A stretch of DNA of 64,000 nt from Pseudonocardia oceani. Its GTDB lineage: Bacteria > Actinomycetota > Actinomycetes > Mycobacteriales > Pseudonocardiaceae. The notes beneath the pieces are model-generated. The model saw nothing but the letters and a program-made list of their open reading frames with translations, did no database searches and had not been told where the DNA came from. Every line of letters begins with the position of its first letter. The first letter of the stretch is position 1. Location: positions 1,364,001 to 1,428,000 of the forward strand of contig NZ_JADQDF010000001.1 in NCBI RefSeq assembly GCF_019263585.2, written 5' to 3'. This document shows, in pieces, positions 1-64,000 of the stretch. The position numbers and the translations under genes were made by a program.

Positions 1-1246
1 GTTGGACGGTGACGAGGTCGCGTAGCCCGTTGATCGACCATCGGCTTCCGCCGATGTCGGTGCGGGCGTTGAGTTCGCGCATGACCCGTTCCAGCACACC
101 GCTGCCCAGCTCGGGGCCGCCGAGCCAGGCGAGGTCCCTTCGGACCTCGGGCAACAGACAGGTGAAGACCTGGTCGCGGGCGCCCAGGAGCAACTCGGTC
201 GCCGCGTGGTGGTGCGCGCCGGTGATCGAGGCGCTGAACGTGTCGTAGGAGTGCAGGGCTTGGCTGTGGGTGCGGTGCTCGCGGGCGGTGCGGCGCAGCA
301 ACTCGGCCAGCTCGGCCCGCTTGGCGTTCGCCCAGGGATGCGGGGCCTTGTCGGCGTAGAGCGCCCACCGCAGCGCTCGGGGCAGGTGCCACCAGCAGCG
401 CTGGATAGGGGTGTCGGGCCAGGTGGTCTCGGCCAGCCGCGTGATCGCCGGCTCCCCGTCGACCACGACGATGACCGGGGCGTCCAGCGCGGCCAGCTGC
501 TCACCCATCGCCGCCCAGGGCTGATCGATGGTGACACCGAGCAGGACGGTGTGGGCGCGACGGCGTCGCCGGGGCCCGCTGCGCGCGGTCAGCCCCAGCG
601 CGATGTTGCAGGCGATCCCCAACCGCCGCGGCCCGGCGCGCATCCCGGTGCCGTCCAGGATGACCACCGCGGCTGAGGCCCCGCTGTCGATCAGCTCGGC
701 CGCACCGATCCCGTCCAGTAGCGGTGCCACGTCGGCCACTGCGTGATGAGCGCGTCCGGTCGAGGCCGGCGCTCCGAACGATCGGGCGACCTGCGCGGCG
801 CGGGCGAAGGACATCTGGCTGGCCAGCTCGGCCAGGTCCACCGCGAGCCGGTCGGTGCGGCGGCGGCCGGACAGGTCCAGCATCAGCAGCAACGGTGCGA
901 AGACCCGGCCGCAGGCCCGACAGCCCACGTTCGCCAAATGCAGGCGCACGACTCCGACCGCGATATCGATCCGTCGTGGGCGTGATCGTCTGCCCTTGCG
1001 CGCGAAGTCCTGCATCACCCCGCACCCCGGGCACGCGAACGGCGCCGGAAGGTCACGCACCGGGAGCCAACGAGGCCCGCAGACCCGGTCGATCAACCGG
1101 TCCTGCGCCTGCTCCAGAGCGGCAGCCAGGACCACGGCGGGCACCTCGTCACGCATCGCCACCGCCCATGCCTCGAGCTGAGACCACCTCAGAGATCCAT
1201 CGAGCTCCGGCAGCTCAGCACTGAGCACGACACTAGCCACAGCCAT
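1..1246 (-). CDS. DDE transposase, 3' end cut by window edge
   Basis: An open frame runs leftward from an ATG at 1246 and is still open at base 1, giving about 415 residues. Near residues 72, 75, 109 and 112 there are four cysteines in CPGC and CRAC pairs, a zinc-ribbon likely used for DNA binding. An RNase H-like core follows: LDGTG (Asp about 198), VVVDGE (Asp about 263), the CWWHLPR stretch usual in mutator-type and ISKra4/ISH6-like transposases, then GSGVLER with a candidate catalytic Glu, and RWSINGLRDL near the window edge. Family assignment is uncertain. It sits just downstream of the DUF6457 gene. The terminal repeats cannot be defined because one end is outside the window. Confidence 0.75.
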   Translation of the reverse strand, partial: MAVASVVLSAELPELDGSLRWSQLEAWAVAMRDEVPAVVLAAALEQAQDRLIDRVCGPRWLPVRDLPAPFACPGCGVMQDFARKGRRSRPRRIDIAVGVVRLHLANVGCRACGRVFAPLLLMLDLSGRRRTDRLAVDLAELASQMSFARAAQVARSFGAPASTGRAHHAVADVAPLLDGIGAAELIDSGASAAVVILDGTGMRAGPRRLGIACNIALGLTARSGPRRRRRAHTVLLGVTIDQPWAAMGEQLAALDAPVIVVVDGEPAITRLAETTWPDTPIQRCWWHLPRALRWALYADKAPHPWANAKRAELAELLRRTAREHRTHSQALHSYDTFSASITGAHHHAATELLLGARDQVFTCLLPEVRRDLAWLGGPELGSGVLERVMRELNARTDIGGSRWSINGLRDLVTVQ

Positions 1247-1325
1247 GGCAGTTCCTCACGACGAAGGGCACCACCCTCCACCGCAAGATCCCGAAAGTTC
1301 AACGCTGCCGGACGCTACCGACTCC

Positions 1326-1640
1326 TCAGCCGCGCTGCTCCTGGTCGTTGGCCGGCTCGGCGCGCTCGGTGTCGGCGCCCCAGCCCTCGGCCAGCTTGCT
1401 GATCTTCCCGGCGTAGTCGCGCGCGGCGACCGCCGGGTCGTCGGCGCGGCCCGCGGCCACGCCGATCAGGAACGCGGTCACGGGGGCCCCGGGACGGCTG
1501 ACCCCGTGGGCGACGTCGGAGGTCAGGTCGAGCACCATGTCGACGGTGCCCTCCGACTCGACGGCGTCCTCCAGGCCCAGCTCCCGCGACACCGCGGTGA
1601 CCCACTCGGACAGGGCTTTGGCATCTGCGCTTCCACTCAC
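1326..1640 (-). CDS. DUF6457 domain protein
   Basis: Protein of 104 residues that I recognise as DUF6457, a small actinobacterial domain often seen near molybdopterin or formate dehydrogenase genes. The core is ALSEWVTAVSRELGL followed by VLDLTSDVAHGVSRPGAPVT, the hallmark segment. The GTG start at 1640 places this core at the N-terminus; GGAGG lies only one base upstream of it, so translation may rely on coupling to the upstream small-subunit gene, whose stop is 39 bases away. No membrane segment. Its place behind an oxalate/formate-family transporter suggests a role in formate or C1-acid metabolism, but this is inference. Exact biochemical function unknown. Confidence 0.75.
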   Translation of the reverse strand: MSGSADAKALSEWVTAVSRELGLEDAVESEGTVDMVLDLTSDVAHGVSRPGAPVTAFLIGVAAGRADDPAVAARDYAGKISKLAEGWGADTERAEPANDQEQRG

Positions 1641-1678
1641 GCCTCCGACGTTAGCCGCGATGCCGCAGCCCTGCCGGG

Positions 1679-1819
1679 TCAACCGGCGAACAGCGCCGGG
1701 ATCTTGACGATCAGCTGGTAGAGGCCGTAGCCGAAGGGCACGACGACCCACAGCCAGGCCAGGACGAGCAGGACGTAGTAGACCGGGGTGCGGTTCCCGG
1801 TGGTGCCGAGTGTGCTCAT
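1679..1819 (-). CDS. MFS transporter small subunit
   Basis: A 46-residue protein with one hydrophobic helix (about residues 13-40, YYVLLVLAWLWVVVPFGYG). It matches the short membrane peptides annotated as MFS transporter small subunit that follow OFA-family transporters. Its ATG at 1819 overlaps the stop of the transporter gene by four bases (ATGA), so the two are translationally coupled and probably made in fixed ratio. It presumably packs against the larger permease. A real gene that is easily missed because of its size. Confidence 0.8.
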   Translation of the reverse strand: MSTLGTTGNRTPVYYVLLVLAWLWVVVPFGYGLYQLIVKIPALFAG

Positions 1820-3207
1820 GCCTGCGCTCCCGCGGTCGCGGAGTCCGTGGTCTCGGTCTCGTGGTACTTCTCGTTCACCGGCCGGATCAGCTCGTTGCAG
1901 ACGAAGGCGACGACCAGCAGCCCGATCATGATCGAGAACGCCATCGTGTAGCGCCCCGGCCCCTCGACGCCCGCGGCGATCTGCGCGTCGGCGATGGCGT
2001 TGACGATCACCGGCCCGAGCACTCCCGCCGTCGACCACGCCGTGAGCAGGCGGCCGTGGATGGCGCCGACCTGGTAGGTGCCGAACAGGTCGCGCAGGTA
2101 GGCGGGCACGGTGGCGAAGCCGGCGCCGTAGAAGGACAGGATGAACAGCGCGCTGATGAGGAAGACCGCGCGGTTGGAGTTCGTCGTCAGCGTGATGAGC
2201 AGGTAGAGCAGCGCGCCGACGCCGAGGTAGATCCGGTACATGTTCTTGCGGCCCAGGACGTCCGACAGCGAGGACCACAGGATCCGGCCCAGCGCGTTGG
2301 CCAGCGACAGGATCGCGACGAACCCGGCGGCCGAGGCCGCGATGGTCTCGGCGGGGCTGGAGTCCTGGAAGAAGTCCTGGAAGATCGGCGAGGCCCGCTC
2401 CAGGATGCCGATGCCGGCGGTGACGTTGAAGCACAGGACGACCCACAGCAGCCAGAACTGCGGCGTCTTGATCGCGTTGGCCGCCGACACGTTCGCGGTG
2501 CTGATCAGCGAGCCGGTCCTCTGCCGGTCGGGCTGCCAGCCCTCGGGCTTCCAGTCGGGTGCGGGCACGCGGATGAGCAGCCAGCCCACCGACATGAAGA
2601 CCGCGTAGATCAGGCCCATGACGAGGAAGGTCTGCCCGATGCCGGCGGCCTGGGCGCCGTCGCCGGAGCCGCCGAAGGCCCCGAGCAGCGACGTCGTCAG
2701 CGGGGTGGCGATGAGCGCACCGCCGCCGAAGCCCATGATCGCGATGCCGGTGGACAGGCCGGGCCGGTCGGGGAACCACTTGATCAGCGTCGACACCGGC
2801 GAGATGTAGCCGACGCCCAGCCCGATGCCGCCGACGAACCCGTAGCCGACGATCACGAGCCAGTACTGGCCGAGGTACATGCCGGCCGCGGAGATGAGGA
2901 ACCCGGCGACGAAGCACGAGGTGGCGACGACCATCGCCCAGCGCGGGCCGTTGGCGTCGACCTTCGTGCCGAACAGCGCCGCCGACAGGCCCAGCATGAT
3001 GATGCCGAGCGTGAACGGCAGGGCGCTGAGCACGCCCGCGCTCGGGTTGCCGGCCAGGATCGTGTCGGCCAGCGGCGTCTTGAACACGCTCCACGCGTAC
3101 GCCTGCCCGATCGCCAGGTGGATCGAGAGGGCGGCCGGGGGTATCAGCCACCGGCTCCAGCCCGGGGGCGCCACGATCCGCTCACGTTGCAGGAAGCCTG
3201 CTGCCAT
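1816..3207 (-). CDS. OFA family MFS transporter (oxalate/formate type)
   Basis: Protein of 463 residues with about 12 membrane helices. The N-terminal segment IGQAYAWSVFKTPL and the GGIGLGVGYISPVSTLIKWFPD signature are typical of the oxalate/formate antiporter family, which exchanges or imports small carboxylates across the cytoplasmic membrane. A cytoplasmic loop near residues 215-240 joins the two six-helix halves. Start ATG at 3207 with AAGGG about nine bases upstream. It is first in an operon with the small subunit and DUF6457 gene. The substrate is not shown by the sequence; formate or oxalate is the family expectation. Confidence 0.88.
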   Translation of the reverse strand: MAAGFLQRERIVAPPGWSRWLIPPAALSIHLAIGQAYAWSVFKTPLADTILAGNPSAGVLSALPFTLGIIMLGLSAALFGTKVDANGPRWAMVVATSCFVAGFLISAAGMYLGQYWLVIVGYGFVGGIGLGVGYISPVSTLIKWFPDRPGLSTGIAIMGFGGGALIATPLTTSLLGAFGGSGDGAQAAGIGQTFLVMGLIYAVFMSVGWLLIRVPAPDWKPEGWQPDRQRTGSLISTANVSAANAIKTPQFWLLWVVLCFNVTAGIGILERASPIFQDFFQDSSPAETIAASAAGFVAILSLANALGRILWSSLSDVLGRKNMYRIYLGVGALLYLLITLTTNSNRAVFLISALFILSFYGAGFATVPAYLRDLFGTYQVGAIHGRLLTAWSTAGVLGPVIVNAIADAQIAAGVEGPGRYTMAFSIMIGLLVVAFVCNELIRPVNEKYHETETTDSATAGAQA

Positions 3208-3293
3208 CGTCTCGCCCTTCCACGGCCGGCGTACCGGGTCGGGCCGAAACTAGGTGCGGTCCCGGGGCCCCGCAACCGCAGGCCGGGGACACG

Positions 3294-3330
3294 CCGAACG
3301 CCGGCCCCGGGATCCGGGACCGGCGTTCGG
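3294..3330 (-). terminator. Hairpin terminator after clpX
   Basis: An 11-base perfect inverted repeat, CCGAACGCCGG (3294-3304) and CCGGCGTTCGG (3320-3330), encloses a further CCCGG/CCGGG inner stem. It lies 16 bases beyond the clpX stop. The next minus-strand gene, the MFS transporter, begins 87 bases further on, so the hairpin separates the two transcripts. No U-tract follows, as is common in actinobacteria. Confidence 0.7.
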
Positions 3331-3345
3331 TGCGTGATCGGACTG

Positions 3346-4626
3346 CTACGCGGAGCGCTCCCGCCGCTCCCGGCGGGCCGGGGTGCGGGGCACGATCGTC
3401 GGGTTCACGTTGCTGCGGACCGTCTGCTCGGTGACGACGACCTTGGCGACGTCGTCACGGCTCGGGATGTCGTACATCACGGGGAGCAGGACCTCCTCCA
3501 TGATCGCGCGCAGCCCACGGGCCCCGGTGCCGCGCAGGATGGCCTGGTCGGCCACCGCCTCCAGCGCGCCCTCGGTGAACTCGAGCTCCACGCCGTCCAT
3601 CTCGAACAGCTTGCAGTACTGCTTGACCAGCGCGTTGCGGGGCTCGGTCAGGATCTTGACCAGGGCCTCCTTGTCGAGCGACGTCACCGAGGCGACGACC
3701 GGCAGGCGGCCGATGAACTCGGGGATGAGGCCGAACTTGATGAGGTCCTCGGGCATGGTGTCGCCGAAGCTCTCGGCCGCGTCGAGGTCGTTCTTCGAGC
3801 GGATCTCCGCACCGAAGCCCAGCCCGCGCCGGCCGACCCGGTCGCCGATGATCTTCTCGAGGCCCGCGAAGGCCCCGGCCACGATGAACAGCACGTTCGT
3901 CGTGTCGATCTGGATGAACTCCTGGTGCGGGTGCTTGCGCCCGCCCTGCGGCGGCACGCTCGCCGTGGTGCCCTCGAGGATCTTCAGCAGCGCCTGCTGC
4001 ACACCCTCGCCGGACACGTCGCGGGTGATCGACGGGTTCTCGCTCTTGCGGGCGATCTTGTCGACCTCGTCGATGTAGATGATGCCGGTCTCGGCGCGCT
4101 TGACGTCGTAGTCGGCCGCCTGGATGAGCTTCAGGAGGATGTTCTCGACGTCCTCTCCGACGTACCCGGCCTCGGTGAGGGCGGTGGCGTCGGCGATCGC
4201 GAACGGCACGTTGAGCAGCTTCGCCAGCGTCTGCGCGAGGTAGGTCTTGCCGCAGCCGGTCGGGCCGAGCATGAGGATGTTGGACTTCGACAGCTCCACG
4301 CCGTCGCCGTCGGCCCCGCGCGCCTTGTCGCCGGCCTGGATGCGCTTGTAGTGGTTGTAGACCGCCACCGAGAGCGTCCGCTTGGTCCGGCTCTGGCCGA
4401 CGACGTACTGGTCGAGGAAGTCGTGGATCTCGGCGGGCTTGGGCAGCTCGTCGAGCTTGACCTCACCGGCCTCGGCCAGCTCTTCCTCGATGATCTCGTT
4501 GCAGAGATCGATGCACTCGTCGCAGATGTAGACGCCAGGTCCGGCGATCAGCTTCTTGACCTGCTTCTGGCTCTTGCCGCAGAACGAGCACTTGAGCAGA
4601 TCACCACCATCACCGATGCGTGCCAT
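3346..4626 (-). CDS. clpX: ATP-dependent Clp protease ATP-binding subunit ClpX
   Basis: Protein of 426 residues, the usual length for ClpX. The N-terminal zinc-binding domain has four cysteines (C13, C16, C35, C38), which bind adaptors and substrates. The AAA+ module has Walker A GPTGCGKT at 121-128, Walker B with IIYIDEVDK, and the GFGAE pore-loop region; the C-terminal small domain includes [13 protein letters not shown]. ClpX unfolds tagged proteins and feeds them to ClpP1P2. I chose the ATG at 4626 because [13 protein letters not shown] is the conserved N-terminus; an in-frame ATG at 4641 would add five residues. It follows clpP2 on the same strand after a 189-base gap. Confidence 0.97.
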
Positions 4627-4815
4627 GAGTGCAGACCCCAAATCTCATCAGCGCGACCCCAACCGGCGTACCCGGTAGGCGCGGCCCTCGTGACGGTACC
4701 CGCCCGACCCGCCCCCGGGGGAGCACCAGCGTGCTCGGATCCTGGGGCGCGTCGGCGGACGGCCGGTGCCGGGCGTCAGGAGCCCCGCACCGACCGGGTG
4801 GTGCAGCCGGCCCGA

Positions 4816-5460
4816 CTAGGAGACGGCGGACAGCTTCCGGCTCTGGATGATCTCGTCGACGATCCCGTACTCCTTGGCCTCGACGGCCGTCAGGATCTTG
4901 TCGCGCTCGACGTCGCGGCGGACCTGCTCCTCGCTCTTGCCGGTGTGCTTGGCGAGCGTGGCCTCCATCAGCTTGCGGACCCGGGAGATCTCCGCGGCCT
5001 GGATCTCGAGGTCCGAGACCTGGCCGTAGGTGCCCTCGGTGGCCGGCTGGTGGATGAGGACCCGCGCGTTCTGCACCGCGAGGCGACGCCCCGGGGTGCC
5101 CGCGGCGAGCAGCACGGCCGCGGCCGACGCGGCCTGCCCGAGGCAGACCGTCTGGATGTCGGGGCGGATGAACTGCATCGTGTCGTAGATCGCCATCAGC
5201 GACGTGAACGAGCCGCCGGGCGAGTTGATGTACATGCTGATCTCGCGGTCCGGGTCGGCCGACTCCAGGCACAGCAGCTGCGCCATGACGTCGTTGGCCG
5301 ACGCGTCGTCGATCTGCACGCCGAGGAAGATGATGCGCTCCTCGAACAGCTTGTTGTACGGGTTCGACTCCTTGACCCCGTAGCTCGTGCGCTCCACGAA
5401 GGACGGCAGCACGTACCGCGACTGCGGCGAGTGGAACTGAGTCCCGCTGTTGAACGTCAC
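4816..5460 (-). CDS. clpP2: ATP-dependent Clp protease proteolytic subunit ClpP2
   Basis: Serine protease subunit of 214 residues. The catalytic triad is visible as Ser112 (GQAAS), His137 (LIHQP) and Asp187 (ERD), and the head-domain motif YINSPGGS lies near 77-84. The opening [17 protein letters not shown] and the [16 protein letters not shown] segment are those of actinobacterial ClpP2, which forms a mixed barrel with ClpP1. Its ATG overlaps the clpP1 stop by four bases, so the two subunits are translationally coupled, in agreement with their joint assembly. Confidence 0.96.
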
Positions 5461-6140
5461 TGCGCGCTCCCGTTCCCGTTGGTCTCGTTGCCGATGCTCT
5501 CGTTGCCGTCGGGCAGCTGCCCGGCGCGGGAGATGACGTGGTCGACGAAGCCGTACTCCAGCGCCTCCGGGGCGCGGAACCAGCGGTCGCGCTCCGAGTC
5601 GGCGGTGACCTTCTCGACCGTCTGCCCGGTGTGCTGCGCGATCAGCTCGGCGAGCTCGCGCTTGAGCAGCCGCGACTGCTCGGCCTGGATGACGATGTCG
5701 GACTCCTGACCACCCACGCCGGAGGACGGCTGGTGCATCATGATCCGCGCGTGCGGCAGGGCGTAGCGCTTGCCGCGGGCGCCGGCCGAGAGCAGGAACT
5801 GCCCCATGGACGCCGCCAGGCCCATCGCGAACGTGGCCACGTCGCAGGGCACGAACTCCATCGTGTCGAAGATGGCCATGCCCGCCGACACCGATCCGCC
5901 GGGCGAGTTGATGTAGAGCTGGATGTCCGACTCGGGGTCCTCCGCGGACAGCAGCAGCATCTGCGCGGCGATCCGGTTGGCGATGTCGTCGTCGACCTGC
6001 TGGCCCAGGACGATGATCCGCTGCTGGAGCAGCCGCTCGTAGACCGAGTCCGACAGCGTCAGCGACGAGGGCGCGCCCCGTCGCATCGACGCTCCGTCGA
6101 GGCGGTCCGCGGTACGCGAACCGGTTTCGTGGGTCCTCAC
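5457..6140 (-). CDS. clpP1: ATP-dependent Clp protease proteolytic subunit ClpP1
   Basis: Serine protease subunit with triad Ser111 (GLAAS), His136 (MMHQP) and Asp185 (ERD) and the YINSPGGSV motif. With ClpP2 it forms the two-ring proteolytic chamber. I chose the GTG at 6140 (227 residues) because AGAGG stands five bases ahead of it. A more upstream in-frame ATG at 6182 lacks a good ribosome site, and an internal ATG at codon 19 would also leave an intact protease. It lies about 120 bases downstream of tig on the same strand. Confidence 0.94.
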
Positions 6141-6258
6141 TTCACCCTCTGCTTTCTGGTGCTGGTCAGCTCGCGTGTGCATCGGGGCCGACCCTACGCG
6201 GACGGGCGTCGCGCCCGCCGCGTTCGGACCGGTTGTTCGCTCTGGGCGTGTCCGCGGC

Positions 6259-7752
6259 TCAGGAACCGTCGGCCGCCTTGCCCTCGGTGGCCTCGGCCGC
6301 GGGCGCGTCGCCCGACTCGTCGGCGGCCTCGTCGTCCGTCGCCTCGACGGCGGCGGCCTCCTCGGCGGCGGCGGCGTCCTCGGACTCCACGACCTCGCCG
6401 GGGACCTCGGTGACCTCGATGCCGTCGCCCTCGTCGCCGAGGAGGTCGGACAGGTCGACCTCGGCGCCCGAGGCGTCGGTGACCGTGGCCGCGCGGACGG
6501 CGGTGATGAGGGCCTTGGTGCGGCGGACGTCGGCGTAGATCGCGCCGAGCTGGCCGGCCTCCTGGATGCGGCGCACGAACTCCTCGGGCGGCATCCGGTA
6601 CTGCTGGGCCTGGTAGACGATGCGCTCGGTGAGCTCCTGGTCGTTGACGCTCACCTGCTCGGCGTCGGCCAGCGCGTCGAGCACGAGGCGCGTGCGGACC
6701 GACTTCTCGGCCTCCTCGCGCGTCTCGGTGTCGAACTCCTCACGGGTGCGGCCGTCGCTCGCCAGCGCCTGCGCGAAGCGCTCCTCGTCGTGGTCGAAGC
6801 CGTGCACCGCGTCGTGGGTGACCGACTCGACCTCGGCGGCGACGATGCTCTCGGGCAGCGGCACCTCGGTGCCGTCGACGATGGCCTCGAGGATGCGGTC
6901 GCGGGCCTGCGTGACCTGCTCCATCCGCTTGACGCGCGCGAGGCGTTCGCGCAGGTCGGCGGTGAGCTCGTCGAGGGTGTCGAACTCGCTCGCCAGCTGG
7001 GCGAACTCGTCGTCGGCGTCGGGGAGCTGGCGCTCCTTGACCGCGGTGACCTTGACGGTGACCTCGGCGTCGGAGTCCGCGTGCTCGCCGGCGACCAGCT
7101 TCGTGGTGAAGGTCTTCTCCTCGTCGGCCGACATGCCCTGTACGGCCTCGTCGAGGCCGTCGATCAGGCCGCCCTGGCCCACCTGGTAGGAGAAGCCGCT
7201 GGTGGTGGCCTCCTCGACGGGCTCGCCGCCGACGGTGGCGGAGAGGTCGACGAGCACGAAGTCGTCGGTGCCCGCGGCGCGCTCGACGCCGGTCAGCGTG
7301 CCGAAGCGGGCGCGCAGGCTCTCGAGCTGCTCGTCGACGTCGGCGTCGGTGACCTCGACGTCGTCGACGGTGACGGCCAGCGTGGAGAGGTCGGGCAGCG
7401 TCAGGTCGGGGCGGACGTCGACCTCGGCGGTGAACGCGAGGCGCTCCCCGTCGGCGATCTCGGTGACCTCGATGTCGGGGCGCCCGATCGGGTTGACCTC
7501 GTCGGCCGCGCTGACGGCCTCGGTGTACTTGTTCGGGACGGCGGCGTTGACGACCTCGTCCAGGACGACCCCGCGGCCCAGGCGGGCCTCGATGATGCGC
7601 GCCGGCACCTTGCCCTTGCGGAAGCCGGGGACGGAGACCTGCTGCGCGATCTTCTTGTAGGCGCGGTCGAAGTCCGGCTTGAGCTCGTCGAACGGCACCT
7701 CGACATTGATCCGGACCCGCGTCGGGCTCAGCCGCTCGATGGTGCTCTTCAC
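6259..7752 (-). CDS. tig: Trigger factor, ribosome-associated chaperone
   Basis: Protein of 497 residues. The N-terminal ribosome-binding domain contains GFRKGKVP at 43-50, the loop that docks on ribosomal protein L23. A central FKBP-like prolyl isomerase domain follows, with a long helical C-terminal chaperone domain and an Ala/Glu-rich acidic tail of about 50 residues typical of actinobacterial orthologues. The GTG at 7752 was chosen because VKSTIERLSPTRV is the conserved start, with AGGAG about ten bases ahead; an ATG at 7788 would add 12 residues. It leads the clpP1-clpP2-clpX block, a conserved order in actinobacteria. Confidence 0.96.
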   Translation of the reverse strand: MKSTIERLSPTRVRINVEVPFDELKPDFDRAYKKIAQQVSVPGFRKGKVPARIIEARLGRGVVLDEVVNAAVPNKYTEAVSAADEVNPIGRPDIEVTEIADGERLAFTAEVDVRPDLTLPDLSTLAVTVDDVEVTDADVDEQLESLRARFGTLTGVERAAGTDDFVLVDLSATVGGEPVEEATTSGFSYQVGQGGLIDGLDEAVQGMSADEEKTFTTKLVAGEHADSDAEVTVKVTAVKERQLPDADDEFAQLASEFDTLDELTADLRERLARVKRMEQVTQARDRILEAIVDGTEVPLPESIVAAEVESVTHDAVHGFDHDEERFAQALASDGRTREEFDTETREEAEKSVRTRLVLDALADAEQVSVNDQELTERIVYQAQQYRMPPEEFVRRIQEAGQLGAIYADVRRTKALITAVRAATVTDASGAEVDLSDLLGDEGDGIEVTEVPGEVVESEDAAAAEEAAAVEATDDEAADESGDAPAAEATEGKAADGS

Positions 7753-7838
7753 GGTGGGGACACTCCTCATTCTGCGAACACGGCGCATGGCGGGGCACGG
7801 GCACGGGACCCGTGCCGACGGCAGTCCGCCGAGTCTAG

Positions 7839-8814
7839 ACGAGTAAGTCCGAATGCGATCAGTGGTCGTAGGCGGTCAGGGAGCGGGTGATCGGTTGGCC
7901 GGTGGCCCGGTTGTGCCAGATCGCGGCGGTCAGGGCGAGGAGGCGTTGTCCGATCCGGGCGCCGACCCCGTCGATGGTGCGTCCGCCATGTAGTTCCAGG
8001 TCGAGCTGTCCTTTGAGGGTGTCGAAGATCGATTCGACGAGTTGGCGGACGGGTTTGAGCAGATGCTCGGCTGGATGCGGGGTGCGGTTGCGGTAGGACG
8101 GTCGCAGTAGTGCAATACCGCGTTCGGCGAGGTAGGTGTCGAGTTCGCGGGACACGTAGCCCTTGTCGGCGATGATGGTGAGTCCGGGCCGGTCGGCGGT
8201 CAGAGTGTGGTCGTGGTCCAGTGCGGCAATGAGCACCTGGCGTTCGTCGATCTTGGGGTCGGCCAGGGCCCAGGTGATAGGCAGCCCGGACGGGGTGGCG
8301 ATCAGGTGCAGGCGCAGTCCCCAGAAGAACCGTGAGTGCGAGGCGCAGTAGCTGTAGCCGGCCCAGCCGGCGAGGTTGGAGCGCTTGACCGTGGGGCGGG
8401 AACGGGCGCACTCGACCGGGGTGGAGTCCACGACCCAGACCGGGTCGGCCCATAGATCGGTGTCGGTGGCCAGTACCCGGATCAGCTGTTTGATCAGGGG
8501 CAACGCCGCGCGTAGACGCTTGTTGTAGCCCGACTGGCCGGGCAGGTAGGGGAACGCGCCGGGCAGGTGTGTGGGCACGAACCGCAGCCACCGGGCCTCG
8601 GACCGCACGCCGAGCAGGACCTGGGCGACGGCGAGGGTGAGCAGTTCGGCGTCGGAGAGTTTCGGTGGTCTCCCGGTGCGGGTGCGGCGCCCGAGATAGT
8701 CATCGATCTTGACGTAAAGTGCGGTCAGGAGGGTGTTGAGGTTGGTCGTCACACACTGACCTTCAACACCCTCCGTCCACCTTCGTGGGTGCCACGCCGT
8801 TAGGACTTACTCGT
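7839..8814. mobile_element. IS982-like insertion sequence with CTAG target flanks
   Basis: The element is bounded by the inverted repeats ACGAGTAAGTCC (7839-7850) and GGACTTACTCGT (8803-8814). Each end is flanked on the outside by CTAG (7835-7838 and 8815-8818), which reads as a four-base target duplication, or else extends the inverted repeat to 16 bases. It encodes a single transposase and has intact ends, so it may be active. It lies between tig and an Asp23-like gene, about 90 bases upstream of the tig start, where it could separate tig from its own promoter. Confidence 0.85.
7859..8752 (-). CDS. IS982-like DDE transposase
   Basis: Intact transposase of 297 residues filling the insertion element. 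An N-terminal helical region (GRPPKLSDAELLTLAVAQ) precedes the DDE core: WVVDSTPVECARS (first Asp), LTIIADKGYVSRELD (second Asp), and LVESIFDTLKGQLDLE with the candidate catalytic Glu. This arrangement resembles the IS982 group of the IS4/IS5/IS982 superfamily, although the terminal sequence is not the ACCC usual in the best-known IS982 members. No stop or frameshift interrupts it. Confidence 0.87.
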   Translation of the reverse strand: MTTNLNTLLTALYVKIDDYLGRRTRTGRPPKLSDAELLTLAVAQVLLGVRSEARWLRFVPTHLPGAFPYLPGQSGYNKRLRAALPLIKQLIRVLATDTDLWADPVWVVDSTPVECARSRPTVKRSNLAGWAGYSYCASHSRFFWGLRLHLIATPSGLPITWALADPKIDERQVLIAALDHDHTLTADRPGLTIIADKGYVSRELDTYLAERGIALLRPSYRNRTPHPAEHLLKPVRQLVESIFDTLKGQLDLELHGGRTIDGVGARIGQRLLALTAAIWHNRATGQPITRSLTAYDH

Positions 8815-8849
8815 CTAGGTGAACCGGCGCCGGGGCCGACGCCCGGCCG

Positions 8850-9182
8850 CTACGCCCTGGGGGCGGCGGTGACCGCGGCGACCACGTCGGAGAAGGTCAC
8901 GTCGACGGGCACCGGGCCCAGGACCCCGCGCACGGCGACGGCGAGCTCGTCGGCCAGCTGCGGCAGCGGGACGCCCAGGCGGGCCACGACGGCGATCTCA
9001 ACGGGCTCGGCGCCGGCACCGAGGCGTACCCCGTCGACGCGGGTGCGGCCGGGCAGGTGCGACGCGATCGTCCCCCACGGTCCGCCGTCGAGGCGGGCGA
9101 CGCCGGGATGGGCCGACACGGCCGCGGCGACCGCGAGCGCGGTGGCGGCGGTCGGGTCGGGGGCGCGCTCGGCCGGGTGCAC
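8850..9182 (-). CDS. Asp23/Gls24-like envelope stress protein
   Basis: Protein of 110 residues resembling a single Asp23/Gls24 domain: alternating strands with VEIAVVARLGVPLPQLADEL and a final VPVDVTFSDVV. Asp23-family proteins in Gram-positive bacteria associate with the membrane and respond to envelope stress. The GTG start at 9182 has no Shine-Dalgarno sequence but a TACCGT element lies about nine bases upstream, suggesting a leaderless mRNA. Two further Asp23-like genes lie on the opposite strand at 10.2-11.2 kb, so this region is an Asp23 cluster. The match is weak enough that family membership is probable rather than certain. Confidence 0.65.
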   Translation of the reverse strand: MHPAERAPDPTAATALAVAAAVSAHPGVARLDGGPWGTIASHLPGRTRVDGVRLGAGAEPVEIAVVARLGVPLPQLADELAVAVRGVLGPVPVDVTFSDVVAAVTAAPRA

Positions 9183-9295
9183 GCGATCACGGTAGCCCGC
9201 GATCAGCCGGGCGGTCCCGATCGACAGGCCCCGGGAACGACGACGGGCGGCGCACCCCGCGAGGGGTGGGCCGTCCGTCGGGGGCGTGGAGCGCT

Positions 9296-9433
9296 TCAGC
9301 GCCCGTCACCCTTGAGCGTGTCGCCCGGGTTCGATGCGGCGTCCTTCACGGAGTCGCCGGTCTGCTTGACGTTGCCCGAGACCTGGTCCTTCCTGCCCTC
9401 GGCCTTGTGCTCGGCCTTGTCGATGAAGCTCAT
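9296..9433 (-). CDS. CsbD family stress protein
   Basis: Small hydrophilic protein of 45 residues beginning MSFIDKAEHKAEGRKDQV, the CsbD-family pattern (AEGKxKxxxGxxxG-like, here GRKDQVSGNVKQTGD). CsbD proteins are general-stress proteins of unknown mechanism, often under alternative sigma control. The ATG at 9433 is preceded by AGAGG with seven-base spacing; an upstream in-frame start at 9499 was rejected. It is divergent from the sigma-factor gene at 9574, so both could be part of one stress response. Confidence 0.8.
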   Translation of the reverse strand: MSFIDKAEHKAEGRKDQVSGNVKQTGDSVKDAASNPGDTLKGDGR

Positions 9434-9573
9434 CGCGGTACCTCTTCCGTCGGGGGACGTCGCGCGCGGCCCGGGTCCGGGGCGGCTACCGTGTTCCACT
9501 GGTGGTAGGACGACCTCCCGACCGCCGTCCTCACGGTGAGGCGCGTCGCACGCGGACCACGGATCGGAGCGCG

Positions 9574-10197
9574 GTGCAGCTCAGCCAGGGTGTCGCGGCC
9601 GCCACCGCACCGGTGCGGCGCGCACCGGAACCCCCCGTCCCGGAGGCCGGACCGCCCGTGGCCGACGAGCTCGACGAGCAGACGCTGGTCGTGCGCGCCC
9701 AGGAGGGCGACGCGCGGGCGTTCGAGGCGCTGGCCCGGCGCCACCAGGACGCGCTCTACCGCGTCGCCGTCCGCGTGATGGGCGACCGCGCCGAGGCCGA
9801 GGACGCGCTGCAGGAGGCCCTGCTCGACGCGTGGCGGCGGATCGACCGGTTCCGCGGCGAGTCGGCGTTCCCCACCTGGATGTACCGCGTCGTCACCAAC
9901 CGCTGCCTGGCGATGCTGCGCAAGCGCCGCCCCGTGCCGGTCCAGGAGATCGAGGCCCCCGCCCCCGCGCAGGACTCCCCCGAGCGCGCCGCCGAGCGCG
10001 ACGCCGGGATGGCCGCGCTGCACCGCGCGATCGCCGCCCTGCCCGACGACCTGCGGGTCTGCTGGGTGCTGCGTGAGATGGAGGGCCAGGGGTACTCGGA
10101 GATCGCGGAGATCACCGGGGCCACCGAGGACGCCGTGCGCGGGCGCATCCACCGGGCCCGCACGAAGCTGGCGGAGGCGATGCGCTCATGGCGGTGA
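9574..10197 (+). CDS. RNA polymerase sigma factor, ECF type
   Basis: Protein of 207 residues with sigma region 2 (RAFEALARRHQDALYRVAVRVMG, DAEDALQEALLDAWRRIDRF, then FPTWMYRVVTNRCLAMLRKRR) and region 4 (ALPDDLRVCWVLREMEGQGYSEIAEITG and AVRGRIHRARTKL), joined by a Pro/Ala linker. It directs RNA polymerase to a specific promoter set. I chose GTG at 9574 because GGAG precedes it by four bases; an earlier in-frame GTG at 9502 would add 24 unconserved residues. Its stop lies inside the start of the next gene, a zinc-binding anti-sigma candidate, so the pair is co-translated. Confidence 0.9.
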   Translation: MQLSQGVAAATAPVRRAPEPPVPEAGPPVADELDEQTLVVRAQEGDARAFEALARRHQDALYRVAVRVMGDRAEAEDALQEALLDAWRRIDRFRGESAFPTWMYRVVTNRCLAMLRKRRPVPVQEIEAPAPAQDSPERAAERDAGMAALHRAIAALPDDLRVCWVLREMEGQGYSEIAEITGATEDAVRGRIHRARTKLAEAMRSWR

Positions 10198-10772
10198 ACC
10201 CCGCTCCCCTGCCCGATCCCGACGGCCGCCTGGCCTGCGGCCGCGACGCCGCACTGGTCTGGGACCGCGCCGCGGCGGGCGAGGCCCCCGACGAGCACGA
10301 GAGCTCGTGCCCGCACTGCCGCGCCGCCGCGGCCGACGCCCGGGGCCTCGACGCGCTGGTGCACCGGCTGGCCGCCGAGCGCCCGCCGCCGCCGCCGTCG
10401 GTGCTCGACACGGTGATGGTCGCGGTGCGCACCGAGCTGCGCCCGCACGACGTCCTCACCCTCCCCTCGCCCCACGGCCCGGCCCGGCTCTCGCGCGCCG
10501 CGGCCGCCGCGGTGCTGCGCCACACCGTCGACGCGATGGCCGGCGTGCGCGCCCGCAGCTGCCGCATCGAGCAGGTCACCGACACGTCCTCCGGCGAGTC
10601 CGGGCACGCCGCCGACGTGCGGATCACGGTGACCGCGCGGTTCGGCGTCGACCTGGCGTCGGTCACGGCGCGGGTCCGCCAGATGGTGGCGGCGGCGGGC
10701 GAGCAGGCGCTCGGGGTGCCCGTGCGGCGGGTCGACATCGAGGTCGTGGACGTGTTCGGGGGCGAGTGGTGA
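10188..10772 (+). CDS. Anti-sigma-like zinc protein with Asp23-type C-terminus
   Basis: Protein of 194 residues overlapping the sigma-factor gene by ten bases. Near residues 38-45 it has HESSCPHC, which matches the HxxxCxxC motif of zinc-binding anti-sigma (ZAS) domains. The C-terminal half (about 100-190) reads VRITVTARFGVDLASVTARV and a final VDIEVVDVF, an Asp23/Gls24-like fold. There is no membrane helix, so it would be a soluble anti-sigma factor. The domain pairing is unusual: it ties a sigma switch directly to the Asp23 envelope module. Binding to the upstream sigma factor is inferred from motif and overlap. Confidence 0.7.
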   Translation: MAVNPAPLPDPDGRLACGRDAALVWDRAAAGEAPDEHESSCPHCRAAAADARGLDALVHRLAAERPPPPPSVLDTVMVAVRTELRPHDVLTLPSPHGPARLSRAAAAAVLRHTVDAMAGVRARSCRIEQVTDTSSGESGHAADVRITVTARFGVDLASVTARVRQMVAAAGEQALGVPVRRVDIEVVDVFGGEW

Positions 10773-11158
10773 GCGCGGGCGGGATGGGCTCCGCCGCGGC
10801 CGGTCCCGCGGTCCGCGTGCACGTCGGCGACGCCGTCGTGGCGCGGGTGGCCGCGCACCGCGCCCGCCGCGTCCCCGGGGTCGTCGCCCTGCGGGCCGAC
10901 CTGACGCAGGCGCTGCTCGGATTGGCCGGGTCCTGGCTCGACCCCGACCGCGACCGCGGCTCGCTGCCCGCCGACGGCGTCCACGCCGCCGTGGACGGCA
11001 CGGCAGCCGAGGTCACGATCACCCTGGCCACCCGGCTGGGGTTCACCTGCCGCGACGTCGCCCAGGCCGTGCAGCGCGAGGTGGCCGCCGAGGTCGGCGC
11101 CTACACCGGGCTCGACGTCGTGGTGACCGTCGTCGTGGCCGAGGTGCTGCTCGACTGA
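10769..11158 (+). CDS. Asp23/Gls24 family protein
   Basis: Protein of 129 residues from a GTG at 10769 that overlaps the preceding stop by four bases (GTGA). It opens VRVHVGDAVVARVAAHRARRVPGV, the typical start of Asp23 domains (IADDVVxxIAxxAAxxVxGV), and ends GLDVVVTVVVAEVLL. It is the third gene of a sigma factor, anti-sigma hybrid and Asp23 operon and is likely a structural envelope-stress component. No membrane segment is present; an AmaP-like membrane anchor is not seen in this window. Confidence 0.78.
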   Translation: MSAGGMGSAAAGPAVRVHVGDAVVARVAAHRARRVPGVVALRADLTQALLGLAGSWLDPDRDRGSLPADGVHAAVDGTAAEVTITLATRLGFTCRDVAQAVQREVAAEVGAYTGLDVVVTVVVAEVLLD

Positions 11159-11164
11159 CTCCCG

Positions 11165-11920
11165 TCAGCGCGGCACCAGCACGCAGTCGCCGCACAGCCC
11201 CCCGTCGCGGGCCCGGTAGTAGAGGCAGCACGACCGGCGGCGGAAGCTCCACCCGCGGTCGGGCGCCCGCGCCGCGATCCGCTCCCCCGTGCCCGCCAGC
11301 ACCCCGGTGTCCAGCAGTCGCTCGGCCACCTCGGTGGCCCGCCCGTGCGCCGCGGGCCACTGCGCGACGACCAGCCGACGGGTCGCGGCCACGGTGGAGG
11401 CGGTGTTGCCGTGCAGCACCTTCCCCGACACCGCCACCCGCTGCCGGACCGCCGCGGCGAGCGGGCCCAGGTGCTGGTCCAGCAGCAGGTCGGCGAGGCC
11501 CGCGGCGGCGTCGGCCGGGTCGGGCACCGCGCGGCCGTCCGGGTCGGCGCACCACAGCGCCCACGGCCCGTCGGTGCGCGGGATCCAGTGCAGCGCCGAC
11601 GGGGTGAGCGCGGGCAGGACCCCGTGCACGACGGCCGCCGCGAACGGCGCCGCCACGAGCAGCGCCGCGAGGCCCTGGAACGTGACCGACGCCGCGACGC
11701 GGTCGTCCGAACCGAGCACCGTGCGTACGTGGGCGATCCGCCGGACGAGTGCATCCCCGCGGCCGGCGAGGACGTCGGCGACGGGCTGAGCGCCGTCCGG
11801 GACGGCACCGGCGGGGCCCGTCGAGACGGCGAAGAACGGGCCGGCGCGGGCCACGTCGTGAAGGGCTCGGGCGACGTCCACGGCGCCAGTCTGGCGTGTG
11901 GGACAGGCTACCGCCCGCAC
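11165..11920 (-). CDS. FhuF-like (2Fe-2S) ferric reductase
   Basis: Protein of 251 residues. The C-terminus has [19 protein letters not shown], the CC-x-CxxC cysteine set of FhuF-type ferric siderophore reductases, which release iron by reducing Fe(III). An aromatic and Ala-rich central region fits this family. The GTG at 11920 has AGAGG at five-base spacing; an internal GTG at 11881 would give 239 residues. It is convergent with the Asp23 operon, seven bases from its end, and divergent from gltB. No siderophore genes are adjacent. Confidence 0.78.
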
Positions 11921-12258
11921 CGGCGCCTCTGCAGGTCATCGTGCTCACGTCCGCATCCACTGGCGGATCGTCGGCACGGCGTGCGACGCTGGTCGGCGCG
12001 CCAGCGCACCCACTGCAGCGTGCCTGCGCACCACGGAGCACCACCGGCCGACGCCCACCCCGGCGTCCGGTCGTCGTGCCGGCGCCGGGTCTCCACCACG
12101 ACCTCTCGTCGGCACATCCAGATGCACCCGTTCGGACCAGGACCGGCGGTCGCACGGGCGTGTCGCTTATCCTTTCCCCTCAACCATCACGTCGTCCCGA
12201 TTGCCCCAAGCACGCAGTGGGTCAGTGTCGGGGTGCACCGAGACGACAGGAGGCACTG
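11921..12258 (+). other. Long upstream region of gltB
   Basis: This 338-base gap between the FhuF-like gene and gltB contains no convincing gene. It should hold the promoters of both divergent genes. An AGGAGG ribosome site lies at 12249-12254, five bases before the gltB TTG. I see no clear riboswitch fold or convincing -35/-10 pair. Confidence 0.5.
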
Positions 12259-16801
<4,543 letters not shown>

Positions 16802-16809
<8 letters not shown>

Positions 16810-18253
16810 CCCGAAGGGATTCCTGACCACCAAGCGCGAGGGTCCCACCCGCCGTCCGGTCGACCTGCGACTGATGGACTGGCGCGAGGTCTACGAGGAC
16901 TTCCCGCACGACCACCTGGAGAAGCAGGCCGGGCGCTGCATGAACTGCGGCATCCCGTTCTGCCACCAGGGCTGCCCGCTGGGCAACCTCATCCCGGAGT
17001 GGAACGACCTCGTCTACCGCAAGGACTGGCGCGAGGCCACCGAGCGGCTGCACGCCACGAACAACTTCCCGGAGTTCACCGGCACGCTCTGCCCCGCCCC
17101 GTGCGAGGCGGCCTGCGTGCTGGCGATCAACGACGACGCGGTCACGATCAAGCAGGTCGAGATCGAGATCGTCGACCGGGCGTGGGACGAGGGCTGGGTG
17201 CCGCCGCAGCCGGCGCGGACCAAGACGGGCAAGAAGGTCGCCGTCGTCGGTTCCGGGCCGGCCGGGCTGGCCGCCGCGCAGCAGCTCACGCGCGTGGGCC
17301 ACGACGTCGTGGTGTTCGAGCGCTCCGACCGCATCGGCGGCCTGCTGCGCTACGGCATCCCCGAGTTCAAGATGGAGAAGGCGCGGCTCGACCGGCGCCT
17401 CAAGCAGATGCAGGACGAGGGCACGATGTTCCGGGCGTCGGTCGACGTCGGCACGGACATCACCGTCGAGCAGCTGCGCGAGGAGTTCGACGCGGTCGTG
17501 CTCGCGGGCGGGGCCACGGCGTGGCGCGACCTGCCCGCCGCCGGACGCGAGACCGAGGGCGTCCACCAGGCGATGGAGTTCCTGCCGTGGGCCAACCACG
17601 TGCAGCAGGGCGACATCGACGCGCCGCCGATCACGGCCGAGGGCAAGGACGTCGTGATCATCGGCGGCGGTGACACCGGCGCCGACTGCCTCGGCACGAG
17701 CCACCGGCAGGGCGCCCGCTCGGTCACCCAGCTGGAGATCATGCCGACGCCCCCGGAGAAGCGCACCGAGGGCATGCCCTGGCCGACGTACCCGATGGTC
17801 TACCGGGTGTCGAGCGCGCACGAGGAGGGTGGCGACCGGCTGTTCTCGGTCAACACCACCGAGTTCGTCGCCGACGACGAGGGCAAGCTGGCCGGCGTCC
17901 GGATCGTCGAGGTCAAGCGGGGCGAGAAGGGCTTCGACCCCGTCGAGGGCACCGAGAAGCTCCTGCCCGCGCAGCTCGTGCTGCTCGCGATGGGCTTCGT
18001 CGGGCCGGAGAAGGGCAAGCTGCTCTCCGACCTCGGGGTGGAGCTCGACGAGCGCGGCAACGTCGCGCGCGACCGCAGCTTCATGACCAGCGTCGACGGG
18101 GTGTTCTCCGCGGGCGACATGGGCCGCGGCCAGTCGCTGATCGTGTGGGCCATCGCCGAGGGCCGGTCCGCCGCGGCGGGCGTCGACGCCTACCTCACCG
18201 GGCGCGACGTGCTGCCCCGGCCGATCGAGCCGACCGACCGGCCGCTCACCTGA
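16802..18253 (+). CDS. gltD: Glutamate synthase small subunit
   Basis: Protein of 483 residues. N-terminal cysteines C46, C49, C54, C58 (CMNCG, FCHQGC) and a second set ([10 protein letters not shown], near 97-108) hold the iron-sulfur clusters. The FAD site [12 protein letters not shown] is near 152 and the NADPH site [11 protein letters not shown] near 287. It passes electrons from NADPH to the large subunit. The ATG at 16802 has GGAGG about six bases ahead and lies within the end of gltB, giving translational coupling. Confidence 0.96.
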
Positions 18254-18430
18254 CGGTGCCGACCTGACCGGTGCGGGCCGGGGGCGCTACACCTCCGGCC
18301 CGTACCGCCTCACAGGGCCGACCGCGATTCCCGCGAGTCGCGCTCTCGCGGTGCGCGAGTCGCGACCCCGGCTCGCTCGAACGAGACCCCGACTCGCGGG
18401 CTTCCTCGCACCCGCTCCGGACCGAGAGCC
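18254..18430. repeat. Intergenic CGCGAGTCGCG repeats
   Basis: The gap after gltD contains two direct copies of CGCGAGTCGCG (18332-18342 and 18354-18364). CCCGCGAGTC at 18330-18339 has its inverse GACTCGCGGG at 18391-18400, with CTCGCTCGAACGAG between. The group can fold as a branched hairpin and may serve as the gltBD terminator. Its modular look suggests a dispersed intergenic repeat. Confidence 0.5.
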
Positions 18431-18688
18431 TCAGACCTCGATCTCCTCCAGCTCGAACGCGTCGTCCCCGATCCACACCCGCAGGCCCTCGGCGTCGTCG
18501 GTGAGGAAGCCGTCCTCCTCCTCCCCCAGCTCCCGGGCCGAGCCCAGGGCACGGTAGCTGTAGCTGATCCGGCCGTCCCCCAGGTCCACCGGGCGGTACT
18601 CGCGGGCGAGGCGGGCGGTTCGGCTCTCCGTGGCGAGCCAGGTGGCGTTCTCGACGCCCACATCGGCGACCCAGCTGCTAGTGCGCAT
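18431..18688 (-). CDS. Hypothetical acidic protein
   Basis: Predicted protein of 85 residues from an ATG at 18688. It is acidic in its second half (ELGEEEDGFLTDDAEG and a final FELEEIEV), with an N-terminal segment of mixed character (TSSWVADVGVENATWLAT). No domain, signal peptide or membrane helix is recognised. Codon usage fits a real gene and it is divergent from the hydroxybutyrate operon. A start at 18730 would add 14 arginine-rich residues and looks unlikely. I cannot assign a function. Confidence 0.5.
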   Translation of the reverse strand: MRTSSWVADVGVENATWLATESRTARLAREYRPVDLGDGRISYSYRALGSARELGEEEDGFLTDDAEGLRVWIGDDAFELEEIEV

Positions 18689-18721
18689 GCGGCGCAGTAT
18701 GAGCCGCCGGCTGCCGCGGAC

Positions 18722-18740
18722 CGATCTCATCCTGAGATCG
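18722..18740. promoter_or_regulatory. Perfect inverted repeat, candidate operator
   Basis: CGATCTCA (18722-18729) and TGAGATCG (18733-18740) form an 8-3-8 perfect inverted repeat in the divergent promoter region upstream of the bdhA-like gene. A second inverted pair, CCCACAT (18752-18758) and ATGTGGG (18773-18779), follows. Both are plausible operator sites for the operon's PucR-type regulator or another factor; assignment is inference. Confidence 0.45.
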
Positions 18741-18827
18741 TCGGGGCGGAGCCCACATGATCAGCGCCGTGAATGTGGGTGCGCGCCACACGGCGGAGCG
18801 CCTCACCCTGTCCTAACGTTCCCGGGC

Positions 18828-19577
18828 ATGACGATCCTCGACGGACGGACGGCGCTGGTCACGGGCGCGGCGTCCGGCATCGGCAGGGCCATCGCGTCGC
18901 GCGTGGCCGCGGACGGGGCGCACGTCGTCGCCGTCGACCGTGACGAGGCGGGGCTCGAGGCCCTCGCGGACGAGGTCCCGGGGATCGAGACGGTCGTGTG
19001 CGACCTCTCCGACCTCGACGCGGTCGACGCCCTGCCGTCGGCCGTGGACGTCCTCGTCAACAACGCCGGCATCCAGCACGTGGCGCCGGTGCACGAGTTC
19101 GATCCCGAGCGGTTCGGCTTCATCCTGCGCGTGATGCTGGAGGCGCCGTTCCGGCTGTCCCGGCTGGTCCTGCCGCACATGTACGAGCGCGGCTGGGGCC
19201 GGATCGTCAACGTCTCCAGCGTGCACGGCGTGCGCGCGAGCCCGTTCAAGTCGGCCTACGTCAGCGCCAAGCACGGGCTCGAAGGACTCTCCAAGGTGAT
19301 CGCGCTGGAGGGCGCCGCGCACGGCGTCACCAGCAACTGCCTCAACCCCGCCTACGTGCGGACGCCGCTGGTCGAGAAGCAGGTCGCCGACCAGGCCCGC
19401 ACGCACGGCATCGACGAGTCGCAGGTCCTCGAGCAGATCATGCTCACGCCGGTGGCCGTGAAGCGGCTCGTCGAACCCGCGGAGGTCGCCGAACTCGCCG
19501 CCGTGCTCTACGGCCCGGCGTCCGGCTCGATCGCCGGCACCTCCTACCTCATGGACGGCGGCTGGACCGCCCACTAG
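18828..19577 (+). CDS. Probable 3-hydroxybutyrate dehydrogenase (SDR family)
   Basis: Classical short-chain dehydrogenase of 249 residues. The NAD-binding motif TGAASGIG is at 12-19, the NNAG motif occurs as NNAGIQHVAPVHEF, and the catalytic Ser, Tyr and Lys are in VSSVHG and AYVSAKHGLEG. The NNAGIQHVAPVHEF and LMDGGWTAH segments are those of D-3-hydroxybutyrate dehydrogenases, which oxidise 3-hydroxybutyrate to acetoacetate. It is followed 17 bases later by an MHS transporter and then a GAF-PucR regulator, a coherent uptake and catabolism operon. Substrate is inferred from similarity and context. Confidence 0.85.
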   Translation: MTILDGRTALVTGAASGIGRAIASRVAADGAHVVAVDRDEAGLEALADEVPGIETVVCDLSDLDAVDALPSAVDVLVNNAGIQHVAPVHEFDPERFGFILRVMLEAPFRLSRLVLPHMYERGWGRIVNVSSVHGVRASPFKSAYVSAKHGLEGLSKVIALEGAAHGVTSNCLNPAYVRTPLVEKQVADQARTHGIDESQVLEQIMLTPVAVKRLVEPAEVAELAAVLYGPASGSIAGTSYLMDGGWTAH

Positions 19578-19594
19578 CGAGAAAGGGTTGCCCC

Positions 19595-20932
19595 ATGGCT
19601 GAGAACCAGCCGCGCAGCTCCATCGTCAAGGTCGTCGGCGCGAGCATGGCCGGCACCACCGTCGAGTGGTACGACTTCTTCCTCTACGGCGTCGCCGCGG
19701 CGCTCGTGTTCCCGCAGGTCTTCTTCCCCGGCAACGACCCCGCCACCGGCGTGCTGCTGTCGCTGGGCACGTTCGCCGTCGGGTTCATCGCCCGGCCGGT
19801 CGGCGGCCTGGTCTTCGGCCACTACGGCGACAAGATCGGCCGCAAGACGCTGCTCGTCGTCAGCCTGCTGATGATGGGGGTGGCGACGTTCCTCATCGGC
19901 GTCCTGCCCGGCTACGCCACCATCGGCCTGGCCGCACCGATCATCCTCGTGCTCCTGCGCCTGATCCAGGGCTTCGCGCTCGGCGGCGAGTGGGGCGGCG
20001 CGGTGCTCATCGTCTCCGAGCACGGCGACCCGGCCCGGCGCGGCTACTGGGCGAGCTGGCCGCAGGCCGGCGCCCCCGGCGGGCAGCTGCTCGCCAACGG
20101 CATCCTGGCGCTGCTCGCGGCGTTCCAGAGCGAGGCCGACTTCCTCGCCTGGGGCTGGCGCATCCCGTTCCTGCTCTCGGCCGTGCTCGTGCTGATCGGG
20201 CTCTACATCCGGCTCTCGGTCGAGGAGTCGCCGGTGTTCCGCGAGGCGCAGAAGCAGGCCGAGGAGCGCGCCGCCGCCGGCAGCGCCGACGCCATGCCGA
20301 TCCTCGAGGTGCTGCGCAGCTACCCCCGCGAGGTGCTGACGGCGATGGGCGCGCGGTTCGCCGAGAACGTCTCGTACTACATCTTCACCATCGTCGTGAC
20401 GACGTACGCGACGACGCAGCTGGACCTGTCGAGCTCGTTCGTACTGGGCGCGGTGCTGATCGGCGCGGCCGTGCACTTCGTGGCGATCCCGGTCTGGGGC
20501 GCGCTGTCGGACCGCTTCGGCCGCAAGCCGATGTACATCCTGGGTGCGGCGGGAGTCGGCATCTGGTCGTTCGCGTTCTTCGCGCTGCTCGACACCCGCA
20601 ACTTCTGGGCGGCCGTGCTCGCGGTCGTCGGCGGGCTGCTGTTCCACGGCGCGATGTACGGGCCCCAGGCCGCGTTCCTGTCCGAGCTGTTCGGCACGAA
20701 GGTGCGCTACTCGGGCGTCTCGATCGGCTACCAGCTGGCCTCGATCCTGGCCGGCGGGCTCGCGCCGATCATCGCGGTCGCGCTGATCACGGCCTACGGC
20801 AGCGGCTACCCCGTGGCCGTGTACGTGGCGGCGTCGGCGGTGCTGACGATCATCGCCGTGGCGAGCTACACCGAGACCCGCCACCGCGACCTGGCCGACG
20901 ACCCGGCCGTGGCGAGGTCGACGGTCCGCTGA
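19595..20932 (+). CDS. MHS family MFS transporter (metabolite:H+ symporter)
   Basis: Protein of 445 residues with 12 predicted membrane helices. GTTVEWYDFFLYG near the N-terminus and RLIQGFALGGEWGGA are the hallmark motifs of the metabolite:proton symporter group. The loop motif GHYGDKIGRK between helices 2 and 3 is intact and repeated as SDRFGRK in the second half. It probably imports 3-hydroxybutyrate or a related short acid for the dehydrogenase encoded just upstream. The ATG at 19595 has GAAAGGG about nine bases ahead. Confidence 0.9.
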   Translation: MAENQPRSSIVKVVGASMAGTTVEWYDFFLYGVAAALVFPQVFFPGNDPATGVLLSLGTFAVGFIARPVGGLVFGHYGDKIGRKTLLVVSLLMMGVATFLIGVLPGYATIGLAAPIILVLLRLIQGFALGGEWGGAVLIVSEHGDPARRGYWASWPQAGAPGGQLLANGILALLAAFQSEADFLAWGWRIPFLLSAVLVLIGLYIRLSVEESPVFREAQKQAEERAAAGSADAMPILEVLRSYPREVLTAMGARFAENVSYYIFTIVVTTYATTQLDLSSSFVLGAVLIGAAVHFVAIPVWGALSDRFGRKPMYILGAAGVGIWSFAFFALLDTRNFWAAVLAVVGGLLFHGAMYGPQAAFLSELFGTKVRYSGVSIGYQLASILAGGLAPIIAVALITAYGSGYPVAVYVAASAVLTIIAVASYTETRHRDLADDPAVARSTVR

Positions 20933-20976
20933 GCCGACGCGGTCGGAACGGCACGGCAGGTGGCATCATCCCCGCC

Positions 20977-22773
20977 GTGCCGCAGACCGCGCTGGACCTG
21001 CTGCGCCTGCTCGCCCAGGACGCACCCGCCGACCTCATCGAGGCCCGCGCGCTGCAGGCCACCGACAGCGAGAGCGCGGCCGTCGCCCGCACACTGGCCC
21101 TGCGCGTCCGGGCCGGGATCGACGAGCACCGCCGCCGCGAGGCGGAGCTGTCGGCGCTCGTCGAGACCGCCCGTGACCTCGCCTCGGCCGCCGACCCCCG
21201 CGGCGTCCTCGACGCCATCGTCCGCCGCGCGCGGGGCCTCATCGGCACCGACGTCGCCTACCTGACGCTGCACGACCCGCAGCGCGGCGACACGTTCATG
21301 CGCGCCACCGCGGGCTCGGTGTCGGCGCGGTTCCAGGGGCTCCGGCTGCCGCTGGGGGCCGGGCTCGGTGGGCTCGTCGCGCAGACCCGCCGCCCCTACT
21401 GGACCGCCGACTACCCCGCCGACGACCGCTACGCCCACACCTCCGACATCGACGACGCCGTCGACGAGGAGGGGCTGGTCGCGATCTGCGGCACCCCGCT
21501 GCTGGTCGACGGCGAGTTCGTCGGCGTGCTGTTCGCCGCCGGCCGCACGCGCCGCCCGTTCACGCGCGAGGAGGTGGCACTGCTCGGCTCGCTGGCGGCG
21601 CTGGCCGCGGTGTCGCTCGTGCAGGCCCGCCGGACGGCCGAGATCGCCGACGCCCTCGCCGCGCTGTCGGCCGCCCACGCCGGTATCGAGAGCGCCGCCA
21701 CCGCGCACGACCGGTTCTCCGAGGTCGTGCTGTCGGGCGGCGGCGTCGACGACATCGCGGCCACGCTCGGCGAGCTGCTCGGCTGCTGGGTCGCCGTCCT
21801 CGACGCCGACGACGGGCGCCTCGCCGCCCACGGCCGGGTGCCGCCCGGCGACCTCGCCGCCTCCGCCGCCGTGACGCGCTCCGCCGCGACCGGCCGCATC
21901 GCCCGGGGCGACGGCCGCTGGGCGGTGTCGGTGCACGCCGCCGGCCAGCGTCTGGGCTCGCTGGTGCTCGGCGGCTGCGGCGACCTCGACGACGGACAGG
22001 GCCGCACGGTCGAGCGCGCGGCGATGGTCACCGCGCTGGTGCTGCTGTTCCGGCTGCGCGCCGCCGAGTCCGACCAGCGCGTGCGCGCCGACCTGCTGGC
22101 CGAGCTCCTCGCCCGTCCCGAGGGCGAGCCCGACGCCGGGCTGGTCGAGCGCGGGCGGCTGCTCGGGCTGCGCCTGGGCGTCCCGCACGTGGTGGCGGTG
22201 TGTCGCGGGCCGGTCCGCGGGCTCGCGGTCGCCGCGGGCGAGGGCGGCGGCCTGGCGGGGCCGCACGGCGAGGACCTCGTCGCGGTCGTGCCGGGCACCG
22301 ACCCGTCCGCCGTCGCCGAGGCCCTGTCCCGGCGCCTGCCCGACGGCGTCACGACCGGCACGGCCGGGCCCGTCGTGCCCGGCGGCGGGCTGCGCGAGGT
22401 CCACGCGCGGGCGCAGCGGACCGCGGCGGCGCTCGTCGCGCTGGGGCGGGCGGCCGGGTCGGCGCGCGAGCTGGGCTTCGCCGGGCTGGTCGGGCCGGGC
22501 GACGTCGGCGCGTTCCTGGACGACGTGCTCGGCCCCGTCGTCGACTACGACGTCCGCCGCGGCAGCGACCTCCTCGGCACCCTCGACGCCTACTTCGCCG
22601 CCGGCGGCAGCCCGAGCCGCGCCGCCGGGTCGCTGCACGTGCACGTCAACACCGTGACCCAGCGCCTCGACCGCGTCGCCACCCTGCTCGGCGACGACTG
22701 GTCCATCCCCGCGCGAGCCCTGGAGCTGCAGCTCGCGCTGCACCTGCGGCGCCTCGGCGGCACCACGACGTGA
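20977..22773 (+). CDS. GAF domain PucR-type transcriptional regulator
   Basis: Protein of 598 residues. A GAF sensor domain spans about 60-210 (ending in LLVDGEFVGVLFAAGR), a second sensory region lies in the middle, and the C-terminus is a PucR-type helix-turn-helix (DLLGTLDAYFAAGGSPSRAA, VHVNTVTQRLDRVATLLG). Such regulators respond to small metabolites. It starts at GTG 20977, 44 bases after the transporter gene, and is probably the local controller of the hydroxybutyrate operon. Its stop overlaps the first copy of a 14-base tandem duplication. Confidence 0.87.
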   Translation: MPQTALDLLRLLAQDAPADLIEARALQATDSESAAVARTLALRVRAGIDEHRRREAELSALVETARDLASAADPRGVLDAIVRRARGLIGTDVAYLTLHDPQRGDTFMRATAGSVSARFQGLRLPLGAGLGGLVAQTRRPYWTADYPADDRYAHTSDIDDAVDEEGLVAICGTPLLVDGEFVGVLFAAGRTRRPFTREEVALLGSLAALAAVSLVQARRTAEIADALAALSAAHAGIESAATAHDRFSEVVLSGGGVDDIAATLGELLGCWVAVLDADDGRLAAHGRVPPGDLAASAAVTRSAATGRIARGDGRWAVSVHAAGQRLGSLVLGGCGDLDDGQGRTVERAAMVTALVLLFRLRAAESDQRVRADLLAELLARPEGEPDAGLVERGRLLGLRLGVPHVVAVCRGPVRGLAVAAGEGGGLAGPHGEDLVAVVPGTDPSAVAEALSRRLPDGVTTGTAGPVVPGGGLREVHARAQRTAAALVALGRAAGSARELGFAGLVGPGDVGAFLDDVLGPVVDYDVRRGSDLLGTLDAYFAAGGSPSRAAGSLHVHVNTVTQRLDRVATLLGDDWSIPARALELQLALHLRRLGGTTT

Positions 22774-22798
22774 TCGTCGCGGCGTGATCGTCGCGGCG
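22771..22798. repeat. 14-base tandem duplication
   Basis: TGATCGTCGCGGCG occurs twice in a row (22771-22784 and 22785-22798). The first copy contains the stop codon of the PucR-type gene. It falls between two convergent genes and looks like a simple slippage duplication. Confidence 0.7.
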
Positions 22799-22800
22799 CT

Positions 22801-23625
22801 CTACTCCCCCACGTGAGGGACGGGCGCGCCGGGCGCGCGCCGGTCGGCCACCGCCCGTCGCTCGACGGAGACCGTTGAGCCGACAACCGCCGCCCGACCG
22901 GTCACCGATGGTGATGAGCCGCTCGACGGAGAGCGAAAAAGGGCCGCATCCCCGGCCAGTGCGATCCGTTGGAGGCTATGACCGGTGTCGGTGGAACGGG
23001 GAGCCTCCGCCGACACCGGTCGATCCACGTCCGGGTCTCTCCGGCGCCGCCCGCGCAGCACGCGCCGGGCCAGCGCGAACACCCCGGCCGTCACGGCCGC
23101 GAGGACCGCAGCACCGACGACGCAGAGCAGCGGGTTGCCCCCCGTCATCGGCTCCAGGATCCGCCCGACGACCAGCATGTAGACCGCCCACGCCGCGGAG
23201 CTGGCCAGCGACCAGCCGACGAACCGGTGCAGCGCCAGGCCGAACCGACCGGCGGCCGCGGTGCTCACGAGGCGCCCGCCGGGCACGAACCGCGCCCCGA
23301 TCAGCACGGGCCCCGGCCGGGTGAGCAGGTGCCGGCGAACCCACGCCGAGCCGTGCCCCTCCGACGAGCCCGCGATGAGCTTGTGGGACGTGCGGCCCAG
23401 GCCGTAGACGAGCAGGTCGCCGATCACCGACCCGAGGACGGCGGCCACGAACAGCCCGACCAGCAGCGCCGCGTCGCCCTCGGTGAACGCGACGGCCGCG
23501 GCCGTCATGAACAGCGTCTCGCTGGGCAGCATCGGCACGGGCCCGTCGGCCGCGATCATCAGCACCAGCACCGGCAGCAGCCAGGCGCTGTGCACGACGG
23601 CCTGGAGCCACGCCACGACGTCCAC
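22801..23625 (-). CDS. DedA family membrane protein
   Basis: Protein of 274 residues. Residues 1-200 form a DedA/SNARE-associated domain with several membrane helices, the GSVIGDLLVYGLGR motif and the RFVPGGRLVSTAAAG segment essential in DedA proteins, which act in lipid-carrier recycling and membrane homeostasis. The last 70 residues are low-complexity and Ser/Arg/Ala-rich with no family match, longer than usual. The GTG at 23625 has GGGAGG nine bases upstream. The coding of the odd tail includes a 12-base inverted repeat, so this part may have been added by a downstream frame extension. Confidence 0.86.
   Translation of the reverse strand: MDVVAWLQAVVHSAWLLPVLVLMIAADGPVPMLPSETLFMTAAAVAFTEGDAALLVGLFVAAVLGSVIGDLLVYGLGRTSHKLIAGSSEGHGSAWVRRHLLTRPGPVLIGARFVPGGRLVSTAAAGRFGLALHRFVGWSLASSAAWAVYMLVVGRILEPMTGGNPLLCVVGAAVLAAVTAGVFALARRVLRGRRRRDPDVDRPVSAEAPRSTDTGHSLQRIALAGDAALFRSPSSGSSPSVTGRAAVVGSTVSVERRAVADRRAPGAPVPHVGE
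22980..23021. repeat. 12-base perfect inverted repeat inside the DedA tail
   Basis: GACCGGTGTCGG (22980-22991) and CCGACACCGGTC (23010-23021) are exact inverse copies separated by 18 bases. They would form a strong hairpin within the poorly conserved 3' end of the DedA gene. It could be an old terminator now lying inside the reading frame. Confidence 0.6.
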
Positions 23626-23779
23626 TCGGTCGTCCCTCCCGTGAACCCCGCGACCCGATCGGGCTCCAGGGTGACAGACGCCGGTGGCGTCCCACCACCG
23701 GCGTCGTCGGCCGACCCCGTGGGGTTACCCCCCGCGGGTGTCCCCCCGCCGGGGCGTGTCGGCGCGGTAGCGTCCCTCC

Positions 23780-24127
23780 GTGGACGAACTCATGACGATC
23801 CGGAGCGCCGAGGTCCGGGGGTACCTCGTGCTGCACGTGCGGGGCGAGGTCGAGGCGCTCACGGCCGACCGGCTCGGCGCAGCCGTCACCGCCGCGCTCG
23901 ACGGCGACCTGCCCGTCGTGCTCGACCTCACCGACGTCCGCTTCCTCGACTCCGCCGGCCTCTCCACGCTCGTCCGCGCCACCGAGCGCGGCGAGGAGCT
24001 CGGCGAGCCCCTGCGCATCGCCGTCGACTCGAACCGCCCGGTCGTGCGCCCGATCGAGATCACCGGACTGGAACGGCGGCTCGCGCTCTACGACTCCGTC
24101 GACGACGCGATCACCGGACCTTCCTGA
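23780..24127 (+). CDS. STAS domain anti-sigma factor antagonist
   Basis: Protein of 115 residues forming a single STAS domain. The conserved LDLTDVRFLDSAGLSTLV carries Ser58, the residue phosphorylated by the partner kinase in SpoIIAA/RsbV-type switches. A GTG at 23780 or an ATG at 23792 could be the start. The next gene, 56 bases on, encodes an ATP-binding protein of the anti-sigma kinase type, so the two probably form a partner-switching pair. No cognate sigma factor is adjacent. Confidence 0.87.
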   Translation: MDELMTIRSAEVRGYLVLHVRGEVEALTADRLGAAVTAALDGDLPVVLDLTDVRFLDSAGLSTLVRATERGEELGEPLRIAVDSNRPVVRPIEITGLERRLALYDSVDDAITGPS

Positions 24128-24183
24128 TCCCGCTCCCCGGTCCGTCAGGCGGAGCCGCGGGAACCTTGGCAGACTCGTGGGCG

Positions 24184-24684
24184 ATGGCTCCCGTGGAACG
24201 CGACACGAACACCTTCCGGGTGCGGCTGCTCGGTGTGCCGGCGTCCGCCTCGATCGTGCGGGAGCGGCTGCGGGCCTGGCTCGACGGGTTCGGGTGGCCC
24301 GAGGACGAGGTCGACGACGTCGTGCTGGCCGTGCACGAGGCTGTCAGCAACTCCGTGGAGCACGGGTACGACGGCCGCGAGCCGGGCGAGGTCGACGTCT
24401 CCGGGCTCCGCTCGGTCGACGACGACGGGCAGCGCGTGCGCCTGCTCGTCCGCGACGACGGCCGCTGGCGCCCGCCCGGCGACCCCGGCTACCGCGGGCG
24501 CGGGATCGCCGTGATGCGCGGGTGCATGGCGCAGGTGCAGGTCCACCCCGGCGACGACGGCACCGCGGTCGTGCTCGTCAGCCGGCCGGTGCCGGTGGCC
24601 CGCGGTCGGTCGGCGGCCCCGATGACCGTGGCCACGGTGCAGGTGCGCATCCGGGTGCGGGGCCCGGCGGAAACCGGTCGCTGA
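24184..24684 (+). CDS. ATP-binding anti-sigma/serine kinase (HATPase_c type)
   Basis: Protein of 166 residues with a GHKL ATPase fold. The N box VLAVHEAVSNSVEHGY, G1 box VRDDGRWRPP and G2 box YRGRGIAVM are all present, as in RsbW/SpoIIAB-like kinases that phosphorylate STAS partners and can bind sigma factors. The tail after residue 140 is Arg/Val-rich and unmatched. It lies downstream of the STAS gene and upstream of an uncharacterised gene. The ATG at 24184 was chosen as the first in-frame start before the ATPase fold. Confidence 0.85.
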   Translation: MAPVERDTNTFRVRLLGVPASASIVRERLRAWLDGFGWPEDEVDDVVLAVHEAVSNSVEHGYDGREPGEVDVSGLRSVDDDGQRVRLLVRDDGRWRPPGDPGYRGRGIAVMRGCMAQVQVHPGDDGTAVVLVSRPVPVARGRSAAPMTVATVQVRIRVRGPAETGR

Positions 24685-24713
24685 GCAGCGCCGGTGGGCC
24701 TACCGTCGGAGCC

Positions 24714-25241
24714 ATGCGCGTCACCTTCACCCGCACCGGGGAACGGCGCTACGCGGTCACGGCGGAGCGGCCGGTGGGCGACCGCGTCGCGGCGGACCCG
24801 GCGCCCGGCTTCCACGCCCACGTGCCGCACGACCTCGTGCACTTCGTCGTCGAGCGGCAACTCGGGTTGCGCGAGGGCATCTACGGCACGCTGGCCGACG
24901 GCGGCGACGCCGGCACGTTCCGGCCGCTCGACGAGCCGTACTCGAAGAAGTGGGCACGCCGCAACACGCGTCCGATCGGGCGCCCCGACATGGCGCGCTC
25001 GGAGCGGCTCGCCCAGCTCGTGCAGGGCGCGTGGGAGGTGCGGCACGCCGCGCGCCCGACCTCGCCCGGCATCCGGGCCTGGCTCGACGAGCGGGCCGCG
25101 GGCGTCGACCCGGCGCTGGTCGACGAGCTGGTCGACCGGCTCGACGAGCTCGCGCCGCGGTGGCACGCCCTGCGCGTGGGCGGGTCGATCACGCTCGACT
25201 GGCCCGCCCCCGCGCATCCCGGTCCCGGGCGGCGCCGGTAG
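24714..25241 (+). CDS. Conserved hypothetical protein
   Basis: Protein of 175 residues, soluble, starting MRVTFTRTGERRYAVTAERP. It contains HVPHDLVHFVVERQLGLREGIYGTLADGG near the middle, which looks like a conserved core, and a basic segment with KKWARRNTRPIGRP. No domain that I can name, no signal peptide or membrane helix. It follows the STAS/kinase pair by 29 bases and may be cotranscribed. The coding frame is well supported by third-position GC; function unknown. Confidence 0.7.
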   Translation: MRVTFTRTGERRYAVTAERPVGDRVAADPAPGFHAHVPHDLVHFVVERQLGLREGIYGTLADGGDAGTFRPLDEPYSKKWARRNTRPIGRPDMARSERLAQLVQGAWEVRHAARPTSPGIRAWLDERAAGVDPALVDELVDRLDELAPRWHALRVGGSITLDWPAPAHPGPGRRR

Positions 25242-25374
25242 CGGTCAGGACGACGGGACCTCGAACACCTCGCCGCCGCTCCAGCTCTCGCCCCACGTGC
25301 CGCCGTAGGGGTTCGAGTCGCGCGACGATCGCGGCCGACCGCGCCGGCAGCCGCATGGCCGAGGCGGTCGGGAC

Positions 25375-26229
25375 TCACTTCACGCCCCACGCCACGATCA
25401 ACTCGCACGGGCCCTCGAACCCGTCGGGCCCCTCGAACGCGGCCAGCTCGGAGCCGATCTCCGCCCACGCGTCCGCGCGCTCGTCCGGCGCCAGCCCGGC
25501 GAGCATCTGGTGCAGCGCGCCGAAGGACTCCCGCTCGAAGCGGACGCAGTCGGCCGCGGCCGGCAGCCGCAGCGGCGCCGGCACGACCTGTGATCCGACG
25601 TCCCGGAACCCGGCGGCCCGCAACTCCCCCTCCAGCACGCCGGGGCCGCCGAGGCTGAACGGGCCGGGCTGCCCGGGCGCGGGCGGGGGCAGCTGCGCGC
25701 GCCGCCGGATGATCGACACCGGCACCGAGAAGAATCCGTTGCGGTCCGGGGTCGAGTAGACGACGGCGGCGATCCGCCCGCCGGGGCGCAGCGCGCGGTA
25801 CTGGCCGGCCAGCGCGCCCGCCCGGTCGGGGAAGTAGATGAGTCCGAGCCGGGAGACCACCGCGTCGAAGGCGGCGGGCTCGACGTCGAGCCGCTCGCCG
25901 TCCAGCTCCCGGGTGCGGACGGTCGTCAGCCCCGCGGCGGCCGCCACCGCGGCGGCGTGCCGCAGGATCGCCGGCGAGATGTCGGTCGCGAGCACGTCAC
26001 CGGTCGGCCCGACCCGCCGCGCGGCGGCGAGGGTCTGCCCACCCGCCCCGGCGGCGACGTCGAGGACGCGGCTGCCGGTGCCGACGCCCGCCGTGTCGAG
26101 CATCAGCTCGGTGGCCTCTCCAAGCCACTCCTCCAGCGTCGGGCCCCAGGCGTGCCACGCGGCCGCGGCCTCCTCCCACTGGGCGCGCGTGGTGTCCTTG
26201 TAGGACGCGGGGTCGAAGGTGACGGTCAT
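25375..26229 (-). CDS. Class I SAM-dependent methyltransferase
   Basis: Protein of 284 residues. Motif I VLDVAAGAGGQ is at about 55-65, an acidic residue at the end of strand 2 (VLATDIS) follows, and FDAVVSRLGLIYFPD is the post-motif typical of UbiE/Methyltransf_11 enzymes. The substrate is unknown. Its ATG at 26229 is divergent from the large ATPase regulator at 26363, an arrangement that suggests local control. The 3' neighbour is a short non-coding stretch with a possible remnant of another gene. Confidence 0.86.
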   Translation of the reverse strand: MTVTFDPASYKDTTRAQWEEAAAAWHAWGPTLEEWLGEATELMLDTAGVGTGSRVLDVAAGAGGQTLAAARRVGPTGDVLATDISPAILRHAAAVAAAAGLTTVRTRELDGERLDVEPAAFDAVVSRLGLIYFPDRAGALAGQYRALRPGGRIAAVVYSTPDRNGFFSVPVSIIRRRAQLPPPAPGQPGPFSLGGPGVLEGELRAAGFRDVGSQVVPAPLRLPAAADCVRFERESFGALHQMLAGLAPDERADAWAEIGSELAAFEGPDGFEGPCELIVAWGVK

Positions 26230-26362
26230 GGCGCGCTCCTCGTTCTCGTGGTGGTGCCGACACCCCTACTGCGCCAGAACGGACGGCGCCGCCGCCAGAT
26301 CCCGTCACGCGGTTCCGCCAGTTCGCACCACACGGCCGCGCGAGCGAGGAGGATCCCCGGCC

Positions 26363-29300
26363 ATGGTCTTCGTCGGCCGTACCCGTGCGCTGTCCCGGCT
26401 CCTCGCCGCCGTCGAGGAGGCGGCGGCGGGACGCGCCCGGCTCGTGCTGGTCGGCGGCGAGGCCGGCATCGGGAAGACGACGCTGCTCGGTGAGGCGGCG
26501 ACGCGCTCCGGGCTCCGCGTCGGTTGGGGCACCTGCGCCGACGCGGAACGGCTCCCCGCGCTGTGGCCGTGGACCACGGCCCTGCGCGGCCTGGTCACGG
26601 GCCTCGACCCGGCCGCCGTGGACGCCATGGCAAGCCCCGACTCCGCGGAGCTGGCCCGGCTGCTGCCCGAGCTCGCCGCCGGCGCGGCCGTCGCCGAGGC
26701 GCCCGGCGACGCCGAGGACGCCCGGCTGCGCCTGTTCGACGCCGTGGCGCGGTTCCTCGAGCGGCTCGCCCGACACGCACCCGTCCTCGTGGTGCTCGAC
26801 GACCTCCAGTGGGCCGACGAGTCGACCCTGGCTCTGCTCCGGTTCGTGGCCCGGGCCTACCGTCCGGTCCCGCTGGTCGTCGTCGGCGCCTACCGGCACG
26901 ACGAGCTCGGGCCCGGCACCGGGCGGGTCCTGGCCGAGCTGGCCCGCGGCGGCGAGGCGGTGCAGCTCGGCGGGCTGTCCGCCGGGGAGGTGTCCGAGCT
27001 GGTGGCGGGCGCGATCGGCGACGCGGGTGCAGAGCGCTGGGCGGCCGAGGTGCACCGCCGCAGCGCTGGGCACCCGTTCCTCGCCCGCCAGCTGGCCGAG
27101 CTGATCGCCGACCCGGCCCGGCAGTCGGACGCGGTCCCGCCGGTCGCCCACGAGCTCGTCGCCCGGCGCGTCGACCGGCTCTCTCCCGGCGCCCGCGCGC
27201 TCGTCGAGGCCGCCGCACTGGCCGGCACCGCGCTGCTGCCCGACGTGCTGGCCGAGGTGTGCGGGATCTCCACCGCCGCCGTCGCGTCGGCGGTCGAGGA
27301 GGGGGTGCGGGAGGGGGTGCTGGTCGGCGGCACCCCGGAGTAGCATCCGCGGCTCGCCCACGACCTGTTCCGCGAGGCCCTCGCCGCCCGGCTCGACGTC
27401 GCCGCCCGGATGGAGCTGCACCGCCGCTTCGCCGACGCACTGGAGCACCGGCACGTCCGCGGCGCCGCCGTGGTGGCGGCCGACCTCGCCCGGCACTGCG
27501 CCGCGGCGGTCCCCCTGGAGGGCGGGGACCGCGCGGTCGCCTGGGCGCGCGCGGCGGCGCGGGCGGACGTCGACCGGCTGGCGTTCGGGGAGGCGGCAGC
27601 ACACCTCGGCCGGGTCCGCCGCGCGCTGGAGGACGCCGGGATGACCGGTGGGGTGGTCGTCGACCTGCTCGTCGAGGAGGCCGCGGCCCGTGCCCGGGCC
27701 GGGGAGCCGGGGGCCCGCGCCCTGCTCGACGACGCCTGGGAGCGGGCGACCGCGTTGGCCGACCCCGAGCGCCTGGGCGCTGCCGCGTTGGGCGTGCAGC
27801 GGCTCGGCGCCCGCTTCGCGACGGCCCGCGACGCGGTGGTGACGATGCTGGAGACCGCCCGCGCCGCCCTCGACGGCACCGGCACCGCGCTGGAGGCCCA
27901 GCTCACCGCGAGCCTGGCCCGCGAGCTGCACCACTCCGTCCCCGAGCAGCGGGCTCGCGCCCGCCCGCTGTCGGAACGGGCCATCGAACTGGCCCGCAGG
28001 CGCGGCGATCCGGCGACGCTGGCCGCCTGCCTGCTCGCCCGCCACGACGTGCTCTGGACGCCGGGCCGGGCCGGTGAGAGGATCGGGCTGGCCCGCGAGA
28101 TCGTCGAGCTCGCGGTGCGCAGCGGTGACGGCGAGCGGCACGCCGAGGGGCTGCTGCTGCACGCCAACGCGCTGCTGGAGGAGGGCTCCCCCGCGTTCCG
28201 CGCCGCGCTCGCCGACTACCTGGCGGCCGCCGACGGGTTCGGGCAGCCGCGCCACGACTACCTGGCCCTGACCCGGCGGGGTGCGCTCGCGCTGCTCGAC
28301 GGGCGCCTCGACGACGCCGAGCGGCTCATCGCCGAGGCGAGCGACCTCGGCGAGCGGATCGGCGAGCCCGACGCCGGCAACGTGCGGATGTCGCAGCTGC
28401 TGGGACTGGTCCGCGCCCGCCGGGACCCCGACCGGTTGCGCGCCACGGCCGCGGAGGCGGTCCGTTGGTGGGTGGGCGTCCCGTCGCACGCCTACGCGGT
28501 CGCCGCGGGCCTGCTCGCGATGGCGGGCGAGCCCGCCGACCTCGAGGCCGCCCGCCGCGCGCTCGACACCGTCGTCGCCCTCGACGCGTGGCGCGGCGAC
28601 CGGTCCTACCTGTGGTCGGTGTTCGTCGGGGGGATGACGACGGCGGCGGTCCGCCTGGGGGACGCGGAGGTCTGCGGCCAGCTGCTCGTCGAGCTGGAGC
28701 CCGTCGCCGGGTCGTGCGGCGTGAACGGGGCGCTGGTCTGCTTCGCGGGCAGCAACGCGCACTGGGCCGGGATCCTCGCCGCCGCGCTCGGACGGCCCGA
28801 CGACGCCCGGCGGTCGCTGACCCGGGCGCTGGCCGTGCACCGGCGGCTCGGCGCGCCCGACTGGGTCGCCGAGACCGAGCGGGAGATGGCCGGGCTCGAC
28901 GCACCCGCCCGGGCGGCGGCCGACGCCGAGCTGCGCCGCGACGGGGAGGTCTGGCGCGTCCGCCACCTGGGCGCCAGCTCGCACCTGCCCGACCTCAAGG
29001 GCCTCGCCGACCTGGCGGTGCTCGTGGCCCGCCCGTACACGGACGTGCACGTGCTGGAGCTGGCCGGTGCCGGCCACCACGAGCGCGACTCCGGCACCCT
29101 GCTCGACACCACCGCCCGCGCGGCCTACCGGCGCCGGCTCGCCGAGCTCGACGAGGACCTCGCCGACGCCCGGGCCGACCACGACCTGGGCCGCACGGAG
29201 CACCTCGAGGCCCGGCGGGACGCCCTGCTCGCCGAGCTCGGCCGGGCCGCCGGGCTCGGCGGCCGCGGCCGCCCACTCGGCAGCAGCACCACCGAGCGCG

Positions 29301-29449
29301 CCCGCAAGGCCGTGACCGCGCGGCTGCGCGACGCGATCGGGCGCATCGCGTCGGTGCACCCCGAGCTCGGTGCGCACCTGCGCAGCTCCGTGCTGACCGG
29401 CACGGTGTGCCGCTACGAGCCCGTCGAGCGGTGGACCTGGGAGACCTGA
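26363..29449 (+). pseudogene. AAA ATPase transcriptional-regulator gene split by in-frame TAG
   Basis: One long reading frame is broken by a single TAG at 27341-27343 (codon 327). The part before it (326 residues) has an N-terminal VFVGRTRALSRLL, Walker A GGEAGIGKTT at 31-40 and Walker B VLDDLQWAD, as in large LuxR/MalT or cyclase-type ATPases. The part after it stays in the same frame; HPRLAHDLFREALAARL directly continues the family's arm, so sequence was not lost. A second potential start lies at 27410. The 3' half has TPR-like helices and ends with a region containing TERARKAVTARLRDAIGRI. No LuxR helix-turn-helix is visible. A Tyr, Gln, Glu, Lys, Ser, Leu or Trp codon mutated to TAG would explain it. 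Confidence 0.85.
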
Positions 29450-29462
29450 GGGCCCGACGTGC

Positions 29463-29511
29463 GGCACCCGGGTCGACGACGGCCCCGGCTGCCTGTCGCG
29501 GCCCGGGTGCC
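29463..29511. terminator. Bidirectional hairpin terminator
   Basis: GGCACCCGGG (29463-29472) and CCCGGGTGCC (29502-29511) are a 10-base perfect inverted repeat. It sits between the end of the ATPase gene and the end of the convergent MerR gene and should terminate both. Confidence 0.65.
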
Positions 29512-29525
29512 TCCGACGGTCTGCC

Positions 29526-30299
29526 TCACCGGGCGGCACCGCTCCTGGCCGGACCGGGCGCCGCGGGGTCGTCGCCGGCGCGGAGCAGGGCGTCGGCCCG
29601 GCGCATGACGTCGATCTGCGCGGGGTTGTAGAGCTCCCGGATCGCCCGGCCGACGGTCTGCGCGGCGAACGCCGCGCCGCCGGGCGCGTCGGTGTGCGGG
29701 TGGGCCAGGTCGGGGTGGTCGACGTACAGCGCGCGCAGGTGGTGGGCGAGGCGCTCGGCCAGGTCCCGGCGCGTGGGCTCGTCGGCGTCGGGGGGCAGGT
29801 CGTCGAACTCCGGGCCGGCGGGCCCGTCGGGGGCGGGCTCCTGCAGCAGGTCGGCGTAGGCCCGCAGTCCCACCGGGCCGAGCACCCGGGTCATGACGAC
29901 GACGAGCGCGCGGTCGGCGTCCGACAGCCGGGCGTCGGCGTCGGCCGGGACGAACCCGGGCGGCAGGTCGGTCGGCGTGGCGTCGCGGAGGATGACATCG
30001 AGCTCCGCGCGGACGCGCTGCAGCCGCTCGATGGTGGCGGCCAGCTCGGCGTCGAGGGTGCGCAGGGCCTCCGCCGGGTGGTCGTCGTCCTCGCCCATCG
30101 CGGATATCTGGGTCAGCGAGAATCCCAGCTCGGCGAGACGGGTGATCCGCAGCAGCCGCAGGAGATGGGCGACGGTGTACTGCTTGTAGCCGTTGGCCCG
30201 CCGCTCGGGCTCCGGGAGCAGGCCGACCTCGTGGTAGTGCCGCACGGCCCGCAGGCTGGTGCCGGCGAGCTCGGCGACCTCGCGGGTGCTCCACGCCAC
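29526..30299 (-). CDS. MerR family transcriptional regulator
   Basis: Protein of 257 residues. The N-terminal winged helix-turn-helix reads TREVAELAGTSLRAVRHYHEVGLL (residues 5-28) followed by YKQYTVAHLLRLLRITRLAELGFSL, the MerR DNA-binding domain with its wing. A coiled-coil dimer helix follows and then an Asp/Ala-rich effector domain (about 110-257) of no known type. It starts at GTG 30299. MerR proteins activate promoters with long 19-base spacers. The target is not evident; the VapB-like gene diverges from it. Confidence 0.88.
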   Translation of the reverse strand: MAWSTREVAELAGTSLRAVRHYHEVGLLPEPERRANGYKQYTVAHLLRLLRITRLAELGFSLTQISAMGEDDDHPAEALRTLDAELAATIERLQRVRAELDVILRDATPTDLPPGFVPADADARLSDADRALVVVMTRVLGPVGLRAYADLLQEPAPDGPAGPEFDDLPPDADEPTRRDLAERLAHHLRALYVDHPDLAHPHTDAPGGAAFAAQTVGRAIRELYNPAQIDVMRRADALLRAGDDPAAPGPARSGAAR

Positions 30300-30482
30300 G
30301 GACGGCCTCCTCGGGGGTCTGGGACACCGGAACGATCCCAGATCCTGACTTCCTTCCCGCGTTCACGGACGCGGAGGCCCACATCCACGGTGTGCGACCA
30401 CGGAGAGGCCCGCGACACTACGACCAGATACGCGCTGCCTCGCTCTTCGCACGCACACCTCGACCGTCGGGAGGCGCACACC

Positions 30483-30668
30483 GTGTCGACGACCGATCCG
30501 CAGCCGCCGGCCGAGCGACCGACCGCCCCGTCCGTCGAGGACGTCTTCGGCGACTCCGGGCCGCTGCGATCGGCCGATGACCTCGCCCGCCCCGGCATCG
30601 TCGACGACGGTGAGGTCGAGGAGTTCATCGCCGATCTCCACGCCATGCGGCGCACGGACGTCACCTGA
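30483..30668 (+). CDS. VapB-like antitoxin, toxin partner decayed
   Basis: Acidic protein of 61 residues from a GTG at 30483, with GGGAGG seven bases upstream. It has a disordered N-terminus and a C-terminal segment (EVEEFIADLHAMRRTDV) that looks like the toxin-neutralising tail of VapB antitoxins. A PIN-domain stump follows at 30760-30876, supporting this reading. The DNA-binding part is not obvious, so the assignment rests on size, charge and context. Confidence 0.55.
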   Translation: MSTTDPQPPAERPTAPSVEDVFGDSGPLRSADDLARPGIVDDGEVEEFIADLHAMRRTDVT

Positions 30669-30759
30669 GCATGCGGCGGGTACCTGGGCACCGACGATCT
30701 CGCGCTCCTGAGGCGAGATCTCGCCACATGCGACACGTCGTGGCCGCCCGCGCCCCCGG

Positions 30760-30876
30760 AACGACACCTGGACCGCCGCCTGCTGCCTGGCGCACCACCT
30801 GCCCCTGGCCACGCTGAACGTCACGGGCTTCCGGGACTTCGCCGAGCACGAAGGCCCGGTCCTCCTCGGCACCTGA
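30760..30876 (+). pseudogene. C-terminal stump of a VapC-type PIN toxin
   Basis: A 39-codon open stretch ends at TGA 30874-30876 and encodes NDTWTAACCLAHHLPLATLN and then GFRDFAEHEGPVLLGT. This is the last third of a PIN-domain RNase: the conserved ND(x)W/I Asp and the LATLNVxxF(x)DF region. The N-terminal two thirds with the first acidic residues are missing. It lies just after a VapB-like gene. A related second decayed copy lies at 32874-33027. Confidence 0.75.
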
Positions 30877-30900
30877 GCATCGGGCCTCCCACCGGGACGG

Positions 30901-30943
30901 TTGATCCCGTGACCGTGAGGCGCGGTACCGACCATGGCCGTCC
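30901..30943. repeat. 43-base repeat, copy 1
   Basis: The sequence beginning TTGATCCCGTGACCGTGAGG and ending GGCCGTCC recurs at 33577-33618 with only a few differences. Both copies lie in the patchwork accessory region, close to the decayed PIN genes or the tRNA-Gly fragment. Confidence 0.75.
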
Positions 30944-31044
30944 GGTCGGCCGAGCTGTCCCTGTACCCAGATCGACGTGATCGAGTTGACCGGGCCTTCC
31001 CTGCCTGCGCCCAGGTGCTGGGCCTGCACCCGGAACGACTCAGG

Positions 31045-32001
31045 TCAAACGCCGAGCCGCAGCGGACCCGGGTGGTCGCGGTACCAGTCGAGGGTGCTAC
31101 GGATCGCCTCCACGTGCGGGGTGGGTATCGCGCCGAACTCGCGCGCGAAACGAGACCCCTCCACGACGAACGGCGCTTCGAACTGGTAGATCATCTCTGC
31201 GCCTTCGCGGGCGAGGGCAGAGATCAAACCGAGGGCGCGCGCGGTGACCGAGCCGTGGGTCGTCATCCGGGGTCGCGTGCCGGCGGCTTCGAACGCGAGT
31301 CGCACGAACTCGCGTCCGGTCAGCGGTTCGGCGTGCGGAACGTGCCAGACCGCGCCGTGAGAGCCGGTCTCCTTCCCCAACACGACAAGGGCCCGCGCGA
31401 AGTCGTCGACGAACATCGGTGTGATTGCGACGTCGGGTCTCCCGACCCAGCGGGCGGTGCCGCCTTTCAGCGCCGCACCGATAACGTTGCGCCCGAGTAG
31501 CGACTCCACGCGCGGGCCGTAGAGCTCGCCTGCCCGCCCGATGACAGTGCGGACCTCTCCCCGGTGGTGGGCGGCCAGGACCCGCTCAGCGAGCCACGCT
31601 CGCAGCGTTCCCTTCGCGCTCACGGGCCGGTACGGAGTGTCCTCGGTCATGGGTCCGTGGACCCTGCCGTACATCCATGTGTCGTCCGCGAACACGTGCA
31701 CGGCTCCCGCGGCACCGGCCCCGGCGAGCACGCCGTCCAGTGCGGGAGGGAACAGCTCGCGCCAGCTGCGGAAGGGTGGGTTGATGCAGTTGTAGACCAC
31801 CGCGGCGCCTGCGCACGCGGCGCGCATCCCGGTCGCATCCGTGGCGTCGGCCGCGACGACCTCGACGCCGTAGGGGGCGGCCATGTCGCCCGCGCGATGG
31901 ACGGCGCGGACGTGCAGGCCCGCTGCGTGCAGCTCCCGGACGAGAGCCGTGCCGGTGCCTCCGCTGGCGCCGACGACGACGTGCAACTCCTGGGTTGTCA
32001 T
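31045..32001 (-). CDS. NmrA-like/extended SDR NAD(P)-dependent reductase
   Basis: Protein of 318 residues. The Rossmann motif VGASGGTG is at 10-17, with an extended SDR fold including a FADDTWMYGRVHGPMTEDTPY region with the active-site Tyr, and IGRAGELYGPR. Substrate unknown. The ATG at 32001 has AGAAGGGG about six bases upstream. It diverges from a TetR gene at 32092 with a palindromic operator in between, so TetR probably controls it. Lower-GC stretches and neighbours suggest acquired DNA. Confidence 0.83.
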   Translation of the reverse strand: MTTQELHVVVGASGGTGTALVRELHAAGLHVRAVHRAGDMAAPYGVEVVAADATDATGMRAACAGAAVVYNCINPPFRSWRELFPPALDGVLAGAGAAGAVHVFADDTWMYGRVHGPMTEDTPYRPVSAKGTLRAWLAERVLAAHHRGEVRTVIGRAGELYGPRVESLLGRNVIGAALKGGTARWVGRPDVAITPMFVDDFARALVVLGKETGSHGAVWHVPHAEPLTGREFVRLAFEAAGTRPRMTTHGSVTARALGLISALAREGAEMIYQFEAPFVVEGSRFAREFGAIPTPHVEAIRSTLDWYRDHPGPLRLGV

Positions 32002-32056
32002 CGGGGTACCCCTTCTAAAACGAACAGTCCTTCTATGAGACGCTCCCTCTTCCCGG

Positions 32057-32083
32057 TTGTCAAGAACGAGCGTTCGCTTTAAT
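32057..32083 (+). promoter_or_regulatory. Promoter for the TetR gene, leaderless
   Basis: A -35 TTGTCA (32057-32062) and -10 TTTAAT (32078-32083) with 15-base spacing stand just upstream of GTG 32092. The -10 is only eight bases from the start codon and there is no ribosome site, so the transcript should be leaderless. Confidence 0.6.
32064..32075. promoter_or_regulatory. Palindromic operator candidate for TetR
   Basis: GAACGAGCGTTC is a perfect 5-2-5 palindrome between the -35 and -10 of the TetR promoter. A related half-site (AACGAACAG) lies at 32019-32027, closer to the divergent reductase gene. Repressor binding here would block both genes. Confidence 0.6.
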
Positions 32084-32091
32084 TTGGGACG

Positions 32092-32685
32092 GTGCCCAAG
32101 GTCAGCCAGCAACACCTCGACGCGCGCCGGGCCCAGATCGTCGAGGCGGCAGCGCACTGCTTCGCTCGGCAGGGCTTCCACGCCACGACGGTGCAGGACG
32201 TCCTGCGCGAGTCAGGCCTGTCGACGGGTGCGGTATACCGCTACTTCCGCAGCAAGGGCGATCTGGTCTCGGCGGTGGCCGAGCAGTCGGTCGCGGCCGC
32301 CGTTCCCCGGCTGGCCGAGGTCCTGCTGGCCGACCCCGTGCCGGCTCCGGCGGACGCCATCGCCGGGGTGGTCGCCGCGATCGATCCGTTCGCCGCAGAG
32401 GACGCCGCGCTGCGGATGGCCGTCCAGGTCTGGGCGGAGGCACTGCGTGACGACGACCTGGGCGCGCTCGCCCGCTCCGGGTACCGACGAGTGCGCGGGC
32501 TGTTCGTCAACTACGCCGAGCGGGCCGTCGTCGCCGGTCTGCTCCCGGCCGGAACCGATACCGTGGCCGCCGGGCAGGTCTACTTCGGCCTGGTGCCGGG
32601 CTTCATCCTCCAGCGACTGCTGCTCGCAGACGTCGACCCGGCGTCGTATGCGAACGGTCTCCGAGCAGTGCTCGCCGGCTCGTGA
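32092..32685 (+). CDS. TetR family transcriptional regulator
   Basis: Protein of 197 residues. The N-terminal helix-turn-helix is classic TetR: ARRAQIVEAAAHCFARQGF, then TTVQDVLRESGLSTGAVYRYF, residues 12-52. The C-terminal ligand domain is of the common actinobacterial type. It starts at GTG 32092, without a ribosome site, downstream of an overlapping promoter and palindrome. It probably represses itself and the divergent NmrA-like reductase gene. Inducer unknown. Confidence 0.9.
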   Translation: MPKVSQQHLDARRAQIVEAAAHCFARQGFHATTVQDVLRESGLSTGAVYRYFRSKGDLVSAVAEQSVAAAVPRLAEVLLADPVPAPADAIAGVVAAIDPFAAEDAALRMAVQVWAEALRDDDLGALARSGYRRVRGLFVNYAERAVVAGLLPAGTDTVAAGQVYFGLVPGFILQRLLLADVDPASYANGLRAVLAGS

Positions 32686-32873
32686 CCGCACCGCCGGTAG
32701 CTGCGGCGACGACAGACGCGGTACCGGGCGTGACCATCCGATCTCGTCCGGCCTGCGGGAACCTGATCTCGACCGAACCCGAGCGCCGAGCAGCGCGACG
32801 ACCTGTGGTGGCTTCCGGAGGTGCTCGGACTGGTAGCGAGGCCGCGCCACCGATCCGCAACCGCCGGCGGCAG

Positions 32874-33027
32874 GTCGCCCTCGACATCGACGTCGCGTCA
32901 CTGATCATCAAGCAGCGCCTACCCCCGCGCTGCTGCACGAGATCGTCGGCACCCGGGCCGGCAGCACCTTCGTGACCCTCGGGGAGACTTCACCGAGCAC
33001 GAAGGACTGGTCCTGCTCGCCAGGTGA
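32874..33027 (+). pseudogene. Decayed VapC-type PIN toxin gene
   Basis: Fragments of a PIN-domain protein are visible in shifting frames: a start-like VALDIDVASLIIKQRLPP, then after a one-base frame change ALLHEIVGTRAGSTFVTLGE, then after an internal deletion DFTEHEGLVLLAR and a stop. The last piece resembles the stump at 30760-30876 at both protein and DNA level, so the two are probably related copies. It cannot make a working nuclease. Confidence 0.7.
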
Positions 33028-33429
33028 TCAGGCCGCTCGATCAGGACGACGCGCACCAGTTGGCGACCATGGTCCGACCGACCGAAGCATTGATCGCCAC
33101 GATGCCGAGGACGGCCAAGACCGGCAGGTCTCCGTAGAGCGCAGCGCGTACCGGTTCGCCCTGTCGACACCAGCCAGCTTGCCGTTCTCGATCTCCGCTG
33201 CAGTGGTAGCAGCCGTGCCGACACCGGAGATTCCTCCGACCTGCATCTACCAACCCAGCACCGTGCCGGTCTTCAGCAGGCTCAGCTGCTCGGCGAGACT
33301 ACTGACGGGGTGCGCATCGACCACAGAGATCATCCCGAGTTCGCATCACCAGTTGACTCATGCCACATTTCGCACCGCACGGGGCGAGGGACGATCGCAA
33401 CTACACCGCAAAACTCCAGGTCAAGCAGG

Positions 33430-33471
33430 GAGCGGGCGACAGGAATCGAACCCGCGTAGCTAGTTTGGAAG
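33430..33471 (-). repeat. 3' half of tRNA-Gly, attachment-site scar
   Basis: This 42-base stretch matches 41 of 42 bases with the anticodon-loop to 3' end of the intact tRNA-Gly(TCC) at 34659-34700, in the same orientation. The 5' half of the tRNA is absent; foreign sequence begins right after the anticodon loop. Such a direct repeat is what tyrosine-recombinase integration into a tRNA 3' end leaves behind. The hicAB module lies between the copies. Confidence 0.85.
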
Positions 33472-33576
33472 GCACCCGATCGGCGTACACCAGAGCCTCT
33501 ACCTGCAACGGAAGCCCAGCGCGACCCGCCTACGGGTGTCTCTAACCACTCTCGCATCCGCTGTTTCGCACCACAT

Positions 33577-33618
33577 TTGATCCCATGACCGTGAGGCGCG
33601 GTACGACCAAGGCCGTCC
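33577..33618. repeat. 43-base repeat, copy 2
   Basis: Second copy of the repeat at 30901-30943, beginning TTGATCCCATGACCGTGAGG. One base is missing and three or four are changed. It lies just upstream of the hicA promoter. Confidence 0.75.
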
Positions 33619-33668
33619 CGCGTGCGATGCGCGCACACCGGCCGAAAGCCGATTCGTCTAGGGCAGGC

Positions 33669-33699
33669 TTGACGCCTTGTGTCTAGCGCGGGATAGACT
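33669..33699 (+). promoter_or_regulatory. Promoter of hicAB
   Basis: TTGACG (33669-33674) and TAGACT (33694-33699) form a plausible -35/-10 pair with a 19-base spacer. The hicA GTG at 33706 follows six bases after the -10, suggesting a leaderless transcript. Confidence 0.5.
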
Positions 33700-33705
33700 T
33701 ACTCT

Positions 33706-33923
33706 GTGACCAAGCCGAGGGACATCGTGAAGCGCATCGCCGGGGAGGCGAAGCGACAGGGCCTCGACTTCGCCCTCGACCGCGAGGGCGCCAACCACAC
33801 GATCTACTCACTCGACGGCGTCATCATCCCGATCCCCCGCCACCGCGAAGTGAACGAGCGCACCACGGAGGGGATCTACCGCGAGTGCCAGGACAAGTTG
33901 GGGAAAGATGGTGGCGACGATGA
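33706..33923 (+). pseudogene. hicA: HicA-type mRNA interferase, apparent frameshift near its end
   Basis: The frame encodes TKPRDIVKRIAGEAKRQG, then GANH with the candidate active-site His31, and IPIPRHREVNERTTEGIYRE, a HicA toxin that would cleave mRNA. After GK at codon 67 the frame reads DGGDDEHLH and runs on to a stop at 34311. Adding one G after 33907 would give a GKGWWRR ending with a TGA that overlaps the hicB ATG by four bases, the usual layout. A one-base deletion is therefore likely; only the last residues are affected, so activity is uncertain. The start is a GTG without a ribosome site. Confidence 0.65.
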
Positions 33924-34405
33924 ACACCTACACCGCGCTGGTGTCACGCGACGGGAAGCTCTGGCACATCGAGGTGCCAGAGATCGACCGAGTCACCCAA
34001 GCCCGCACTATCAACGAAGTCGACAACATGGCCCGCGACCTGATCGCGATCATGACCGGCGCCGAACCTGGAACCATCGGACTCGATGTACGGATCCAGC
34101 TTCCCGACAGCGTGGAAGCACACCTGTCCGAGGTCGAGCGGGCCCGAGACGCCGAAGCCAAAGCCCGCTTTCACGCAGCCACCGAACTCCGAGCCGCCGC
34201 CGCCGAACTCAAGAACGCCGGACTGTCCGTGCGCGAACTGGGCGCCGTCCTGGGAGTCTCCTACCAGCGCGCCAGCCAGCTCACGAGCAGCGCCGGCAAG
34301 CAAGACGCTGACGGCCAGAAGCACACCCCGGTCGGAGGGATTCAAGACCGCACCACTCGACCTCGCCGGACCAATGTTCCCGCAGGGCGTCGTCGAGCCG
34401 GCTGA
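33920..34405 (+). CDS. hicB: HicB-type antitoxin
   Basis: Protein of 161 residues from ATG 33920. The N-terminal part, MNTYTALVSRDGKLWHIEVPE, then QARTINEVDNMARDLIAIM, is the RNase-H-like partial fold of HicB antitoxins. A second part (about 95-130) reads KNAGLSVRELGAVLGVSYQRAS, a helix-turn-helix for operator binding. The last 30 residues are Arg/Thr-rich and may be altered. An in-frame ATG at 33908 is less likely. It is the intact partner of the adjacent hicA. Both lie inside the tRNA-Gly-flanked scar. Confidence 0.78.
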   Translation: MNTYTALVSRDGKLWHIEVPEIDRVTQARTINEVDNMARDLIAIMTGAEPGTIGLDVRIQLPDSVEAHLSEVERARDAEAKARFHAATELRAAAAELKNAGLSVRELGAVLGVSYQRASQLTSSAGKQDADGQKHTPVGGIQDRTTRPRRTNVPAGRRRAG

Positions 34406-34658
34406 CCCATCAGCGGCCGGGAGTAGCCAGGATCTCGCGCACCCCGGCTATAAGAGACTCAGATCGTAACCGTCCCCGAGCTTCGGTCGACTGCCTACGA
34501 GACTCCGGCGTATCCACGAAATGCACTCCCGACTGCGAACCGGGCCCGCAAACCCGGTGCCGCTGCCGTCCAGCGCGGACTAGGAGTCTCTCTCGACTCG
34601 GATGGCCAAGACTCGAGGGATCACATGCTTACACAGCAAAATGCCTGATCGGACGCTA
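34406..34658. other. Non-coding stretch next to tRNA-Gly
   Basis: No gene recognised in this 253-base segment between hicB and tRNA-Gly. It lies inside the direct-repeat scar and has more AT than the chromosome around it, with no integrase remnant visible. Confidence 0.5.
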
Positions 34659-34659
34659 G

Positions 34660-34730
34660 AGCGGGCGACGGGAATCGAACCCGCGTAGCTAGTTTGGAAG
34701 ACTAGGGCTCTACCATTGAGCTACGCCCGC
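34660..34730 (-). tRNA. tRNA-Gly (anticodon TCC)
   Basis: A complete 71-base tRNA reads from 34730 leftward. The acceptor stem GCGGGCG pairs with CGCCCGC, the D region is TAGCTCAATGGTAGAGC, the anticodon loop is CTTCCAA with anticodon TCC, and the T arm is GCGGGTTCGATTCCCGT. The discriminator is T and CCA is not encoded. Its 3' half is duplicated at 33430-33471. Confidence 0.95.
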
Positions 34731-34837
34731 AGCGCCCGGGATCACCCGGGCAGTGCCACTGTAGCGAACACCCCCGCTCGGCAGCTCGACGGCGTCGGCC
34801 GGGTCGTCGTGCACCGCTCGCAGCGCCGTCCCGGTCC

Positions 34838-35647
34838 TCACCCCTGGCGTCCCACCGTCCCGTCGCGCTCACCGCTCGCGATCCCCCGACGGCAGCCGCG
34901 CTCCAGCGCACGGGCGCGCCGCCAGCGCTGCAGGAGCGTCGGCGGTGCCGGGTCGAGCACGGCGTGCCCGTGGCGCTCCCGCGCGGTCAGCCGGTCGCCT
35001 TCGAGCGTCCCGAGGACGTCCCAGCCCTCCCACCGCTCCCGGTCGATGCTGTGGTCGTGCCCGTGGGCCAGTACGGGCCCACCGTCTCCGCGCAGCGGCG
35101 TGTCCGCCCGCAGGGCGACGACCGGAGCCGTCCAGTCCGCTGCGGAGACCACGTCCAGCCGCAGCCCGCCCCCGTCGTCGCGGACGAGCAGCGCGTCCCG
35201 GTCGGCGTCCCGCCGCGGCGTCAGCCGCCGGACCTCCCCGACCCGGTCGAGCCGGATCAGGATGCGGGGCAGGTACCACCAGTTCTCCCGCCTCAGCAGA
35301 AGGCTGTCGACCAGCGTCCGCGCAGGCGGGTACTTGCGCAGCTCCTGGCCCACCAGGTCGTCGCCGAAGCGCTCGCCGGCGAGGTCGTCGACGACACTGG
35401 CCCTTCCGACGGCCGCCACGGCGTCGACGCCCGCGGGCAGTGAGCGCGAGTCGGTGACGGCGAGCGCCACCGCGGTCGCGGCGGCGAGGGAGGGACGCAG
35501 GTCGGCGTGGTCGTAGGTCAGCGCGACGCACGGCACGCCGTCGTCCAGGAGGGGCACGGAGCTGACGGCGCGGGGCCGATCACCGTGGTCCACCCAGACC
35601 AGCTCGCAGGTCGTGGCCCGGTGCCAGATCCGTCCGAAATCGTCCAC
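34838..35647 (-). CDS. Conserved hypothetical protein
   Basis: Protein of 269 residues from GTG 35647. It begins DDFGRIWHRATTCELVWVDH and has VSSVPLLDDGVPCVALTYDH, which faintly suggests a split-barrel flavin-binding fold but is not enough to name a family. The middle contains YLPRILIRLDRV and the tail is Arg-rich. No membrane or signal segment. It is divergent from the cstA-like gene, 84 bases apart. Function unknown. Confidence 0.7.
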   Translation of the reverse strand: MDDFGRIWHRATTCELVWVDHGDRPRAVSSVPLLDDGVPCVALTYDHADLRPSLAAATAVALAVTDSRSLPAGVDAVAAVGRASVVDDLAGERFGDDLVGQELRKYPPARTLVDSLLLRRENWWYLPRILIRLDRVGEVRRLTPRRDADRDALLVRDDGGGLRLDVVSAADWTAPVVALRADTPLRGDGGPVLAHGHDHSIDRERWEGWDVLGTLEGDRLTARERHGHAVLDPAPPTLLQRWRRARALERGCRRGIASGERDGTVGRQG

Positions 35648-35731
35648 TTGTCATCATCCCCTCGGCGGCGTCCGACTGTTAGCGTGGTCACATCCGGCGT
35701 TCCCCGCCACCGCTCGTCGAGGGGGAGTCAC

Positions 35732-37465
35732 ATGCCCGCGATCGTGGTCGCACTGACCGTACTGGCCCTGTTCGCCGTCGGTTACCGCTACTACTCCAGC
35801 TACCTGGCGCGCAAGGTGTTCGCGCTCGACGACTCCCTGCCCACCCCCGCGCACGCCTTCCGCGACGGTGTCGACTTCCTGCCCACCAACCGGCACGTCC
35901 TGTTCGGGCACCACTTCACGTCCGTCGCCGGCGCCGCCCCGATCGTCGGTCCTTCCATCGCGGTCTTCTGGGGCTGGGGACCGGCACTGGCGTGGGTGGT
36001 GCTGGGCACCATCTTCGCCGCCGGCGTGCACGACTTCGGGTCCATCGTGGTCTCGGTCCGCCACCGGGCCAAGAGCGTCGGCACACTGGCCAGCGAGGTG
36101 ATCAACAAGCGGGCCCGGACGCTCTTCCTGCTGATCATCTTCTTCCTGCTCACCCTGGTCAACGCCGTGTTCGCCGTGGTCATCGGCAACCTCTTCGTGG
36201 CCAACCCCGGCGCGGTGCTGCCGATCCTGCTGGAGATCCCGCTCGCCATCGGGATCGGCCAGTACATCTACCGCAAGCGCACGCCGGCGCTGGTGCCGTC
36301 GATCATCGGCGTGGTCGTCCTCTACCTCACGATCCCGCTGGGCCAGCTGCTGCCGATCAGCGTGGCTCCGCTGGCGGAGGTGCTCGGCGTCGAGCAGGAG
36401 CGCAACATCTGGGTCGTCCTGCTGTTCCTGTACACGTTCGTCGCCGCGCGGCTGCCGGTGTGGCTGCTGCTCCAGCCCCGCGACTACATCAACTCCCACC
36501 AGCTGTTCATCGCGCTCGCCATCATCCTGCTCGGCATCGGTGTCGGGATGAACCAGATCGTGGCCCCCGTCCTCAACGACACTCCCGAGGGTTCACCGAA
36601 CTGGTTCCCGTTCCTGTTCATCACCATCGCCTGCGGCGCGATATCCGGCTTCCACAGCCTGGTCGCCTCGGGCACCACGTCCAAGCAGCTCGACCGCGAC
36701 ACCGACGCCCGCTACGTCGGCTACATGGGCGCGGTCGGCGAGGGCTCGCTGGCCCTCGGCGCGATCCTCGCCTGCACCGCGGGCGTCGCGGCCACCCAGG
36801 TGGAGTGGAACGCGCTCTACATCGACTTCTCCACCGCATCCGGCGGCGCCACCGGCAACTTCGTCGGCGGGATCGCGGCCTTCGCGGGCAACCTCGGCAT
36901 CCCGATCGCCCTCGGAACGATCTTCGCGGCCGTCGTCGTCATCAGCTTCGCGGCCACCACGATGGACACGGGCGTGCGCCTGCAGCGCTACATCGTCCAG
37001 GAGATCGCGGAGGTCGCCGGGGCGTCCCGGCTCGCCCGCAACGCCACGGCCGCCACCACCGTCGCGGTGGTCGTGCCGCTGGCCATGGCGCTGCTGCCCG
37101 GCGGCGGCGAGGCTGGCTACACCTTCGGCGTGCTCTGGCAGCTGTTCGGCACCACCAACCAGCTCACCGCGGGCCTGGCGCTGGCCGTGATCGCGGTGTG
37201 GGTCACCGGCCGGGGCCGCAACGCCACGGCGGTGCTCGTGCCGCTGGTGTTCTTGCTGGTGATGACGAGCTGGGCACTGATCATCAACCTGGTCACCTTC
37301 GTCCGCGCGGGCCAGTGGGTGCTCGCCCCGCTCGACCTGGTCATCTTCGTGCTGGCCGTATGGCTCATGGTCGAGGCGACGATGGCCCTGCTCGCTGCCC
37401 GGCGGAGCGCCGCCGGGCAGCCCGCGGCCGGGTCGCGCCCGGACGTGGGGTCCGATGATCGCTGA
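35732..37465 (+). CDS. cstA: CstA family carbon starvation transporter
   Basis: Protein of 577 residues with many membrane helices. GYRYYSSYLARKVFALDD near the N-terminus, then GHHFTSVAGAAPIVGPSIA, and SGFHSLVASGTTSKQL are CstA hallmarks. CstA-family permeases import pyruvate or peptides during carbon limitation. The ATG at 35732 is preceded by GGGGGAG. It overlaps the following cory-CC-star gene by 11 bases, and an ArsA-type ATPase comes next, a three-gene unit known in actinobacteria. Confidence 0.92.
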   Translation: MPAIVVALTVLALFAVGYRYYSSYLARKVFALDDSLPTPAHAFRDGVDFLPTNRHVLFGHHFTSVAGAAPIVGPSIAVFWGWGPALAWVVLGTIFAAGVHDFGSIVVSVRHRAKSVGTLASEVINKRARTLFLLIIFFLLTLVNAVFAVVIGNLFVANPGAVLPILLEIPLAIGIGQYIYRKRTPALVPSIIGVVVLYLTIPLGQLLPISVAPLAEVLGVEQERNIWVVLLFLYTFVAARLPVWLLLQPRDYINSHQLFIALAIILLGIGVGMNQIVAPVLNDTPEGSPNWFPFLFITIACGAISGFHSLVASGTTSKQLDRDTDARYVGYMGAVGEGSLALGAILACTAGVAATQVEWNALYIDFSTASGGATGNFVGGIAAFAGNLGIPIALGTIFAAVVVISFAATTMDTGVRLQRYIVQEIAEVAGASRLARNATAATTVAVVVPLAMALLPGGGEAGYTFGVLWQLFGTTNQLTAGLALAVIAVWVTGRGRNATAVLVPLVFLLVMTSWALIINLVTFVRAGQWVLAPLDLVIFVLAVWLMVEATMALLAARRSAAGQPAAGSRPDVGSDDR

Positions 37466-37724
37466 CCGACTGCTGCGGGCGTGGCGCGGCGTGGAACGGA
37501 TCCACGACGAGCTGTTCGTGGAGCCGCTGCGCCGCGCCGTCGCACGCGAGGTGCGCCGCGAGGACGACGTGCTGCGCGCGCTGGTGCTGCTGGAGTCGCT
37601 CGGCGTCGACAACCCCGTCGCCTACGAGACCCTGGACCTCGTCCCGTACCTGGTCGCCGACCTGCACGCCTGGCACCTGCGGATGGGTCAGGACGAGTTC
37701 GGCGACGCGGGCGTCTGCTGCTGA
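37455..37724 (+). CDS. Cory-CC-star protein
   Basis: Protein of 89 residues ending in Cys-Cys just before the stop (GDAGVCC), which is the defining feature of the cory-CC-star family. The N-terminal part includes RAWRGVERIHDELFVEPLRR, and the centre LVLLESLGVDNPVAYETLDL is conserved. It lies between cstA and an ArsA-like ATPase, the usual setting. The paired C-terminal cysteines might bind metal or be modified; function is unknown. Confidence 0.85.
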   Translation: MIADRLLRAWRGVERIHDELFVEPLRRAVAREVRREDDVLRALVLLESLGVDNPVAYETLDLVPYLVADLHAWHLRMGQDEFGDAGVCC

Positions 37725-37729
37725 CCGCG

Positions 37730-38650
37730 GTGCCCGCCCGACTGCGGTTCCTCGGCGGCAAGGGCGGCGTGGGCAAGACGACGCTCGCCGCGGCCGTCGC
37801 CGTCCTCGACGCCGGCCGCGGGCAGCGCACCCTGGTGGTGTCCACCGATCCGGCGCACTCGCTGGGCGACGTGCTGCAGGAGGGGCTCGGGGAGGAGCCC
37901 CGCGAGGTCGGCACGTGCCTGTGGGCCGCGGAGGTCAGCGGCGAGGCGCACGCCCGCCGGCGCGTGGCGCAGATCGAGGCCGACGCGGCGGAGGCGCTAC
38001 CGCCGCAGGTGCGGCCCGCCGTCCGCGAGCACCTGGCCCGGGCCGTCGACAGCCCCGGGACCGTGGAGTCGGCGCTGCTCGACCGGCTCGGCGAGCTGAT
38101 CGAGCTCGTCCCGGCGCGCTACGACCGGCTGGTGGTGGACAGCGCCCCCACCGGCCACATGCTGCGGCTGCTGACGATGCCGGAACTGCTCACTCCCTGG
38201 ATCGAGGGGCTCGCGCGGCAGCGGGAACGGGCCCGCGGCACCGACCGGATGCTGGCGGGCCTGCTGGGCAGGCACGAGGAACCCGATCCGCTGCTGGTCC
38301 GCCTGCACCGGCGCCGCGAGCGGATGGCGGGCCTGCGCGACCGCCTCCGCGCCGACGCCGCGGTGCACCTGGTGGTGGTGCCCGAGCGGATGGTGTGGGC
38401 GGAGACCCTGCGCGCCGTCGACGCCCTGGACCGCGCCGGCATCCCGCTGGGCGCGCCGGTGGTGAACCGGGTGCTGCCCGCGGGCGGCACCGGCCTGCTG
38501 GAGGAGCGGCGAGCCGGTCAGCAGCAGGTCCTCGACGCGGTCCTCGAGCGCTTCCCGGCCGCCGCGCAGGTGCCGCTGCAGGCAGGTGAACCGGCTGGGG
38601 TGGCCGGACTGCGCGGGATCGCGGAGCTGCTGGAGCGCGCGGGCTGGTGA
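37730..38650 (+). CDS. ArsA family ATPase
   Basis: Protein of 306 residues. The deviant Walker A GGKGGVGKTT is at 11-20 and the switch II segment VVDSAPTGHMLRLL is the DTAPTGH signature of ArsA/Get3 ATPases. It is a single-domain form, without the second ATPase copy of E. coli ArsA. No ArsB or arsenic regulator is nearby. It follows the cory-CC-star gene by five bases, so it may act on that protein or on the CstA permease, rather than in arsenic export. A GTG at 37730 was chosen as start. Confidence 0.88.
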   Translation: MPARLRFLGGKGGVGKTTLAAAVAVLDAGRGQRTLVVSTDPAHSLGDVLQEGLGEEPREVGTCLWAAEVSGEAHARRRVAQIEADAAEALPPQVRPAVREHLARAVDSPGTVESALLDRLGELIELVPARYDRLVVDSAPTGHMLRLLTMPELLTPWIEGLARQRERARGTDRMLAGLLGRHEEPDPLLVRLHRRRERMAGLRDRLRADAAVHLVVVPERMVWAETLRAVDALDRAGIPLGAPVVNRVLPAGGTGLLEERRAGQQQVLDAVLERFPAAAQVPLQAGEPAGVAGLRGIAELLERAGW

Positions 38651-38722
38651 GCCGCCCTGTGGGGGTGCCCGTCGCCGCCGGGAGCTCCGCCGCCGACCGC
38701 GCTACCCTCTGCAGGCAGGACA

Positions 38723-38796
38723 CGGGGTGTGGCGCAGCTTGGTAGCGCACTCGCTTTGGGAGCGAGGGGCCGTGGGTTCAAATCCCGCCACCCCGA
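38723..38796 (+). tRNA. tRNA-Pro (anticodon TGG)
   Basis: A 74-base tRNA. The acceptor stem CGGGGTG pairs with CACCCCG, the D region is GGCGCAGCTTGGTAGCGC, the anticodon loop is CTTTGGGAG with anticodon TGG, and the T arm is GTGGGTTCAAATCCCGC. The discriminator is A and CCA is not encoded. The 278 bases after it, up to the VOC gene, show no gene. Confidence 0.95.
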
Positions 38797-39074
38797 CCGG
38801 TGCAGCGCACGGGACGCGCGGCGGCTCCGTCGCCGGGCCGTCCGCACACCGGTCCCCACGTGCCACATCGGCCGCAGCCGGTGCGCGGCGCACGGGACCG
38901 GTGTGGCGCGGGCTCATCCCGCACGAGGAACGCGAGCGCCGCCCGGGCCCTCCGGCGGCGACATCCACGTCCACCGCTCCTGGCGAGGCACCCGCACGAA
39001 CCGATGAGTCCGGGACGCCTGCGACGTCCTCCCTCCGTAGGCACCCACGCACGCCCGCGAGATGGAGGAGTCCG

Positions 39075-39557
39075 ATGCCCACCACCGTCCCCTGCCTGTG
39101 GTTCGACCACGGTGTCGCCGAGCAGGCCGCCGCGTTCTACGTCTCGGTCTTCCCGGACTCGGCGGTCGGCACCGTCACCCGGTACGGCCCGGACACGCCC
39201 GGCCCCGAGGGCGGCGTGATGACCGTCGAGTTCACCCTCGACGGCCGGCCCTACACCGGGCTCAACGGCGGCGACCAGTTCCGCTTCAGCGAGGCGGTCT
39301 CGTTCCAGATCCGCTGCTCGGGGCAGGAGGAGGTCGACCACTACTGGAACTCGCTGTCCGACGGCGGCCAGGAGGGCCCGTGCGGCTGGGTGACCGACCG
39401 GTTCGGGGTGTCCTGGCAGGTCGACCCGGTGGAGCTGCACGAGCTGATCGAGGACCCCGACCGTGAGCGTGCCGAGCGCGCCGTGCAGGCGATGCTGCGC
39501 ATGGGCCGCATCGACATCGCCGAGCTGCGCCGCGCCGCCGACGCCGTCCCGGCCTGA
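39075..39557 (+). CDS. VOC family protein (PhnB/3-demethylubiquinone-type)
   Basis: Protein of 160 residues. The opening TVPCLWFDHGVAEQAAAFYVSVF is the PhnB-type VOC fold start, followed by GGDQFRFSEAVSFQIRC and DRFGVSWQVDP. These proteins form a beta-alpha-beta dimer with a metal-binding site; the substrate is usually unknown. The ATG at 39075 has GGAGGAG upstream. A sigma factor follows 55 bases later, a common pairing in actinobacteria. Confidence 0.88.
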   Translation: MPTTVPCLWFDHGVAEQAAAFYVSVFPDSAVGTVTRYGPDTPGPEGGVMTVEFTLDGRPYTGLNGGDQFRFSEAVSFQIRCSGQEEVDHYWNSLSDGGQEGPCGWVTDRFGVSWQVDPVELHELIEDPDRERAERAVQAMLRMGRIDIAELRRAADAVPA

Positions 39558-39612
39558 GGCGCTTCCCGATATGACGGCCGTACTGTCGGAGCCCGGTTGT
39601 AGGGTCGCCCGC

Positions 39613-40608
39613 GTGACGACCACCACGGATCGCGGCGACGTCCGTCCCGAGGAGATGGAGCAGTACCGGCGCGAGCTCACCGGCTACTGCTACCGGATGC
39701 TGGGCTCCTCCTTCGAGGCCGACGACGCCGTCCAGGAGACGCTCGTGCGCGCGTGGCGCAAGGCCGACGGCTTCGAGGGGCGCTCGGCGGTGCGCTCGTG
39801 GCTCTACCGCATCGCCACCAACGTCTGCCTCGACATGCTGCGCAGCAGCAAGCGCAGAGCGCGGCCGGTCGACCTGGGGCCGTCGTCGCTGGTGGAGGAG
39901 TTCACGCGGAGCACCCGCTCCGAGTACGAGTGGGTGGGGCCGGTGCCCGACGAGCGCGTGCTGCCCACCACGGCCGACCCCGCCGAGCTCACGGCGGCGC
40001 GGGAGAGCATCAAGCTCGCGTTCGTCGCGGCGCTGCAGCTCCTGCCCGCCCGCCAGCGGTCGGTGCTCATCCTGCGCGAGGTCCTCGCCTGGCAGGCCAG
40101 CGAGGTGGCGGAGCTGCTGGAGACGTCGGTGGCGTCGGTCAACAGCGCGCTGCAGCGCGCCCGCGCCACGCTCGCCGCGCGCGACGTCGAGCAGACCGCG
40201 CCCGTCACCGCCGACCAGCAGGTGCTGCTCACCCGCTACCTCACGGCGTTCGAGAGCTACGACATCCCGGCGCTGGTCTCGCTGCTCCACGAGGACGCGG
40301 TGCTCTCCATGCCGCCCTTCGAGCTGTGGCTGCAGGGGCGCGACGAGCTGGCGAAGTGGTTCGTCGGCCCGGGCAGCGGCTGCCGCGGCTCGCGGCTGCT
40401 CCCCGTCACCGGCAACGGGCTGCACGGCTTCGGCTCCTACCGCCCCGACGGCCAGGGCGGGCACGCCCCGTGGGGCATCCAGCTGCTCGAGTTCCGGGGC
40501 GACCGGATCGCCGCGCAGCACAGCTTCATCGACGCGAGGCTGTTCCCGGAGTTCGGCCTGCCGACCCACCTCGCCCCCGGGCAGCCGTGGCCCCCGGCGG
40601 CGTCCTGA
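39613..40608 (+). CDS. Sigma-70 factor with SnoaL-like C-terminal domain
   Basis: Protein of 331 residues. Region 2 has YRRELTGYCYRMLGSSFEADDAVQE and AVRSWLYRIATNVCLDML; region 4 has LLPARQRSVLILREVLAWQASEVAEL and SVNSALQRAR. A C-terminal domain (about 200-331) of the SnoaL/NTF2 type follows, as in SigG-like and other ECF factors where it acts as built-in anti-sigma or sensor. No separate anti-sigma gene is adjacent. GTG 39613 was chosen because AGGG precedes it; an ATG at 39571 is possible. Confidence 0.88.
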   Translation: MTTTTDRGDVRPEEMEQYRRELTGYCYRMLGSSFEADDAVQETLVRAWRKADGFEGRSAVRSWLYRIATNVCLDMLRSSKRRARPVDLGPSSLVEEFTRSTRSEYEWVGPVPDERVLPTTADPAELTAARESIKLAFVAALQLLPARQRSVLILREVLAWQASEVAELLETSVASVNSALQRARATLAARDVEQTAPVTADQQVLLTRYLTAFESYDIPALVSLLHEDAVLSMPPFELWLQGRDELAKWFVGPGSGCRGSRLLPVTGNGLHGFGSYRPDGQGGHAPWGIQLLEFRGDRIAAQHSFIDARLFPEFGLPTHLAPGQPWPPAAS

Positions 40609-40638
40609 CGGAGCAGTAGTGGTGGTGCGGCGACCGGC

Positions 40639-40791
40639 TCAGGCCGCTGCGTCCCATCGCCACTGCTCGGCCAGCTCGCCGGTGCAGTCGGGGCAGGGCA
40701 CGGCGACCCCGCCGTCGACCCCAGCCAGCTCCACGTCGATCCCGCAGTCGGTGCAGGCCCACCAGACCGTTGTGCCCGTCAGTGCGTCCAT
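40639..40791 (-). CDS. Small zinc-ribbon protein
   Basis: Protein of 50 residues starting MDALTGTTVWWACTDCGIDV. Two CxxC pairs (WACTDCG and PCPDCTG) make a zinc ribbon. The start at ATG 40791 was preferred over one at 40836, whose 15 extra residues are unlike the rest. Function is unknown; such small ribbons can be RNA- or protein-binding. Confidence 0.6.
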   Translation of the reverse strand: MDALTGTTVWWACTDCGIDVELAGVDGGVAVPCPDCTGELAEQWRWDAAA

Positions 40792-40993
40792 GCCCCCGAT
40801 GCTAAATGACACCCCTGTCATTCGCGCTCCGGTCACTGCGCGTGCGTAACGGAACGATCATCGGCTCCGACTCTTCCGCTGTGGCGTGGCGTTCCCGCGC
40901 CACACCGCCGGTGGCGGACCCCCTCCCGCCGCCGGCCGGGTCCGCGTCGTCCGTGCCCGGACGGCGCGGGCCCACCCCAGCCGACGCGCGGGC

Positions 40994-41806
40994 TCAGGCC
41001 GCCGGCTGACAGGTCGGGCACCAGAACAGGTTGCGGGCGAGGTGCCGCTCGTGCGCGATCGGGGTGCCGCAGACCAGGCAGGGGCGCCCGGTGCGGCGGT
41101 AGGCGTAGACCTTGCGGGCGCACAGCGCGCCGCGGTCGGGGGCGTCGAGCATGCGGGGGTCGTCCTCGGGCCGCAGCGTCTCGATCTTGCCGCGCTTCAC
41201 GCCGTCGCGGAGCATCTCGACGAGGTCGGCCCACAGCGCCTCCCAGGTGGGGCGGTCGAGCGCCTTCCCCGGCAGCTGCGGGTCGAGGCCGAGCCGGAAC
41301 AGGGCCTCGGCCCGGTAGACGTTGCCGACGCCGGCGATCACCGTCTGGTCCATGAGCAGCGTGGCCAGCGGCGCGCGGGAGCGGGAGATGCGGGCCCAGG
41401 CACGGTCGGGGTCGGCGTCGAGGCGCAGCGGGTCGGCACCCAGGCGGTCGTGGATCGCGTCGACCTCGGCGTCGGTGATCAGCTCGCAGGCCGTCGGACC
41501 GCGCAGGTCGGCGTAGTGCGACGGCCCGACCATCCGCATCCGCACGAGCCCGCGCGGCGGGTCCACCGGTGTCTTCACGTCGCTGAACTTCCCGTACAGC
41601 CCGAGGTGGACGTGGACGACGAGGTCCGGGCCGTAGTGGTGGAACAGGTGCTTGCCGTGCGCCTCGGTGCGCTCCAGCACCCGCCCGTCGACGATCTCCG
41701 CGCTGGTGGCGAACCGGCCCTGCGGGCTGGAGACCTCCACCGGCCTCCCCGCGAAGCGGCGCCGGTGGGTGCGGGCGAGGCGGTGGAGCGTGTGGCCCTC
41801 AGGCAC
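40994..41806 (-). CDS. nei: Fpg/Nei family DNA glycosylase
   Basis: Protein of 270 residues. The mature N-terminus is PEGHTLHRLAR, where Pro2 and Glu3 are catalytic. The helix-two-turn-helix segment LLMDQTVIAGVGNVYRAEALF and a C-terminal zinc finger (CLVCGTPI, then FWCPTCQ) are intact. It removes oxidised pyrimidines and cuts the DNA backbone. The PEGHT start suits Nei rather than Fpg. The GTG at 41806 overlaps the end of rpiB by eight bases. Confidence 0.92.
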   Translation of the reverse strand: MPEGHTLHRLARTHRRRFAGRPVEVSSPQGRFATSAEIVDGRVLERTEAHGKHLFHHYGPDLVVHVHLGLYGKFSDVKTPVDPPRGLVRMRMVGPSHYADLRGPTACELITDAEVDAIHDRLGADPLRLDADPDRAWARISRSRAPLATLLMDQTVIAGVGNVYRAEALFRLGLDPQLPGKALDRPTWEALWADLVEMLRDGVKRGKIETLRPEDDPRMLDAPDRGALCARKVYAYRRTGRPCLVCGTPIAHERHLARNLFWCPTCQPAA

Positions 41807-42278
41807 GGGGCAGGGCGGGGGCCTCGCCCGATCTCTCGTACTCGGCCAGCATCTCGATGCGCCGCGCGTGGCGGGGGTTCTCGGAGAACGGCGTGGTCAG
41901 GAACGTCTCCACGATGGCCAGCGCCTCCTCGAGGATGTGCATCCGCGCGCCGATCGCGACGACCTGCGCGTCGTTGTGCTCGCGGGCGAGCTTCGCGGTC
42001 TCGTCGTTGTAGGCCAGCGCGGCGCGGCAGCCGGGGACCTTGTTGGCCGCGATCTGCTCGCCGTTGCCGGAGCCGCCGATGACGACGCCGAGGCTCTCGT
42101 CGTCCTCGACCGTGCGCAGCGCGGCCTCGACGCAGTAGGGCGGGTAGTCGTCGTCCGGGTCGTAGGTGGCCGGACCGACGTCGATCGGTTCCAGGCCCAG
42201 GGTGGTCAGGTGCTCCACCAGCTTCGCCTTGAGCTCGAAGCCGGCGTGGTCGGAACCCAGGTAGACGCGCACGGGCAC
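41799..42278 (-). CDS. rpiB: Ribose-5-phosphate isomerase B
   Basis: Protein of 159 residues. RVYLGSDHAGFELKAKL is the RpiB start, and GVVIGGSGNGEQIAANKVPG is the active-site region; where other RpiB proteins have Cys in the GTG(I/C)G(M)S loop, this actinobacterial type has a Ser/Gly variant, as in mycobacteria. It interconverts ribose and ribulose 5-phosphates. A GTG at 42278 with GGGG at seven bases is the likely start; GTG 42272 is the alternative. The nei gene is translationally coupled. Confidence 0.92.
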   Translation of the reverse strand: MPVRVYLGSDHAGFELKAKLVEHLTTLGLEPIDVGPATYDPDDDYPPYCVEAALRTVEDDESLGVVIGGSGNGEQIAANKVPGCRAALAYNDETAKLAREHNDAQVVAIGARMHILEEALAIVETFLTTPFSENPRHARRIEMLAEYERSGEAPALPRA

Positions 42279-42289
42279 AATCGTGCCCC

Positions 42290-42958
42290 ATGAGCGCGGT
42301 GGCCGGGGTGGACGGGGTTCCCGGCGGCTGGGTCGTGGCCCGGGTGGAGCGCGGGCGCGTCGGCTGGACGGTGTGCGCGGACGCCGCAGCGGTGCTCGTC
42401 GCGACCGCCGGGTGCGCCGCGGTGGGCGTCGACATCCCGCTGGGGCTGACGCCCGGACCGGAGCCCCGCGCGTGCGACGTCGCGACCGCGAGGGAACTGG
42501 GACGGGCGCGGTCGTCGGTGTTCCCGGCACCGCCGCGCGCGGTGCTGCAGGCACCGGACCACGCCGCAGCCTGCGTCGTCGCCCGGGAACTGACCGGGCG
42601 CGCGATCAGCCTGCAGAGCTTCCACATCGGGCCGAAGATCCTCGACTGGGACGCGCTGCCCGAGCGGCCCGCGCACGTCGTCGAGGTGCACCCGGAGCTC
42701 GCGCTGCGCCGGATCGCGCCCGACGTGGCCTTCGCGCCGAAGAAGTCGGCCCGCGGCGCGGGGCAGCGCGTGGCGGCGCTGCACCGCTGGATCGACGCGC
42801 CCGCGGCCCTGGCGGACCTGCCCGCCGGGGCGCGCCTGGACGACGTGCTGGACGCGCTGGCGGCGGCCTGGTCGGCGCGGCGCTACGCGGACGGGACGGC
42901 CGAGCTGCTCGGCGCGGAGGTCGACGACCGGGGGCGGCCGATGCGGGTGGTGGTGTAG
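42290..42958 (+). CDS. DUF429 family protein
   Basis: Protein of 222 residues starting SAVAGVDGVPGGWVVARVE, the DUF429 opening (VAGVDGxxxGW). Further conserved parts are AVGVDIPLGL, SSVFPAPPRAVL and VVEVHPELALRR. The fold is RNase H-like, with possible nuclease activity, but function is not established. Its ATG is divergent from rpiB, only 11 bases apart. It ends at a bidirectional terminator. Confidence 0.85.
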   Translation: MSAVAGVDGVPGGWVVARVERGRVGWTVCADAAAVLVATAGCAAVGVDIPLGLTPGPEPRACDVATARELGRARSSVFPAPPRAVLQAPDHAAACVVARELTGRAISLQSFHIGPKILDWDALPERPAHVVEVHPELALRRIAPDVAFAPKKSARGAGQRVAALHRWIDAPAALADLPAGARLDDVLDALAAAWSARRYADGTAELLGAEVDDRGRPMRVVV

Positions 42959-42961
42959 CCC

Positions 42962-43020
42962 TTTGCTCTGGACACCGATACGCACCGCCTTCAGTGGTGC
43001 GCATCGGTGCTCAGAGCAAA
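42962..43020. terminator. Long bidirectional hairpin terminator
   Basis: A 25-base arm (42962-42986) pairs at 22 positions with 42996-43020 around a nine-base loop. TTTGCTCTG pairs with CAGAGCAAA at the base, which puts a T-tract at the 3' side in either direction only weakly. It sits between convergent DUF429 and DUF937 genes. Confidence 0.85.
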
Positions 43021-43029
43021 GGCAGCGGG

Positions 43030-43620
43030 CTACTTGCGCCCGCCGCCGAGGAGGCCGCCGAGCAGGTCGCCGATGTTCGGGGCACCGCCGGAGCCGCCGC
43101 CGGCGAGCACGCCGCCGAGGATGCCGCCGAGCACGTCACCGATGCCGCCGCCGCCGCCCGCGGGGGCCTGCGGGGCGGGCGCGGGGGTGGGGGGCAGGGC
43201 CGCCGCCGCACCGCCGGTGAGCTTCGACGCGATCCACGACATCACGATCGGCGCGAGGATCGGCAGCAGCTTCGCGATCAGCTCCTGGCCCACCTGCCCG
43301 CCGAGCGGCCCGGTGTTGCCGAGCTGCTGCACGACCTGGCCGCGGTTCGCGCCGAACACGTGCCCGACGATCTTGTCGCCCTGCGCGGTGTCGACCTGCC
43401 CGAGGTCGACGCCGCCGTCGACGAGGCCGGCGTCGTGCTGCTGCACCGCGCTCGCGAACGACGACGCGCCGCCGGGGTCGTCGGTGTTGGCCTGGATGCC
43501 GCCCAGCAGCGCGGGCAGCGCCTGGCGGGAGGCCTGCTCGGCCGTCTTCTCGTCGACGCCGAGCCGATCGGCCAGCAGGCCCATCGGGATCTGCGAGAGG
43601 ATCTCGTCCACAGGGCTCAT
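43030..43620 (-). CDS. DUF937/YidB-like protein
   Basis: Protein of 196 residues. The N-terminal DILSQIPMGLLADRLGVDEK and QALPALLGGIQANT match the DUF937 domain, a bacterial helical domain of unknown function. It is followed by a Pro/Ala linker and a Gly-rich repeat tail (GGILGGVLAGGGSGG) that looks exposed or membrane-interacting. Its ATG at 43620 has GGCCGCC rather than a strong ribosome site. Transcribed leftward from its own region. Confidence 0.8.
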   Translation of the reverse strand: MSPVDEILSQIPMGLLADRLGVDEKTAEQASRQALPALLGGIQANTDDPGGASSFASAVQQHDAGLVDGGVDLGQVDTAQGDKIVGHVFGANRGQVVQQLGNTGPLGGQVGQELIAKLLPILAPIVMSWIASKLTGGAAAALPPTPAPAPQAPAGGGGGIGDVLGGILGGVLAGGGSGGAPNIGDLLGGLLGGGRK

Positions 43621-43640
43621 GAGGGCCGCCTTCTCGAGGG

Positions 43641-43658
43641 GCCACCCCCTAGGGTGGC
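43641..43658. terminator. Short hairpin upstream of DUF937 gene
   Basis: GCCACCC (43641-43647) and GGGTGGC (43652-43658) pair around CCTA. It lies between the end of the AI-2E-type permease gene and the DUF937 start and may end the former's transcript. Confidence 0.5.
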
Positions 43659-43681
43659 GACGACCGGCAGCCTAGCGGTGA

Positions 43682-44926
43682 TCATTCCCGTTTCTCGACG
43701 GCCGCTCCCGGCTCGGGCTCCCGCCCGTCGCCGGCGGATCCGCCGGTGGCCCCGTCGGCATGCTCGTCCTCCGGTGGCGTAGGTCCCTCGTCGTAGGTGG
43801 CCGGGCCCGGGTCGGGCATCGAGGCGTCCTCCGTGCCCGCGGCGCCCGTGCGCTCGTCGATCCGCTCCCCCATGTACCGGATCACCACCGCTGCGGCGGC
43901 CGCGGCCGGCACCGCGAGGAACGCGCCGGCGATGCCGTAGAGCGTGCTGCCGCCGGTGACCGCGAGCAGCACGACGGCCGAGTGCAGGCCCAGGCTGCGC
44001 GACTGCAGGATCGGCTGCAGCACGTTGCCCTCGATCTGCTGCACCGCGACGATGATCGCCAGGACGATGACCGCCGTCGTGAAGCCGTTGCTGACCAGCG
44101 CGACCAGCACGCCCAGCGCACCGGCCACGATCGCCCCGACGATCGGGACGAACCCGCCGAGGAACGTGAGGACGGCCAGCGGCAGCGCCAGCGGGACGCC
44201 CAGCACCAGCAGGCCCGCACCGATCAGGACGGCGTCGACGAGGGCGACGATCGCCTGCGTGCGGATGAAGTCGCCGACGGTCTTCCAGATCCTGCGCAGC
44301 ACCTCGGCGATGTGGCTCCCGGCCCCGCCCCCCGCGACCGTGCGGACCCAGGGCAGGAAGCGCGGCCCGTCCTTGACGAACAGGAACGCGAGCACGAGCG
44401 TCAGCACGGCGGTGACGACGCCCGACGCGACGCTCCCGGCGCCCGTGACCACGCTCGTGGCGATCGTCGACACGCTCTGCTGCAGCTGCGCCGTGGCCTG
44501 CTGGACGTAGTCGTCGAGCTGGCTCTGAGCGAGGTTGAGCGGGGGCCCGGACAGCCACTCCTGGATGGCCTGGATGCCGCCCGTGGCGCTGGCGGCGATC
44601 TGGCCGATGCTGCCCGAGATCGACGTGCCGATCAGCGTGACCATCCCGGCGAGCACGACGATCCCGCCCAGCAGGACCGTGGCCGCCGCGAGCGCGGGCG
44701 GGAACCTGTGCCGGCGCAGGAAGGCCGTGGGCGGCCACAGCACCGTCGCGAGGATCACGGCGAGCAGCGTCGGCAGCACCACCGACCACAGCGCCCCGAT
44801 CAGCAGCCACAGCAGGACCGTGCCCGCCGCGACCAGCAGCAGCCGCAGGCTCCACCGGGCCGCCCAGCTCACCCCGTCACCGATCGCGGTGCCGCGCCCG
44901 CGGTTGGTCCCGTCCGTCGTCGTCAC
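43682..44926 (-). CDS. AI-2E family transporter
   Basis: Protein of 414 residues with about seven or eight membrane helices. It has the family's repeated layout: two N-terminal helices, a long amphipathic segment near 110-190, and the core VVTAVLTLVLAFLFVKDGPRF followed by GFVPIVGAIVAGALGVLVAL. AI-2E/PerM proteins export small molecules such as autoinducer or ions; substrate unknown. The tail is acidic and Pro/Glu-rich. A GTG at 44926 was chosen. Divergent from the ABC transporter gene. Confidence 0.87.
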   Translation of the reverse strand: MTTTDGTNRGRGTAIGDGVSWAARWSLRLLLVAAGTVLLWLLIGALWSVVLPTLLAVILATVLWPPTAFLRRHRFPPALAAATVLLGGIVVLAGMVTLIGTSISGSIGQIAASATGGIQAIQEWLSGPPLNLAQSQLDDYVQQATAQLQQSVSTIATSVVTGAGSVASGVVTAVLTLVLAFLFVKDGPRFLPWVRTVAGGGAGSHIAEVLRRIWKTVGDFIRTQAIVALVDAVLIGAGLLVLGVPLALPLAVLTFLGGFVPIVGAIVAGALGVLVALVSNGFTTAVIVLAIIVAVQQIEGNVLQPILQSRSLGLHSAVVLLAVTGGSTLYGIAGAFLAVPAAAAAAVVIRYMGERIDERTGAAGTEDASMPDPGPATYDEGPTPPEDEHADGATGGSAGDGREPEPGAAVEKRE

Positions 44927-44968
44927 GGCGTCAGGTTCCCAGAGATCGGCCGCGCGCGACGGATGGGA

Positions 44969-44999
44969 TTGACCTGCACCGCGGTTCAACTTCTAGCGT
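44969..44999 (+). promoter_or_regulatory. MerR-type promoter of the ABC transporter operon
   Basis: TTGACC (44969-44974) and TAGCGT (44994-44999) are separated by 19 bases, the spacing of MerR-activated promoters. Between them is an imperfect dyad, ACCTGCACCGCGGTTCAACT, like SoxR/MerR boxes. A MerR gene occurs at 29.5 kb but is not linked. Confidence 0.55.
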
Positions 45000-45062
45000 C
45001 GGCGCCGGGAACTGTCAGGGGTGCCCGCCACACTGGATCCACGACCGACGGGGAGCGCCGCG

Positions 45063-46985
45063 ATGAGCATGGAGATGGTGGCCTGGAACTCGATGTACCA
45101 GGCCGCGCACGCGCACGACGAGCGCCGCGCCTTCTCGCGCGTCACGCTGCGCCGGATCGCGGGGTTCGCGCGGCCGCACCGGCGCCGCCTCGCGCTGTTC
45201 CTCGTGCTCAGCGTCGTCGGGGCGGCGCTGGGGGTGGCCACGCCCGTGCTGGCCGGGCGGGTCGTCGACGCGATCGTCCGCGGCGGCCCGGTGAGCGCCG
45301 TCGTCGGGCTCGCGGCGCTGATCGCGGTGATCGCGGTGGCCGTCGCCGGGCTCGGGGTGGTGCAGCGGTGGCTGTCGTCCACGCTGGGCGAGGGGCTGAT
45401 CCTCGACCTGCGGGCCGCGGTGTTCGACCACGTGCAGCGCCAGCCCGTCGCGTTCTTCACCCGCACCCGCACCGGCGCGCTGGTCAGCCGGCTCAACAAC
45501 GACGTCATCGGCGCGCAGCGCGCGTTCAGCGACACGCTGTCCGGCGTGGCGGGCAACGTCGTCACGCTCGCGCTCACGCTCGGCGTGATGCTGACGCTGT
45601 CGTGGCAGGTCACGCTGCTCGCGCTGGTGCTGCTGCCGGTGTTCGTGCTGCCCGCGCGGCGGGTGGGGCGCCGGCTCGCGGTGCTGCAGCGCGAGGCCGC
45701 CGAGCACGACGCGCGGATGGGCACGCAGATGACCGAGCGGTTCTCCGCGCCCGGGGCCACGCTCGTCAAGCTGTTCGGGCGGCCCTCGGAGGAGACAGCG
45801 GAGTTCGTGGCGCGGGCGGCGCGGGTGCGCGACATCGGCGTCCGCACCGCGATGGTGCAGTGGATCTTCGTGACGGCGCTGACGCTGGTGTCGGCGCTCG
45901 CGCTCGCGCTCGTCTACGGCCTCGGCGGCTACCTGGCGCTCACCGGCGGCATGGCCACCGGCGACGTCGTGGCGCTGTCACTGCTGATCACCGGCCTGTA
46001 CGCGCCGCTCACGGCCCTGGCCGGGGCCCGGCTCGACGTGATGACGGCACTGGTGAGCTTCGAGCGGGTGTTCGAGATCCTCGACCTGCCGCCGCTCATC
46101 GCGGAGCCGGCGGATCCGGCGCCGCTGCCCGACGGGCCGCTGTCGGTGGAGTTCGACGCGGTGCGCTTCGGCTACCCGTCGGCCGACAAGGTGTCGCTGG
46201 CCTCGCTCGAGGAGGTGGCGCAACTCGACGCGCGCGGCGGCGAGGAGGTGCTGCACGAGGTGTCGTTCCGGGCCCCGGCCGGCCAGATGATCGCGCTGGT
46301 GGGCTCGTCGGGAGCCGGCAAGTCGACGATCGCGCAGCTGCTCCCCCGCCTCTACGACGCCGACTCGGGCGCGGTGCGCGTGGGCGGGGTCGACGTGCGC
46401 GAGCTCTCGTTCGACGCGCTGCGCGACGCGATCGGGCTGGTCACGCAGGACGGGCACCTGTTCCACGAGTCGATCCGGTCCAACCTGCTGCTGGCGCGGC
46501 CGGGGGCGAGCGAGGACGAGATCTGGTCGGCGCTGCACCGGGCGCGGCTGGCCGACCTCATCGCCTCGCTGCCCGACGGGCTCGACACGGTGGTCGGCGA
46601 GCGCGGCTACCGGCTGTCGGGCGGGGAGCGCCAGAGGCTCACGATCGCGCGGCTGCTGCTGGTCTCGCCCCGGGTGGTGGTGCTCGACGAGGCCACCGCC
46701 CACCTCGACTCCACGTCCGAGGCCGCGGTGCAGGAGGCCCTGGCCGAGGCGCTGGAGGGCCGCACCGCCCTGGTCATCGCGCACCGGCTGTCCACGATCC
46801 GCGCGGCCGACCAGATCCTGGTCCTCGAGGCCGGCCGGGTGGTGGAGCGGGGCACGCACGTCGAACTGCTGGCCCGCGGTGGGCGCTACGCCGAGCTGTA
46901 CCGCACCCAGTTCGCGGAGCCGGTGGCGGAGAGCGCGGCCCCGCGCCGCGTCGACGGGTTCCTCGTCGGAAGGAGCGGTGGGTGA
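45063..46985 (+). CDS. ABC exporter, fused permease and ATPase
   Basis: Protein of 640 residues. A six-helix transmembrane domain (about 40-330) with the IVDAIVRGG and RQPVAFFTRTRTGALVSRL segments precedes the ATPase domain: Walker A GSSGAGKST near 414, signature LSGGERQR near 518, Walker B VVVLDEATAHLD near 538. It works as a homo- or heterodimer to export lipids or drugs. The 30-residue insertion SLASLEEVAQLDARGGEE in the N-terminal ATPase part is unusual. GTGA overlap couples it to the hydrolase gene after it. Confidence 0.92.
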   Translation: MSMEMVAWNSMYQAAHAHDERRAFSRVTLRRIAGFARPHRRRLALFLVLSVVGAALGVATPVLAGRVVDAIVRGGPVSAVVGLAALIAVIAVAVAGLGVVQRWLSSTLGEGLILDLRAAVFDHVQRQPVAFFTRTRTGALVSRLNNDVIGAQRAFSDTLSGVAGNVVTLALTLGVMLTLSWQVTLLALVLLPVFVLPARRVGRRLAVLQREAAEHDARMGTQMTERFSAPGATLVKLFGRPSEETAEFVARAARVRDIGVRTAMVQWIFVTALTLVSALALALVYGLGGYLALTGGMATGDVVALSLLITGLYAPLTALAGARLDVMTALVSFERVFEILDLPPLIAEPADPAPLPDGPLSVEFDAVRFGYPSADKVSLASLEEVAQLDARGGEEVLHEVSFRAPAGQMIALVGSSGAGKSTIAQLLPRLYDADSGAVRVGGVDVRELSFDALRDAIGLVTQDGHLFHESIRSNLLLARPGASEDEIWSALHRARLADLIASLPDGLDTVVGERGYRLSGGERQRLTIARLLLVSPRVVVLDEATAHLDSTSEAAVQEALAEALEGRTALVIAHRLSTIRAADQILVLEAGRVVERGTHVELLARGGRYAELYRTQFAEPVAESAAPRRVDGFLVGRSGG

Positions 46986-47710
46986 GCGGGCGCTGGGTCG
47001 AGGTCGGCGACGGGGTGCTGGCCCGGCGCTACGCCGAGCTCGATCTCACGGTCGGGCTGGTGGTCGGCGCCGAGCGGGCGCTGGTGGTCGACACCCGCGG
47101 CGACGTCGCGCAGGGCGCGGAGTGGGCGGCGGCGGTGCGCGCGGTGACGGCGCTGCCGCTCGTCGTCGCGATCACCCACGCGCACTTCGACCACTGCTTC
47201 GGCACCGCCGCCTTCCTGCCGTGCCCGGTGCACGCCCACCCCGCCTGCCGCGCGGCGATCCTCGCGACCGCCGCGGCGCAGCGGGAGGAGTGGTCGGCGC
47301 ACTACCGCGAGCGCGGCGACACCGCGACCGCCGCCGCGCTGGCCGGCACCGACCCCCCGCTGCCCGACCATCCCCTGCCCGACCACCGGCTCCCCGACCA
47401 CCGGCTCCCCGAACGCGGCGCCCCCGTGGTGCTGGACCTCGGCGGGCGGACGGCGGCGCTCCTGCACCCCGGGCGCGGCCACACCGACCACGACCTCGTG
47501 GTGCACGTCGACGACGTGGTGTTCGCGGGCGACCTCGTCGAGCAGGGCGCCCCGCCGTCGGTCGGGCCGGACTCGGTGGCGGCGGAGTGGCCCGCCACTC
47601 TCGACGCCCTGCTCGCCCTGGGGCCGCGGGTCGTGGTGCCGGGACACGGCGACCCGGTGGGCCCGGCGTTCGTGGCGGTGCAGCGGGACGAGTTGCAGCG
47701 GGACGGGTAG
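46982..47710 (+). CDS. Metallo-beta-lactamase-fold hydrolase
   Basis: Protein of 242 residues. The metal motif is AITHAHFDHCFG (HxHxDH), with GHTDHD and VVPGHGDP supplying further ligands. Substrate unknown. It begins at GTG 46982, overlapping the ABC transporter stop by four bases. Residues about 127-145 are four five-residue repeats (LPDHP, LPDHR, LPDHR, LPERG) encoded by 15-base repeats at 47360-47419, an insertion in a loop of the fold. Confidence 0.88.
   Translation: MSGRWVEVGDGVLARRYAELDLTVGLVVGAERALVVDTRGDVAQGAEWAAAVRAVTALPLVVAITHAHFDHCFGTAAFLPCPVHAHPACRAAILATAAAQREEWSAHYRERGDTATAAALAGTDPPLPDHPLPDHRLPDHRLPERGAPVVLDLGGRTAALLHPGRGHTDHDLVVHVDDVVFAGDLVEQGAPPSVGPDSVAAEWPATLDALLALGPRVVVPGHGDPVGPAFVAVQRDELQRDG
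47360..47419 (+). repeat. In-frame 15-base tandem repeats
   Basis: Four 15-base units within the hydrolase gene, beginning CTGCCCGACCATCCC, CTGCCCGACCACCGG, CTCCCCGACCACCGG and CTCCCCGAACGCGGC. Unit multiples of three keep the frame, so length could vary between strains. Confidence 0.85.
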
Positions 47711-47715
47711 GCGGC

Positions 47716-48135
47716 TCAGGCCAGCGTGATCGCCCCGTCGGTGACCGTGACCGCCCTCTCCGGCAGCGGGGTGGGGGCGGGGCCGCCGGTGACCGTGCCG
47801 TCGAGGGCGAAGCTGCTGCCGTGGCAGGTGCAGTGGATGGTGCCGTCGGTGACGTCGGCGACCACGCAGCCCTGGTGGGTGCAGGTGGCGGAGAAGGCGC
47901 GGATGGTGCCGGCCTCGGGCTGGGTCAGGACGACGTCCTGCGCCGCCAGGATGATCCCGCCGCCGACGGGCACGTCGGCGACGGTCGCGAGCGGGGTGCC
48001 GGTGGGCGCGGGGGCGGCGGCCACGGCCCGGCCGGGGCCGTATCCGGCGCACCCGGCGAGGGCGGCGCAGGCCGCCCCGCACAGGAGGGCGCGACGGCCC
48101 AAGGCGGCGACCGGCAGGAGGGGGTGGGTGCTCAT
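47716..48135 (-). CDS. Rieske (2Fe-2S) lipoprotein
   Basis: Protein of 139 residues. An N-terminal signal with lipobox-like ALAGC gives a lipid-anchored exported protein. The Rieske domain has CTHQGC and CTCHGSS, providing the two Cys and two His ligands. The chain is shorter than in bc1 Rieske subunits. It is the last gene of an operon with a DUF6529 membrane protein and a secreted protein, probably part of an extracytoplasmic redox chain. Confidence 0.9.
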
Positions 48136-48144
48136 CGTCGACTC

Positions 48145-48747
48145 CTAGAAGCTCAGGCCGGAGGTGGTGAAGAACCAGACCGACGACGTCAGCCAGAGGG
48201 CGACGAGCGCGGTGAACACGGCCCCGCCGAACACCGGCAGGGTCCACTTCGGCGCCCCGTGCCGCTGCAGCAGCAGCATCTTGGCGACGAACACGCCGTA
48301 GAAGAAGCAGCCGAACAGCGAGTGCACGAGCACCCGCGGCTCGCCGGACTGGAAGCCGAGCGCGTAGAGGCAGTGGACCGCGACGGGCACCGTCAGCAGG
48401 ACGGCGAGCCGGCCCGACCAGCGGTGCACCGTGCCGGTCCACGGCGGTGCGGTGAGCTTCGGGAAGCGCCCGTACATGAGCATCGCCGACAGCAGCTGCA
48501 GCACGGCCAGGGCGAACGCCGCCGTCGCCAACCACGCCTTGGCCGCCGTGCCGCTGGAGAAGCCGCCGAGGTTGACGGCGAAGAACGTGGGCTCGTGGAT
48601 GCGGCCGTAGACACCGATCCCGACGGCCACCAGCGCGCCGATCCCGGCGGCGACGAGCCACCCGGCGCGCGGGGCGGGAGCGGGCGGGGCCGGGGCCGGC
48701 ACCGCGAGGCCCGGCTGCGTCACGGGGTCGGTGTACGGGGTGCTCAT
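48145..48747 (-). CDS. DUF6529 family membrane protein
   Basis: Protein of 200 residues with four or five helices. After a Pro/Ala-rich start, conserved positions are FAVNLGGFSSGTAAKAWLAT and a His-bearing helix pair (GTVHRWSGRLAVLL, then VHCLYALGF), which looks like a cytochrome b561-type heme-binding bundle. It is the probable membrane partner of the Rieske lipoprotein nine bases downstream, and its ATG overlaps the preceding gene by four bases. Heme binding is inference. Confidence 0.8.
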   Translation of the reverse strand: MSTPYTDPVTQPGLAVPAPAPPAPAPRAGWLVAAGIGALVAVGIGVYGRIHEPTFFAVNLGGFSSGTAAKAWLATAAFALAVLQLLSAMLMYGRFPKLTAPPWTGTVHRWSGRLAVLLTVPVAVHCLYALGFQSGEPRVLVHSLFGCFFYGVFVAKMLLLQRHGAPKWTLPVFGGAVFTALVALWLTSSVWFFTTSGLSF

Positions 48748-49406
48748 CGCACGACCCCCTCGGACGCGCCGTCGACCACGGTGACGGCGACGGGTGCGCC
48801 GTCCAGCACGACCGCGTCCGGCGCGGCCGGGTCGAGCACCGGGGCGTCGACGACCTCGCCCGCGGCCCGCGCGCCCCCGGTCACGGTGCCGTCGACGGAG
48901 ATCCAGCCGATGCGGGTGGCGACGCCGTCGACGTTCGCGCGGCCGTCGTAGAGACCGTCCGGCGCCTGCACGACCTTCGCCGCGAACGGCCACGTCCCGC
49001 CCCCGGCGGTCACCGAGCCCAGCGCGACCGTCGCGTCGACGGTGCCCGTGAGCACGGCCCCGTCGGCGCCGCCCAGCGCCAGCGCTGACCCGGTGAGCGT
49101 GCCCTCCAGCCAGGCCTCGACCTGCTCGCCGTCGCACACGTAGGCGACGGCGCGGCCGTCCTTGACCGCAATCGCGACCGTCACCTCGTTGCCCGACGAC
49201 CGCCCGGCCCACACGGACTCGGCGACGGCGGGCGGGTCGGGCACGACGGCGACCGGCTCGGCGGCGGGGGCCGGAGCCGGTGCCGCGGCGGCCGCGGGAG
49301 CGGGCGGCGGCGCCTGCCCCGGATCGCTGAGGACGTCGACGGCCAGCAGCGCGCCGCCGAGCGCGGCGACCGCCCCGAGCGTCAGCAGTGGTGCGTACCT
49401 GGTCAT
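48744..49406 (-). CDS. Secreted hypothetical protein, first gene of redox operon
   Basis: Protein of 220 residues. An N-terminal membrane/signal segment (YAPLLTLGAVAALGGALLA) is followed by a Pro/Ala linker and a beta-rich domain (about 75-220) with NEVTVAIAVKDGRAVAYVCDG, a pattern of exported beta-sandwich proteins. No family name. ATG 49406 was chosen because GAGGGG precedes it; an upstream start at 49508 is less likely. It leads the Rieske-DUF6529 operon. Confidence 0.75.
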   Translation of the reverse strand: MTRYAPLLTLGAVAALGGALLAVDVLSDPGQAPPPAPAAAAAPAPAPAAEPVAVVPDPPAVAESVWAGRSSGNEVTVAIAVKDGRAVAYVCDGEQVEAWLEGTLTGSALALGGADGAVLTGTVDATVALGSVTAGGGTWPFAAKVVQAPDGLYDGRANVDGVATRIGWISVDGTVTGGARAAGEVVDAPVLDPAAPDAVVLDGAPVAVTVVDGASEGVVR

Positions 49407-49535
49407 CGTCGGGTCCCCTCGGGTGCGTCGGACGGTGCCCGCACACGGTCCCGCTCCGGCGCCCGCCGCAGCGGGCACGACGACCGGTGCGAACCGGTAC
49501 GCAGACACAGAGCGGGAGCCGGGACCCTGCGATAC

Positions 49536-51575
49536 CTAAGAGGGGAGGGCCTTCAGCCGGAACGCCGTGACGGGCTCGCGACGGCCCTTGACCGCCAGCT
49601 CCCCCAGCGCCTCGACGTCGACGTCCGCGGGCAGCAGCGCCCGCGTGGCCGCGCCGATCACGACCTGCCCCGGCTCCGCGACCGACTCCAGCCGCGCGGC
49701 GACGTTCACGGCGTCGCCCATCGCGTTGAAGTTGCGCAGCGCGGTGCTGCCGATGTTGCCGACGAGCGCGGGCCCGGTGTTGACGCCGACGCGGAACGTG
49801 GGGCCGTCGTCGTCGGCGATCGCGGCGATGCCCTCCTGCAGGGCGAGCGCGGCGCGGACCGCCCGCACGGCGTGGTCGGGCTGGCGGGCGGGCGCGCCGA
49901 ACAGCGCCATCATCGCATCGCCGACGAACTGCACCACCGTGCCACCCTCGGCCAGCACGGCCGCCGTCGCCACCTCGAAGTAGCGGTTGAGCAGCACGAC
50001 GATCTCCTCCGGGCCCGACCGCTCGGAGAACGTCGTGAAGCCGCGCAGGTCGGCGAACACCGCCGTGACGTCGACGACAGCGCCGCCGAGGGCGGCCTGC
50101 GCGGGGTCGGCCAGCAGCGCCGTGGCGACGTCGGGCGACATGTAGGCGCGGAACAGCCCGTCGAGCTGGTGGTAGAGCCGCGCGTTCTCCATGCCCATCG
50201 ACAGCTGACTGGCCAGGGAGGCGAGCAGGGAGCGGTCGCGGTCGCCGAACCCGCCGGGGCGCCGGACGAGCAGGACGCCGGCGGGGAGGTCCTTGACGGT
50301 CAGCGGGCAGGCGAGCACGTCGTCGCCGGTCTCGACGGGGTCGAGCCCCTCGGGCAGCGCGACGGGCGCGGTCCACGCCGGGTCGGTGCTCAGGGCACCG
50401 GGCCAGCGCAGGTCGCCGTCCTCGAGCAGGCCGATGCGCACGGCGTGGCCGTCGAAGCCGGCGGCGACGCGGGTGACGGCGCGGCGCAGCAGGTCGTCCT
50501 CGGCGAGCCGGACGCGCGACTCGTGCCCGATCGCCACGAGCACGCCCAGGCGCCCGATCTGCTCGCGCTCCCCCCGCAGCGCCGACGCGGCCCGCCCGAG
50601 CACGGCGGTCTGCCCCTCGGTGAGCCCGAACCGCGACGCCATCCCCGCGGTGATCAGCCCCATCTCGTCGGCGGAGATCTCCCCCGCCTCCTGCCGGCGC
50701 ACCGCCGACACCAGCGCTTCCAGCGCGGCCCCGTACTCCGCGCGTACGGCCTGCACCGTCTCCTCGGTGCGCACGCCGTCGAACAGGCCGGCGGTGGCAC
50801 CCTCGGCCTGGTAGCCCGCGTACGCGCTGTAGCCGATGTAGCCGAACGCCAGCGTCATCAACACGTGCCACAGCCACCACGTCAGGTGCCAGCTCGGGCC
50901 CAGGACCACCGCGACCATGGCCTCGGCCAGCAGCACGTTGGCGGTGAGGATCGACAGCAGCATCACCGAGCGGCGGCGACGGTAGAGCTGGTAGTAGCGG
51001 ACGGTGACGATACCGTAGAGCACCACCGAAATCCCCGCGACGACGACGAGCGGGCCGGAGAGCCGCTCCGCGAGCGCCGGGTCGGCCAGCGGCGGCAGCC
51101 CGGCGAGCGAGACCACGCCCCACAGCGCGGCGATCGCGAGCAGCCCGCGGCGCAGCCACGGGGCCAGGCGCAGGACCGTCGCCGACGGCAGGTCGACGAC
51201 CGACGCCGCGGTGCACAGCGCGGCCAGCGCCAGCCCGACGGGCGTGGCCAGCGCGAACCCGCCGTTGCGGCTGCCGAGCAGCACACCGGGCGTGGCCAGC
51301 GCGTGCAGCCCGAGGAACAGCGCGGCGGCCAGGAACCCGAGCCCGACCAGCATCAGCCGGGCGTCGTCGTGGCGGCGGGCGGCGCGCGCGACCAGCACCG
51401 ACAGGCCGACGTTGAGCGCCGCGGCGAGCGCGATCAGCCAGAAGTGCGTCGGGTGGTGCTCCAGGCGCACGTCGGCCGCGGGCACGGCGAGCAGCAGCCA
51501 CAGCCCGGCCAGCGGCAGCGCGAGGTGGAACGCCCACACCGCGACGCGCGCGGGGACTCCGCCGGTGTCAGCCAC
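49536..51575 (-). CDS. Membrane adenylate/guanylate cyclase with GAF domain
   Basis: Protein of 679 residues. Six or seven N-terminal helices (about 12-250) form a membrane sensor. A GAF-like region (about 340-470) follows, then a class III cyclase domain (about 495-660) with VFADLRGFTTFSE (metal Asp), GDAMMALFG and AMGDAVNVAARLE. It makes cAMP or cGMP. The gene starts at GTG 51575, eight bases inside the end of the Crp-type gene, so cyclase and receptor are co-translated. Confidence 0.88.
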   Translation of the reverse strand: MADTGGVPARVAVWAFHLALPLAGLWLLLAVPAADVRLEHHPTHFWLIALAAALNVGLSVLVARAARRHDDARLMLVGLGFLAAALFLGLHALATPGVLLGSRNGGFALATPVGLALAALCTAASVVDLPSATVLRLAPWLRRGLLAIAALWGVVSLAGLPPLADPALAERLSGPLVVVAGISVVLYGIVTVRYYQLYRRRRSVMLLSILTANVLLAEAMVAVVLGPSWHLTWWLWHVLMTLAFGYIGYSAYAGYQAEGATAGLFDGVRTEETVQAVRAEYGAALEALVSAVRRQEAGEISADEMGLITAGMASRFGLTEGQTAVLGRAASALRGEREQIGRLGVLVAIGHESRVRLAEDDLLRRAVTRVAAGFDGHAVRIGLLEDGDLRWPGALSTDPAWTAPVALPEGLDPVETGDDVLACPLTVKDLPAGVLLVRRPGGFGDRDRSLLASLASQLSMGMENARLYHQLDGLFRAYMSPDVATALLADPAQAALGGAVVDVTAVFADLRGFTTFSERSGPEEIVVLLNRYFEVATAAVLAEGGTVVQFVGDAMMALFGAPARQPDHAVRAVRAALALQEGIAAIADDDGPTFRVGVNTGPALVGNIGSTALRNFNAMGDAVNVAARLESVAEPGQVVIGAATRALLPADVDVEALGELAVKGRREPVTAFRLKALPS

Positions 51576-52236
51576 GGGCCCTCCTGCGCAGTCCGTCGAG
51601 GTCGAGCACGGTCATCGTCCGGCGGCCGGTGGTGAGCAGGCCGCGGTCGCGCAGCACGCGCAGCGCCTTGGCCACCGCCTCCCGCGACGCGCCGACCCAC
51701 CCGGCGAGCTCGTCCTGGGAGAGCGGCACCGGGATGCGGACGCCGTCGGGCACGGGCTCGCCGAACCGGTCGGCGAGCTCGACGAGGCGCCCGGCGACGC
51801 GCGCGGCGATGTCGAAGGCGCCGAACTCGACGCGCTTGCGGTCGGCGTCGCGCAGGCGGGAGGTGACCAGCCGCAGCAGCGCCATCGCCGCCCCCGGCTC
51901 GCCGGAGAGGAAGGCGACGAAGTCCGGCACCGGCACGACGAGGGCCACCACCGGCTCCAGCGCGGCCACCGACGCGCCGCGCTCGGTGCCGTCGATCGCC
52001 GACAGCTCGCCCAGCAGGGCGCCGGGCCCGCGCACCGCGAGCAGGACCTCCTCGCCCTGCTCGGTGATCGAGAAGACCTTCACGCGGCCGGTGACGACGA
52101 CGACCACGGTGCTCGACCGGTCGCCCTCCAGGAACAGCGTGGCGCCCGCGGGCCAGCGCCGGTGCCGGCCCCGCGCGGACAGCGCCGCGCGTCCGGCGTC
52201 GTCCAGACCGGCCAGGAACTCCTCGGGCTCGAGCAT
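51568..52236 (-). CDS. Crp/Fnr family transcriptional regulator
   Basis: Protein of 222 residues. The cyclic-nucleotide domain (about 10-120) has ATLFLEGDRSSTVVVV and GALLGELSAIDGTERGAS, near the phosphate-binding cassette, and the C-terminal winged helix has LSQDELAGWVGASREAVAKAL. It should bind cAMP or cGMP made by the adjacent cyclase and control genes in response. ATG 52236 has GGAGGT upstream. Confidence 0.9.
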   Translation of the reverse strand: MLEPEEFLAGLDDAGRAALSARGRHRRWPAGATLFLEGDRSSTVVVVVTGRVKVFSITEQGEEVLLAVRGPGALLGELSAIDGTERGASVAALEPVVALVVPVPDFVAFLSGEPGAAMALLRLVTSRLRDADRKRVEFGAFDIAARVAGRLVELADRFGEPVPDGVRIPVPLSQDELAGWVGASREAVAKALRVLRDRGLLTTGRRTMTVLDLDGLRRRARG

Positions 52237-52294
52237 GCGACCTCCGCGCTGACCGGTGCCGGAGTCTTCCACCGCGGGCCGCCCGGGGCCAGGG

Positions 52295-54061
52295 TCACGC
52301 CGCTCCGGTCGGGTCGGCGGCGGGGGCGAGGCCGGCGGTGTCGACGGCGGGCGCGTCGGGCGGGTCCGGCACGACCGCACCCTCGACGGCCGCCGCCGTG
52401 GTGGTGCCCTCCGCCGCACCGGTGTCCGGCGGGGCGGTCGTGGGCTCCGTCGTGGGCGGCTCCGTCGTGGGCTCGGTCGTGGGCGGGGGCGTGGTCGCGG
52501 CGGGCGGGGCCGCGGTCCGGGGCGCGGGGGGCGGGGCCGTCCGGGGCTCGGGGGCGGGTTCCGGGGCGGGCTCGGGCTCGACCGGCTCCGGCGCGGCCGT
52601 CGGGGCGGTCGGGGCGGGCGCCTCGACCCGGCTGAGCGTCGCGGGCTCCGGCGTCGCGGCGGAGGCCGGGGGCCCTGCGCGGTTCGCGAACAGGATCGCC
52701 CCGCCCAGCACGCCCGCGGCCAGCACGCTCGCCGCGGTCGCGGCGAGGACCCGCCGCGGGATCGCGCGGCGGGTCGCGGCCGCCTCCACCTCGGCGAGCG
52801 GCCGCGCGGGGCGCGGCGGGCGCAGGGCCCGGGTGACCGGCGCCTCCCGCGCCGCCGCGTCCCGCGCCGCCGCGTCCCGCACCGACCCCTCCCGCGACGC
52901 CGCCGCCCGCAGCGCCGCCGTCCGCGCGGCCGAGCCGTCGTCGGTGGACACCGCCCCGGCGCCGTGCGCGGCCAGCGCCTCCGCCGCGGGCGCCGACGCC
53001 CCCCGCGCGACGAGCGCCGCACCGGCGGCGATGACGCCCTTCGGGTCGACGTCGGCCGACGCCGGACGCCCGATGCCCGCGGAGACGAGCTCGGTCACCA
53101 GCGGCATCCGCGACGACCCGCCGACCAGCAGCAGCGTCCCGACGTCGGCGGGCGCGACCCCCGCGGACGCCAGCGCCCGCGCCAGCGCGTCGACGGTCTC
53201 GGCGATCGCCGGCCGCACCAGGTCCTCGAACTCCGCGCGTCCCAGCCGCACCCGCGTGTGCAGACCGGGCAGCATCACCGGTACCTGCACGACGGTGTCG
53301 ACCGACAGCGCCTCCTTCGCCGCGGTGCACTCCCGCCGCAGCCGCGCGACGGCCTCCAGCACCGCGGGGTCGGTGCCGTCGAGTTCCGCCCACGCGGGCC
53401 CGATGGCGTCGCGGACGTGGGCGAACACGGCCTCGTCGAAGTCGACGCCGCCCAGCCGCTCGATGCCCTCCGGCGTCCCGAGCAGCGCGAACCCGCCGCG
53501 CGGGTCCTTGCGCACCACGGCGGCGTCGAACGTGCCGCCGCCCAGGTCGTAGACGGCGACGACCGAGCCGGTCTCGACGCGCTCGGCGCTCGCGTACCCG
53601 ACGGCGGCGGCCTGCGGCTCGCTCAGCAGCACCAGCGGTCCGACGCCCTGCGCGGTCAGCGCGGCCCGCAGCGCGGCGGTCTTGTGCGGGCCCCAGCCGG
53701 CCGGGTGCGTCACCGCGATCCGCGACGGCGGCCCGCCCTCGCGCTGCGACACCTGCCGGACCAGCGCGGCGACGAACCGCGCCGCCAGCACCTCGGCCGG
53801 CACGGGTTCGCGGCCGACGAGGACCGGCGTCGGGTCGCCGATGCGGCGCTTGAACTCGCGCACGACGCGGTCGGGGTCCGACAGCGCACGGCGCTCGGCG
53901 GCCTCGCCGAGCAGGAACGAGCCGTCGGCTCCTGCGAACACCGCGGAGGCGACGGCGTGCCCGTGCTCGCCGAGCGGCACGGGCTCGGCCGTGCGGGCGC
54001 CGTCGCGGCAGACGGCGGCCGCCGACCACGTCGTGCCCAGGTCCACACCCAGCTGGTACAT
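52295..54061 (-). CDS. Hsp70-like protein with membrane anchor and extracytoplasmic tail
   Basis: Protein of 588 residues. The Hsp70 ATPase domain (1-365) has VDLGTTWSAAAVC, DLGGGTFDAAVV and LLVGGSSRMPLV. The substrate-binding domain of DnaK is missing. A single membrane helix (about 437-458) is followed by a Pro/Glu/Thr-rich tail of about 125 residues. ATG 54061 has GGAGGAG upstream. It diverges from the acidic-protein and dynamin genes and may act as their membrane-linked ATPase. Confidence 0.88.
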   Translation of the reverse strand: MYQLGVDLGTTWSAAAVCRDGARTAEPVPLGEHGHAVASAVFAGADGSFLLGEAAERRALSDPDRVVREFKRRIGDPTPVLVGREPVPAEVLAARFVAALVRQVSQREGGPPSRIAVTHPAGWGPHKTAALRAALTAQGVGPLVLLSEPQAAAVGYASAERVETGSVVAVYDLGGGTFDAAVVRKDPRGGFALLGTPEGIERLGGVDFDEAVFAHVRDAIGPAWAELDGTDPAVLEAVARLRRECTAAKEALSVDTVVQVPVMLPGLHTRVRLGRAEFEDLVRPAIAETVDALARALASAGVAPADVGTLLLVGGSSRMPLVTELVSAGIGRPASADVDPKGVIAAGAALVARGASAPAAEALAAHGAGAVSTDDGSAARTAALRAAASREGSVRDAAARDAAAREAPVTRALRPPRPARPLAEVEAAATRRAIPRRVLAATAASVLAAGVLGGAILFANRAGPPASAATPEPATLSRVEAPAPTAPTAAPEPVEPEPAPEPAPEPRTAPPPAPRTAAPPAATTPPPTTEPTTEPPTTEPTTAPPDTGAAEGTTTAAAVEGAVVPDPPDAPAVDTAGLAPAADPTGAA

Positions 54062-54156
54062 CGCTTCTCCTCCGTGACCGCTCGCCGGAGCCCGTCGGGG
54101 TACGGGGCGCCGTGACGAGCAGGACGCCAGCATCACCGCGCGGGATGCGTCCGGGC

Positions 54157-54215
54157 CGGAAGTACCGGGTGGATCCCCTACCGCCCGCCGGTACCGGCCC
54201 GGGATCCCGGTACGG
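54157..54215. promoter_or_regulatory. GTACCGG motif cluster in divergent promoter region
   Basis: GTACCGG occurs at 54163 and 54191 and inverted (CCGGTAC) at 54207-54213; the last two make a perfect 7-base inverted repeat. The 279-base region separates the Hsp70-like gene from the acidic-protein gene. The motifs could be binding sites for the LuxR regulator downstream; no experimental support. Confidence 0.45.
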
Positions 54216-54340
54216 CGGCCGGCACGGACCGGGGGTCGCCCGGATCCGCGGGAAGGCCTCCGGAGCCCATGGTTCTCGGCAACCGGCAGGCAGCGCCGGT
54301 GGGCGCGACCCGGCGCCGACCCGACACGCAGGAGAACACC

Positions 54341-54886
54341 ATGACCGGCTCGTTCAACGTCGAGAGCTTCATCGCCAACCTCAACGAGGACCTCGACCTC
54401 GACCAGAACCTCCTCCAGGACTCCGACCAGCAGAACGAGAGCGCGCAGGTCTCCGACCAGGAGACGACGCAGGTCGGCGACCAGGACCAGGACGTCACCA
54501 CGGCCACGAACACCGAGGGCGGCGACGGCGGCGACGGCGGCCTGGCCGTCGGCGGCAGCGCCGACGGCGGCAGCGGTCTGGGCATCGGCGGCAACTCGGG
54601 CGGCATCGCCCAGGGTGGCAACAACTCCGACGGCGTCAACATCAACTTCGGGGACACCGGCGACGCCAACGGCACCGGTGTCGGCGGCGACGGCGGGTTC
54701 GGCGGGAACGCCGACGCCTCCGGCGGGAGCGGCGGCGACGCCGACTCCGACGTCGACGTCGACGCCGACGCCACCCAGGTCTTCGACTCCGAGCAGGACA
54801 ACGACCAGGACTCGGACCAGGACAACGACTCCGACCAGGACGCCGAAGCCGACGCCGACCTGGACCTGACCACCTTCATCAGCTGA
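54341..54886 (+). CDS. Acidic Gly/Asp/Gln-rich protein
   Basis: Protein of 181 residues starting MTGSFNVESFIANLNEDLDL, acidic throughout, with DQENxD-like runs and a Gly-rich centre (GGSGLGIGGNSGG). The C-terminal part has SEQDNDQDSDQDNDSD. No signal peptide or domain known. It is the first gene of the cluster with the IniB-like protein and dynamin GTPases. Such acidic proteins may bind cations or act as scaffolds. ATG 54341 has AGGAG upstream. Confidence 0.75.
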   Translation: MTGSFNVESFIANLNEDLDLDQNLLQDSDQQNESAQVSDQETTQVGDQDQDVTTATNTEGGDGGDGGLAVGGSADGGSGLGIGGNSGGIAQGGNNSDGVNINFGDTGDANGTGVGGDGGFGGNADASGGSGGDADSDVDVDADATQVFDSEQDNDQDSDQDNDSDQDAEADADLDLTTFIS

Positions 54887-54956
54887 CGCACTCCCCACCG
54901 GCCCCGCCCGCGCGCGTCGCGGGCGGGGCCGGTGGCCGACCCGGAGGTGGACCGCC

Positions 54957-55769
54957 GTGCTCGCGATGTCCCAAGTGATCGAATTCCTCCTCGACCTGAT
55001 GCGCGACGAGGGCAAGATGCAGCAGTTCGAGCTGAACCCGCACCGCACGATCGCCGACGCCGGCCTCCAGGGCCTGACCGGCCAGGACGTGCGCGACGCG
55101 CAGCTCCAGATGTCGGACTCCGGCGTGCTCCGCCCCGATGAGGACGGAGGCGGAGACGGCGGTGGTGGCGGTGGCGGTGGTGGTGGTGGTGGTGGCGGTG
55201 GTGGCGGTGGCAGGCCGAGCAGCGGCGGCGACGACCCCGTCCAGGCCATCCAGCACACGACGGCCACGTTCCACGTCACCGAGGTCACCGAGACCACCAT
55301 CATCACCATCGACGACCGCGACGTCACCTTCAACGACTCGTTCAACTCCGACGACGACGTGACGATCATCGACGACTCGTTCAACGACAGCTCCTCGGTC
55401 GTCAACGACGTCACGGCGATCCAGGACAACGACACGATCATCAACGACAACGACACGATCGACATCGAGGACAACGACGTCGAGGTCGGTGGCACCACCG
55501 TCGAGACCGGCGCCCCCGTGCCGGCGAACCCGCCGGTGGGCATCGGGATCGAGGACATCGTCGGCCCGGAGGAGGGAGCCGGAGAGGGGCCCGACGCGGG
55601 TCCCGAGGTCACCACGCAGGTCGAGCCGGAGCAGGGCGAGCCGGAGCCGGTGGTGGAGGAACCCGTTCTGGCGGAGGTCGAGCCCGAGCCGGAACCGGAG
55701 CCCGAGCCGGAACCCGAGGCCGACGCCGAGCCAGAGCTCGAGGCCGACGTCGACGCCGCGATCGTCTAG
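54957..55769 (+). CDS. IniB N-terminal domain protein
   Basis: Protein of 270 residues. The first 50 residues, with VIEFLLDLMRDEGKMQQFELN and ADAGLQGLTGQDVRDAQLQ, match the N-terminal domain of IniB proteins. A Gly run (about 64-85) and a long acidic, Asn/Asp/Thr-rich region follow, ending in an EPEP repeat. IniB is a cell-envelope-stress protein co-expressed with IniA and IniC in mycobacteria. The GTG at 54957 has GGAGGTGG ahead; ATG 54966 is an alternative. Confidence 0.85.
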   Translation: MLAMSQVIEFLLDLMRDEGKMQQFELNPHRTIADAGLQGLTGQDVRDAQLQMSDSGVLRPDEDGGGDGGGGGGGGGGGGGGGGGGRPSSGGDDPVQAIQHTTATFHVTEVTETTIITIDDRDVTFNDSFNSDDDVTIIDDSFNDSSSVVNDVTAIQDNDTIINDNDTIDIEDNDVEVGGTTVETGAPVPANPPVGIGIEDIVGPEEGAGEGPDAGPEVTTQVEPEQGEPEPVVEEPVLAEVEPEPEPEPEPEPEADAEPELEADVDAAIV

Positions 55770-55777
55770 GTGACGCC

Positions 55778-57646
55778 ATGAGCGGGACAGCAGGGACCGA
55801 CCCGGCAGGGACCGATCCGACGGAGGCCGTCGACCGCGCCCTCGCCGCGATCGCCCGCTACGAGCGCCCCGACCTCGACGAGCGGCTGCGCGTCTCGCGC
55901 ACCCGCGTGCTCGACGGGCGGGTGCGGGTGCTGGTCGTCGGGGAGTTCAAGCAGGGCAAGTCGATGCTGGTCAACGGGCTGGTGGGGGCCCCGGTCTGCC
56001 CGACGTTCGACGACATCGCGACCGCGGTGCCGACGGTCGTGCGGCACGCGGAGTCCGTCACCGTGACGCTGGTGCGCCGCGGCGGGCCGGGCACCGAGCC
56101 CGTGCGCGTCGACGTCCCGGCCGCCGACCTCGCCGCGCACGTCTGCGAGCAGGGCAACCCGGGCAACCGCGAGGGCTGGAGCCACGTCGAGGTCGGCGTG
56201 CCGCGGCCGGTGCTCGCGGGCGGGCTGGAGCTCGTCGACACCCCCGGCGTCGGCGGGCTCCAGTCCGTCCACGGCGCGGCGACGATGGCGGCCCTGCCGT
56301 CGGCCGACGCCGTGCTGCTCGTCTCCGACGCCTCGCAGGAGTACACCGCGCCCGAGATCGAGTTCCTGCGCCACGCCGCGTCGGTGTGCCCGACGGTCGC
56401 GTGCGTGCTCACCAAGACCGACCTGTACCCGGAGTCGGCGCGCATCGCGGAGCTGAACCGCGGGCACCTCGCGGCGGCGGGGATCACCGCCGAGCTGTTC
56501 GAGGTGTCGTCGACGCTGCGCTGGCACGCCGTCGTCGCCGGCGACACCGAGGCCAACGCGGAGTCGGGGTTCCCCGCGCTCGTCGGCTACGTCCGCAAGC
56601 GGGTGCTCGGCCAGGCCGACCGCATCGCGCGCCGCGGCGTCGTCCACGACGTCCTCGCCGTGACCGACCAGATCGCCGGGAGCCTGCGCGCCGAGCTGAC
56701 CGCGCAGGACCCGGAGGCCGCGGCCGCGCTGATGGCCGGGCTGACGGCGGCGCAGGAGCGGGCGACCGCGCTCAAGGAGCGCTCGGCGCGCTGGCAGCAG
56801 ACGCTCAACGACGGCGTCGCCGACCTCAATGCCGACATCGACTACGACCTGCGCGACCGGATGCGCGAGATCAGCCGCCTCGCCGAGGACGAGCTCGCCG
56901 CCGTCGGCGACCCGACGAAGGTGTGGGACCAGTTCGCGGGCTGGGTGCAGCAGGAGGTCGCGAACGCGGCGGCGGCGAACTTCGTCTGGGCCACCCAGCG
57001 CGCCCGCCACCTCGCCCAGCAGGTCTCCGAGCACTTCTCCTCCGACCGCGACCAGCTGCTCCCCGCGCTGCGCAACGACCCGTCCGACGCGCTGCGCTCG
57101 GTGCGGCAGATGACGATGCCCGACGCGGCGGCCTTCGGCGTCGGCGCCAAGGCGCTGACCGGCCTGAAGGGCGGCTACATGGGCATGCTGATGTTCGGGA
57201 TGATGGGCAGCATCCTGTTCGGATCGCTCGTCAACCCGATCGGGATCGGCGCCGGCATCGTGATGGCCGGCAAGTCCGTCGGCGACGAGCGCAAGCGGAT
57301 CGTCACCAAGCGTCAGAACGAGGCGAAGACGGCGGCCAAGCGCTACGTCGACGACGTGACGTTCCAGGTCGGCAAGGACTCCCGCGACCGCCTCCGCGCG
57401 GTGCAGCGCGACCTGCGCGACCACTTCACCGAGCAGGCCGAGCAGCTCAAGCGCTCGCTGGCGGAGTCGCAGCAGGCGGCCGAGCGGGCGGTGAAGCAGT
57501 CCCACGCCGAGCGGGCCGCGCGGCACGCCGAGATCACCGCACAGCTCGCCGAGCTCGAGGCGGTGCGCACGGACGCGCGGGCGCTGCTGCCCCGGCCCGC
57601 AGCCCGGGCGGCGCAGGCCCGGCCGGAGCAGGCGGTGGCGTCGTGA
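55778..57646 (+). CDS. Dynamin-like GTPase, IniA type
   Basis: Protein of 622 residues. The GTPase domain has G1 GEFKQGKS at 55-62, G3 DTPGVGG and G4 TKTD. Long helical stalk regions follow, and a hydrophobic hairpin (about 464-500, GMLMFGMMGSILFG) that inserts into membranes, as in bacterial dynamins. IniA remodels the plasma membrane in mycobacteria. It follows the IniB-like gene by eight bases and its stop overlaps the next GTPase gene by four bases. Confidence 0.92.
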   Translation: MSGTAGTDPAGTDPTEAVDRALAAIARYERPDLDERLRVSRTRVLDGRVRVLVVGEFKQGKSMLVNGLVGAPVCPTFDDIATAVPTVVRHAESVTVTLVRRGGPGTEPVRVDVPAADLAAHVCEQGNPGNREGWSHVEVGVPRPVLAGGLELVDTPGVGGLQSVHGAATMAALPSADAVLLVSDASQEYTAPEIEFLRHAASVCPTVACVLTKTDLYPESARIAELNRGHLAAAGITAELFEVSSTLRWHAVVAGDTEANAESGFPALVGYVRKRVLGQADRIARRGVVHDVLAVTDQIAGSLRAELTAQDPEAAAALMAGLTAAQERATALKERSARWQQTLNDGVADLNADIDYDLRDRMREISRLAEDELAAVGDPTKVWDQFAGWVQQEVANAAAANFVWATQRARHLAQQVSEHFSSDRDQLLPALRNDPSDALRSVRQMTMPDAAAFGVGAKALTGLKGGYMGMLMFGMMGSILFGSLVNPIGIGAGIVMAGKSVGDERKRIVTKRQNEAKTAAKRYVDDVTFQVGKDSRDRLRAVQRDLRDHFTEQAEQLKRSLAESQQAAERAVKQSHAERAARHAEITAQLAELEAVRTDARALLPRPAARAAQARPEQAVAS

Positions 57647-59118
57647 GCCTGCTGGCCGCCACCCGCCGCGTGCTGCTGCTGGCGATCGAGACCCACCGCG
57701 ACGACCCGGCCGTCGTCGCGCGGATGCAGGCCCAGCTCGCCCGGCTCGACGAGCCGCTGCGCGTCGCGATCGCCGGGAAGGTCAAGGCCGGCAAGTCGAC
57801 GCTGCTCAACGCGCTGGTCGGCGAGCACGTCGCCCCGACCGACGCCGGGGAGTGCACGCGGGTCGTCACCTGGTACCGCGACGGCCGCCTCCCGCGGATC
57901 GTGCTGCACCCGAAGGCCGGCGGCGCCACGCCGCTGACGGTGCGGCGCGCGGACGGCGCGCTCGTCATCGACATGGAGGGCGCGGCGGCCGACGACGTCG
58001 AGCGGCTCGTCGTCGACTGGCCCTCGGAGAGCCTGCGGTCCTCGACGCTGATCGACACCCCCGGCATCGCGTCGACCTCGGCGGAGACCTCGCGGCGGAC
58101 CGTCGCCTTCCTCGACCCCGACGACGACACCCCGACCGAGGCCGACGCCGTCGTCTACCTCATGCGCCACCTGCACGCCGCCGACGCGGAGTTCCTGGAG
58201 TCCTTCCGCGACCGCGGGGTCGCGCGGGCGACCGCGGTCAACACCGTCGCGGTGATCTCCCGGGCCGACGAGATCGGCGGGGGCCGCGTCGACGCGATGT
58301 TCTCCGCGCGCGGCATCGCGGCGCGCTACCGCTCCGACCCGACGGTGCGCGGGCTGTGCCAGGACGTCGTCGCCGTCGCGGGGCTGCTCGCGCAGACCGG
58401 GCGGACGCTGCGCCACGCCGAGCACACCGCGCTCGCCGGGCTCGCCGCGCTGCCGCGCGAGGAGCTGGAGTCGGCGCTGCTGTCGGTCGCCCGCTTCCGC
58501 CGCGGCGGCACGGCCCCGGGCGACGGGCCCGACGAGCGCGAACGGCTGGTGCGCCGGTTCGGACTGTTCGGCATCCGGCTCTCGGCGAGCCTGATCCGCC
58601 AGGGTGCGACGACGCCCGACGCGCTGGCGGCCGAGCTCGTCGCGCGCAGCGGGCTCACCGAGCTGCAGAACGTGCTGCACACGCAGTTCACCGGTCGCCG
58701 CGACCTGCTCAAGGCGCGGTCGGCGCTGCTGGCCGTCGAGGCGCTGCTCTCGGGCACCCGCCGGGAGGGCCCGCTGGCCCGCGAGGTCGAGCGGGTGCTG
58801 GCCGGGGCGCACGAGTTCGCCGAGCTGCGCCTGCTGGGGGCGCTGCGCTCGGGCGCGGTCACGCTTCCGGAGGCGGCGGCGCGGGAGGCCGAGCGGCTGC
58901 TCGGCGACGCCGGCGCGGCGCCCGCCGCGCGCCTGGGGCTGCCGGTCGGCGCCCCGCCCCAGGAGGTGCGGCACGCCGCGTTCGGCGCGCTGGAGCGCTG
59001 GCGGCGCCACGCCGCCAACCCGATGCTGACCCGTGCCGCGACCGACGCCTGCCAGACCGTGATCCGCACCTGCGAAGGGATCGTGGCAGGGCTGCCCCGG
59101 CCGGTCCGCTCCCGCTGA
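57643..59118 (+). CDS. Dynamin-like GTPase, IniC type
   Basis: Protein of 491 residues starting at GTG 57643. The G1 motif GKVKAGKS is at 45-52 and DTPGIAS is G3; the G4 position is read as SRAD. It is shorter than IniA and lacks an obvious membrane hairpin. Its GTGA overlap with the first GTPase indicates a stoichiometric pair, like IniA-IniC. Confidence 0.9.
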   Translation: MSLLAATRRVLLLAIETHRDDPAVVARMQAQLARLDEPLRVAIAGKVKAGKSTLLNALVGEHVAPTDAGECTRVVTWYRDGRLPRIVLHPKAGGATPLTVRRADGALVIDMEGAAADDVERLVVDWPSESLRSSTLIDTPGIASTSAETSRRTVAFLDPDDDTPTEADAVVYLMRHLHAADAEFLESFRDRGVARATAVNTVAVISRADEIGGGRVDAMFSARGIAARYRSDPTVRGLCQDVVAVAGLLAQTGRTLRHAEHTALAGLAALPREELESALLSVARFRRGGTAPGDGPDERERLVRRFGLFGIRLSASLIRQGATTPDALAAELVARSGLTELQNVLHTQFTGRRDLLKARSALLAVEALLSGTRREGPLAREVERVLAGAHEFAELRLLGALRSGAVTLPEAAAREAERLLGDAGAAPAARLGLPVGAPPQEVRHAAFGALERWRRHAANPMLTRAATDACQTVIRTCEGIVAGLPRPVRSR

Positions 59119-59279
59119 GGAGTATCAGGCGTCCCGGGGCGTGCTCCTCCGTGTCGGGTCCGACGGACACCCCGGAGTGTGTACGGGCACACGGAGCCCC
59201 ACACGGATCCGGCACAGCATGGGCGGACACCACAGCAGGGGGTAGTAGCCATGCCGCACACCGAGAAGCGGAGCAGGCC
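59119..59279 (+). promoter_or_regulatory. Palindrome-rich leader upstream of LuxR gene
   Basis: This region has ACACCCCGGAGTGT and GTGTACGGGCACAC, two adjacent dyads, and a short reading frame of ten codons (59251-59283, MPHTEKRSRP) whose stop overlaps the LuxR GTG. A ribosome site AGGGGG precedes the short frame. The dyads may be operators and the short frame a leader peptide giving coupled translation. Confidence 0.4.
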
Positions 59280-60740
59280 GTGACCGCGCCGGCCGTCACC
59301 GAGGCCGGCGACGCCGTCCGCGCCGAGCAGGCGTGGGCGCGCGGGGACGCGCTGGCCGCCATCGACGCCGCCGACCGCGCGCTCGCCGGGGGCGCGGACC
59401 CGGGAGCCCGGGCCGCCGGGGTCGCGGCCGCGGCCGGGGCCGCCGACGGCGCCCTCCTCGACGCGGCCGGCCGCTGGCGCGCCATCTCCGCCGTCCTGGA
59501 CGCCGAGAGCGCCCACGCCGCCGCGGTCTGGGCCACCGCCCGCGCCGCGCTGCTGGGCGCACTGGCCGGGGACGTCACCGGAGGCGCCGGGGACCTCGCC
59601 GACGCCCGCGACCGGCTGCCCGACCCCGCCCCGCGCGGCCTCACCGTCCTCGTCGACGGGGCCGGCGCCGCCCTCGACGCCCTGCGCGGGGCCGTCGAGC
59701 CCGCCGCGCGGCGCCTCGCGGGCCTCGCCGCCGCGACCGTCCCGCCCGACCCGCTCGCGCCCGAGCAGTGGGGCGAGCTGGCGGCCACCGTCGCCGCCGC
59801 GGGCGGGTACGAGCGCGCCGCCCGCGCGATGCTCGAGCCCGTCCCCGGCACGCTGCCGACCACCCGCCAGCGCCTGCTCGCGGCCTGGCTCGACCTGCGC
59901 GCCGGGCGCCTGTCCGACGCCCGCGAGGCCCTGGCCGACGTCGGCGGCACCGCCGTCCTGCGCCGCAACGCCGTGCTCGCCGCGGCCGTCGGCGTCGGCC
60001 TGGCCCGCCGCGGCAGCGACCCGGCCGCGCTCGCGGCCACCTGGGACCGCGTCGCACCGGTGGTCGCCGGCGCCGACGTCGAGCCGTTCCTCGTCGACGC
60101 CTGGGGCGAGCTGTCCGTCGCCGCCGCGCTCGTCGGCGACCCCTCGGCCGACCTCCCCGGCGCCGTCGACGCCGCCGTCGACGCCGCCGGGTCGCCCTGG
60201 TGGGCCGAGGCGTCGCGGCTGTGGTGGGCGCTGGAGCGGGCCGTCGTCGCCGACGACGCCGCGGGCGCCCGGGCCGCGGCCGGACCGCTGACGGAGCTGG
60301 CCGTCGACCACCCGGTGCTGCGCGCCCGCGCGCAGGCCGCCGCCGTGTGGGCGGCGGTGCTCGCCGGGGACGTCGACGCGGCGGCCGTCGACGCCGTCAC
60401 CACCGCCCTGGACGGGGTGGGGCGGCCCTGGGAGGCCGCGGCGCTGTGCCGGGCCGCGACCGCCCGGGCCGGCGCCCCGGCCGTCGCCCGCGCCCTGATG
60501 GAGACCGGCCGCCGCCTGCGCCCGGCCCGCGGCCCCCGCCGGGCCGCCGGCACCGACGAGCTGTCGGACCGGGAGCGGGAGGTCGGCGCGCTGGTCGTCG
60601 ACGGGCTCACGCACAAGGAGATCGGGGCGCGGCTCTACATCTCGCCCAAGACGGTGGAGCAGCACGTGGCCCGGCTGCGGCAGAAGCTCGTCGCCGCGAC
60701 GCGCGCCGACCTCGTCGCCGCCCTCCGGGCCCGGCTCTGA
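59280..60740 (+). CDS. LuxR-type transcriptional regulator
   Basis: Protein of 486 residues. The C-terminal GerE-type helix-turn-helix (about 420-486) reads LSDREREVGALVVDGLTHKE and ARLYISPKTVEQHVARLRQKL. The N-terminal 400 residues are Ala-rich helical repeats without an ATPase site. Start at GTG 59280 overlaps the stop of a ten-codon leader. As last gene beside the dynamin cluster it is the probable controller. Confidence 0.88.
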   Translation: MTAPAVTEAGDAVRAEQAWARGDALAAIDAADRALAGGADPGARAAGVAAAAGAADGALLDAAGRWRAISAVLDAESAHAAAVWATARAALLGALAGDVTGGAGDLADARDRLPDPAPRGLTVLVDGAGAALDALRGAVEPAARRLAGLAAATVPPDPLAPEQWGELAATVAAAGGYERAARAMLEPVPGTLPTTRQRLLAAWLDLRAGRLSDAREALADVGGTAVLRRNAVLAAAVGVGLARRGSDPAALAATWDRVAPVVAGADVEPFLVDAWGELSVAAALVGDPSADLPGAVDAAVDAAGSPWWAEASRLWWALERAVVADDAAGARAAAGPLTELAVDHPVLRARAQAAAVWAAVLAGDVDAAAVDAVTTALDGVGRPWEAAALCRAATARAGAPAVARALMETGRRLRPARGPRRAAGTDELSDREREVGALVVDGLTHKEIGARLYISPKTVEQHVARLRQKLVAATRADLVAALRARL

Positions 60741-60886
60741 CCGCCGGGTGCGCCGTCCGGTGCGTCCGACCGGCGCAACTCGGGTTGGAGGGCGGCCCTG
60801 GCGGGGCAGTCTGCGGCCGTGACCGAGCATCCGCGGGAGATCTGCACGCAGCACGTCCGTAACAACCGCCACCTAGCGTCGCCGGC

Positions 60887-63445
60887 ATGACCGCGCTGCC
60901 CCTGCTCGGGGCGGAGGAGGAGTTCCACGTCGTCGACCTGGAGTCCCGACGCTCCGCTCCCGAGGTCGACGCCCTGCTCGCCCGCCTCGACGGCGCCGAG
61001 TTCGCCCCCGAGCTGCAGCGCTCGCTCGTGGAGACCAACTCGCCGGTCTGCGCGACCCTCGACGACCTGCGCCACCACCTGCGCCGGCTGCGCGCCACCC
61101 TGGAGTCGGCCGCCGAGCCGCTCGGGCTGGGTGTGGTGGCGGCGGGCACCGTGCCGCTGACCCACGAGGGCGACGCCGTCTCCGCGGGCGCGCGCTACGA
61201 GCGGATGCAGCACGAGTACCAGCTGCTGGTCAGCGAGCAGCACATCTGCGGGGCGCAGGTGCACGTCGACGTGCCCGACCGCGACGTCGCCGTGCAGGTC
61301 GTCCGCCGCGTCGCCCCCTACCTGCCGACGCTCCTGGCGATCTCGGCCAGCTCCCCGTACTGGCGCGGGCGCGACTCGGGGTACGCGAGCTTCCGGTCGA
61401 TGGTGTGGTCGCGCTGGCCCACCGCGGGCCCGCCCGGGAACGTCGAGACCGCCGCCGACTACGACGCGATGGTCGCCGAGCTCATCGCGTCCGGGACGAT
61501 CAGCGACCCCGGGATGGTCTACTTCGACATCCGGCCCAGCTCCCACCTGCCGACGGTCGAGCTGCGCGTGTGCGACGCGTGCCCGCAGGTCGACGACGTC
61601 GTGCTCATCGCCGGGCTGTTCCGCGCGCTGGTCGGCCGCGCCCGCGCCGACCTCGACGCCGGGCTGCCGCTGCCGGTCTCGCGCCACGAGCTGCTGCGCG
61701 CGGCGAGCTGGCGCGCGGCGCGGTCGGGTCTGGAGGGCGACCTCGTCGACCTGGTCGGGCCGAGCCTGGTCTCCCCGCCCCTGGTCGTCGGCCAGCTCGT
61801 CGACCACCTGCGCCCGCAGCTCGAGGAGCTGGGCGACTGGGAGCAGGTGCTGGAGCTCTCGCAGGCCACGCTCGCCCGGGGCAGCGCGGCCGCCCGCCAG
61901 CGGCGCGCGTACGGGCGGCGCGGCGAGTTCACCGACGTCGTCGACGCCCTGATCGCCCACACCCAGGGCCGCACGCCGGTCTCCGAGCCCCCCGCGACCG
62001 TGCCCCGCAGCCCGGCGCTGCTCACCGCCTACCACCCGACGGCGTTCGACGAGGCCGTCAGCGAGGGCGGCACCGTCCTGCCGCACTACGGCTTCCTGTT
62101 CCGTGCGCTCGACCGCATGGGCCCGCGCGGGATGGTCGCCGCGGAGAGCGCGCTGCGCACCGAGCAGCGGGCCCGGGGCGTCACCTTCCGCGTCGGCGAC
62201 GGCGAGCCCGACCGGCTTTTCCCGCTGGACCTGGTGCCCCGGATCGTCACCGCCGAGGAGTGGTCCGGGCTCAGCGACGGGCTGGCGCAGCGGGTCCGCG
62301 CGCTGGAGGCGTTCGTCCGGGACGTCTACGGCGAGCGGCGGATCGTCGCCGACGGTGTCGTGCCGGAGGCGGTGGTCGCGAACGCTCCGGGCTGGAGCCG
62401 CCTGGGCAAGCTCTGCCCCGCCGACGCCGTGCGGATCGCGGTGGCCGGCATCGACCTGGTGCGCGACCGCGCCGACCACTGGCTCGTGCTGGAGGACAAC
62501 CTCCGCGTGCCGTCCGGCATCGGCTACTCGATCACGAGCCGGCGCCTGATCCGCAGCGTGATGCCCGACCTGGAGCCGCCCGCGGGCGTCGTCGGGCTGG
62601 AGCCGGTGCCCGGGCGCCTGCGCTCCGCGCTGCTCTCGGCCACCGAGCCCGACGAGCCCGGCGCCGACGAGGTCGCGCTGCTCTCGCAGGGGCCGGCCGA
62701 CTCCGCGTACTTCGAGCACCGCCTGCTCGCCGACCAGATGGGCGTGCCGCTGGTGACCCCGCGGGAGCTGCAGGTCACCGAGGAGGGCGTGTACCTCGTC
62801 GGCACCGGGGCGCGCCGCCGGCTCTCCGCGCTCTACCGCCGGATCGACGAGAGCGCCCTGATGGCCGCGCGCGGCGCCGACCAGCGGCCCGTCGGGCGGG
62901 CGATCGGCAACGCGGTCGCCCGTGGCACGGTCGCGCTGCTCAACGCGCTGGGCAACGGCGTCGCCGACGACAAGCTCGTCTACGCCTACGTCCCCGAGAT
63001 GATCGCCTACTACCTCGGCGAGCCGGTGCTGCTCGCCAACGTCCCCACCTACCCCTGCGTCGACGCCGACCGCCGCGCCGAGGTGCTCGACCGCCTCGAC
63101 CAGCTCGTCCTCAAGCCCGTCGACGGCTACGGCGGGCAGGGCATCGTCATCGGCCCGCACGCCGACCGCGCCGAGCTGGCCGAGGTGGCGGAGGCGATCC
63201 GGCAGGACCCCGGGGGCTGGGTGGCGCAGGACCTCGTCTCCCTCTCGACCCACCCCACCTTCGCCGGCGACAAGCTCGAGCCGCGGGCGGTCGACCTGCG
63301 GGCGTTCGTGCTGCAGTCGCGCCACGGGGACGGCGCGCAGGTGGAGGTGCTGCCCGCCGCGCTGAGCCGGGTCGCCCCGGCCGGCAGCATGATCGTCAAC
63401 TCCTCGCGCGGGGGCGGGGCGAAGGACACCTGGGTGCTGCGCTGA
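60887..63445 (+). CDS. Fusion of GCS2-type carboxylate-amine ligase and circularly permuted ATP-grasp
   Basis: Protein of 852 residues. The first 375 form a glutamate-cysteine ligase GCS2 (YbdK-type) domain: LLGAEEEFHVVDL, CGAQVHVDVPD and ELRVCDACPQVDD. Residues about 390-852 are a circularly permuted type 2 ATP-grasp (COG2308-like) with VLEDNLRVPSGIGY and KPVDGYGGQGIVIGP. The two ligase folds are usually separate genes. An AsnO-like gene follows, suggesting a role in a peptide osmolyte pathway. Ends at 63445. Confidence 0.9.
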   Translation: MTALPLLGAEEEFHVVDLESRRSAPEVDALLARLDGAEFAPELQRSLVETNSPVCATLDDLRHHLRRLRATLESAAEPLGLGVVAAGTVPLTHEGDAVSAGARYERMQHEYQLLVSEQHICGAQVHVDVPDRDVAVQVVRRVAPYLPTLLAISASSPYWRGRDSGYASFRSMVWSRWPTAGPPGNVETAADYDAMVAELIASGTISDPGMVYFDIRPSSHLPTVELRVCDACPQVDDVVLIAGLFRALVGRARADLDAGLPLPVSRHELLRAASWRAARSGLEGDLVDLVGPSLVSPPLVVGQLVDHLRPQLEELGDWEQVLELSQATLARGSAAARQRRAYGRRGEFTDVVDALIAHTQGRTPVSEPPATVPRSPALLTAYHPTAFDEAVSEGGTVLPHYGFLFRALDRMGPRGMVAAESALRTEQRARGVTFRVGDGEPDRLFPLDLVPRIVTAEEWSGLSDGLAQRVRALEAFVRDVYGERRIVADGVVPEAVVANAPGWSRLGKLCPADAVRIAVAGIDLVRDRADHWLVLEDNLRVPSGIGYSITSRRLIRSVMPDLEPPAGVVGLEPVPGRLRSALLSATEPDEPGADEVALLSQGPADSAYFEHRLLADQMGVPLVTPRELQVTEEGVYLVGTGARRRLSALYRRIDESALMAARGADQRPVGRAIGNAVARGTVALLNALGNGVADDKLVYAYVPEMIAYYLGEPVLLANVPTYPCVDADRRAEVLDRLDQLVLKPVDGYGGQGIVIGPHADRAELAEVAEAIRQDPGGWVAQDLVSLSTHPTFAGDKLEPRAVDLRAFVLQSRHGDGAQVEVLPAALSRVAPAGSMIVNSSRGGGAKDTWVLR

Positions 63446-63506
63446 TCGAACCGATCCCTGCCACCCCGTTCACACGACGGAAACATTCGGCGGAGACGCT
63501 GTCGGC

Positions 63507-64000
63507 ATGTGCGGTATCGCGGGAGAGATGAGCTGGCGGGGCGCCGCGGACGTGGAGGCCGTGGCCCGGATCACCGCGGCCATGGAGCCGCGGGGCCCGG
63601 ACGGGTCGGGCGTGCACGCGAGCGGCCCGATCGCGCTCGGCCACCGCCGGCTGAAGATCATCGACCTGTCCGAGCGCGGGTCGCAGCCGATGGTCGACCC
63701 CGAGCTGGGGCTGGCCGCGGTGTTCAACGGCTGCATCTACAACTACCGCGAGCTGCGCGTCGAGCTCGAGGGCCACGGCTACCGCTTCTTCTCCGACTCC
63801 GACACCGAGGTCCTGCTCAAGGCGTTCCACCGCTGGGGCGCGGCCTGCGTCGAGCACTTCCTGGGCATGTTCGCCTTCGCCGTGGCCGAGCGCGACACCG
63901 GCGTGCTGGTGCTGGGCCGCGACCGGCTGGGCATCAAGCCGCTGTACCTGGCCGAGGGGCCGGGGCGGCTGCGGTTCGCGTCGTCGCTGCCGGCGCTGCT
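63507..64000 (+). CDS. AsnO-like N-acetylglutaminylglutamine amidotransferase, 5' part
   Basis: Open from ATG 63507 to the window edge, about 164 residues. Cys2 in MCGIAGEM is the glutaminase nucleophile, followed by EPRGPDGSG, GHRRLKIIDLS and FNGCIYNYRELR, all glutaminase-domain motifs of class II amidotransferases related to asparagine synthase. YNYRELR and the upstream GCS2/ATP-grasp fusion suggest the NAGGN osmolyte type rather than AsnB. The synthetase domain is beyond the window. Confidence 0.85.
   Translation, partial: MCGIAGEMSWRGAADVEAVARITAAMEPRGPDGSGVHASGPIALGHRRLKIIDLSERGSQPMVDPELGLAAVFNGCIYNYRELRVELEGHGYRFFSDSDTEVLLKAFHRWGAACVEHFLGMFAFAVAERDTGVLVLGRDRLGIKPLYLAEGPGRLRFASSLPAL

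Follow-up and report, generated by a model that had tools for sequence, protein, structure and literature searches.

A predicted membrane-anchored Hsp70-like protein encoded beside the paired dynamins of an IniBAC-type locus in Pseudonocardia oceani

Introduction

IniA and IniC are drug-induced dynamins of mycobacteria, and fission activity has been published for IniA. We know of no Hsp70 partner for paired dynamins such as Cj-DLP1/2 and LeoABC. According to the excerpts of Boot et al. 2017 (PMC5760070) drawn on here, the IniR-iniBAC response works in M. marinum and M. tuberculosis, and of the mycobacteria compared only M. smegmatis is reported to have a dnaK-like gene next to iniR; because of this gene the union of Hsp70 and ini genes is not peculiar to the locus described below. 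That one sentence on a 'dnaK-like gene' is all that the literature covered here yielded; no paper describing a dynamin/Hsp70 gene partnership was recognised in the partly excerpted full-text literature, which is mostly open-access and excludes preprints. How IniA and IniC reach their membrane site is not explained in the portions of the literature covered, and the Hsp70-like protein described here, Hsp70m, is a candidate for positioning or controlling them.

Results

Organisation of the locus

The 6.8 Mb genome of P. oceani carries, in the 64-kb stretch of DNA analysed here (the window), an Hsp70m gene divergent from the genes for acid1, IniB, IniA, IniC and a LuxR-type regulator:

52295..54061, minus strand: Hsp70m, 588 aa, with an ATG start after GGAGG; NBD (residues 1-350), linker, TM helix (about 436-459) and P/T-rich tail
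54062..54340: divergent intergenic region, common to Hsp70m and the ini genes
54341..54886, plus strand: acid1, a 181-aa D/N/Q/G-rich acidic protein
54966..55769, plus strand: IniB-like protein, with an IniB N-terminal domain (residues 1-51) and an acidic D/N-rich region
55778..57646, plus strand: IniA dynamin-like GTPase
57643..59118, plus strand: IniC dynamin-like GTPase, GTG start
59280..60740, plus strand: LuxR-type regulator corresponding to IniR minus its N-terminal AAA+/STAND ATPase; alternative start at 59151

The ORF calls bear out every gene position in a preliminary description of this DNA, including its second acidic protein (acid1), and the overlapping stops that it saw between the two GTPase genes take the form of an IniC start that overlaps the IniA stop by 4 bases (GTGA). 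Its IniBAC core with a LuxR regulator is likewise recovered. IniB matches NCBIfam IniB_NTERM (NF038175) with 46.6 bits (cut-off 40), a paralogue at another locus (L018) falling slightly below with 38 bits. IniA aligns almost full length (residues 16-596) with M. smegmatis IniA (PDB 6j72; phmmer E 2e-124), and IniC, directly after it, matches Dynamin_N with 47.5 bits (cut-off 27). BLAST relatives of acid1 lie between Hsp70m and IniB in 20 other loci (E 1e-20 or better, 47-88% identity). The N-terminal domain of IniB is helical and its acidic D/N-rich remainder is modelled without structure. Fold searches with the N-terminal domain gave weak matches (best Foldseek E 1.0; VIA Z at most 3.8), 28 of 32 of the Foldseek matches being to the SonA borosin precursor or Os1348, which is no more than a lead.

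Architecture of Hsp70m

Hsp70m matches Pfam HSP70 (PF00012) with 167.8 bits (cut-off 20.6), and its alignment to the DnaK profile ends at the NBD (position 372 of 597). In the AF2 model the NBD (1-350) is confident, the hydrophobic stretch 436-459 forms a single helix and the tail is of low confidence; the NBD resembles the DnaK/HscA fold (Foldseek E 8.7e-30). The profile matches limited to the NBD, together with the modelled helix and tail, sustain the earlier account of a membrane-anchored Hsp70 without a substrate domain. This architecture is widespread: a TM helix follows the NBD in 85 of the 89 complete ini-linked Hsp70m proteins, two short fragments having been set aside, and 81 have a P/T/S/A/G/E-rich tail as well. 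No substrate-binding domain was found in 103 ini-linked Hsp70m ORFs, in which alignments to the DnaK profile extend no further than position 400 of 597.

Conservation and loss of the ATP site

The catalytic residues equivalent to K70, E171 and T199 are intact in the window protein (signature DTTKEDTDGR). The M. smegmatis version is one that has lost the ATP site. Across a tree of 108 Hsp70m proteins, which left out L019, L022 and proteins filling less than 60% of the columns, all three are intact in 66, at least one is missing in 42, and the ATP site counts as lost in 40, a gap being scored as a missing catalytic residue (L026, L034, L180) and some of the lost-site rows being metagenome assemblies. 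The losses require at least 4-5 changes on this tree; long branches meet in it, so that lost-site rows may be falsely joined, in which case the true number of losses would be higher, not lower. Ratios of dN/dS are 0.05-0.31 in eight lost-site pairs, two of which span only 147 codons, and 0.15-0.27 in five intact pairs. By these ratios, Hsp70m stays under purifying selection despite the loss of the ATP site. Loss in at least 4-5 lineages under such selection is, at the level of sequence, a new finding.

Hsc70 disassembles clathrin coats, and the preliminary description had Hsp70m 'recruiting or disassembling dynamin'. An ATP-driven Hsp70 that takes dynamin assemblies apart would account for the intact catalytic signature in the window and in the 66 proteins, and for the conserved linkage to dynamins described below. 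Such an activity is nevertheless improbable and not supported, because ATP residues have been lost repeatedly under purifying selection, no substrate-binding domain was found in the 103 ORFs, and Pfam searches of the window's six module proteins list no J-domain. Repeated loss under selection rules out ATP-driven chaperoning as the shared function of Hsp70m, and the frequent loss of ATP-burning residues points to docking or sensing rather than protein folding. Recruitment, the other half of the earlier suggestion, is possible and is the part that we prefer.

Linkage of Hsp70m to dynamin genes

The neighbourhood survey proposed in the preliminary description for the Hsp70-TM gene and iniA/iniC gave strong co-occurrence, contrary to the lack of it that was named there as refuting; DnaK genes were removed from the counts by a DnaK control profile. 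Hsp70m is present in 46/46 IniA loci with sufficient flank and in 66/80 of all IniA loci, most of which come from one order and share common ancestry; in each of the 66 it is upstream and divergent. One of the 80 (L068) is a real exception that lacks it. A class-wide sample has Hsp70m in 29 of 37 dynamin loci, including all 25 of those with IniB or IniR, and lacks it in eight; of 12 further class loci, 8 have it and 4 do not. It is also present in all nine order-level genomes with an IniA-like match. These samples overlap, L072 and L164 being the same locus and L047 and the G034 contig seeming, from their matching lengths, to be one. The reverse linkage is incomplete: a strong IniA lies within 10 kb of 37 of the 86 Hsp70m genes in 25 genomes of the genus, and stand-alone types of Hsp70m occur (L020, L021). 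The linkage is nonetheless general, reaching far beyond the window, and new relative to prior print.

Gene order in the class-wide set varies, with the Hsp70 gene upstream or downstream and on the same or the opposite strand. NBD-only Hsp70s also often adjoin dynamin pairs for which IniB was not found and IniR either was not found or was represented only by a LuxR-type match below 28 bits (L187, L188, L192, L193, L199-L206, L213-L217, L219, L220, L222). These proteins have different tails, several of them beta-propellers, and several Hsp70s adjoining other dynamin pairs are without a detected TM helix (L019, L200, L205, L206, L213-L217, L219, L220). The dynamin pair is thus the common denominator of the linkage. 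The genome of the window itself has four dynamin pairs, at the window and three further loci, each accompanied by an NBD-type Hsp70 gene no more than a few kb away, so this pairing is not due to chance.

The common ancestry of most of the 80 loci would suit an incidental co-location left by slow genome shuffling. We find this hardly credible, since linkage that is maintained in several families of the class, and at four separate loci in one genome, with altered gene order, argues for selection. Among 67 loci with all three proteins, the true pairing of Hsp70m with IniA has the highest correlation of 192 within-genome arrangements (0.5775), nearly tied with the runner-up (0.5773). Hsp70m and the dynamins appear to be inherited as a unit.

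The regulator and the divergent intergenic region

The LuxR-type protein of the window aligns to positions 330-824 of the 827 in the IniR model NF038181 with 83 bits (cut-off 750), and lacks the ATPase part; a paralogous regulator at another locus (L017) is full length and likewise below the cut-off, with 329 bits. In 35 of the 80 loci holding both genes (18/56 plus 17/24), Hsp70m and IniR stand in tandem on one strand, with Hsp70m first and a gap of less than 400 bp; in the remaining 45 they stand apart. A complementary arrangement, with a dead Hsp70m where the IniR ATPase is present and the reverse, was rejected: a Walker-A pattern scored both ATPases as absent in 9 of 81 loci (including L027, L041 and L043-L045) and both as present in 28.

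Blocks within the intergenic region 54062..54340 are conserved in five aligned Pseudonocardia loci. The sequence GATCCCCTA (TAGGGGATC on the minus strand) lies in this region at about 54172-54180, and the divergent region of the window contains no inverted repeat whose arms reach 7 bp. The pattern T[AC]GGGGATC occurs at 1.53 per kb in Hsp70m upstream regions as against 0.028 per kb elsewhere in the same loci; near relatives of each omitted locus remain in the training set of the leave-one-locus-out test, and the strict pattern is missing from 56 of 87 upstream regions. We regard the enriched GGGGATC-type motif, which is new, as a candidate regulatory site.

Hsp70m might act mainly upstream of IniR as its signalling partner, holding this LuxR/STAND regulator at the membrane until the envelope is damaged, much as MalK holds MalT. 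The tandem genes and the enriched motif fit such a role, as does the MalT-domain-III-like part of IniR noted in the excerpts of Boot et al. 2017 (PMC5760070). We consider it rather unlikely, given the loci in which the two genes are apart, the NBD-only Hsp70s beside dynamin pairs with no or doubtful IniR, and the functioning of IniR in M. marinum and M. tuberculosis, for which the same excerpts (PMC5760070) report no Hsp70m.

Relation to phage defence

The preliminary description also raised a phage response. Bacterial dynamins can act in defence. In PADLOC, IniA matches LeoBC (65 bits) and LeoA (52 bits) and IniC matches LeoBC (26 bits) and LeoA (47 bits), all reflecting weak dynamin similarity, and the LuxR protein has weak HTH matches. 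The two genes that directly follow Hsp70m on its downstream side have matches to Pycsar models, the cyclase to PycC at 70 bits and the Crp-like protein to PycTIR at 43 bits, which may reflect cyclase and cNMP domains of a generic kind. With the SBD-less HSP70s of DO-GTPase conflict systems (Kaur et al. 2020, PMC7159879, as excerpted), these matches are what an anti-phage module would have in its favour. The ini homology, however, points to wall stress; IniA has a match in 25 of 25 genomes of the genus and the window genome has three ini-type modules; and IniA matched no phage record among those searched and only two large records, predicted non-mobilizable, in the plasmid set. A defence role is therefore not supported, and we judge it very improbable.

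Discussion

We regard it as an even call that Hsp70m acts here as a scaffold or receptor that spans the membrane and serves the dynamin pair, within an envelope-stress module of the IniBAC type. The NBD would be cytoplasmic, because an Arg-rich flank precedes the TM helix, and the P/T-rich tail, presumed extracytoplasmic, would reach into the wall and report on, or anchor to, the state of the envelope. The Hsp70-fold head could then dock IniA and IniC at damaged membrane, perhaps via the N-terminal domain of IniB as a putative partner. An IniR-type regulator would switch on both divergent transcripts, and IniA and IniC would remodel or repair the membrane. In proteins that retain the ATP site, such as the one in the window, nucleotide state may tune docking, and hydrolysis would not be essential to the common function. 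Hsp70m may be dispensable, given that M. marinum and M. tuberculosis have a working response and the dnaK-like gene is reported only for M. smegmatis in the excerpted text (PMC5760070).

More tentatively, and on balance doubtfully, the Hsp70 fold may provide a class of membrane-spanning receptors or scaffolds for paired dynamins across Actinomycetes, with a head of Hsp70/actin fold in the cytoplasm that is in some cases a dead ATPase, a TM helix, and an outer domain that can be exchanged (P/T-rich stalk or beta-propeller); in the ini case it would share one operator with the dynamins. An Hsp70 that has lost its ATP site and is still selected would count as a clear example of a pseudo-chaperone scaffold.

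Hsp70m has the NBD fold in common with the DnaK/HscA chaperones, but is without their substrate domain, has a TM helix and P/T-rich tail, and has relatives in which the active site is frequently lost. Paired bacterial dynamins such as Cj-DLP1/2 and LeoABC are encoded by two adjacent genes, as in the window. The DO-GTPase systems, in the excerpted account of Kaur et al. 2020 (PMC7159879), resemble the window in their paired GTPases, their occurrence in actinobacteria and, in a subset, an SBD-less HSP70; they differ in that their GTPases are of the TRAFAC DO-GTPase type, partnered by GAP1, tubulin or GrpE/DnaJ and accompanied by effector domains, whereas the window has dynamins with IniB and IniR, and Pfam searches of its module proteins found Dynamin_N and none of the GAP1, tubulin or GrpE/DnaJ-type partners. 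The mycobacterial iniR-iniB*-iniBAC system, as excerpted (PMC5760070), shares with the window the IniB N-terminal domain, IniA, IniC and a LuxR/MalT-like IniR; unlike it, the window has a regulator without the ATPase domain, an extra acidic protein and an Hsp70m that retains its ATP site.

The locus and its products

All six genes of the preliminary description were found where it had placed them, and the two GTPase genes are linked by overlapping stops as it had read, the overlap of IniA and IniC being 4 bases.

Genes of the window locus
52295-54061, minus strand: Hsp70m, membrane Hsp70-like protein (PF00012, 167.8 bits)
54341-54886, plus strand: acid1, 181-residue acidic protein, divergent from Hsp70m
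54966-55769, plus strand: IniB-like protein (IniB_NTERM 46.6 bits, cut-off 40)
55778-57646, plus strand: IniA, dynamin-like GTPase (Dynamin_N above cut-off; M. smegmatis IniA structure 6j72 at E 2e-124)
57643-59118, plus strand: IniC, second dynamin-like GTPase (Dynamin_N above cut-off)
59280-60740, plus strand: LuxR protein (IniR model positions 330-824 of 827, 83 bits, cut-off 750)

The proposed absence of an Hsp70 substrate domain was borne out, as Hsp70m matches the DnaK and HscA models over their nucleotide-binding half only. In its AF2 model, run with 27 sequences, the nucleotide-binding domain (NBD) is confident, the hydrophobic segment at 436-459 forms a helix and the tail has low confidence; Foldseek matched the model to DnaK structures (E 8.7e-30), the top rows spanning 360-395 aligned columns. 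Because its alignment is confined to positions 330-824 of the IniR model, the LuxR protein is predicted to be IniR without the N-terminal ATPase. Only residues 1-51 of the IniB-like model are folded, which would suit a candidate adaptor. This predicted N-domain (54966-55118) has a weak resemblance to Os1348 and to the helical leader found in borosin RiPP precursors (SonA).

A Crp/Fnr-like gene (51568-52236, minus strand) lies 3' of Hsp70m on the same strand, overlapped by a membrane nucleotide-cyclase-like gene (49536-51575, minus strand); these match PADLOC Pycsar models at 43 and 70 bits, respectively. By eye, the pair is kept in locus L024 (L-numbers denote fetched loci), is on the opposite strand in L030 and leaves a Crp-like piece in L027. 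Downstream of LuxR, 60887-63445 appears by eye to encode a large putative glutamate-cysteine ligase/circularly permuted ATP-grasp fusion.

Hsp70m is linked to the dynamin pair

The association of a membrane Hsp70 with IniA and IniC, proposed from this one stretch, recurs across genomes. Of the best 80 of 272 named IniA loci, which come mostly from Pseudonocardiales, 66 have Hsp70m, upstream and divergent in every case. Thirteen of the other 14 sit on contigs giving less than 2 kb upstream of IniA; L068, with 9 kb upstream and no Hsp70m, is a true exception. All 46 well-flanked loci (5 kb or more upstream, 4 kb or more downstream) have Hsp70m, IniC and IniR, and 42 have IniB. The chance expectation for one Hsp70-dynamin pair is about 1%, by arithmetic from about 7 such genes, 6.8 Mb and a 12-kb neighbourhood.

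In a class-wide draw of 296 genomes, 40 had an IniA match with E no worse than 1e-40; outside the window's own genome there were 42 matches, of which 37 were fetched. Hsp70m is present in 29 of these 37 loci, including all 25 with IniB or IniR; the remaining eight have neither IniB nor IniR in the fetched stretch (L171 is cut), so that linkage is tightest at ini-type loci. At order level, 9 of 16 genomes have an IniA-like match (E 1e-20 or better), each accompanied by an NBD-type Hsp70 no more than about 9 kb away (L177, L192, L199-L204 and genome G034).

The window's genome (6.82 Mb) has 11 Dynamin_N matches; the strongest eight form four pairs and the other three are short (24-29 bits). An NBD-type Hsp70 lies near all four pairs: the window, L017, L018 (IniA 56-60% and IniC 62-65% identical to the window's) and the divergent L019. 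A second search profile, the L019-type dynamin, gave 12 fetched loci, four of them class-wide IniA matches earlier left out; eight have an NBD-type Hsp70 (L213-L217, L219, L220, L222) and four do not (L211, L212, L218, L221). The Hsp70s of the order-level and L019-type loci have no recognisable substrate domain, the DnaK profile match ending by position 382 of 597. Such pairs of more divergent dynamins accompanied by an NBD-only Hsp70 (L019 10716-14924, L205, L206, L199-L204, L213-L217) are a second kind, found in several families of the class. At some of these loci a further gene, small acidic or other, lies between the dynamins or next to them.

The reverse relationship is looser. In 25 genus genomes Hsp70m lies within 10 kb of 37 of 46 strong IniA genes (at least six of the other nine are on contigs ending less than 2 kb upstream), but a strong IniA lies within 10 kb of only 37 of 86 Hsp70m genes; Hsp70m is thus a wider family with one branch tied to ini loci. 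A few Hsp70m without strong IniA adjoin weaker dynamin matches (L207, L208). Most genus genomes hold Hsp70m without a nearby strong IniA, and the window's genome has two further Hsp70m, L020 and L021, with no match to the window IniA or IniC within the fetched 12 kb. The L020 protein (5202-7100) is a stand-alone TM-Hsp70m, its NBD 57% identical to the window's, adjoining leuCD-like and HU-like genes by eye.

Membrane anchors and tails

A TM-like stretch follows the NBD in 85 of 89 complete ini-linked Hsp70m, and in 81 of these 85 the tail is at least 65% P/T/S/A/G/E. Dynamin-linked relatives have other tails: a Vgb-lyase-like propeller (L173) or YVTN propeller (L208) after the TM, a WD40 tail with weak TM (L192), and a PQQ/BamB-like tail whose sole TM-like stretch is inside the propeller (L193). 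The L021 C-terminus is likewise a beta-propeller. In L199, L201 and L204 the TM is at the extreme C-terminus. Outside the ini branch some members have no predicted membrane anchor: hydropathy found no TM in the Hsp70s of L019, L200, L205, L206, L213-L217, L219 and L220. The Hsp70-TM-beta-propeller protein of L207, L208 and L021 adjoins sensor/regulator-looking genes by eye; dynamin-like genes are near it in L207 and L208, not in L021.

The ATP site is repeatedly lost

Ten DnaK positions were read off an alignment to score the active site, and the canonical set is present in the window Hsp70m and most from Pseudonocardia, the window's relatives (closest named locus P. hydrocarbonoxydans, IniA 90%, among the best 80 of 272 IniA matches). 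In a tree of 108 Hsp70m, K70/E171/T199 (DnaK numbering) are kept in 66, partial in two, and at least two are lost in 40. Losses fall in Mycobacteriaceae-like loci (named from kinship and gene content), subgroups of Pseudonocardia (L069, L071, L093) and Lentzea (L041, L043-L045), Cellulomonas (L099, L101) and others. The lost state needs at least five changes; starred branches force at least four of these, and long-branch warnings apply. Nei-Gojobori dN/dS of the NBD is 0.05-0.31 in eight lost-site pairs versus 0.15-0.27 in five intact pairs. The gene is, as judged from sequence, retained without catalytic residues; with these lost in 40 of 108 while lost-site dN/dS stays at 0.05-0.31, ATP hydrolysis, on the same evidence, cannot be the shared function of Hsp70m. 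The Mycobacteriaceae-like L180-L184 have a second lost-site Hsp70m on the far side of IniR.

Inheritance and regulation

The module proteins vary together, as expected of a unit inherited as a whole: distance correlations over 67 loci are 0.58 for Hsp70m-IniA, 0.72 for Hsp70m-IniC and 0.87 for IniA-IniC. Six genomes have two or three complete modules, and of 192 within-genome arrangements of Hsp70m between modules the true one gave the highest correlation, the runner-up being almost equal.

Hsp70m and then IniR stand in tandem, less than 400 bp apart, in 35 of 80 loci holding both. T[AC]GGGGATC occurs upstream of Hsp70m in 31 of 87 regions versus 24 of 1,740 control windows (1.53 versus 0.028 per kb), and a looser core in 67 of 103 versus 290 of 2,060. 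With a profile trained on loci other than the mycobacteria-like ones, seven of 20 mycobacteria-like regions scored above the 99th control percentile, and eight of the other 13 have a TTAGGGG core; leave-one-locus-out scoring of the non-mycobacteria-like regions gave 29 of 91. The motif is present in the window (about 54172-54180) and at L018, and was not found upstream of Hsp70m at L017, L019, L020 or L021. M. tuberculosis IniR was bound upstream of iniBAC by ChIP (Boot 2017, PMC5760070), the portion of that paper available to us giving no IniR binding motif; we infer that the enriched motif is a putative IniR site.

Proposed function and comparison with known systems

Hsp70m could hold IniR, which we consider unlikely: the dynamin pair stays the Hsp70 partner where IniR is undetected. 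No IniB domain was found in L187, L188, L192, L193, L199-L208 or L211-L222, and for IniR these gave LuxR-type matches of at most 33 bits only. We favour a role towards the dynamins, since their pair remains the shared partner at loci with no detected IniB or IniR; that Hsp70m would serve it as a scaffold or receptor seems to us an even prospect.

IniA membrane fission has been published (PMC6715688, in the part available). Likewise, in the available parts of the following sources, iniR-iniBAC synteny and iniB* are described, and a single sentence mentions a dnaK-like gene of M. smegmatis (PMC5760070); DO-GTPases are reported together with HSP70 proteins, some of which have no peptide-binding domain, the word "dynamin" not being found (PMC7159879); and the main text of PMC13413693 has neither dnaK nor Hsp70. 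As far as literature searches reach, a general Hsp70m-dynamin partnership was previously undescribed, and the window locus is a variant of the known ini module in a new form.
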